From: a virus
Direction: 5' to 3' (one strand)
Length of the DNA stretch: 31,371 bases
Virus record (IMG/VR): IMGVR_UViG_3300042988_002400
Coordinates: 1-31,371 of that record
Shown here: positions 1 through 31,371 of the stretch, piece by piece
Position numbering within the stretch: position 1 is the first letter of the stretch
Layout: every line of letters starts with the position of its first letter
Position numbers and translations under genes: made by a program
The notes under the pieces: generated by a model
What the model was told of the DNA's origin: nothing
The model's input: the letters and a program-made list of their open reading frames with translations, nothing else
The model's database searches: none

Positions 1-3
1 TCC

Positions 4-1233
4 ATGCTTTCTCCGCTATCAAAAATCACAAAGTATTTAGAGAGACAAATGAAAAAAATGAAAAAATTTAATTCCAAACTAGGCATACTTTCTTCGCTAT
101 CAAAAATCACAAAGTATTTAGAGAGACAAATGAAAAAAATGAAAAAATTTAATCTAGCCATACTTTCTTCGCTATCAAAAATCACAAAGTATATAATTTT
201 TTTTATACCAAAAACTTTAATAATTCTTAGCCTATTTCCGATAGTGCAAGCAAGAAATATTTATTTATTCTTGTCAAAATCAAAGTGTGCAATGAGTGTT
301 TATTCCTTTATAAAGAATAAAATTTATTCAGTACCATCAAAATGCCTTATAAGCATTGGCGCTTTTATGATTAGCAAGGCAGCCAAAATTTATTCTTGGA
401 TATCGAATTCAAAACTTGTAAGAGGCATTGGCTCTCTTCTATCAAAGATTAGCTTACGCATAATCAAATGCCTTTTAAGCACTAGCTTTTTTATGATGAG
501 TAAAACAATCAAAATTTATTCTTGGATATCGAATTCAAAACTTGTAAACAGCATTAGCCCTTTTCTATCTTTTTCATTAAAGTGTGCAAAAAAGATTAGC
601 TCATGCATAATCAATGTAAGTTCTTACATGATAAATAAAATAATTTGTTTTTCAATATATATAACATTATTTTTGAGTTCATTATTCTTATCATCTTCTG
701 TAATAGATAAAATAGCCAATTGGTCATTAAAAGGAGAGAGTTTAGAGTCACTATTGTCAAAATCTTTATATGATTATTATCAAGAATTTAGAAAATTTAT
801 ATACTATTATTATCCAGACTTTGAATGCTCTGTAATAGAGCCTTATACAAAATCTGCAATAGGTCGCTTTTCGAAGGCAGTAGATCAATTGGCAAGAAAT
901 CTTTATCCGTCCAAAACAGATTTACCAATGGATAAAGATTTAAAACATGTTCATCCAAAATTTAATCAAAGGATATTAGATGAAATGACCGGTGCAAAAC
1001 TTATAAATCTTTTAGATAATATTAATGGGCTTATAATCCATAGACTGAATAAACCTAATGCACCAGAATGTAAATCGAAAATAAACAACCAACTAGACTA
1101 TCTAGAATGTAAATCGAAAATAAACAACCAACTAGACTATCTATCAGCGAGATGTTTATTTAGTGTTCAAAATCAATTTACAGAAACAGTGGGAAAGTCA
1201 ATGCTGATGAGAATTTTCTTTGGTTGCGGTTAA
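4..1233 (+). CDS. Repeat-rich putative membrane protein, unknown function (possibly 5'-truncated)
   Basis: I do not recognise the 409-residue product. Its N-terminal part is lysine- and hydrophobe-rich, with likely membrane segments near residues 63-81 and 208-233; residues 235-409 look soluble. Three independent duplications are visible: the N-terminal KITKYLERQMKKMKKFN unit, a 42-residue period carrying KIYSWISNSKLV at 128-139 and 170-181, and a 13-residue tandem repeat (ECKSKINNQLDYL) near 354-380. The ATG at base 4 has no upstream sequence inside the window, but if the molecule is circular the final bases supply AGAGAG seven bases before it. ATGs at 49 and 130 each also carry an AGAGAG-type Shine-Dalgarno. 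It faces away from both neighbours, has a palindrome on its presumed upstream side and a hairpin downstream, which suggests an independently expressed accessory (moron-like) gene. Coding is likely; function is unknown. Confidence 0.7.
   Translation: MLSPLSKITKYLERQMKKMKKFNSKLGILSSLSKITKYLERQMKKMKKFNLAILSSLSKITKYIIFFIPKTLIILSLFPIVQARNIYLFLSKSKCAMSVYSFIKNKIYSVPSKCLISIGAFMISKAAKIYSWISNSKLVRGIGSLLSKISLRIIKCLLSTSFFMMSKTIKIYSWISNSKLVNSISPFLSFSLKCAKKISSCIINVSSYMINKIICFSIYITLFLSSLFLSSSVIDKIANWSLKGESLESLLSKSLYDYYQEFRKFIYYYYPDFECSVIEPYTKSAIGRFSKAVDQLARNLYPSKTDLPMDKDLKHVHPKFNQRILDEMTGAKLINLLDNINGLIIHRLNKPNAPECKSKINNQLDYLECKSKINNQLDYLSARCLFSVQNQFTETVGKSMLMRIFFGCG
14..192. repeat. Tandem repeat with a 59-bp core duplicating a ribosome binding site and start
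   Basis: A 59-bp core is present at 14-72 and, identical, at 95-153; its first 23 bp recur at 170-192. Periods are 81 and 75 bp, so reading frame is kept. Each full copy contains TTTAGAGAGACAAATG, that is a Shine-Dalgarno plus ATG, so the array multiplies in-frame translation starts. Fourteen bases of the core (ATTTAGAGAGACAA, at 35-48) are also the last 14 bases of the window. Confidence 0.95.
384..547. repeat. 38-bp direct repeat inside the first gene
   Basis: Identical 38-bp segments lie at 384-421 and 510-547, exactly 126 bp (42 codons) apart, encoding KIYSWISNSKLV twice. The flanking 42-codon units are alike but diverged (KCLISI / KCLLST), so this is an older duplication partly kept identical. 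Confidence 0.9.
1065..1142. repeat. Perfect 39-bp tandem duplication
   Basis: The 39-bp unit at 1065-1103 is repeated without change at 1104-1142, adding 13 residues (ECKSKINNQLDYL) in frame. The absence of any difference argues for a recent slippage event. Confidence 0.95.
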
Positions 1234-1239
1234 GAACAG

Positions 1240-1271
1240 AGTACTACTTGCATATCTTTGCAAGTAGTACT
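1240..1271 (+). terminator. Hairpin after the first gene
   Basis: Perfect 13-bp arms (AGTACTACTTGCA and its complement) surround a 6-base loop, starting 6 bases after the stop codon. No T-run follows, so it is either a Rho-independent terminator of the weak kind or a 3' mRNA-stabilising hairpin. It also lies at the 3' side of the convergent recombinase gene and could serve both. Confidence 0.6.
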
Positions 1272-1293
1272 GTCTAAAGAAATATAAATAATT

Positions 1294-1878
1294 TCATAAT
1301 CTATAAATTTCTGCATAAGGACGACGTTTGCGCGCTTCACTGATGCTTTTATACGCAACACGGGTGTGAGTATTAAATTGCTTGGCTATATCTACGACAG
1401 GGATTTTTTTTTCGTAGAGCGTTAGCATTTCCTCCTGGTGCTCAAGAGTTATTTTTACAGGACGACCAAGAGGTTTTCCTGCTGCTTTTATTCTTTCAAG
1501 GGCAGCTTTGGTTCTTTCGGAAATAGTATCTCTTTCTAATTGGGCTAGCGATGCAAAAAGTGTCAAGAACGCTTTCCCAATCGGAGTACGTGTATCTATA
1601 GAAAGAGAGAGAATTACAAGACTAATACTCCTTTTCTCTAGTCTTTCTATTAACTGTAATAACTTGATTGTATTGCGCCCTAAACGATTTATCTCATCAA
1701 CAATCAATGTATCTCCGCTAGACATGGAACCAATACATTTTTCTAATTCTGGCAAGATATCTTTCGTGCCACTGATTTTTTCAGAAAAAATTATACTACA
1801 ACCTACTGTCTGTAACTTTGCAATTTGACGATCAAGATTTTGTTCTAACTTCGAAACTCTGGCGTACCCTATTTGCAT
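1294..1878 (-). CDS. Serine recombinase, resolvase/invertase family
   Basis: The 194-residue protein has the full small serine recombinase layout: nucleophile Ser9 in GYARVS, the NRLGRN motif with Arg65 and Arg68, the LERDTISERT start of the long E helix (Glu121, Arg122), a GRP hinge near 138-140 and a C-terminal helix-turn-helix (about 145-185). Members cut both DNA strands through a phosphoserine link and either resolve cointegrates/multimers or invert a segment; sequence alone does not separate the two. Asn64 replaces the Asp that commonly precedes RLGR. It is transcribed toward the first gene and lies downstream of the ribbon-helix-helix gene. With no tyrosine integrase in the window, a role in multimer resolution of a plasmid-like phage, or in DNA inversion, is the best guess. 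No clear Shine-Dalgarno precedes the ATG. Confidence 0.93.
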   Translation of the reverse strand: MQIGYARVSKLEQNLDRQIAKLQTVGCSIIFSEKISGTKDILPELEKCIGSMSSGDTLIVDEINRLGRNTIKLLQLIERLEKRSISLVILSLSIDTRTPIGKAFLTLFASLAQLERDTISERTKAALERIKAAGKPLGRPVKITLEHQEEMLTLYEKKIPVVDIAKQFNTHTRVAYKSISEARKRRPYAEIYRL

Positions 1879-1968
1879 AACTTTAATACTAAATTATTAA
1901 ATTTAATTAATATCAGTTTATGCTTGATATTTTATGTTTTTCTCACCAAATGTGCAATACAAAATAGT

Positions 1969-1998
1969 GTGTTTGATTTAAATTGAACGATTAAACAC
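1969..1998. promoter_or_regulatory. Dyad upstream of the serine recombinase, candidate recombination site
   Basis: GTGTTTGAT and ATTAAACAC form 9-bp imperfect inverted arms (one mismatch) spanning 30 bp, 91 bases upstream of the recombinase start. Size, spacing and place resemble a dimer-binding subsite for a small serine recombinase, which commonly lies next to its gene. No second or third subsite was recognised, so this is tentative. Confidence 0.3.
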
Positions 1999-2033
1999 AA
2001 AAAATGCCCATAACATAGTATTACAGGCATTTT
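1993..2033 (-). terminator. Terminator of the ribbon-helix-helix gene
   Basis: On the minus strand an AAAATGCC / GGCATTTT stem (2001-2008 with 2026-2033) encloses a 17-base loop and runs straight into a T-rich tract (TTTTTTGTGTTT). It lies 46 bases past the stop of the gene at 2079-2255 and would separate it from the recombinase. Confidence 0.5.
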
Positions 2034-2078
2034 AGTAGCTATGGAAGGAAAATAATAATGGTAGGTTGGTTTATCTGA

Positions 2079-2255
2079 TCAAGCTACGTTTTTATTTTTA
2101 GATGTTTGATACTCCTTTAGTATTTTGAGCACGTAATTAGATAATGTACGGTTTTCTTGAGATGCACTTTCTTTTAAGGATTCAAGAAATATTTTTTCAG
2201 CTCGCAAAGAAATAGTTTGAGATATCTTGCGATTTACAGTGTTCTCTGTAGGCAT
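2079..2255 (-). CDS. Small ribbon-helix-helix (Arc/CopG-like) DNA-binding protein
   Basis: This 58-residue protein has the ribbon-helix-helix pattern: a short beta strand with alternating polar residues (KISQTISLRAE, about 10-20), helix A (KIFLESLKESASQ, 21-33), a turn with ENRTLSN (34-40), and helix B (YVLKILKEYQ). The family binds operators as dimers and commonly controls plasmid copy number, partition or toxin genes. A good Shine-Dalgarno, GGAG, ends five bases before the ATG. It is monocistronic, with its own terminator; no toxin partner is adjacent. In a genome lacking a CI-like repressor it is the leading candidate for a regulator of phage or plasmid functions, by inference only. Confidence 0.75.
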   Translation of the reverse strand: MPTENTVNRKISQTISLRAEKIFLESLKESASQENRTLSNYVLKILKEYQTSKNKNVA

Positions 2256-2407
2256 TTGTCTCCATCAAAGTGGTTAACTCTACTTATATAATGTAAGATA
2301 ATAATATTGTTAAAGCAATATATGTATAAACTTTAAAACTACCCTAAGGGCTCACTATGTAGTACGCACAAACACTTTGAAGGCAAAGAAGGCAAATCAT
2401 CTCTTTT

Positions 2408-3031
2408 TTATCTAGTTACTTGATAGTCTTCAGATTTAGGCGCAGCGTAAAATGTCTCATTAAATAGACTTTCAAAATAAAGACATAGTTTAGTTCTGCA
2501 CGATATCTCGATCAAGGAAACAGATAGAAGAGCTATCGCATTGGTATTAGCAAAGAAGGCATTAGACATATGCACAAAGAAAGTATCAGTAATGCTTTCT
2601 ACATTAAAGTTTGACACTAAGGAATGAGAAACATAAGCAAGTGCCAATAGGTTTATTGCAAAAATGCATTCGACTAATATGGCACCTTTAGTGCGATAGA
2701 GAGGTGTGTAATCTTGAGGATCATATTTTTTGATCTTATCAAGACGTTTCGCAGCTGCCGTAATATCTTCTGGGAGTGCTATGATATATTTACGTATCTC
2801 CGAAAGATTATTTTTCTCAATAATGTATTGAAGCGTGTCCCAAAACTGGATTTCTTCAAGTCCAAATTCTTCTTGGCTTTTTTGGGCTGCAGTATCAAGT
2901 GCGTGATGTATTGCTTGACTCTCCTTAAGGAGACTAACTATCATTGGAGTATGCCAACAATATAAACTTTTTAAGTAATTGTTGTCTTTATGCTTGATAG
3001 CATATTTGAGCTGAGGGAAGATCTTTTTCAT
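2408..3031 (-). CDS. Unknown protein with two predicted membrane segments
   Basis: The 207-residue product is not recognised. Residues 1-110 are helical and soluble in character; hydrophobic stretches near 116-136 (AILVECIFAINLLALAYVSH) and 150-172 look like a membrane hairpin, followed by a short polar tail. AGGT stands seven bases before the ATG. It is the last gene of the minus-strand appendage operon, a place where lysis genes are often found, so a holin or spanin-like role is conceivable, but size and topology do not match a standard class. An alternative is an accessory membrane protein. Confidence 0.65.
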   Translation of the reverse strand: MKKIFPQLKYAIKHKDNNYLKSLYCWHTPMIVSLLKESQAIHHALDTAAQKSQEEFGLEEIQFWDTLQYIIEKNNLSEIRKYIIALPEDITAAAKRLDKIKKYDPQDYTPLYRTKGAILVECIFAINLLALAYVSHSLVSNFNVESITDTFFVHMSNAFFANTNAIALLSVSLIEISCRTKLCLYFESLFNETFYAAPKSEDYQVTR

Positions 3032-3121
3032 TGTACTACCTATAAAATAATCCTATTCAGTAAGACTTTACCTTCTTCTTACTTTTAGGGGTTATATCGG
3101 CAGCAAATGAATACTCAGAAT

Positions 3122-3313
3122 TTAAGAGTATTTATCAGTGCCGTGTTTCGATTTCTTGTCGATAGAAGCAGAAGTGTGCAATTTTTCTATATTCTTAGGC
3201 TTTTGAGTAAAGGGTGGGATGCCCATATCAGTGGTACCCACTGCTTTACCTTTTGTGACCTTAGAAGACATATTAAAATTGATATCTGTGCTTCCTTTAT
3301 GTTTGTTCTTCAT
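3122..3313 (-). CDS. Small basic hypothetical protein
   Basis: A 63-residue, lysine-, serine- and threonine-rich protein with no hydrophobic segment (ends KSKHGTDKYS). I choose the ATG at 3313 rather than the in-frame TTG at 3325 because GGAG lies just upstream of the ATG and overlaps the TTG codon. It follows the 495-residue fibre protein in the same direction (70-base gap) and precedes the 207-residue membrane protein. Composition suggests a disordered, possibly virion- or DNA-associated peptide; no family is recognised. Confidence 0.55.
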   Translation of the reverse strand: MKNKHKGSTDINFNMSSKVTKGKAVGTTDMGIPPFTQKPKNIEKLHTSASIDKKSKHGTDKYS

Positions 3314-3383
3314 TTTATTCTCCAAGAAATGAACATAAATATAGTATGCTACAGATTCATTACAAAAGCAAGCTGCTAAACTT

Positions 3384-4871
3384 CTAGATTAATTCATGTA
3401 GGTGCTTGCTTAGGAAATCCCTGAATTCTCTTTGCAGGACCATGGTTCCATTACGCATCATGGAATCGAACTGCTTTAATATCATTTGCAGTGCTATTGT
3501 TACCAAAGTCTCAGTACTGCTCTGTTTTTCTGCCTTTCTTTTTTCTTCTAATGATTTGATGCGTTCATTCATTATCTTCATGCATTCTTCTAAGACTTCT
3601 TCTAGGACAACAGGCTTCTTCCATTCAATGCCTGTTGATCTTGCATCATTTTCATTTTCTGATGTATGAGCAACCGTAAGTACTTCTCCAGGTTGACCCA
3701 GAGGTATGCGCTCTAGAAAACCAAATCCTTGAGCTAGTAAATCTCCTCTTTGCTTTGTAGGAGATAAGACTTTAAGAGCTAATCTTGTATTTTGGACGTC
3801 GCCTAAATTATTTTTGCACTGTAAACTTTTTTGTTCGGTGGCAACTGTGCCTTCATTAGGCATTAATAGCTTGCTTGGACCATTAAAAAATATTGATACT
3901 TTGGAAGCCTCATTTTTAATATCTCTAATCGTCACTGAGGTATTGGTAATAAAATCTCCTCCAATATTTATTGGATAACGATTGACTGTACCCGTTCCTC
4001 CAAATTCTGGCGCGATTTGATTAGCACACCAAGTTCCATTTCTAATAGTACCCACTTTGCTGATTGATCCTTGGCCTTCATAATCATGGGCAATACGAAT
4101 AACAGGATCTTTGCTTATACCAGCACAATCTTCAATTGCTATTCCATTTTCTCCCTTTAAACAACAACTAAAGAAATTATTAGCTCCGCCATATACCATA
4201 ATTCCAGGAGTAGAATGTAATGCTAAAGAATCTAAATTCTTAGCTGTCAATATAGCAGTACGATTAAGATAAGAATCATGGACAGCGCAGAAAGCTGGTC
4301 CGTGAAATCCCAAATCCTTTGTTTGGGGTAAGGCCTCATCTTCATTAAAGATAGTGCTATAAGCGCTGGGAAGATTTTCCCAGGCAACTTTTTGTTTGCG
4401 ATTTGGCTGTACAGTTAAGACTTGCCCTGCTTTGCCAATACTCAATTTCTCATTACAGTTTTTACTATGTACAATAAGATCTCCTTCAGTATCTGTAGGA
4501 GCAATATTGCCAAAAGCTGTATTTTTGATAGATTCGTCTGCCGTCTTTAATTCAGCAAGTTTATTAGAAATTTGAAGAGTTTCTTCTTGTAGCGCCGCAG
4601 TTCCAGAACGAAGAATTTTAATGTTAGTTGTGCTTTTGGGATCAGAAATAATATTCAATGGTCCATTCCATTGCAAACTATTCTCATTAGCAGTACCTGT
4701 TCCCCCATATTGAGGTGCGATAGCATATCCTTCCCATTGTCCAACTTTGATTGTACCAACTGTACAAATTGAAACTTGTCCTCCAAAAGTTGGATCAATA
4801 TCTATGATATAATCACCATTCTCATCTTGGGATACTTTGATATTCCCACTAGATCCAATAATTGTAGTCAT
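3384..4871 (-). CDS. Tail-fibre/appendage protein with GGTG repeats and C-terminal coiled coil
   Basis: The 495-residue protein carries two copies of the module 'xSISxxGTIxxGxWxxxxIAPxxGGTGT' (about residues 31-60 and 268-297), the hallmark repeat of many phage fibres, and the linker type 'GDLIVHS...LSIGKAGQVLTV'. Residues 420-495 are charged and heptad-like (EEVLEECMKIMNERIKSLEEK), suggesting a trimeric coiled coil. It shares its repeat type with the 701-residue fibre upstream and is therefore probably part of the same adsorption apparatus. It is unusually cysteine-containing for a fibre (for example FSCCLKG). Five bases separate it from the small gene at 4877. Confidence 0.82.
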   Translation of the reverse strand: MTTIIGSSGNIKVSQDENGDYIIDIDPTFGGQVSICTVGTIKVGQWEGYAIAPQYGGTGTANENSLQWNGPLNIISDPKSTTNIKILRSGTAALQEETLQISNKLAELKTADESIKNTAFGNIAPTDTEGDLIVHSKNCNEKLSIGKAGQVLTVQPNRKQKVAWENLPSAYSTIFNEDEALPQTKDLGFHGPAFCAVHDSYLNRTAILTAKNLDSLALHSTPGIMVYGGANNFFSCCLKGENGIAIEDCAGISKDPVIRIAHDYEGQGSISKVGTIRNGTWCANQIAPEFGGTGTVNRYPINIGGDFITNTSVTIRDIKNEASKVSIFFNGPSKLLMPNEGTVATEQKSLQCKNNLGDVQNTRLALKVLSPTKQRGDLLAQGFGFLERIPLGQPGEVLTVAHTSENENDARSTGIEWKKPVVLEEVLEECMKIMNERIKSLEEKRKAEKQSSTETLVTIALQMILKQFDSMMRNGTMVLQREFRDFLSKHLHELI

Positions 4872-4876
4872 TGTTT

Positions 4877-5047
4877 CTATTTAGGCATTAAAACTTTCTT
4901 TAATGCAGAATTAGCCTTTTTTGCTTTCGGAGAGGCTTTTCTAGCAGCGCTTGCTAAAATTGCATCGGCTATTTCTTTGGACACGCCTTCTTTTTTCTCA
5001 ATTCGTTCTGCAACTTTTTTAAAGCCAGGATGATTCTTTTTTTTCAT
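4877..5047 (-). CDS. Small conserved-type phage protein (HPGF...ASPKAKKAN)
   Basis: A 56-residue, strongly basic protein (starts MKKKNHPGFKKV) with the pattern HPGFKKV-x-IEKKEGVSKEIADAILASAARKASPKAKKAN. I know this pattern from small proteins of unknown function encoded near structural genes in many tailed phages. It is probably helical and may bind DNA or a virion protein; neither is shown. The start is the only ATG; GCGAG upstream is a weak ribosome binding site. It sits five bases before the fibre gene and is likely co-transcribed. A -10-like TATAAT (minus strand, about 5135-5155) lies upstream. Confidence 0.75.
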   Translation of the reverse strand: MKKKNHPGFKKVAERIEKKEGVSKEIADAILASAARKASPKAKKANSALKKVLMPK

Positions 5048-5217
5048 ATGATCTCGCTATGATTTTATAAAGTAGATTCGCTAGATTATTCTAGTGGCTA
5101 TTTCATTTAAGCATAGGTTTTGTCACAAAGCTATAATATATTATACTAAAATTGTTGTTATGCATTAAATGTTTTTTAGTAAATTGATTATCTTTCCATC
5201 AAATGCAACATAAACCA

Positions 5218-5346
5218 CTAAAATAGTTTATTATAAACCTGCGTCAGATATAATACTGTATGATATAAAAATCCTGAAATTAGGCTAAGCGTAATGCTCC
5301 CTAAGGGGAATCCAAAAAGTATAATTAAGCTATCAATTACATCCAT
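5218..5346 (-). CDS. Tiny single-pass membrane protein
   Basis: A 42-residue ORF (starts MDVIDSLIILFGFPLG) with one hydrophobic stretch covering about residues 6-34 and a short polar C-terminus. AGAGGA lies five bases before the ATG, one of the best Shine-Dalgarno matches in the window, which is the main reason to call it a gene. It lies 32 bases after the gene at 5379 in the same direction. Location among appendage genes and size would suit a small holin or a membrane-anchored accessory, but no family is recognised. Confidence 0.6.
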   Translation of the reverse strand: MDVIDSLIILFGFPLGSITLSLISGFLYHTVLYLTQVYNKLF

Positions 5347-5378
5347 TTTTTCCTCTTGATAAAAAACTTAAAATAATT

Positions 5379-5624
5379 TTAATTTTTTGGATATTTTTCT
5401 TTTACCATGGAAATATGTTCCATCCAGATATTAGTGCCATTAACTTTATCCCAATAAATCATATCTAATTGCTCTCCTGTACTAAGATAAGCTTCTTGTC
5501 TTAATCTAATATATTCTGTAGCCGCTAATTCTTGGGCTGTTCGTTGTTGCAATTCAATAAGTTCCTGCTCTTCTTCAGGAGTCATCATGATATGGGTTCC
5601 ATCTACTACTTTATAAAGTGCCAT
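5379..5624 (-). CDS. Small tail-fibre-associated protein
   Basis: The 81-residue protein begins with a short beta-like segment and then a charged helix (MTPEEEQELIELQQR), and ends with a pattern I associate with small phage proteins encoded beside fibres: RLRQEAYLSTGEQLDMIYWD ... MVKEKYPKN, comparable to 'Y..IG.QLDAL.....IKAVKDKYPK' proteins. Function may be fibre assembly or capping. Its ATG overlaps the fibre stop by one base (TAATG), so translation is coupled to the fibre gene. Confidence 0.78.
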   Translation of the reverse strand: MALYKVVDGTHIMMTPEEEQELIELQQRTAQELAATEYIRLRQEAYLSTGEQLDMIYWDKVNGTNIWMEHISMVKEKYPKN

Positions 5625-7729
5625 TAAATTACTCCATATAATATAAATGTTCCAGTAGTTATAGTTCCACCTCCAGGATAAAATTTGATAAGATTAATAC
5701 TTGAAGTAATTGAAAATACAGATTGATACCAATAATAATCTAAAGCACTTGCTGGACGTACCATCCATGTTTTAGTATCAAATACAGGATAACTTGTAGC
5801 TGAATAATAAGTATTTCGCATTTCCATTCTTAAATTTCCATAAGTAAAATTCAAGACACTTGGAACCGCTACAACCACAGAAGTAGAACCACCACCTGGA
5901 TCGAGGCCAGTACTTGTGAAACTTTGGCTTGTGTATTTACCACCACTTAGCCATGTGCTACCACCATCACTACTTGCTTGACATGATATAGAAGTATATG
6001 TGGAAAGATTTATATCAATGACTTCTACAATAAAATAAGTATAACCAGAAGTAGGTATAGTGATAGAAACATATGCTGAAGAAGAAGCAGTAGCAGTACT
6101 TATTTTAACTAATGTTCCAACACTTGTAGGAGAACTCCAAGTGGGGTTAGCGCCTGCACCTTGAGTTATTAATACATTTCCTGAAGTTCCATAACCAAGT
6201 CTGGCATTGTTGCTACCGTCAAAATATATAATATCACCTTGAGTTGTAAGTGGTGAAAGAGCATCGAATGCTGCAGTTTTGGTAGCTTGTCCAGTACCGC
6301 CATTACCAATTGGCAATGTGCCCGTAACTCCATTAGCCAAATTAACTTGTCCCCATGCTGGACTATTATTTGTTCCTGTGTTTGCAAGATAATGAGTAGC
6401 AGTAGTACTTTTTGCAAGTGTACTTAAAGTATTAGCTGCTGATCCATAAACGATATCCCCTTGGCTGCAAGTTGCAGGATAAGTAGCTGTAGACCAAGCT
6501 GGTGCTGCAGTGGAGCCTGATAAAAGTACTTGATTAGCAGTAGCGGTACCGGAAAGGACCGCTCCTGCAGAAGCAGTACTATAAAAGATCCCACCATTAC
6601 TTGCGGTTAAATTAGCATTAGTACCTCCATTAGCAAGACTAAGTGGCAGTGATGGAATTTGTGATGTAGTGGCTAAAGTACCAGAAGTTGGAAAAGTTAC
6701 ACTGGTAGTATCTGTCATTGTAAATGTTGAACTATAAGCTCCAGAGGTAGTAAGGCTTCCTCCGAGAGTTATAGTACTACTTCCATTGTTAACTCCAGTG
6801 CCACCGTAAGTTGGAGCAATAATGGTGCTATTCCAAGTTCCAGTAGTAATGGTGCCAAGAGTAGTTAAAGAAGTAGCACCAGTCCAAGTACCGCTAGCAA
6901 TAGCATTTAATGCGGTAGCAAAAGTAATATCAGTACTCGCGTTGCCAGCATTATCTGCAATAGTAGCGGCAGATCCAACAAAGTTTAAAATGCTGCGTTG
7001 GGTTAATGATACTCCACCATTTTGAATAGTATTATAACCCGTTCCTGAAACTGCCCATTTGATTCCAGTTGCCTGCGCAGAATCAGCAGTCAAAACATAA
7101 TTGTTCGTACCAACTTCTAGACGAGTAGGAGTGCTACCATCATAAACTATGATATCACCTTTTGTAGTCATAGGATTAGTCATCAAAGTGCCGGAAGTAG
7201 GCAAAGTAACGTTAGTATTGCCGGCAAGAGTCAGAATGAGATTGTAAGCTCCAGAAGTTGTAAGGTTACCTCCGAGCGTTATAGTTTTAGTACCGTTATT
7301 AATTCCAGTACCACCGTAGGCGCCAGTAATAATATTTCCATTCCAAGTTCCAGTAGTAATGGTGCCAAGAGTACTAATAGAAGTTTGACCTACATAAACT
7401 GGATCAATAGTAATTGTAGGATTGCCACCTAATCCATTGCCGTTGGTGACAGCAATCAATCCGGTTGTGCCATTAATAGTACGCGCAGCAAAATTATTAC
7501 TTCCGGTGTAAGATAAAATCCCTTGTGCAGTTAGTGCCGCTAAGGCATCGAGATTAGCAGCAAAAGTAATATCAGTACTCGCGTTGCCAGCATTATCTGC
7601 AATAGTGACAGAAGCTGAAGAAATAAAATTTAGAGTATTTCTTTTAGCAAATGGTGTTCCATTTAATTGAATAATTTTATAACCCACAATTGCAGGATTG
7701 TTGGGATCAATAACATCAAAAACAGCCAT
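5624..7729 (-). CDS. Large modular tail fibre with repeated GTITTGTWN...GGTG units
   Basis: The 701-residue protein is built of recurrent modules: 'TLGTITTGTWNxxIIxxxYGGTGxNNGxxTITLGGxLTTSGAY' (about residues 105-150 and 290-335), 'RxILNFxxSAxxxIADNAGNASTDITFA' near the N-terminus and again near 240, and 'GDIIYFDGSxxxRL' linkers. The last 150 residues lack repeats and would be the receptor-binding or chaperone tip. I start at the ATG at 7729, which overlaps the previous stop (TGATG) and has AGGT upstream, rather than at the TTG 21 bases earlier. Such fibres form trimers at the phage tail and set host range. Serine, threonine, glycine and asparagine dominate. Confidence 0.9.
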   Translation of the reverse strand: MAVFDVIDPNNPAIVGYKIIQLNGTPFAKRNTLNFISSASVTIADNAGNASTDITFAANLDALAALTAQGILSYTGSNNFAARTINGTTGLIAVTNGNGLGGNPTITIDPVYVGQTSISTLGTITTGTWNGNIITGAYGGTGINNGTKTITLGGNLTTSGAYNLILTLAGNTNVTLPTSGTLMTNPMTTKGDIIVYDGSTPTRLEVGTNNYVLTADSAQATGIKWAVSGTGYNTIQNGGVSLTQRSILNFVGSAATIADNAGNASTDITFATALNAIASGTWTGATSLTTLGTITTGTWNSTIIAPTYGGTGVNNGSSTITLGGSLTTSGAYSSTFTMTDTTSVTFPTSGTLATTSQIPSLPLSLANGGTNANLTASNGGIFYSTASAGAVLSGTATANQVLLSGSTAAPAWSTATYPATCSQGDIVYGSAANTLSTLAKSTTATHYLANTGTNNSPAWGQVNLANGVTGTLPIGNGGTGQATKTAAFDALSPLTTQGDIIYFDGSNNARLGYGTSGNVLITQGAGANPTWSSPTSVGTLVKISTATASSSAYVSITIPTSGYTYFIVEVIDINLSTYTSISCQASSDGGSTWLSGGKYTSQSFTSTGLDPGGGSTSVVVAVPSVLNFTYGNLRMEMRNTYYSATSYPVFDTKTWMVRPASALDYYWYQSVFSITSSINLIKFYPGGGTITTGTFILYGVI
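6830..7606. repeat. Exact DNA repeats inside the fibre gene
   Basis: A 47-bp segment at 6918-6964 recurs exactly at 7560-7606, and a 34-bp segment at 6830-6863 recurs exactly at 7340-7373. They encode the IADNAGNASTDITFA and TLGTITTGTWN parts of the module. Identity at DNA level, including silent positions, indicates recent duplication or gene conversion between modules. Confidence 0.9.
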
Positions 7730-8058
7730 CAAGTTACCTGTAATATACAATTGATACTGGTGCTAACCCCAGCATTAGTAATGACGCCCCGGATTAGTTG
7801 TTGAGCTACAAATTCAACCATCGTTATTTGTGTATTAGTAGTAAAACTAAAGGCGACATTAAATCTATCGGTAATTGTGATCCAAGAAATGTTTCCTCCT
7901 GAATCTGGGATAGTTCCAACTTGTAGTTGCAAAGTTGCTCCTCCCCATGTTCCCCATGCTGTGATCACAGCTTTATCAGAACCGAGATTGAGAACAATAG
8001 GATTACCACTAATGTTAGTAGTTTGGGCGTTAAAAATAGTGATTAAATCATGTGCCAT
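7729..8058 (-). CDS. Small beta-rich virion-type protein, unknown
   Basis: A 109-residue protein, predicted mainly beta (ITAWGTWGGATLQLQVG, FSFTTNTQITMVEF, GVSTSINCILQVT), with no charge clusters or membrane segment. The pattern of a single beta-sandwich domain is common for fibre-tip or decoration proteins. It is one link in a chain of translationally coupled genes: its ATG directly follows the upstream stop and its stop overlaps the fibre start by one base. Structural role inferred from context only. Confidence 0.7.
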   Translation of the reverse strand: MAHDLITIFNAQTTNISGNPIVLNLGSDKAVITAWGTWGGATLQLQVGTIPDSGGNISWITITDRFNVAFSFTTNTQITMVEFVAQQLIRGVITNAGVSTSINCILQVT

Positions 8059-8595
8059 TTAATTCCATGCTGTTGATGTCTTATCTAATTCTTTATCTCT
8101 ATTTTCTAATTCTATATTGATTTTATAGAGAGGCATACTAGAGACAACATCAAGTTTGGTATCTTGAATCAGAAAATAGTTGGAATGAATATCAGGCTCA
8201 TCAGGAGCAATATAAAGATTATATTCCTTACATTTTTGTTTTAAGAATTTGCAATAACCTGCAAAATTATCGCCTAAGTATTTTAAAGCTATAGCTTTGC
8301 CCCAATTCTGCCATGAATATCCTGGAAGTAAATCAGTAACTTTTGGTCCTAATTCAAATGGAGAATTGATAATGATGTTAGCTAAAAAATAAGCTTTATA
8401 AGATTGCAAACTACTTATTGCCTCATCTATCTCTGCATCACTTCTACCTTTTTTCCAAAGAATTGCTTGACGAAATGGGGAAATGTAATCACTGAGCAAA
8501 CTGACATCTGAGAGTTTCTGACCCGGTAAACTTTGTAGAAAGCTACGTAAGTTTTTACCAAACTCAGGATCAAGTTGTTCAAAATTAATATGCAT
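8059..8595 (-). CDS. Unknown protein of the appendage operon
   Basis: The 178-residue protein is not recognised. It is mostly helical and mixed in charge (FGKNLRSFLQSLPGQKLSDVSLLSDY; GYSWQNWGKAIALKYLGDNFAGYCKFLKQKCKEY), ending in a polar tail. Unlike its neighbours it is not repeat-like or beta-rich, so it may be an assembly factor or chaperone for the fibres rather than a fibre part. Start ATG overlaps the upstream stop by one base (TAATG). Confidence 0.7.
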   Translation of the reverse strand: MHINFEQLDPEFGKNLRSFLQSLPGQKLSDVSLLSDYISPFRQAILWKKGRSDAEIDEAISSLQSYKAYFLANIIINSPFELGPKVTDLLPGYSWQNWGKAIALKYLGDNFAGYCKFLKQKCKEYNLYIAPDEPDIHSNYFLIQDTKLDVVSSMPLYKINIELENRDKELDKTSTAWN

Positions 8596-9158
8596 TAATT
8601 AGACTCCACTAACATCCAAGCTACAACTGAAGTGTCAGTATTATCTGAGGAAGTAATCACAAAACTTGCGCCTGCAGTTTGAGCAGTAACAGCTATTGGT
8701 TGAGGAGCACTGACTGTACCCAAACTTTGAACTGTAAGAAAAATTCTAGTACTGGTTGTGACGCTTGTATTGGAAACAGTAACGGTTCCTGCAGCTAAAG
8801 TTGCAGTACCGATTCTTGCATTAGTACCAGATTTAATTTGAAGACCTTTTCCTGCAGTAGTGACAACAAAATTACCCCCGCTTGAAACATCTCCTGATAC
8901 TGTTAAAACATTAGTCGTGTCATTAAATGACAAATCAGTACTGTTGCCAGTTAACACCCCATTTGTTCCAGCAAAAATTACAGAACCTGGAGTAATTCCT
9001 GTGCTTCCTGAAGTCAATAAATTACTAACTGTAATTTGTCTAGGAGAATATTGATTAGTAGACGGATCTAAAGTTTGTAGTAAAACCCGATCAGTAGCTT
9101 GAGCAGTAGTTGCCACAACTCCTTCTGCTCTTACGATGCCGAAATTAGCTATACCCAT
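8595..9158 (-). CDS. Appendage protein with phage 'TSFTITSSD.TDTS.VAW' C-terminal module
   Basis: The 187-residue protein has a repeat-like middle (GSVIFAGTNGVLTGNSTDLSFNDTTN...) and a C-terminal domain starting GKGLQIKSGTNARIGTATL and ending AGASFVITSSDNTDTSVVAWMLVESN. That C-terminal pattern is widespread at the ends of phage fibre or spike proteins. AGGT stands seven bases before the ATG. It is the first gene of the minus-strand appendage operon, so the promoter should lie in the 215-base gap that it shares with the oppositely oriented capsid gene. Confidence 0.82.
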   Translation of the reverse strand: MGIANFGIVRAEGVVATTAQATDRVLLQTLDPSTNQYSPRQITVSNLLTSGSTGITPGSVIFAGTNGVLTGNSTDLSFNDTTNVLTVSGDVSSGGNFVVTTAGKGLQIKSGTNARIGTATLAAGTVTVSNTSVTTSTRIFLTVQSLGTVSAPQPIAVTAQTAGASFVITSSDNTDTSVVAWMLVESN

Positions 9159-9212
9159 AGTGTTACCTATATTACATTGAGCTCTTAATAATTCTAACTC
9201 TTCTTTTTAGTA

Positions 9213-9239
9213 TTTACAACGTTAATAAATAACGATAAT
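9213..9239 (+). promoter_or_regulatory. Candidate promoter for the capsid block
   Basis: TTTACA (9213-9218, 5 of 6 to the -35 consensus) and GATAAT (9234-9239, 5 of 6 to the -10) are separated by 15 bases, which is short. It is the best pair on the plus strand in the gap between the divergent appendage operon and the capsid gene, which must hold starts for both. Confidence 0.4.
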
Positions 9240-9250
9240 AATGATAAAGG

Positions 9251-9278
9251 AGTTGAAATTTTTTTCTTTCAACTTTTT
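9251..9278 (+). terminator. Leader hairpin with T-run before the capsid gene
   Basis: AGTTGAAA (9251-9258) pairs with TTTCAACT (9267-9274) around a T-rich loop and is followed by more T. On the plus strand it has the form of an intrinsic terminator or attenuator about 100 bases before the capsid ATG. No plus-strand gene lies upstream that would need stopping, so attenuation of the late block, or a relic of a former gene order, is possible. The stem is AT-rich and weak. Confidence 0.4.
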
Positions 9279-9373
9279 CCAAAGACGGCACACGTAAAAA
9301 GCCAGTGAGATGCCACGTAAAACATCGCGTGAATTGAGGAACTTTTCTTTTCAACATTCATGTGAGGTTTACT

Positions 9374-10489
9374 ATGGCGGTAACGCAATTTTCCTCTTCG
9401 GACCTGCAAACAGTAAAACTGTGGTCAAATCGAATTTACAAAGATTTCATCACAGATAGTGGCTTATTGGCATCAATGCTTGCATCCGGGGTAGTTTCAA
9501 AACAAGACAAAACACAAAATGATGCGGGCGATCAAGTTCGTATTTCTTTCTTAAATCGTTTAACGACTCCTGGTTTGATCGGAGATCAGGCAGCAACTGG
9601 TAACGAAACAGCGCTCACCTATTATACTGATGACGTATTGATCAATCAGCTGCGTAAGCCAGTTGCGATTCCTAATACGATGACAATCAGCCAACAAAGG
9701 GTCTTATATGACCTCCCAGAAGATACTTACCAAGTATCTATGGATTGGATGAAAATCCGTGGAGTAGTAGGAGCACTTTATCAATTAGCTGGATTTACAG
9801 CATCAAGCTTTACTTATGATGGTTCAACTTATAGCGGGGCACAGCGCTTAGAGCTAACTGGGCTTAATGCTGCAATTGCCCCAACGGCTAATCGTATTTT
9901 TAGACCTAATAGTTATACCACTGATGAGCAAGTTAATGCAGATAGCACTGCGACTTTGAAATTCACCTTGATTGATGAATGCGAAGCCATTGCAGAAACA
10001 GTAAGGCCATATATTCGTCCGATCTCTGAGACTAGTGGAGTCAAATACCATATGTATGTCCATACTCGCCAATGGCAACAGTTGCTTCAAGACACTACTG
10101 CTCCTATCCAATATCGTGACATTATGGGCAATTTAATTGCATCAGGACGTGGAGATGGAGGAATCGCAAGATCGATGATTTATTCCCAAACTGAAATCTT
10201 TAAGACTGATAAAATCCCCAATGGAGTTAATTCTTCTACTGCAGCAGTATTGGCTAATACTAGACGCGCTGTATTTTGTGGTAGAGATGCTGCATGCCTC
10301 GCTTTAGGTAGAGGATACTCAGATGGTAAAGAAACAGTTCCCGGATTTATTATTCGAGAAGACACATGGGATATTGGACAAATACGTCGTGTAGCGATAA
10401 ATGGAATTTTCGGCATCAAGAAGATTCAATTTAATAGCTTAGACAACGGCGTCATTGTTGTTCCAACATACGTTGCACAAACTAGTTAG
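9374..10489 (+). CDS. Major capsid protein, N4-gp56/DUF4043-like
   Basis: A 371-residue protein in which DQAATGNETALTYYTDDVLINQLRKPVAIPNTMTISQQ, followed by a helical segment and a long domain ending in IFGIKKIQFNSLDNGVIVVPTYV, fits the N4-gp56/DUF4043 major capsid group of HK97-fold capsid proteins. I start at the ATG at 9374, because GTGAGG, which includes the in-frame GTG at 9362, is its Shine-Dalgarno. It would assemble on the scaffold protein encoded 9.5 kb away on the other strand, an unusual separation. The head decoration gene follows after nine bases. Confidence 0.88.
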   Translation: MAVTQFSSSDLQTVKLWSNRIYKDFITDSGLLASMLASGVVSKQDKTQNDAGDQVRISFLNRLTTPGLIGDQAATGNETALTYYTDDVLINQLRKPVAIPNTMTISQQRVLYDLPEDTYQVSMDWMKIRGVVGALYQLAGFTASSFTYDGSTYSGAQRLELTGLNAAIAPTANRIFRPNSYTTDEQVNADSTATLKFTLIDECEAIAETVRPYIRPISETSGVKYHMYVHTRQWQQLLQDTTAPIQYRDIMGNLIASGRGDGGIARSMIYSQTEIFKTDKIPNGVNSSTAAVLANTRRAVFCGRDAACLALGRGYSDGKETVPGFIIREDTWDIGQIRRVAINGIFGIKKIQFNSLDNGVIVVPTYVAQTS

Positions 10490-10498
10490 GAGGCTATT

Positions 10499-10987
10499 AT
10501 GTCAAGTTATAATTTTACTTTGGTTGATCCTATTTCTCCTTGGAATTCAGGATCTTTTATGATGGCGAAGGCATATTATGATCTCGCTACAGTTGCATTA
10601 GTTAATGGAGACACCATTACTGCAACTAATATTATTCCTGGAGATGGAGTAGAGATCATTGAGATCTTTGTCTCCCATCCAGAATTGGATACTAATGCTA
10701 CCCCTACTGGCACTTATAATGTTGGTGATAGTGGCAATGCAGCACGGTTTATTTCTTCTGCTCCATTAGGAACAAACGGTGCGACTACTGCAGGATTCCA
10801 AATACGTAACAGTATCAATATTGCAACAACGACTTCTAGTGGTGTAGTTGCAACAGGATCTGGTTATCGCTATACCGGAACTAGCCCTGCAAGCTTGATA
10901 CTAACAGTCAATGCTGCCGTTGCTACTGGTGCTACCGCTGGTGTAGTGCAATTGCTAGTAATATACCGTTGCGTTGGCAATAGTTAG
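10499..10987 (+). CDS. Putative head decoration/stabilising protein
   Basis: The 162-residue protein, rich in alanine, threonine and glycine and predicted beta, sits directly after the capsid gene behind a perfect AGGAGG. Its size, composition (NGDTITATNIIPGDGVEIIEIFVSHPEL; late LILTVNAAVATGATAGVVQLLVIYRCV) and place are those of capsid decoration or stabilising proteins. Family assignment is by context and general pattern, not by a diagnostic motif. Confidence 0.7.
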   Translation: MSSYNFTLVDPISPWNSGSFMMAKAYYDLATVALVNGDTITATNIIPGDGVEIIEIFVSHPELDTNATPTGTYNVGDSGNAARFISSAPLGTNGATTAGFQIRNSINIATTTSSGVVATGSGYRYTGTSPASLILTVNAAVATGATAGVVQLLVIYRCVGNS

Positions 10988-10998
10988 ACTGGAGAGAA

Positions 10999-11625
10999 AT
11001 GGCAGTAACTTTTGGCCAATTAGCGGCCCGTATATTACAGGAAACTAATCGCGATTCCACTTTTGAAATCAGTGTGGAGAATGCCATTATTACTGCCATT
11101 AAAGTATTAGAAAGAGAGCAATATTGGCTCTTCGAAACGAGCACGCAGTTAATATTAAGTGCGGGAGTAAATAACGTAGTTTTACCGATTGGTTTTTCTG
11201 AGATCAATAAACTGAGATTATTAGTAAATACTACTTTTAAGACTGCACGTAATGGATTTGTGCCTGTCACTTTTAATGATCTCCAAGATTATCAAGTGCT
11301 ACTTAATTATCAGGGCATTCCCAATCAGTGGGCTATTTATAACAATAGCATTTATGTTTCACCATTTCCTGATAGTGACTATGTCTTGTATATGGACTAT
11401 TACTACAAAGATCCAGTTTATCCTGTGGCCTATGAAGATACGAGCATCTGGTTTGGTGATTTAACTCAAGATTTAACTCGTTATTACGCAATGTATGTAT
11501 TTTATCGTGATACCTTACAAGCAGAAGAAAAAGCTCAATATTATGGAATGGCTGCACAAGAGTTTATCAATAACATGAGAATCCGTAACAACCAAAGACA
11601 AATTATTAATCGTTTAAGTATTTAA
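10999..11625 (+). CDS. Head-tail adaptor (P22 gp4-like tail accessory type)
   Basis: A 208-residue protein opening with TFGQLAARILQETNRDSTFEISVENAIITAIKVLEREQYWLFE, the helix-helix opening typical of podoviral adaptor proteins that bind under the portal, followed by NDLQDY...PNQWAIYNNSIYVSPFPDSDYVLYMDYYYKDP and a helical end. Known members form a ring joining portal and tail hub. GGAGAG precedes the ATG. It comes after the decoration gene and before the fibre and hub genes, the expected order. Confidence 0.8.
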   Translation: MAVTFGQLAARILQETNRDSTFEISVENAIITAIKVLEREQYWLFETSTQLILSAGVNNVVLPIGFSEINKLRLLVNTTFKTARNGFVPVTFNDLQDYQVLLNYQGIPNQWAIYNNSIYVSPFPDSDYVLYMDYYYKDPVYPVAYEDTSIWFGDLTQDLTRYYAMYVFYRDTLQAEEKAQYYGMAAQEFINNMRIRNNQRQIINRLSI

Positions 11626-12429
11626 ATGCCAACCTATACTACTAATTTCAATATTCCAATGCCTTTGGTCAATAGCCCAGTAGATGCGAATCAATGGGGC
11701 ACGTTACAAAACCAAGGTGCAGTTATTATCGATAACGTACTTGGTTATCTTAGTAAAAGTTCGATTGGAAGTACTCGTCCTAGTTATACTCAAGCTGGGA
11801 CATTTTGGGTTGATAACACTACTAATCCTTGGAATGTCAATATTTATGATGGAGTCCAAGATGTACCCCTTGGTACCTTAGATCCAACTGCTCATACTTT
11901 TACTCCTACAGGCGGAGTAATGATGAAAATTGCAGAATATACCTTAAGTAGTGTCTCATATCAAGATATTCCTATTGTTGGATATACTTCATACAGAATT
12001 GTTCTACAGAATGTCTTTTGTTCAGTAGATGTATCAGGTCCTGGATTTTTAATGAGTACTGATGGAGGAATTACATTCATTAATACGGCTGGTGCTTATC
12101 AATGGGGTGCTTGGTGCGCTACAGGAGGTACTGCAGGAAACAACATAGGATCTAGAAGTGATACTAGATTATACGTGTCATTACTAGATGTGGGCAATGC
12201 TACCAATGAAGGCCTAATTTCCTCTGATATTTGGATTAATAATGCTGGTAATAATAATATGTTCACTGTCTTGAATTTCGAAGGAGCTGCTTCAAATGGC
12301 CTAACTCAATATTGGGGATATAAAGGATTTGGTATTAGAGTCAATAAAGAAGTGAATAATGCCGTACGATTTCAATTCAATAATGGCATTATTACACAAG
12401 GTAAAATTATTGTTTATGGAATATCATAA
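11626..12429 (+). CDS. Tail-attached fibre or appendage protein
   Basis: The 267-residue protein has an N-terminal segment NIPMPLVNSPVDANQWGTLQNQGAVIIDN followed by RPSYTQAGTFWVDNTTNPWNVNIYDG, a pattern found at the base of phage fibres and spikes where it anchors to the tail. The rest is a beta-rich, neutral domain (LYVSLLDVGNATNEGLISSDIWINNAG), likely a receptor-contact or jelly-roll-like tip. Start follows the adaptor stop without a gap and has no clear Shine-Dalgarno, so coupling to the adaptor gene is probable. Its stop overlaps the hub start by one base. Confidence 0.75.
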   Translation: MPTYTTNFNIPMPLVNSPVDANQWGTLQNQGAVIIDNVLGYLSKSSIGSTRPSYTQAGTFWVDNTTNPWNVNIYDGVQDVPLGTLDPTAHTFTPTGGVMMKIAEYTLSSVSYQDIPIVGYTSYRIVLQNVFCSVDVSGPGFLMSTDGGITFINTAGAYQWGAWCATGGTAGNNIGSRSDTRLYVSLLDVGNATNEGLISSDIWINNAGNNNMFTVLNFEGAASNGLTQYWGYKGFGIRVNKEVNNAVRFQFNNGIITQGKIIVYGIS

Positions 12430-15041
12430 TGCCTTTACTAGGAAAAAAACTTCCTATTGAGATTGCAGCAGGAGTTAATCCTATTAATGATAGCACAGGG
12501 CTAGACACAATATATTACACCAATACTGATAAGGTACGCTTCCAGAACGGAAAATTGCGGAAAATGGCAGGATGTGTACGTGTTTTCTTCAACAATAATC
12601 AGAGGATATATGGGGCAGCGCGTACTGTATTTTCTTATGCTGATTCTACTAATGTCCATCGGCTTTTGATTGGAACTTCCTCTGGCTTATATGTTTATAT
12701 TGGGAGCAATATTGAAAATATTACTCCTTTAACTGGATCTCCTATTCTCATTCCCAACTCTCTCTCTACGGTCTATGTCACTGATCAGAGTTATTCTGTA
12801 AATACAACCATTAATAGTGACATTGTAACTTTTAATATTCCACATTTTCTTTCAATAGGAGATAGCGTAAAAATTAGTGGAGTTAGTAGCACTGTTGGTG
12901 GCATTCCTGCATCTAATTTGAATGGAATATTTACTGTAGTTGCAGTGCCTTCCAATTTTGCTTTCCAAGTTGAAACAACTGTCACCGCTACAAGTACTGC
13001 GACTGGAGGTGGTACAGGTATCACTATGGCTACGCAGCAAATTATCATTACCGTTGCTGATAATGGAGTCTCAATTGGAGAAAGAATAAAGATTGCAGAT
13101 AGTGCCGACGTAGGTGGCATTCCTGCAGCAAGCATTAATATTGAAAATATTGTCACTAAAATTATTACTATTAATAGTTTTGTCGTCAATACTGATACAT
13201 TTGCTACAAGTGCCGTGACCGATGGAGGAGGAGCTGACGTTACTCTTACTTTACAAATCATTCCTGGAAATCCCAATCAAATTAGAGGTTTTGGTTTTGG
13301 AATGGGAGAATTTGGGGTTGGATATTTTGGTATTTCTCAAAACTCAGCAGTAGGTATTGTACGTCCTGCTATTTGGTCAATTGATACTTTTGGAAATAAT
13401 GTAATCTTGACTCCCGGTACTCAAGGAAAAATTTATATTTGGGATAATGATGAAACTATTGCTCCAGTTGCACTATTAAATTCTCCTTCAGAAGTAAACT
13501 GGGTATTTGAAAGTAATGGTGCAGTTTGTGCTCTGGGCATCAATGGTGCACCTGATTCTTTTGCAAGCAGTGATATTGGTAACGCTACTATATGGACTCC
13601 TGGTCCAAATAATTTGTCTTATGCTACTTCTATTCCTGGAGCAACAATTTTTATTTCCCGATGTAAAAGTAGGAATATTAATTTACTCTTTACAGATAGT
13701 AAGGTGTATACTGCTGAATTTTTAGGTCCCCCTTTTATTTGGTCTTTTCAAGAATTATTCAGTACAGATGGATTAATTGGACCACGAGCTCAAGTACAAA
13801 TTGAAGATGCAGTATTTTGGATGGGATATGGAGATTGGTTTGTATTTAATGGAACTACGGTTAATATTCTGCCCAATAATACAATCAAACGTTATGTCCT
13901 TGATCAACTTGATTATGGCCAAACTGATAAAATCTTTGCTCGCGGTAATCCTGCCTATAATGAAGTATGGTGGTTTTATTGTTTAGCTGGTGATTCAGAA
14001 CCAACTCGTTATGTAATTTATAATTATCGGGAACAACATTGGACCATTGGAACTTGGGACAGAACTGCAGCCTCGCATCCTCCGTCAATTAATGTCGTTC
14101 CTTATATGATTGATAGTAATAACTTCGATACTGTCACTTTAGGAACTAATCCTATTTCCACTGTTTTTTATAACTTAACTACTGACCCTATTAGCGCTAC
14201 CGATAGTAGTTCATCGATCGTAATATTAATACCAAATCATATGCTCCAAATTGGAGATTCAATTCAGATTAGTAATGCCAATACTACTCATGGAATTACT
14301 GGAGCTAATATCAATGGTACTAGAGTAGTTACTGCCATTACTCCAACCACCATCACTGTCACTGCAGGCGCAAGCGCAACAAGTACTGGTACTGGAGGAG
14401 GCAGCAGTATCACAGTTGGCACTCAATTGATCAATGTTGCTACTACTCTTCATTTAAGCAACGGCTTTACAGTCCATCTTACGAATATAACTGCGATCAG
14501 TGGTTTCACAACATCTAATCTCAATGGGAACTTTATCATTCGTTATAGCTCTACTACCAATTTTACTTTTGTGGCTAATGGTGGCATGAGTACTGGTCAA
14601 AATAGTGGGGGAGGAAATGAAGTTTTTGTAAACTATGAACAAACAGTAAGACTATTCCAGCATGAGGTAGGCACTGATGACTATGATGTTGTGAATTGTG
14701 ATGTTAATAATCCTAGAAGCTGTCTTGCTGCTCTTAATGCTTTTGCGGAAACAAACTATGCGCAATTAGGAGTGGGGGACAATAATATGTTGATTTACTC
14801 GGTCATCCCCGATTCTTTGCAACAAGGTAATTTGCAAATTACAGTTTACACCCAACTCTATCCTCAAACTAATGCAACAATCATTCAAAAAGGACCATTT
14901 ACGATTACCCCTCAGACTAACAAAGTTGATGTCATGGCATTAGGTAGACAGAGAAAATATCGGATTGCAAGTAACGAAATCGGACAAGATTTTTTAATTG
15001 GTCGTTGGTTTGAACAAATTACTGAGAGCACTCCAAGATGA
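12429..15041 (+). CDS. Tail hub protein, P22 gp10-like, expanded by inserted beta domains
   Basis: The 870-residue protein begins with the hub pattern: DTIYYTNTDKVRFQNGKLRKMAGCVRVF, then YGAARTVFSYADSTNVHRLLIGTSSGLYVY, and later VCALGINGAPDSFASSDIGNATIWTP, VFWMGYGDWFVFNGTTVNILP and WWFYCLAGDSEPTRYVIYNYREQHWTIGTWDRTA. Known relatives (packaged-DNA stabilising protein gp10) form the tail hub and plug; P22 gp10 is about half this length. The extra length is at about 120-285 and 575-710, each made of modules like 'HFLSIGDSVKISGVSSTVGGIPASNLNGIFTV...TATSTATGGGTGIT', a beta module repeated two or more times. The C-terminal 150 residues (YSVIPDSLQQGNLQITVYTQLYP) are again hub-like. Confidence 0.83.
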   Translation: MPLLGKKLPIEIAAGVNPINDSTGLDTIYYTNTDKVRFQNGKLRKMAGCVRVFFNNNQRIYGAARTVFSYADSTNVHRLLIGTSSGLYVYIGSNIENITPLTGSPILIPNSLSTVYVTDQSYSVNTTINSDIVTFNIPHFLSIGDSVKISGVSSTVGGIPASNLNGIFTVVAVPSNFAFQVETTVTATSTATGGGTGITMATQQIIITVADNGVSIGERIKIADSADVGGIPAASINIENIVTKIITINSFVVNTDTFATSAVTDGGGADVTLTLQIIPGNPNQIRGFGFGMGEFGVGYFGISQNSAVGIVRPAIWSIDTFGNNVILTPGTQGKIYIWDNDETIAPVALLNSPSEVNWVFESNGAVCALGINGAPDSFASSDIGNATIWTPGPNNLSYATSIPGATIFISRCKSRNINLLFTDSKVYTAEFLGPPFIWSFQELFSTDGLIGPRAQVQIEDAVFWMGYGDWFVFNGTTVNILPNNTIKRYVLDQLDYGQTDKIFARGNPAYNEVWWFYCLAGDSEPTRYVIYNYREQHWTIGTWDRTAASHPPSINVVPYMIDSNNFDTVTLGTNPISTVFYNLTTDPISATDSSSSIVILIPNHMLQIGDSIQISNANTTHGITGANINGTRVVTAITPTTITVTAGASATSTGTGGGSSITVGTQLINVATTLHLSNGFTVHLTNITAISGFTTSNLNGNFIIRYSSTTNFTFVANGGMSTGQNSGGGNEVFVNYEQTVRLFQHEVGTDDYDVVNCDVNNPRSCLAALNAFAETNYAQLGVGDNNMLIYSVIPDSLQQGNLQITVYTQLYPQTNATIIQKGPFTITPQTNKVDVMALGRQRKYRIASNEIGQDFLIGRWFEQITESTPR

Positions 15042-15337
15042 CAAGATTTCATAAAGACCCAAGTAACATAAAAGAATCTTATAATGTTAGCGCTACTACT
15101 GTCTACGAAGAAAGAATTAAAAGACTAGAGCAACGAATGGATAACTTAAGTAATTACCTACAAATGCTTTTCCTGAAAGGTAGGACAAGAGTAGATAGGA
15201 GTGCTCCAGTATCGAGTGCCGATGTGCAGCCTCCTGATATGTTATATGATGTAGTTTGGAGTAGTGATTATTTATACATTGTGGTGGACGATTCCGGAGT
15301 ATTAAAATGGCGTCGTATTACATTAAGTACATTTTAG
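15038..15337 (+). CDS. Small coiled-coil virion protein
   Basis: A 99-residue protein with a helical, heptad-like part (TTVYEERIKRLEQRMDNLSNYLQML, about 20-44) and a C-terminal beta domain, DVVWSSDYLYIVVDDSGVLKWRRITLSTF, similar to short trimeric fibre heads. It overlaps the hub stop by four bases (ATGA). It could be a small trimeric tail component; function is inferred from shape and context only. Confidence 0.68.
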   Translation: MTRFHKDPSNIKESYNVSATTVYEERIKRLEQRMDNLSNYLQMLFLKGRTRVDRSAPVSSADVQPPDMLYDVVWSSDYLYIVVDDSGVLKWRRITLSTF

Positions 15338-15347
15338 GAGGTTTCTG

Positions 15348-16022
15348 ATGGATTTTTTAGGTGGATTATTACAAGTTGGTGGAGGACTTTTAGGGGGATT
15401 ATTTGGAGGAGAAGAGGGAGCGCAGCCATCCCAACAAGTTTCAGGATGGCAAGCATTACCTCGTGAAGTACAAGAAGCATTTCTTAAAACATATTTGCCC
15501 GACGTCAAACAAATATATCAAGCAGGACCTAATCAATACGAAAAACAAGCTGAAAGTATGTTAGGTGGTGGAATTGCGGGATTACGTAAAGATTTACCGC
15601 AATATATGAGTCCCTTTCAAGAACAAGTCATAGATCGAACTTTAAAGCGTTATAATGATCAAGCCGGACAAATGAGAAACAATATTATGGGTCAGGCAGG
15701 ATTAGGAGGATTGGGTTCATTTGGAAGTTCTGCTCTTGGTACTCAATTAGCACAACTAGATAAAAACAATTTAGATCGTCAATTAGATTATTTAAGTCAA
15801 GCTAATCAAGAAAACTATTCACAAGCTTTAGGATTACGCCAAGGATTGTTGAACGATTTACTGCAGGCTGGACAGATGCCTTATCAGAGAGTTTCAAGAT
15901 TGGGCACAATGTTAAATGCATTTCCTGGTGGGTCACAAAGCACTGGAGCTGTTCAAGGCACTCCAAATTGGGCCTCTAAATTAGGTGGAGGCATGATGTC
16001 ACTCGGCAGCTTATTTTCATAA
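15348..16022 (+). CDS. Putative DNA-ejection protein, glycine-rich N-terminus
   Basis: A 224-residue protein whose first 25 residues are a glycine/leucine-rich hydrophobic run (FLGGLLQVGGGLLGGLFGG), typical of podoviral ejected virion proteins that enter the host envelope; the rest is glutamine-rich and helical (LDKNNLDRQLDYLSQANQENYSQALGLRQGLL). AGGAGG precedes the ATG. It is the first of four consecutive ejection-type genes and corresponds in position to P22 gp7-like proteins. The assignment rests on composition and order. Confidence 0.75.
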   Translation: MDFLGGLLQVGGGLLGGLFGGEEGAQPSQQVSGWQALPREVQEAFLKTYLPDVKQIYQAGPNQYEKQAESMLGGGIAGLRKDLPQYMSPFQEQVIDRTLKRYNDQAGQMRNNIMGQAGLGGLGSFGSSALGTQLAQLDKNNLDRQLDYLSQANQENYSQALGLRQGLLNDLLQAGQMPYQRVSRLGTMLNAFPGGSQSTGAVQGTPNWASKLGGGMMSLGSLFS

Positions 16023-16118
16023 AATATTATTTCTGATATACTAATGAAGATATATACGTTTATTAGAATATATATTGATACATTGTATAAATAATAACTT
16101 TATATTATTGAGGAAATT

Positions 16119-16313
16119 ATGGAACCAGTTACAGTTTCAAACGCAATCAGGCTTTATCTACAAAAAGCAGCTATACTTAATCAAAGAATAGAAGAGGAAA
16201 ATGAGCGCTATCTTCAGATGATGACTTTAGCCAAAACCCAAAGAGAGCAGGATTATCCTTGGGTCAAACTACAAGCAATAAAGGATCAATATAATGTTCA
16301 ACAATTGGGATGA
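16119..16313 (+). CDS. Small helical protein of the ejection cluster
   Basis: A 64-residue, almost wholly helical protein (AIRLYLQKAAILNQRIEEENERYLQMMTLAKTQREQ). GAGG lies seven bases before the ATG, and the gene follows a 96-base AT-rich gap with no other gene. Its 3' end overlaps the next gene by 20 bases in another frame. Function unknown; co-expression with the ejection proteins suggests an assembly or chaperone role. Confidence 0.68.
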   Translation: MEPVTVSNAIRLYLQKAAILNQRIEEENERYLQMMTLAKTQREQDYPWVKLQAIKDQYNVQQLG

Positions 16314-17481
16314 GAGTAAATTAGACATTACGAACAATCCAACATTTCTAGCAGGATTATCAGTAATGAGAGGCACACCTGTGGATCAAGCTTTGGCTCA
16401 AGCATCTTTGATGCAACAGCAAAAGCAAGCTCAACAGCAGCAGATGTTGCAACAACAGATGCAACAGCAGCAAATCATGAGGCAACAACAGATGCAAGAA
16501 CAGCTTCCGCAAATGTTGCAGCAATTACAGGGTAAAAATCCTCAAGAGGTTTTTGTTGCTCTTCGTACTGCTGGTCTTGATACCAAAGAAGCAGCCACAA
16601 TTGCGAAATATGTTGGCCAAGTTCCTGCTGCTTCACAACTCCAAATGTTTGCAGGACCAGGCAATGTTCGTTATCAAATAATAAGCAATCCTGAAACTGG
16701 AGAAATGGAGGCTAAGCCTTTAGCAGGACAAATACCCGTTAATTCTAAACCTAAATTAAGCGTTTCAGAAATGAGGATAAATTCTAGCAAACTAACTCAA
16801 CTTGATAATGACGCTAGAGCCGCAGAAAAAGAGCTAAGACTTTTAGCAGATAGTGACAAGGCATTCAAAACATTTGATAGCAATACTGGTTCTTATACTG
16901 GCCCTGGAAGTCTAGCAAGTAAATTTATCCCCAAGGGAGTAGAGAATATCATTTATAATAAAAAAGCTCAAACTGCCAAACAAGAAATTGATAAATTAAA
17001 TTCCCAATTATTCCAAAATCGCGTAGCTGCTTTAGGGGCTAGAGGAACTGATGTGGCCAAACAAGAAATCATGAAGGGCTTACCAACCATTATGCTAAAT
17101 CCGGAAGCACGCCATGAATTGATTGCCACCAAAAGAAGAGAGAATTTTGAACAGATATTGCGTTCCAAATTCTTTAATGAATGGGCCAAACAAAACCAGA
17201 AAGATCTAAATGGAGCTGAAAATGCTTTTGCGGAATTAGTAAGTTCTGTAGATCTAATAGATTCTCAAGGTTACCCCAGACGTGAGTTATTGCAACAAAT
17301 ACCTGAGATTATCAATGGCTTTGCTGACAATGAACGTCCTCCTCTAGAAACGAAAGAAGAAGCATTATCAGTAGAAGGAGAAAAATCTGATCCAGAAGAA
17401 GAAATAGATAATCTTTATGCGCAGTTTGAAGATTTACCTTTAGAAGCATTGATTGCTGAACAACGTCGCCGAGGAAAATAA
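16294..17481 (+). CDS. Putative DNA-ejection/internal virion protein with polyglutamine segment
   Basis: The 395-residue protein has an alanine-rich start (TFLAGLSVMRGTPVDQALAQASLMQQQ), a glutamine/methionine-rich run at about 40-72 (QQQKQAQQQQMLQQQMQQQQ type), and a long helical body with RINSSKLTQLDNDARAAEKELRLLADSDKAFK and GPGSLASKFIPKGVENIIYNKKAQTAKQEIDKLNSQLFQNRVAALGARGTDVAKQEI. The last pattern is shared with phage ejection proteins I have seen in this position. It should travel with the DNA into the host. Overlap with the gene before (20 bases) and after (TAATG) indicates coupled translation. Confidence 0.75.
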   Translation: MFNNWDESKLDITNNPTFLAGLSVMRGTPVDQALAQASLMQQQKQAQQQQMLQQQMQQQQIMRQQQMQEQLPQMLQQLQGKNPQEVFVALRTAGLDTKEAATIAKYVGQVPAASQLQMFAGPGNVRYQIISNPETGEMEAKPLAGQIPVNSKPKLSVSEMRINSSKLTQLDNDARAAEKELRLLADSDKAFKTFDSNTGSYTGPGSLASKFIPKGVENIIYNKKAQTAKQEIDKLNSQLFQNRVAALGARGTDVAKQEIMKGLPTIMLNPEARHELIATKRRENFEQILRSKFFNEWAKQNQKDLNGAENAFAELVSSVDLIDSQGYPRRELLQQIPEIINGFADNERPPLETKEEALSVEGEKSDPEEEIDNLYAQFEDLPLEALIAEQRRRGK

Positions 17482-19997
17482 TGGAAAGTTCTCTCAATAG
17501 ATTAACTAATCAGCAGCTAAATGAACTGATACGTCGCAAATCTCTTCAAGAAGCAAACCCTCAAGTTAGCCGTTCTCCAGTTACTGCTAAAAGGGATATC
17601 AGCCCTGCGGAATCATTTTTCAGAGGCGCTGCAGACACTGTAAGTTTAGGTTTCATGCCTAAAATATTAGGAGGAATTTTAGCTCCAGCTTTAAAATATG
17701 GCAGACCCGATTTATTTGGTGATCAATCTTTATCCGACATCTATAAACAAGCTAGAGATGACGTTAGACAAGAAAACACACAAGCTATGGAGCAAAATCT
17801 GCTCACAAATTTGGGTGGAAGTTTAGCTGGAGCTGTTGCTTTGCCTTTCCCAGCCAAAAATTTAAAAGAAGCAGCTGCGTTGGGAGCAGGATATGGAGCT
17901 CTCCAAGGACTAGGAGAAAGTGATTTTGGAGATGTTGGAGAATTTGGCGGAGAAGATATTCTTAGTGGCCTCACTGGTGCAGGTATCGGAGCAGCTACTG
18001 GTGGATTAGGACACATTTTAAGCAACAAACTCTTTTCTCGTTTCAAAGCTCCAGCACCAGAAGCATTAGATAAAATTCGGATTGCTCAGGAAACAGGCAT
18101 TCCCTTAACTCAAGGTGAAATAACCAGGGCACCAGAAACTTTACTGAAAGAAGAAAGAGTTTTATCAGGCAAAGTAGGAGCAAGCAACCAACGTAACCTT
18201 GAGGATTTTAAAAACCAACAAAAGAGTAAAATCAATGAAGCCGCTTCTAATTTACGTAATCAGTTAGGCCAGGAAGAATTTGTAAATCGCGGCTCAGCTG
18301 CCAATGAAGCTATCGGTAACATCCAACAGCAAGCTCTCGATGAACGCAAAAAATATTCACAGCTTTATCAAGAAGCCAAAAAAGGCGTAGCGAACTTCAA
18401 TACAAATGAATTGAAAGGTTTTATGCAACAAGCTGTAAGTGATTTTGAGGAAGCTGCTTTAAGTGAAGATAATGTTCCAAAAGCGTTCCGAGAATTACAG
18501 GCTTTAGATCGAGTTTTAAACAAGGAAGAAGTAAGTTTAAATTCCTTAGAAGCCTGGAAGCAAGGACTAAACCGTGCCATTAAAGATGCAAGTCCCGGAG
18601 GACAAGAAGAATTTGCCTTAAAACAATTGAGTCAAAAGTTTGATGGCTATTTAGATGGAGCTATAGAGACAGCACTGACTGAAGGTAATGTAGATACATT
18701 AAATCAATTTAAGAACGCAAGAAAGCTCGCAGCAAATTGGTTTGAAAAATATAGCGCTAAAAGTCCAGACGAAGTGGGAAAGAAATTCGTTGAAGATATC
18801 GTTGATAATGCTCGTTTCTCCAGGGAGCCTTTTACCGATGAAATGCTTGTCAATAAAATCTTTGGTGCTAGTGAATTAGGATTTAAGCCTGCAGCTGCAG
18901 GTATTGTGAAAGAAATAAAAAAGCTCTCTTCGCCTGAAGATTTTAATAAAATTAAATTAGAAGCTGCCCAAAAACTTCTTACACCACTTCTTGGAGAAAA
19001 TCCCAGTGCAGCCAAATATACGTCTAGCATCAAGAAATTTCTTGAGAGCAACAATACTTTAGCACGAGAATTGTTTAGTCCTCAAGAACTAAAACAATTC
19101 CAGGACTTAGGTGAAATCAGTTCTGCAGTTTTGACTCGAGAAAAATCTCTCGCTAATCCTTCTGGTACTGCTTCAGTAATCATAGACTATCTTCAGCATA
19201 AACCTGCGTTTGGTTTTCTGAAAAATGTTTTTAATAAGGTGGAACTTGATCAAGAGAAAATTGCCCAGGCAGTAAGAAAGGGAGAGAAATTGGAACTTCC
19301 TATGAATGCTTCTGCAAAAGCTCTGATCTTAGGGGGACAAAGTGGTTTTCTAAAAAGTATTCAAGATCGAGAACAACGCCTACAAAACATGTCAGATGCT
19401 GATCTAGAGAGGATTATATCTATCAAACAAAATCAATCTTCTCCAAAAGCACAACAGAAAGCTTTTGGATCTAAATCTCTATCAGAGAATCAGACTTCTC
19501 CAAAATCAAATAAGACTTCAGAGCTGATCCCAGATAATTTGCTAAACAAGATTGCCTATATTGAATCTGGAGGCGACCCTAACGCCAAATCTGCTACTTC
19601 GAGTGCTTCAGGTATGTTCCAATTTACTAATGCAACTTGGAAAGAAGGAGTGAAGAAGTATGGAAAGCAACATAACATTTCCATGAAAGACAAAAATAAT
19701 CCGGAAGCACAAAAGATAATTGCTATGAGCATGTTAGAGGACGCCACTCAAGATTTGTCACAAGACTTAGGGCGTAAATTAAATGAGGGAGAAATATATC
19801 TTATTCATTTCTTAGGACCTACAGGTGCACGTAAGCTATTGAATAACTACGACCAGCAAACTCCTGCAGCTAGACTATTGCCTGCAGCTGCCAAATCTAA
19901 TCGCAGCATCTTCTTTGCTAAAGGCAAACCTCGTACTACAAAACAAGTTTATGATTTGATCCAGCAGAAAATGGACAATGCAAACTACAACGTATAG
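17481..19997 (+). CDS. Large ejection protein with C-terminal lytic transglycosylase domain
   Basis: The 838-residue protein has an N-terminal helical and glycine-rich part with a membrane-active segment (about 115-180, GGSLAGAVALPF... AGIGAATGGLG), a long helical middle (190-650) and, from about 685, a soluble lytic transglycosylase domain: LLNKIAYIESGGDPNAKSATSSASGMFQFTNATWKEGVKKYG. Glu695 in IESGG is the expected catalytic acid; SASGMFQF is the usual second motif. Such virion enzymes open peptidoglycan locally during genome entry. This is the only peptidoglycan enzyme found in the window. The domain is preceded by a serine/lysine/proline-rich linker whose DNA is duplicated just past the stop codon. 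Confidence 0.87.
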   Translation: MESSLNRLTNQQLNELIRRKSLQEANPQVSRSPVTAKRDISPAESFFRGAADTVSLGFMPKILGGILAPALKYGRPDLFGDQSLSDIYKQARDDVRQENTQAMEQNLLTNLGGSLAGAVALPFPAKNLKEAAALGAGYGALQGLGESDFGDVGEFGGEDILSGLTGAGIGAATGGLGHILSNKLFSRFKAPAPEALDKIRIAQETGIPLTQGEITRAPETLLKEERVLSGKVGASNQRNLEDFKNQQKSKINEAASNLRNQLGQEEFVNRGSAANEAIGNIQQQALDERKKYSQLYQEAKKGVANFNTNELKGFMQQAVSDFEEAALSEDNVPKAFRELQALDRVLNKEEVSLNSLEAWKQGLNRAIKDASPGGQEEFALKQLSQKFDGYLDGAIETALTEGNVDTLNQFKNARKLAANWFEKYSAKSPDEVGKKFVEDIVDNARFSREPFTDEMLVNKIFGASELGFKPAAAGIVKEIKKLSSPEDFNKIKLEAAQKLLTPLLGENPSAAKYTSSIKKFLESNNTLARELFSPQELKQFQDLGEISSAVLTREKSLANPSGTASVIIDYLQHKPAFGFLKNVFNKVELDQEKIAQAVRKGEKLELPMNASAKALILGGQSGFLKSIQDREQRLQNMSDADLERIISIKQNQSSPKAQQKAFGSKSLSENQTSPKSNKTSELIPDNLLNKIAYIESGGDPNAKSATSSASGMFQFTNATWKEGVKKYGKQHNISMKDKNNPEAQKIIAMSMLEDATQDLSQDLGRKLNEGEIYLIHFLGPTGARKLLNNYDQQTPAARLLPAAAKSNRSIFFAKGKPRTTKQVYDLIQQKMDNANYNV

Positions 19998-20044
19998 AAA
20001 GAATCAGACTTCTCCAAAATCAAATAAGACTTCAGAGCTGATCC
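19486..20044. repeat. 45-bp direct repeat framing the transglycosylase module
   Basis: The same 45 bases occur at 19486-19530, in the linker (ENQTSPKSNKTSELI), and at 20000-20044, three bases after the transglycosylase stop codon and three before the stop codon of the convergent scaffold gene. The copies are 514 bp apart and bracket the entire catalytic domain plus stop. In the second copy the same frame would read SELILLIPS and then stop. Confidence 0.95.
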
Positions 20045-20047
20045 TTC

Positions 20048-21022
20048 TTATCCCTTCCTGATTTTGTCTAGGGCTTTACGAAATTTGGATACATGTTCTG
20101 GATCTGCACTAGAATAAAATTTCTCAAAGTTTTCCAATGTAGTATAATTTCCTGCTCCACCTGATGGAGATAAAGGTTGTGAGTTCACATCAGCTGCATT
20201 AGACTTCTTGATATTTTTAGAAATAGCCTCAATGTTAGGACCAGCTTGCTTGGTAGTAGAATCTTTTTGTTTAGCATTAAAGCCATAGGTTTTAGCTATC
20301 TGGTATAAAGTTTCTGGTACGTTCTTGCCTTGAACGAAAGTTCTTTGTCCAATTATACTTATTTTATCCATAGCAGCTTTCAGAGCATCACTTTCATTTT
20401 GATGCAAATATTTTTGCGCATTGATTTCAACTTTAAGCAGATGACTAAATGCTTCATTAAAGTCTGGATATTGTTTGAGAAATTGCTCATGTTGTACATT
20501 CACTGATTTCTCAAAATAGTCTTGCTGCTCTTTGTGTTTAATACGATTTTCAAGCTCTTGAATCTTTTGCATGTAAGTTTGATGCGCTTCATTATCAAGC
20601 GGCTCGAAACTTTTCTCGTCTGGCGTTCCTACACTATCATTGACGCCTTGAATCTTTTGCAGAGCTTTATTAATCAAGTCTAATTCGGTTTTAGCTTTGA
20701 TCGCTTCTTCTTTTTCGCGTTGTAATTCCGCTTCCAAAGCTTTACGTTTCTGGATTTCTTTATTGAATCTTTTATAAGGAATCGTTTGATCTTTTAAATG
20801 GTCACCATCAGAATCCTGGAGATCACCAGCATCATCAGCAGAATCGAGATTATTATTAGAGTTATCTGTTGTTGGTTCAAGAATTTCATCATCTTTATCT
20901 GTATCTTCATGCGATCCAATATTTTCCTCATTTTCATTTTCTCCTGTGTAAACATTCTCATTACTCTGATCTCTTATCATATTTAATTGCTGTCTAAAAT
21001 CTAATGGGTTTATTTTATCCAT
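20048..21022 (-). CDS. Scaffolding protein
   Basis: The 324-residue protein is highly charged: an acidic, asparagine-rich disordered N-terminus (about 20-75), the IPYKRFNKEIQKRKALEAELQREKEEA pattern (81-107) that marks many phage scaffolds, a coiled-coil middle and a basic C-terminus (FRKALDKIRKG), the end that usually contacts the capsid protein. GAGG stands seven bases before the ATG, and only seven bases separate it from the portal gene. The capsid gene it should serve is not next to it but far away in opposite orientation. Confidence 0.85.
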   Translation of the reverse strand: MDKINPLDFRQQLNMIRDQSNENVYTGENENEENIGSHEDTDKDDEILEPTTDNSNNNLDSADDAGDLQDSDGDHLKDQTIPYKRFNKEIQKRKALEAELQREKEEAIKAKTELDLINKALQKIQGVNDSVGTPDEKSFEPLDNEAHQTYMQKIQELENRIKHKEQQDYFEKSVNVQHEQFLKQYPDFNEAFSHLLKVEINAQKYLHQNESDALKAAMDKISIIGQRTFVQGKNVPETLYQIAKTYGFNAKQKDSTTKQAGPNIEAISKNIKKSNAADVNSQPLSPSGGAGNYTTLENFEKFYSSADPEHVSKFRKALDKIRKG

Positions 21023-21029
21023 GTAATCC

Positions 21030-23054
21030 TCAAATAATATCTTTAAAAGTTAGTGCTGTCTCACGAGCAGCTTTGGCATTAGCTAAATTAGCATCTGCCT
21101 TGATCTTTTCTATCTGGGCATTAAATTGTACCTCAGATAATCCTAATTCATGTTGTTTCTGCAAAACTTCTAATTTAGATTTCATGGCATCTATCGAGTT
21201 TTTCTCGGCAGTTGAATTCTTCAAATTAGTTTCTGCAACTAATAATGCCTGTGATACTGGATCAGGAGGAGGCGGAGGAACAGGCTGCATCATCTGATTG
21301 ATTTGTTGAATCTGTTCTGATTTTAACGGACTATATTGTACCACCATCGGCATGATATCAATTGGATTTTGTTTATTGGCCAATAGCGATGCCATTTCTA
21401 GCAATTTGGTAAATGTCTCTTGGCGTTCGTTAGGTGTTTCAGGAATATCTTCAACGATAATGTCATATTCTGCCGCAATTCCGTCTTTCAATAATGGAAC
21501 ATATCGGATTGCGCCATTACTCATAACTCTAATTAATCTTCCTTCAGAATTTTCAACCAATACTCTAATGCAATCAATGAAAAGTTTACCCTGATCGATT
21601 GTATAAAACTTTTTGGCATCAAAGTACGCACTTAATGTGGTCAAAGATTGTCGTACTAATTGACGATTCAGAGTAGCCGTCATCATCTTTGAATCAATAA
21701 TCCCCATAAAATCTTGATTTACTCCAGACGTTTCCATTATAGAAACAGCTGCAAAGTTGATCATATCAAGTAATCCAGAAGGAATTGGAGGAGTGATTTT
21801 AGGTCTAGTTTTAGCTAATCCTCCAGGATTATAAATTGTGACTTCTCTAGCTTTCGTATAAGTCTGTACAAAAGCTGCCATATTTGGTACAGCATCGGCT
21901 TCGATTTCTATACCTCCTTTAGGAATGGTACGTAAGAATCCTTCATAGTCAGATACGGCCTGATTGAGCATCCTTTGAGGCTCTTTCGCAGCGCGCACAA
22001 CGCCATAATAACATTGACGTGCTTCCGAAAAGTAACCGGTCATAAACTTAAAACTAAAACCAGTTTGCGAAAAGTTTTCCTCAGCATCTACTACACGATT
22101 ACCCACAATGGTTGCACGATAATACTTGAATTTTCTTTGTCTAATAGATTTAAATGGAAGATCTAAAGATACAAATGCTTCTTTGACTTTACGATAATCT
22201 TTTGGATCTAAGGAAAATACTTTATTGTTTGCTAGATCAATATTCATGTTGTTTTTTAGAGCTTCAACCAGCATCAGAATTTGTTGGCTACGTATCTCAT
22301 CTGGGTTTAGTTCCATACCCACTAAAGGATTTTCTACCCGATAAAAAGGGACTTTTTCACGCCATTGATACTCATAGATAATACCTAAAGACTTCGCAAT
22401 CATGACGGTATTGAAGAAGTCTAAGAAACGAGCGTCTTGAGCAGCTCCAAATTCAATATCAAAATTCTCTTCGTCCTCTGGTCTGCCGCGTAAATAGTTA
22501 TGCATTGTATCTTTATCAACAATCTTGGCCCGCATAACCCAATTGGCATCTTCAAGATTTTTAGCACGTGCTGTAACATCCCAAAGCATAAAATAAGGAA
22601 AGATACGCTCAATGACGACTTCCCCATCAGGATTGTTATCATACACAATATTAGTATCAGTAATGCCAACACCGCAAATTAACATATCTCTGAAAGCAAG
22701 ACTTGCCTGAAAATCACTTTTGGAATCATCGGAAATATATCGGACTACGCTATTCAAAAGATCAGAAAATCCTTCTTGGTCTTCTGTGGCCTTGCGAGGT
22801 ACATAATCTACTTCGCTGCGATTTTGAATTTCAAAACCAGCAATAGCATTCACAACTGGGGCAAGCTTATTGATAGTCCTGATAGGCATTCCATCAGCAT
22901 TTTGCCGCGTATAAGTATCTTCTAGCCACTGATCCCCCTCGATCAGTAGGTAATTATCTCTGATTTCGTTAGCTCTCCACCATGACTGTACGAGCAAACA
23001 ATCGTTAATACGTTGATGGGCCAAACGTAGTATTTCTTCGTGATCTAAATTCAT
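21030..23054 (-). CDS. Portal protein, P22-like podoviral type
   Basis: The 674-residue protein has a typical podoviral portal layout: opening RINDCLLVQSWWRANEIRDNYLLIEGDQWLEDTYTRQNADGMPIRTINKLAPVVNAIAGFEIQNRSEVDYVPR, then LAFRDMLICGVGITD, YFSEARQCYYGVVRAAKEPQRMLNQAVSDYEGFLRT (the stem/wing region), VNQDFMGIIDSKMMTATLNRQLVRQSLTTLSAYFD, and a helical barrel-like C-terminus with a PPPPPDP linker. It forms the dodecameric DNA gate at one capsid vertex and docks the terminase. Length fits the P22 class (about 700). No strong Shine-Dalgarno precedes the ATG. Confidence 0.92.
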   Translation of the reverse strand: MNLDHEEILRLAHQRINDCLLVQSWWRANEIRDNYLLIEGDQWLEDTYTRQNADGMPIRTINKLAPVVNAIAGFEIQNRSEVDYVPRKATEDQEGFSDLLNSVVRYISDDSKSDFQASLAFRDMLICGVGITDTNIVYDNNPDGEVVIERIFPYFMLWDVTARAKNLEDANWVMRAKIVDKDTMHNYLRGRPEDEENFDIEFGAAQDARFLDFFNTVMIAKSLGIIYEYQWREKVPFYRVENPLVGMELNPDEIRSQQILMLVEALKNNMNIDLANNKVFSLDPKDYRKVKEAFVSLDLPFKSIRQRKFKYYRATIVGNRVVDAEENFSQTGFSFKFMTGYFSEARQCYYGVVRAAKEPQRMLNQAVSDYEGFLRTIPKGGIEIEADAVPNMAAFVQTYTKAREVTIYNPGGLAKTRPKITPPIPSGLLDMINFAAVSIMETSGVNQDFMGIIDSKMMTATLNRQLVRQSLTTLSAYFDAKKFYTIDQGKLFIDCIRVLVENSEGRLIRVMSNGAIRYVPLLKDGIAAEYDIIVEDIPETPNERQETFTKLLEMASLLANKQNPIDIMPMVVQYSPLKSEQIQQINQMMQPVPPPPPDPVSQALLVAETNLKNSTAEKNSIDAMKSKLEVLQKQHELGLSEVQFNAQIEKIKADANLANAKAARETALTFKDII

Positions 23055-23152
23055 AATTTCGTCTTTATCAATAACAGCTAAATATATTATTACTTAATAA
23101 TACATAGATTTTATAAAAAAGATACACCTTAAAACTTAAAATATAAATAGTA

Positions 23153-23184
23153 CAAGGATGTCACCCTATCCATGGACATCCTTG
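23153..23184. promoter_or_regulatory. Hairpin upstream of the moron-like gene
   Basis: CAAGGATGTC and GACATCCTTG pair perfectly (10 bp) around a 12-base loop. No T-run on either side. Its stem core AAGGATG/CATCCTT reappears in the hairpin on the other side of the plus-strand gene, at 24457-24487. Confidence 0.75.
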
Positions 23185-23344
23185 AGATCAGTACGCAATA
23201 CTAGATCCAATTTTATTTTAGCAGATATTTATAAATAAGATAAGCATCCATAAGAAATAGCATCATTACCAGATAAATTACAAATAAGTTTAGATATTGT
23301 AATGGGATAATACTATATTTTTTGCATTATTCCACATTGTCCCC

Positions 23345-23373
23345 TAGACATACGCCATATATTATGATATAAT
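23345..23373 (+). promoter_or_regulatory. Strong sigma70-type promoter for the moron-like gene
   Basis: TAGACA (23345-23350) is 17 bases from a consensus TATAAT (23368-23373). The start of transcription would fall near 23380, giving a 40-base leader to the ATG at 23420. This is the best promoter match noted in the window. Confidence 0.75.
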
Positions 23374-23419
23374 ATACATATGTGAAACACACAAAATTAA
23401 TATATAAACGGTAAATATC

Positions 23420-24424
23420 ATGCAAAATATAAAATTATTATCTTACAGAAAGTCAATATTTCTTACTTCTATTATGTTGTACGGAGTAATAAATTACTTT
23501 TCTATATCTCAAGCAGCACTTCCAGTATTTATTATATGTGCTGCTAGCAGCGCAGCTTTTAGATTCTTCAGTAATAATCAAAGCAAACGTGAAGAATCTT
23601 TAATGCTAGTACAACATATCAGTATTTATTGTACTGCATTATACATCATGCAGAATTTGTTAAAAAAATCTATGGCAACATTAGTTTTAACTTCATTTTG
23701 TTGCGCTTTTGTATCAACAAGCAAAGAAAAACCTTCAGGCTTGAAAGGTTTTGTGGAAAGAGCCCGCAGCTATGGTCCATTGTTTACTCCTCTAGTTTCT
23801 ATTCTCTTTGAAGACACACTAACCAAACTTCTAGGACATTGGGGCAAATATACTATAACAGTATTCATAGAACCACTATCTAAAGAATTTTTCACACAGT
23901 ATGACAAAGATTTCTCAGAGAAAGGAAAAGACGTTTCACTAAGAATAGTGACTAAATTTGCATCTAATGCAGCTTTTCAAGCAACACTGGCATTCTCTAA
24001 AACTTATATCAACTTTTACATGAAAGAATTTTTCTCTTCAGTACTAAACCAATTTTGTGTTACAACATTAGGCGAATCTGTAACATTGATGGTAGCTAGT
24101 GCTGTTGGTCTGTCTGTCACTGCTATTTCTGATTACACCTTCTCTAAAAAATCAGAATCAGCAACATCAAAGGTATCAAGTAACCCCCTACAACAAGCAG
24201 CTTTATGTGCAATACCTAGAAGCGTGGTTGTATCTGTTAGAAAAAGCTATGCTCCTTATGTTGAATCATTCTTAGAACAAATCATCCCTAGTGATTGGGG
24301 ATTTACAAAAGAAGCTACTGTGCAAGTTACAAAATGGGCTCAAACCTTCGTCACAGATACTATAAGTAATTGTATTGATGATCTTACTCGCAAAAGTAAA
24401 ACTGTTAAAGAACGCACTATATAA
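23420..24424 (+). CDS. Moron-like membrane/secreted protein, unknown function
   Basis: The 334-residue product is not recognised. The N-terminus has a positively charged start and hydrophobic stretches near 12-50 (a signal anchor or two helices) and about 68-92; a further hydrophobic segment lies at about 220-240 (LMVASAVGLSVTAISDYTF). The rest is helical and mixed in charge. It lies on the plus strand between the minus-strand portal and terminase genes, has its own strong promoter and hairpins on both sides, and is therefore a separate cassette inside the packaging module. Superinfection exclusion or host-directed effects are typical for such genes but nothing in the sequence shows either. 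Confidence 0.8.
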   Translation: MQNIKLLSYRKSIFLTSIMLYGVINYFSISQAALPVFIICAASSAAFRFFSNNQSKREESLMLVQHISIYCTALYIMQNLLKKSMATLVLTSFCCAFVSTSKEKPSGLKGFVERARSYGPLFTPLVSILFEDTLTKLLGHWGKYTITVFIEPLSKEFFTQYDKDFSEKGKDVSLRIVTKFASNAAFQATLAFSKTYINFYMKEFFSSVLNQFCVTTLGESVTLMVASAVGLSVTAISDYTFSKKSESATSKVSSNPLQQAALCAIPRSVVVSVRKSYAPYVESFLEQIIPSDWGFTKEATVQVTKWAQTFVTDTISNCIDDLTRKSKTVKERTI

Positions 24425-24456
24425 CAACACCACTATTTCAAAAGATTTATAGAGAA

Positions 24457-24487
24457 GATAAGGATGCAGAGGAACAACATCCTTATC
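24457..24487 (+). terminator. Hairpin after the moron-like gene
   Basis: GATAAGGATG and CATCCTTATC pair perfectly (10 bp) around an 11-base loop, 32 bases after the stop codon. It lacks a T-run and could act in either direction, the terminase stop codon being about 40 bases away. Confidence 0.6.
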
Positions 24488-24525
24488 AGGTAAAGATGTT
24501 GCAGCAGCCCTACCTAATTTATAAT

Positions 24526-25989
24526 TTATCTATATATTTGATAATAATCAATATTATTCTGTCCTGGATATAAAATGTTTATATCGCATATTCTAGATAG
24601 AGCATCAAGCATATCATCGTGTGAAGCAGCATCAAATTGCAAATATTCTTGCTCGATAAACTCTTCAATAACATCAACTAACTTACCTTCAGAATTAGTC
24701 TTAAACAAATATTGAGGTAGATAAATTCTTCCATCGATAAAGTACTTTCTTAATCTTGATATTCGATCTTCCTTCGACAATTTTGGAGGGCATTTGACGT
24801 CATGAATCGTAAAACGATAATTTCTTTGTTCCATTGCAAGTTTTAGCCAATCGCTATCTCTTTGCACTCCTCCAGTTTCATAATACACTTGCAAATTCTT
24901 GTATTTACGATGGAGGTTAAAAACCATTTCTTCTTTCTCAAAAGCACCCAATCTATCGCGTACTAAATCAAGGACGTAAAGATTACCATCCTGTGCAGCT
25001 CCAATAATCCAAATAGCAGTATAATCACTGTCTTTACTTTTGGTATAAGCAGGGTCGACCAGCATATAACAATTAAAATCTTCGGGATAAACATTCTTAT
25101 AGTACTTGATCCATTCTCTTCTAAACTTGCCTCCTCCAGTTGGTACAGGACTTTGTTGATGTTGACCTGCAAAGCCATAAGGCCCTAAAGCTTCCTTTTC
25201 GCGTCTAACCTCTTCTGGCCCCATCCGATTGAAATGCAGATATTCACCTTCCTTACGTTCATACTGATTTCCATTGATAGCAAAATGCTCATCTTGCTCT
25301 GCGATCATAGGAATTTTAAGATGTTCCCAACCTCCTTTTTTGAGTAAGTGTCCAGTCAGATCATCTTCGTGGAAGCGTTGCATAATGATGATAATGCAAC
25401 CTTTTTTCTTATCATTGAGACGAGTATAAAATGTACGATCAAACCATATATTTGCTGTCTGCCGATACAAAGTAGAATCAGCCTGTTGCGCAGAAACAGG
25501 ATCATCCACAATTAGAAAGTTGCCACCTTCTCCAGTAGCAGTTCCTCCAACTGAAGTAGCAATCCTGAATCCTCTTCGAGTGGTAACGAATTTAGTCTTT
25601 GTATTCTGATCACTAACTAATTGAGTTTGCGGAAAGATTTCCTGGTACCATTGGCTTTCAACAACGAGACGACAGTCGAGGGAATGCTTATGAGCTAATT
25701 CCTTACTGTAAGATGCGCACATGATCTGTTCTGAAGGGTTGTGACCTAAAAGCCATGCAGGAAACGCAACCGCTACAGAAATAGATTTAAGAAGTCTTGG
25801 AGGGATATTAATAATGAGCCTATCGATATCACCATTCTTGCAAGCTATGAGATAATCTGTGATAAGGTCAATATGCCAGTTGTGAAGATACTCTATTCCA
25901 GGAGCGACAGTAGAGAAAGTTTTATAAGTAAAGAAAGATAGCTCACTGCGAGTAATACTCTGTATGGCATCTTTTGTATATATCTCCAT
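24526..25989 (-). CDS. terL: Terminase large subunit
   Basis: The 487-residue packaging motor has an N-terminal ATPase with an atypical Walker A, IPPRLLKS (62-69), Walker B FLIVDDP (158-164, Asp162/Asp163), and a coupling segment IIIIMQRFHEDD (200-210). The C-terminal RNase H-like nuclease shows Asp312 in MLVDPAY and the HDDMLDA acidic pair (458-459). Length and motifs match Terminase_6-type subunits. It works with the portal protein to fill capsids; the small subunit is encoded just upstream. Its 5' end overlaps the 72-residue ORF by 47 bases. Confidence 0.96.
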   Translation of the reverse strand: MEIYTKDAIQSITRSELSFFTYKTFSTVAPGIEYLHNWHIDLITDYLIACKNGDIDRLIINIPPRLLKSISVAVAFPAWLLGHNPSEQIMCASYSKELAHKHSLDCRLVVESQWYQEIFPQTQLVSDQNTKTKFVTTRRGFRIATSVGGTATGEGGNFLIVDDPVSAQQADSTLYRQTANIWFDRTFYTRLNDKKKGCIIIIMQRFHEDDLTGHLLKKGGWEHLKIPMIAEQDEHFAINGNQYERKEGEYLHFNRMGPEEVRREKEALGPYGFAGQHQQSPVPTGGGKFRREWIKYYKNVYPEDFNCYMLVDPAYTKSKDSDYTAIWIIGAAQDGNLYVLDLVRDRLGAFEKEEMVFNLHRKYKNLQVYYETGGVQRDSDWLKLAMEQRNYRFTIHDVKCPPKLSKEDRISRLRKYFIDGRIYLPQYLFKTNSEGKLVDVIEEFIEQEYLQFDAASHDDMLDALSRICDINILYPGQNNIDYYQIYR

Positions 25990-26161
25990 TCATTAAACAC
26001 TTAATTAAATTTTTAGTAAATTTCTCTGCATTATGTAGTCTCATACCTGCTTCTTTACTATAAACCATCTGATAGAATATTTCGCTCAACTCACCTTTGA
26101 TTATCTCTTTAACAACTCTTTTAAGTATTTTTTCATCAATTGTATTAGTAGCAATAGGCAT
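25943..26161 (-). CDS. Small hypothetical protein between terminase subunits
   Basis: A 72-residue, helical, basic protein (TIDEKILKRVVKEIIKGELSEIFYQMVY) that overlaps the terminase start by 47 bases in another frame and begins six bases after the small-subunit stop. The tight packing supports translation, but the ribosome binding site is weak and no family is recognised. Confidence 0.5.
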   Translation of the reverse strand: MPIATNTIDEKILKRVVKEIIKGELSEIFYQMVYSKEAGMRLHNAEKFTKNLIKCLMNGDIYKRCHTEYYSQ

Positions 26162-26167
26162 ATACAG

Positions 26168-26572
26168 CTACGACGTATAATGTTTTTTCACATACTTCGC
26201 CAAGCAGTGCTCGAGCATTTCTTTGTCTTTCTCTGAGACTTGATTTATAGAAAGGCTTTCTCCGTCCTTACCAGTTTGCTCTAACCTCTCGATATATCCT
26301 CTATTTTTGAGTTTAGTTTTACAATAAAATATAATGGACGTAGTATCGTTGTCTTTGATTTTTTGTAGTAATTTATATTCTACAAAGTCTCCAGTTTCTT
26401 CTATAATTTCTAGACACTTTTCTTTGAAAACTTCGTCTTCCGCAAACCAACGATAATAAGTTGTTCTTCCTACCTTAGCTTTGTGACAAGCAAAACTCAC
26501 AACACCCAATGAATCTTTCAGGGCTTTAATAAAAATGTTTTTACGGTTAGGATGACAATAAGTATTTAGCAT
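26168..26572 (-). CDS. terS: Terminase small subunit
   Basis: A 134-residue protein with an N-terminal helix-turn-helix (FIKALKDSLGVVSFACHKAKVGRTTYYRWFAEDEVFKEKCLEI) followed by VEYKLLQKIKDNDTTSIIFYCKTKLKNRGYIER, which is the recurring pattern of small terminase subunits that recognise the packaging site. The ATG at 26572 is chosen over an upstream in-frame TTG at 26629 because the added residues (hydrophobic, without homology to the family start) look untranslated; no clear Shine-Dalgarno is seen for either. Context next to the large subunit supports the call. Confidence 0.83.
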   Translation of the reverse strand: MLNTYCHPNRKNIFIKALKDSLGVVSFACHKAKVGRTTYYRWFAEDEVFKEKCLEIIEETGDFVEYKLLQKIKDNDTTSIIFYCKTKLKNRGYIERLEQTGKDGESLSINQVSEKDKEMLEHCLAKYVKKHYTS

Positions 26573-26639
26573 TGAAATTACATATACTACTCTTATATAA
26601 ATAGTAGATATAACAACGGAAAGTAGCAATACTTAAAAA

Positions 26640-27002
26640 TTATATATAGTAGAATGAATAAGCAGCTTCTAAATTGGTATTGAGATGATGATTGGATGTT
26701 TTACGATATATCAAGATACTACCAAGTAGGTTGCTAATATTTGAATACTTATCCTGGATAACAACAATCCAATAATTTTGACATTCTACTTCCATTCTGA
26801 GATGGGTAGCGCCGCCAGCTATAAGCTGCTCTGCTTTGTTTACAACTTTCTCTACCTCTGCTCTATATTTGTTTAAAAATGCTTTTGATCTATCTTCCAT
26901 TTTCTTACGGTAACTCCAAGAATAGGGAGCATTTTTCTGATAAATATCTTTACTAACTTGGCCTATAACCCAGTCTTTCTTGTCTTCACTAATTCTTATC
27001 AT
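26640..27002 (-). CDS. Unknown early/packaging-region protein
   Basis: A 120-residue protein, helical then beta (WSYRKKMEDRSKAFLNKYRAEVEKVVNKAEQLI; MEVECQNYWIVVIQDKYSN). GAGG stands four bases before the ATG, giving good support for the start. It is transcribed toward the terminase genes. No family is recognised. Confidence 0.68.
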   Translation of the reverse strand: MIRISEDKKDWVIGQVSKDIYQKNAPYSWSYRKKMEDRSKAFLNKYRAEVEKVVNKAEQLIAGGATHLRMEVECQNYWIVVIQDKYSNISNLLGSILIYRKTSNHHLNTNLEAAYSFYYI

Positions 27003-27148
27003 ACTGCCTCACTAAAATTTTTATTATATTTTGGGGAGTGTATAGTTTGATGTATCATATATGTATTGGAACCTTATCTATACTACATCTAATTTAGTAT
27101 TTTGCCACACAATATTGTATTTTAAAATAATTTAAAAGCAATCCTTCA

Positions 27149-27514
27149 ATGCTCAAAGAGAAAGAACTGTGTAGTCTGTTTTTTGCTGCAATCGAAAAGT
27201 TAAAATTTTATAATCAGATGAAGAGAGGATTTTTCCTTTTTCATATTCCTAATGAGCAGAATAACAATATTGCCTACACCATGGTCTTAAAAAGAATGGG
27301 ACTGAAAGCTGGTGTAGCTGATTATTGTTTGCTGCTAGAAGGGGGGAAAGTAGCTTTTCTGGAATTCAAACGCAATGCAAAATCTAAGATGACTGAGAAA
27401 CAAAAGGAGTTTCAAAAGGTTTGTGCTGAGCTCTGTATCCCTTATTTTCTGGTGCATGATGTACAACAAGCTATTGATATAGTTATTAGCCTTTGCCACA
27501 ACCCTTGTGCTTAA
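27149..27514 (+). CDS. VRR-NUC domain nuclease
   Basis: The 121-residue protein is a minimal VRR-NUC (PD-(D/E)XK superfamily) domain: FHIPNEQNN (31-39), GLKAGVADY with Asp58, FLEFK with Glu72 and Lys74, and MTEKQKEFQ with Gln85. Known phage members are small structure-specific nucleases that act on branched or recombination DNA. It stands alone on the plus strand among minus-strand early genes and overlaps the 3' end of the convergent gene at 27486 by 29 bases. A partner role with the RecT-like protein is possible. Confidence 0.9.
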   Translation: MLKEKELCSLFFAAIEKLKFYNQMKRGFFLFHIPNEQNNNIAYTMVLKRMGLKAGVADYCLLLEGGKVAFLEFKRNAKSKMTEKQKEFQKVCAELCIPYFLVHDVQQAIDIVISLCHNPCA

Positions 27515-27749
27515 TGATACATAAGAACTTGCTTAGCTGAGGCTCACAGATCCAAAGCACACTATTACTATCGATATAGAATCCATCAGATGTATAGGTA
27601 GCAATCATATACTTAGTAAGATCTTTGCCAGTAAACCTATATTTACGTAGTGCTTCAGTAGCCTTAATGAAATAATCTGGTGGAATACAGTATATTTCTT
27701 TTTGTTTACTATATCTCACAGCACTGAAAAATGAAGAAATGTATCGCAT
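27486..27749 (-). CDS. Small unknown protein convergent with the nuclease gene
   Basis: An 87-residue protein (starts MRYISSFFSAVRYSKQK) with DYFIKATEALRKYRFTGKDLTKYMIATYTSDGFYIDSNSVLWICEPQ in the middle, possibly an alpha/beta regulator. Another ATG 66 bases further upstream adds a cysteine-rich stretch that looks untranslated; neither start has a good Shine-Dalgarno. The last 29 bases lie inside the opposite-strand nuclease gene. Function unknown. Confidence 0.5.
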   Translation of the reverse strand: MRYISSFFSAVRYSKQKEIYCIPPDYFIKATEALRKYRFTGKDLTKYMIATYTSDGFYIDSNSVLWICEPQLSKFLCIIKHKGCGKG

Positions 27750-27848
27750 TATAATTTCAATACAACAATAAAAAGTTTTTATATAGTATTTTTTACTACA
27801 AAGCAACAATAACATACTTTTTAGTGTTCCATTTGTGCCATTTAATGA

Positions 27849-29066
27849 TTAACCACCTAGCACAATTAAAATATCAGCAAGCATCTTTTTTATTTCATTA
27901 TCATCAGATTTATGATAATTAAATACAAAATCAGTAATGTTATGATGGAACTTTTCTTGAAAATGCTTCAATAAAGCTTCTTTATAAGGCAACAAAGATT
28001 CAATTCTGCAATGTGGTGAATCAGTTGCAATAATCAATTTCTTATTCTCTAAAGAAAACTTAAAATCTTGTGTATGTGTTAAACCAAATTCATGAAGTTT
28101 TTCATATCCTAATACTTCTCCCATGGTGATCAAGAAATCTCTTCCATATTTACGATGTTGATTGGTTGTAAAGATATTGGATAACCAGCTCATTTTTAAA
28201 GGATTTCGGAATACATTTTGCTTCTCTGATGAGGATTGCTTGATAGTCTTTGTATTACTGACCCATTTAGGACATCCAATGTAATGTCTTTTACACCATC
28301 CTAAGAACATCACATCACTAATAAGATGCTGAGTCATTTTGTTAGTGTGATACATAACAAAGTTATGAGCTGCGTTTTGTATGTCTTCTGCTGAAAGATG
28401 TGGGTATTTCTCTGTGCATTGCTTAGTTAATGATTCGGTCAACATCCATTGCTCGTTTGGTGGAGGATCAGAAAGCTCTACTTCTGATCCTTGATGACCC
28501 TTTTCTTGCTCCTCTTTTACGGTTACTGCTTCATCAAAAAAAATAGAATCTTTAATTTTATTTTCTTTACTATTTTTAATAATAGATGAGGACAAAATGT
28601 CATCATCAGATGATGACAAAATGTCATAATGCGATTCTACGCCGTTTGGAGAGCATGTTCGCTCCGAAATGTACTGTTTTAGCCGTTCGTAATCTATGGT
28701 ATACCAACCCGTTCTATCGAATCTATTTTTGCTGAAATGCTTCATGATAATGATCCCAAGATCTTTTAACTTATTTAAAGCCCTTGATATAGTTCTAATA
28801 GCTCGACATTTTCCTATCGATTCCCAAAGTTTTTCAAGAGTACAATAAGTCCATTGCGTATCTTCTTTGAATGTCTGTTGTTGTTTCTTGGAATCTTTTA
28901 TATTGCACTTGATGTAGAAATGCAGTTGTTGTAAAATTACTGCTGCACTAATCCCCAATATTTGTGCAAGATAAGTAGCCAGCGGTATTGATTTATCGTT
29001 TGTTATGTCTTGATAGATATCGGCGATGGTTGCAGTGTGAGTTCTGGGTGTAGAGCATTTGATCAT
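27849..29066 (-). CDS. Replication initiator: winged helix plus C-terminal KH-like (DnaA-N/DciA-like) domain
   Basis: The 405-residue protein has an N-terminal winged-helix part (28-128: IPLATYLAQILGISAAVILQQLHFYI ... WTYCTLEKLWESIG ... RTISRALNKLKDLGIIIMKHF ... GWYTIDYERLKQ), as in phage and plasmid replisome organisers, then an acidic linker (140-205), a helical middle (215-265) and a C-terminal region FKFSLENKKLIIATDSPHCRIESLLPYKEALLKHFQEKF...ITDFVFNYHK (335-386) that resembles the KH-like fold of DnaA domain I or DciA (DUF721), both of which contact replicative helicase. It should bind the repeats upstream and recruit host helicase. AAGGA precedes the ATG. Family resemblance of the C-terminus is my inference. 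Confidence 0.75.
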   Translation of the reverse strand: MIKCSTPRTHTATIADIYQDITNDKSIPLATYLAQILGISAAVILQQLHFYIKCNIKDSKKQQQTFKEDTQWTYCTLEKLWESIGKCRAIRTISRALNKLKDLGIIIMKHFSKNRFDRTGWYTIDYERLKQYISERTCSPNGVESHYDILSSSDDDILSSSIIKNSKENKIKDSIFFDEAVTVKEEQEKGHQGSEVELSDPPPNEQWMLTESLTKQCTEKYPHLSAEDIQNAAHNFVMYHTNKMTQHLISDVMFLGWCKRHYIGCPKWVSNTKTIKQSSSEKQNVFRNPLKMSWLSNIFTTNQHRKYGRDFLITMGEVLGYEKLHEFGLTHTQDFKFSLENKKLIIATDSPHCRIESLLPYKEALLKHFQEKFHHNITDFVFNYHKSDDNEIKKMLADILIVLGG

Positions 29067-29085
29067 AATTTGTTTTCCTTAGTTA

Positions 29086-29179
29086 CTCCAGAACTCATAA
29101 ATAAAAGTTCTGATTTTTGGTTGTTAGAACTTTCGACCATAATTCTGGTAGTAGTATTAATTCTCCAGAATTATGGTCG
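29086..29179. promoter_or_regulatory. Candidate origin or operator: nested dyads upstream of the initiator gene
   Basis: Within 94 bases there are three dyads: AGAACT/AGTTCT, then AAGTTCT/AGAACTT, then a perfect 15-bp stem CGACCATAATTCTGG (29134-29148) with its complement at 29165-29179 around 16 bases. TCCAGAA occurs twice and its complement once. The last stem is followed on the plus strand by TTTTATATTTTT, so it could also terminate plus-strand transcripts. Position directly before the initiator start suggests binding sites for the initiator. Confidence 0.55.
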
Positions 29180-29195
29180 TTTTATATTTTTATCT

Positions 29196-29516
29196 TTAAT
29201 CAATATCCAATCCATAGCCACAGTCAGCCGGACTCCACTCGATAGGGTGATCTTCATGATACTGCCTTACTTCATCTCTATCCCAGTAATTCAGTTGTGA
29301 TTCATGATTTGGCACTCCTGCAAAATATTCTCTCCGCGCTATTACCACTTTGTCTTCTATAGTTAGCTGTGCTCTTTCCTCGGGAGTCAGTTTATGGCCT
29401 AGACTACAATATGATGGTGGCCATACTCGTTCTCCAGTGAGTAATGCGACTGGTGCTACTATAGCATTGAGGGAATTGTTTAATATTTCGCTGATGTAAT
29501 ATCCTGGACCTTTCAT
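29196..29516 (-). CDS. Unknown early protein
   Basis: A 106-residue protein with YYISEILNNSLNAIVAPVALLTGERVWPPSYCSL at the start and EERAQLTIEDKVVIARREYFAGVPNHESQLNYWDRDEVRQYHEDH after it; tryptophan- and histidine-rich end. AAAGGT lies seven bases before the ATG. It is the gene upstream of the initiator region, transcribed the same way. No family is recognised; a virion or early regulatory role cannot be told apart. Confidence 0.65.
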   Translation of the reverse strand: MKGPGYYISEILNNSLNAIVAPVALLTGERVWPPSYCSLGHKLTPEERAQLTIEDKVVIARREYFAGVPNHESQLNYWDRDEVRQYHEDHPIEWSPADCGYGLDID

Positions 29517-29855
29517 TTTGTTTACCTTTTAATTAGAGTTAATATTTGTTGAAAGTTGCTTATCATAAGTTTTTTATTGTTTAATCAATTCTTCACAATA
29601 ATTTTAGTCTGTTTCACTAAAATTGATGTTTACTATTACGATCCTTTCCACTATGATTTATGTTACAAATGGAAACAAAAAGGGGGCGAGTTAGCGAGTA
29701 GCGATACTCAGAAAATGAGCTCAGAAATTGGTTTGTAAACTGATTTGTAAACTGATTTGTAAACTGATTTGTAAACATGATTTTGTTTGTAAAAATTCTT
29801 TTTGTTTTTGTTTTAAACTAAAAGTTGGGGAACATAGTAGTTTATAAAGGTAGCA
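29517..29855. other. 339-base noncoding region with iterons, candidate replication origin
   Basis: No convincing gene is seen. The region holds an AT-rich half (29540-29660), a short G-rich tract (AAAAAGGGGGCGAG near 29690) followed by GCGAGTTAGCGAGTAGCG direct repeats and a GAGTA/TACTC dyad, and four 12-bp iterons (29730-29777). An AT-rich tract next to iterons, close to the initiator gene, is the usual layout of a plasmid-type origin. Confidence 0.5.
29730..29777. repeat. Four 12-bp iterons (GATTTGTAAACT)
   Basis: Units at 29730-29741, 29742-29753, 29754-29765 and 29766-29777 share GATTTGTAAACT; the first begins GG, the last ends CA, and the two middle ones are identical. A degenerate fifth (TTTGTTTGTAAAAA) follows. 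Their order, head to tail without spacers, suits an initiator- or regulator-binding array. Confidence 0.85.
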
Positions 29856-30674
29856 TTAGGTAATGTCTTCTACGTTATCTTCTGCTGCCTTTATTTTTTC
29901 CTTGATATCACTTAAGATCACTCCAAGCTGTCTCGATCCTTCTCGATTATAGGTTGAAAAGGTTTTTTTTGCTATATCATTTCTTTTGCTCCATTCCTGA
30001 AATTCCTCTAAACTCTGTTCATCTCCTATCTCAGTAATTTTACGTAAAAAGAAATCAAACCCCTCTTCTACTGGTATCTCTACTGTATTTTCTCCCTCAT
30101 CAAACTTTAGTAAAACAAGATTATCGTGAGGTTTAGGAGATGGTTTATCATTCCCATGAACATCAGAATCTGAAAGTTCTTCTGCACTATGTTGTAGTCC
30201 TAAGAGTAAATCTGGGAAAACATCTCTTAAGGCAAAACAACGTGCTCTCATCTTCAGCATTCTTTCGGGATATTGTCTCCAAGGAGAAGAACGTTCCCAT
30301 AGTCCTGCTTTCTTGGCATCGCTAACTGAGAATTCTGCTTTCACTTCGTTGATGTTTTTTCTCTTTACAACGCAGACTGCAATAATTTCACTATTGACGT
30401 TGGTAATATACTCGTTGAAAGATTCAAGTTGTCCTGAAGCTTTAACGATAGCGAGCATTGTGTCTCCGTAGAGCGCAGGTTTTCCATTGATCACGGAGAT
30501 ACTTTGTACTGATTGCATAGGAGTTAAACCAAGGCCAGCACCAATTTGCATTACGAAGAAAACTTTTTCCTTCGTATTGAGTGTTGCTGGGCCCAATCCA
30601 GATTTAGCAATTGTTTCTGCCATCTGCATACAAGTTTGATAATCAGTAGGAATAATAGGTTTTATTGAATGCAT
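29856..30674 (-). CDS. recT: RecT-family single-strand annealing protein
   Basis: The 272-residue protein has the RecT-type core: ETIAKSGLGPATLNTKEKVFFVMQIGAGLGLTPMQSVQSISVINGKPALYGDTMLAIVKASG (20-81) and, later, WRQYPERMLKMRARCFALRDVFPDLLLGLQHSAEEL (about 132-167). These proteins anneal complementary single strands in phage recombination. The C-terminal third (from about 175) is acidic and probably flexible. A partner exonuclease of the RecE/YqaJ type is not seen; the VRR-NUC protein might serve. It overlaps the upstream gene by 13 bases. Confidence 0.87.
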   Translation of the reverse strand: MHSIKPIIPTDYQTCMQMAETIAKSGLGPATLNTKEKVFFVMQIGAGLGLTPMQSVQSISVINGKPALYGDTMLAIVKASGQLESFNEYITNVNSEIIAVCVVKRKNINEVKAEFSVSDAKKAGLWERSSPWRQYPERMLKMRARCFALRDVFPDLLLGLQHSAEELSDSDVHGNDKPSPKPHDNLVLLKFDEGENTVEIPVEEGFDFFLRKITEIGDEQSLEEFQEWSKRNDIAKKTFSTYNREGSRQLGVILSDIKEKIKAAEDNVEDIT

Positions 30675-31111
30675 GATTCACCTACAAAAACATTATATTG
30701 AGCTTCAGAATTGATTTTTTTTTCTAGGCTTTGATATTCAGTCATTCTTTGATCCCGGAGCAACGACTCTAAAGTCTCTTCTATTTCTTTTGGAGACGCC
30801 TTCATTGTATTTGTTTCTTCATCCAATTTGTGGATAAGAAAATATTCTTTAATTTGTTTACGCATTATTGCTCCTTCAACAGAATCAGAATTAAAAAAGC
30901 AGTTTTTAAATCTATCTCTGATTCTTATTGCTGAAAGTTTTTGTTGTTGATCTTTTTGCATAGATATATCTGGAATCCCTAATACATCAAGGAGACAATC
31001 AAGAACGGTTCTGATTGGTACACCAAAGCAATCAGATAATAATTTCATTCTTTCTCTACAGTTTACATAAACTGCTATTGAAGAAAATTTTACACGTTTA
31101 TTTTTAACCAT
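30662..31111 (-). CDS. Unknown early protein, operon partner of the annealing protein
   Basis: A 149-residue protein, helical, with a basic start (MVKNKRVKFSSIAVYVNCRERMKLLSDCFGVPIRTVLDCLLDVLGI) that may form a small DNA- or protein-binding domain, then charged helices (SPKEIEETLESLLRDQRMTEYQSLEKKI). AAAGG lies seven bases before the ATG. It is the first gene of the leftward early operon and overlaps the annealing-protein start by 13 bases, suggesting coupled translation. It does not show exonuclease motifs. A TATAAT on the minus strand (31163-31168) may be its -10. Confidence 0.65.
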   Translation of the reverse strand: MVKNKRVKFSSIAVYVNCRERMKLLSDCFGVPIRTVLDCLLDVLGIPDISMQKDQQQKLSAIRIRDRFKNCFFNSDSVEGAIMRKQIKEYFLIHKLDEETNTMKASPKEIEETLESLLRDQRMTEYQSLEKKINSEAQYNVFVGESCIQ

Positions 31112-31239
31112 AAATAACCTTTATATTAATATTTGATGTGATCTCAAATGCCACATATCTATATTATATCATAGTATATAACATAATATCTAGTAGATTA
31201 TATAAGACTATAAAAAATATAAGATTATTGTATTGTCTT

Positions 31240-31269
31240 ATGGCAATATCTTCATAGATATATTATAAT
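31240..31269 (+). promoter_or_regulatory. Candidate promoter pointing to the palindrome and the first gene
   Basis: TATAAT at 31264-31269 is a consensus -10; ATGGCA at 31240-31245 (4 of 6) lies 18 bases before it. Transcription would start near 31276, right at the left edge of the palindrome, and run off the window end toward the gene at its beginning if the molecule is circular. Confidence 0.5.
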
Positions 31270-31278
31270 ACTTGAGTT

Positions 31279-31346
31279 ATTAGGTATTGAATTGAAACCT
31301 TTAATAATCTACATAGATTATTAAAGGTTTCAATTCAATACCTAAT
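31279..31346. repeat. Perfect 68-bp palindrome (33-bp arms, 2-base loop)
   Basis: The arm 31279-31311 is exactly complementary to 31314-31346, leaving CA between. The core contains TTTAATAATCTA/TAGATTATTAAA; beyond the arms pairing stops. No T-run follows on either strand. The surrounding 31112-31371 is otherwise AT-rich and holds no gene. Such a palindrome may be an origin feature, a protein-binding or telomere-type site, or an mRNA 5' hairpin. Confidence 0.95.
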
Positions 31347-31371
31347 GTAATATAATAATTTAGAGAGACAA

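Follow-up and report, generated by a model that had tools for sequence, protein, structure and literature searches.

Reversed capsid-to-ejection gene block, probably inverted in place, in an uncultivated podovirus-like phage

A 10.8-kb block of late genes is reversed in an uncultivated phage relative to all of its relatives, and we consider it probable (roughly 70%) that one complete late gene unit of ~10.8 kb, from the capsid leader to the last ejection gene, was inverted in place in the lineage of this phage. The window, that is, the whole stretch of DNA analysed (IMG/VR record IMGVR_UViG_3300042988_002400, 31,371 bases), was mapped from open reading frames and family searches (PHROG, Pfam), with the names scaffold, decoration and adaptor assigned mainly by position and from homologues in relatives. 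Open reading frames and homology place terS, terL, portal, a putative scaffold gene (20048–21022) and fibre genes (3384–9158) on the minus strand; capsid, decoration-like, adaptor-like, hub-like and ejection genes, with an SLT transglycosylase domain last, occupy the plus strand at 9362–19997. This map reproduces the strand split described in an earlier, sequence-only reading of the window and agrees with the capsid-scaffold distance given there (9.5 kb; the gap measures ~9.6 kb). The genes and the block are as follows.

1294–1878, minus: small serine recombinase (Resolvase + HTH_7 in Pfam; PHROG 125, E 2e-57)
8595–9158, minus: first fibre-module gene left of the junction (Pfam K1-lyase_C; homologue after the ejection genes, same strand, in 16 relatives)
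9159–20047, plus: inverted block at its largest extent, up to the intact genes on either side (gene order versus 41 relative contigs)
9362–10489, plus: major capsid protein (PHROG 334, E 5e-41; 76% identity to closest relatives)
10499–10987, plus: decoration-like gene beside capsid (neighbour conserved in relatives; name based on position)
10999–11625, plus: adaptor-like tail protein (PHROG 10775, E 5e-6)
11626–12429, plus: virion gene with N-terminus conserved in relatives
12429–15041, plus: hub-like virion structural protein (PHROG 3287, E 2e-54)
15038–17481, plus: one small conserved gene plus ejection-like genes, of 99, 224, 64 and 395 aa (relatives have homologues of the 99-, 224- and 395-aa genes at matching positions)
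17481–19997, plus: large ejection protein with C-terminal SLT transglycosylase domain (PHROG 4067, E 3e-36; Pfam SLT)
20048–21022, minus: putative scaffold gene, ending 3 bp from a 45-bp repeat (homologue directly upstream of capsid in relatives; name based on position)
21030–23054, minus: portal (PHROG 156, E 4e-77)
24526–25989, minus: terminase large subunit (PHROG 38, E 4e-98)

Gene order was compared with relatives retrieved by capsid and portal searches of IMG/VR (about 60 contigs), among which 41 distinct contigs, counted by hand with the loci of one contig merged, hold both scaffold and capsid homologues. In every one of these (41/41) the two genes share a strand and capsid lies downstream of scaffold, with nothing between them except, in some contigs, cargo genes. 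Full gene maps were drawn for 23 contigs, many bearing the terminal repeats that circular assemblies would have; in 16 of them the fibres come after the ejection genes without a change of strand. Portal and capsid share a strand in four named phages (Rhizobium RHph_Y1_10, Microcystis Mae-JY35, Paracoccus KLEP18-1 and MW202512). The window has homologous terminase, portal, capsid and hub proteins in common with this colinear podovirus-like group (relatives of RHph_Y1_10 and Mae-JY35), and is the sole exception, among the contigs examined, to the group's trait of scaffold, capsid, ejection genes and fibres running in one direction; the reversed capsid-to-ejection block occurs in the window only. 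The earlier reading had proposed that this block was inverted as one piece and had suggested a comparison of gene order with related phages, naming relatives that all share the split order as what would count against it. No relative with a split order was found, and the unsplit, co-directional order in every relative (41 scaffold-capsid and 16 ejection-fibre contigs) confirms that the block is reversed and supports reading the window's gene order as an inversion.

Other rearrangements were observed among the relatives. terL alone is reversed in one subgroup (L008 and L079, on contigs G005 and G025), and no flanking inverted repeat at least 12 long was found beside the reversed terL of G005; a module on the RecT side occurs in either orientation.

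The two ends of the block have the following features.

9159–9361, unstranded: left junction, a 203-bp intergenic stretch between the divergent fibre gene (8595–9158) and the capsid gene (from the sequence)
19486–19530, plus: source copy of the 45-bp repeat, in the linker before the SLT domain of the large ejection gene
19998–20047, unstranded: right junction, 50 bp between the convergent stop codons of the ejection and scaffold genes
20000–20044, plus: second copy of the 45-bp repeat, nearly filling the right junction (45/45 bp identical, direct orientation, source 514 bp away)

Both cuts fall in noncoding DNA and every gene at them is intact; because noncoding DNA makes up 10.3% of the window, the chance that two random cuts would both spare genes is ~1%. 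Neither the two ends nor the surroundings of the recombinase gene hold inverted repeats above chance (best inverted match at the ends 7, shuffled mean 8.1), which upholds by computation the earlier statement that the ends lack an inverted repeat; that statement had overlooked the direct 45-bp repeat at the right end, one of the few long repeats of the window and one with a copy exactly at the junction. Junction filler identical to nearby sequence, as a templated insertion would have, is present over 45/45 bp, and no such duplication was found in the relatives checked. The minus-strand transcript of 20000–20044 folds as a hairpin (z = −2.29, compared with −0.11 for the plus strand). Were the two copies to recombine with each other, the SLT domain would be lost and the protein would stop after a few codons of new sequence; the duplication is therefore expected to be unstable, which makes a recent origin probable. 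The perfect repeat suggests that the flip was also recent, and the repeat could predate or postdate it. Dating by fourfold-site skew was tried and set aside, as in the window the GC skew does not change sign between the block and its surroundings, and relatives vary.

We propose that the flip arose by illegitimate repair, either break repair or replication template switching, with no dedicated invertase, and that 45 bp of the ejection gene would have been copied into the junction as a repair scar. The most likely cause would be template switching or error-prone end repair, which leave fillers of this kind, here 45 bp drawn from 514 bp away. Templated insertions attributed to template switching (MMBIR) are described for cancer cells and human genomic disorders (PMC8421209, PMC2621351); the likeness is that nearby sequence is copied into a rearrangement junction, as in the window, and the difference is that the present case is drawn from one phage junction. 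The window suggests that scar-type repair can rearrange phage genomes.

The inversion is seen in one contig, and chimeric joins during assembly or amplification could produce a false inversion in a metagenome contig. Searches of viral contigs with the junction 22-mer found no copy elsewhere, leaving no independent copy of the junction, and the contig has further unusual repeats close to its ends, one of them a perfect palindrome of 33 nt. Such an artefact would, however, require three false adjacencies (the left junction, ejection stop to repeat, and repeat to scaffold), all in noncoding DNA with every gene whole, and the ends do not have the inverted similarity that would cause such joins. 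Given the intact genes and the three novel adjacencies required, assembly error is the less likely source, and an artefact of either kind is in our view unlikely. Searches of viral contigs for close relatives of the scaffold and the large ejection protein found none, and the capsid alignment, run against bacterial genomes to look for a host, gave no match.

We also considered whether the block, instead of being flipped in place, came in reversed from another member of the family. In favour of import, genomes of this group are mosaic: the nearest relatives differ for the terminase and fibre genes. Capsid (inside the block) and portal (outside it) nevertheless rank relatives alike (ρ = 0.85), as do portal and scaffold (ρ = 0.91), and the nearest relatives are common to capsid and portal/scaffold (G002, G003, G012/G015), the first two being nearest or nearly so for capsid, portal and scaffold. 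Judged from these rankings, the genome is mosaic, yet the capsid end of the block goes with the portal-scaffold side. Because capsid and portal/scaffold rank relatives alike, a flip in place is the favoured reading, and import is very improbable.

The borders of the block appear suited to such an inversion in place. The scaffold-capsid gap of relatives ranges from 175 bp to 2.9 kb and carries cargo genes on either strand, namely small membrane proteins with a lysozyme-like gene, so read by eye from the sequence (G013, G015, G027), a serine recombinase on the opposite strand (G026, G027), small opposite-strand genes (G020, G023) and antitoxin-like genes. By its gene content this gap is a cargo hotspot (lysis-type cassette, serine recombinase), and since the gaps of 0.2–2.9 kb accept cargo on either strand, the scaffold-capsid border evidently tolerates separation.

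The same gap suggests another route, in which inverted copies of a cargo element once present in both gaps recombined homologously and were later lost. The hotspot and a RecT-like annealing protein encoded by the window phage are in keeping with this, but neither junction holds a cargo remnant, and the ejection-fibre gaps of 16 relatives are only 54–97 bp long and cargo-free, which makes this route highly improbable.

Just upstream of the capsid gene (about 130 bp), relatives (L010, L012, L028, L049 and others) carry a conserved leader of four hairpins. Across 16 aligned leader sequences 97% of pair cells are retained, and 5 pairs are changed on both sides compared with 1.6 in shuffles; the Shine-Dalgarno sequence is part of the last helix. 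A covariance model built for the leader gave strong matches at the capsid leader in closer relatives and a weak one to the window (E 0.12), and Rfam gave no match for the window or for the leader of one relative. A second subgroup of relatives has repeated CGTG-loop-CACGGTAAA hairpins in place of the four-hairpin leader. The window has a leader at the corresponding position.

9245–9376, plus: capsid leader of the window, with the Shine-Dalgarno sequence in a stem as in relatives (fold z = −3.43, 0/200 shuffles)

The predicted fold would hide the capsid ribosome-binding site in a stem. With the relatives' leader and a window fold that hides the Shine-Dalgarno sequence, the capsid unit was very likely self-controlled before the flip, and the block looks like one transcription unit with its own leader. 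The need for different promoters for scaffold and capsid, stated in the earlier reading, is probably not new: because the relatives' gap is already long, accepts cargo and holds a structured leader RNA, separate expression probably predates the flip.

Promoter-like sites in the left junction lie at 9213–9242 (plus) and 9219–9191 (minus) and are weak (4 found, 1.7 expected). Matches to the sigma-70 consensus in the gaps of relatives were not above chance on the capsid side (scaffold-capsid z −0.5) and reached z 1.8 in the ejection-fibre gap. An extended −10 pattern, enriched on the sense strand in some relatives' gaps, was rejected, the patterns having been picked post hoc and being absent from the window. 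Promoters at the block ends are thus candidates, being weak consensus matches. The left cut probably lies upstream of the site at 9213, in the first ~50 bases of the intergenic stretch, because the capsid leader and this promoter-like site stay with capsid. The flip would have been tolerated because both ends are borders of transcription units: the block would carry its own candidate promoter and leader RNA, the fibre genes would keep their own promoter, and scaffold and ejection transcripts would now converge on a short hairpin.

Conservative inversion, which requires matched sites, offers a different cause, namely that the phage's own small serine recombinase flips the late block as a site-specific switch. 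The window does encode a recombinase of the resolvase/invertase type, in two relatives (G026, G027) homologues occupy the scaffold-capsid gap itself, and a further pair of contigs (G020/G021) has a 30-bp perfect inverted repeat around the recombinase. Gin/Hin-type invertible segments combine a small serine recombinase with a segment of fibre variants that has recombination sites at its ends; the window resembles them in its recombinase and reversed segment and differs in block ends without recombination sites and in carrying essential virion genes, not fibre variants. No above-chance inverted repeat joins the block ends, the recombinase flanks have no clear match there, the orientation is the same in all relatives, and a 45-bp filler is not expected from conservative recombination. 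With matched sites absent, the recombinase is disfavoured and would be an extremely improbable cause. We hold it to be just as remote that the late block is a reversible switch, driven by the serine recombinase or by border-primed recombination, that couples and uncouples scaffold and capsid expression in the population. As a separate observation, the ~1.8-kb segment around the recombinase in the latter pair of contigs (L106, L108), where the inverted repeat overlaps the start of the RecT-like gene, looks from its sequence like an invertible segment.

Reversed structural modules have been described in other phages. In Campylobacter group II phage CP21 (genome ~183 kb) two modules carrying structural genes are reversed with respect to CP220 and CPt10; genes are undamaged, and the inverted blocks of 28–55 kb are separated by repeat regions of 1–2.9 kb (PMC4546147). 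The window likewise has an inverted structural-gene block with intact genes, but this block is 10.8 kb, has no inverted repeats and splits scaffold from capsid, and in place of long repeats at both borders there is a direct 45-bp copy at one. Variants of phage WO have replication, head and connector modules in reversed order (PMC9203015), a likeness to the reversed block in the window; that case is a reshuffling of modules in a Wolbachia prophage, whereas here one transcription unit would have been flipped in place with a scar. Literature searches found no precedent closer than CP21. Block inversion as such is therefore known, and a repeat-free inversion by which a small podovirus-like genome has its scaffold and capsid genes split apart is new within the searches made. 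In tailed phages, terminase-portal-scaffold-capsid is one of the most stable gene orders and genome features. Scaffold and capsid in separate, facing units would show that this standard order is dispensable if each unit is self-regulated, the capsid leader RNA being the likely reason why the split order is tolerated.

Several smaller features of the window were recorded. Re-inverting the block leaves three clear genes on the opposite strand (4–1233, 23420–24424 and 27149–27514), the number given in the sequence-only reading, and a doubtful fourth (3107–3379). One of the three, the Holliday-junction-resolvase-like gene at 27149, also runs counter to the packaging genes in relatives. The open reading frame at 4–1233, at the left end of the contig, contains several internal tandem repeats and matched no family in PHROG or Pfam. 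The fibre gene at 5624–7750 has internal repeats (48 bp, perfect; 140 bp at 81%), suggesting length variation driven by repeats. A perfect 33-bp palindrome with a 2-nt centre at 31279–31346, near the contig end and absent from the relatives examined, is possibly a telomere, origin or terminator. A 28-nt inverted repeat (93%; 23357–23384 and 31152–31179) lies upstream of the opposite-strand genes at 23420–24424 and 30662–31111 and, from its placement, reads as one promoter used twice.
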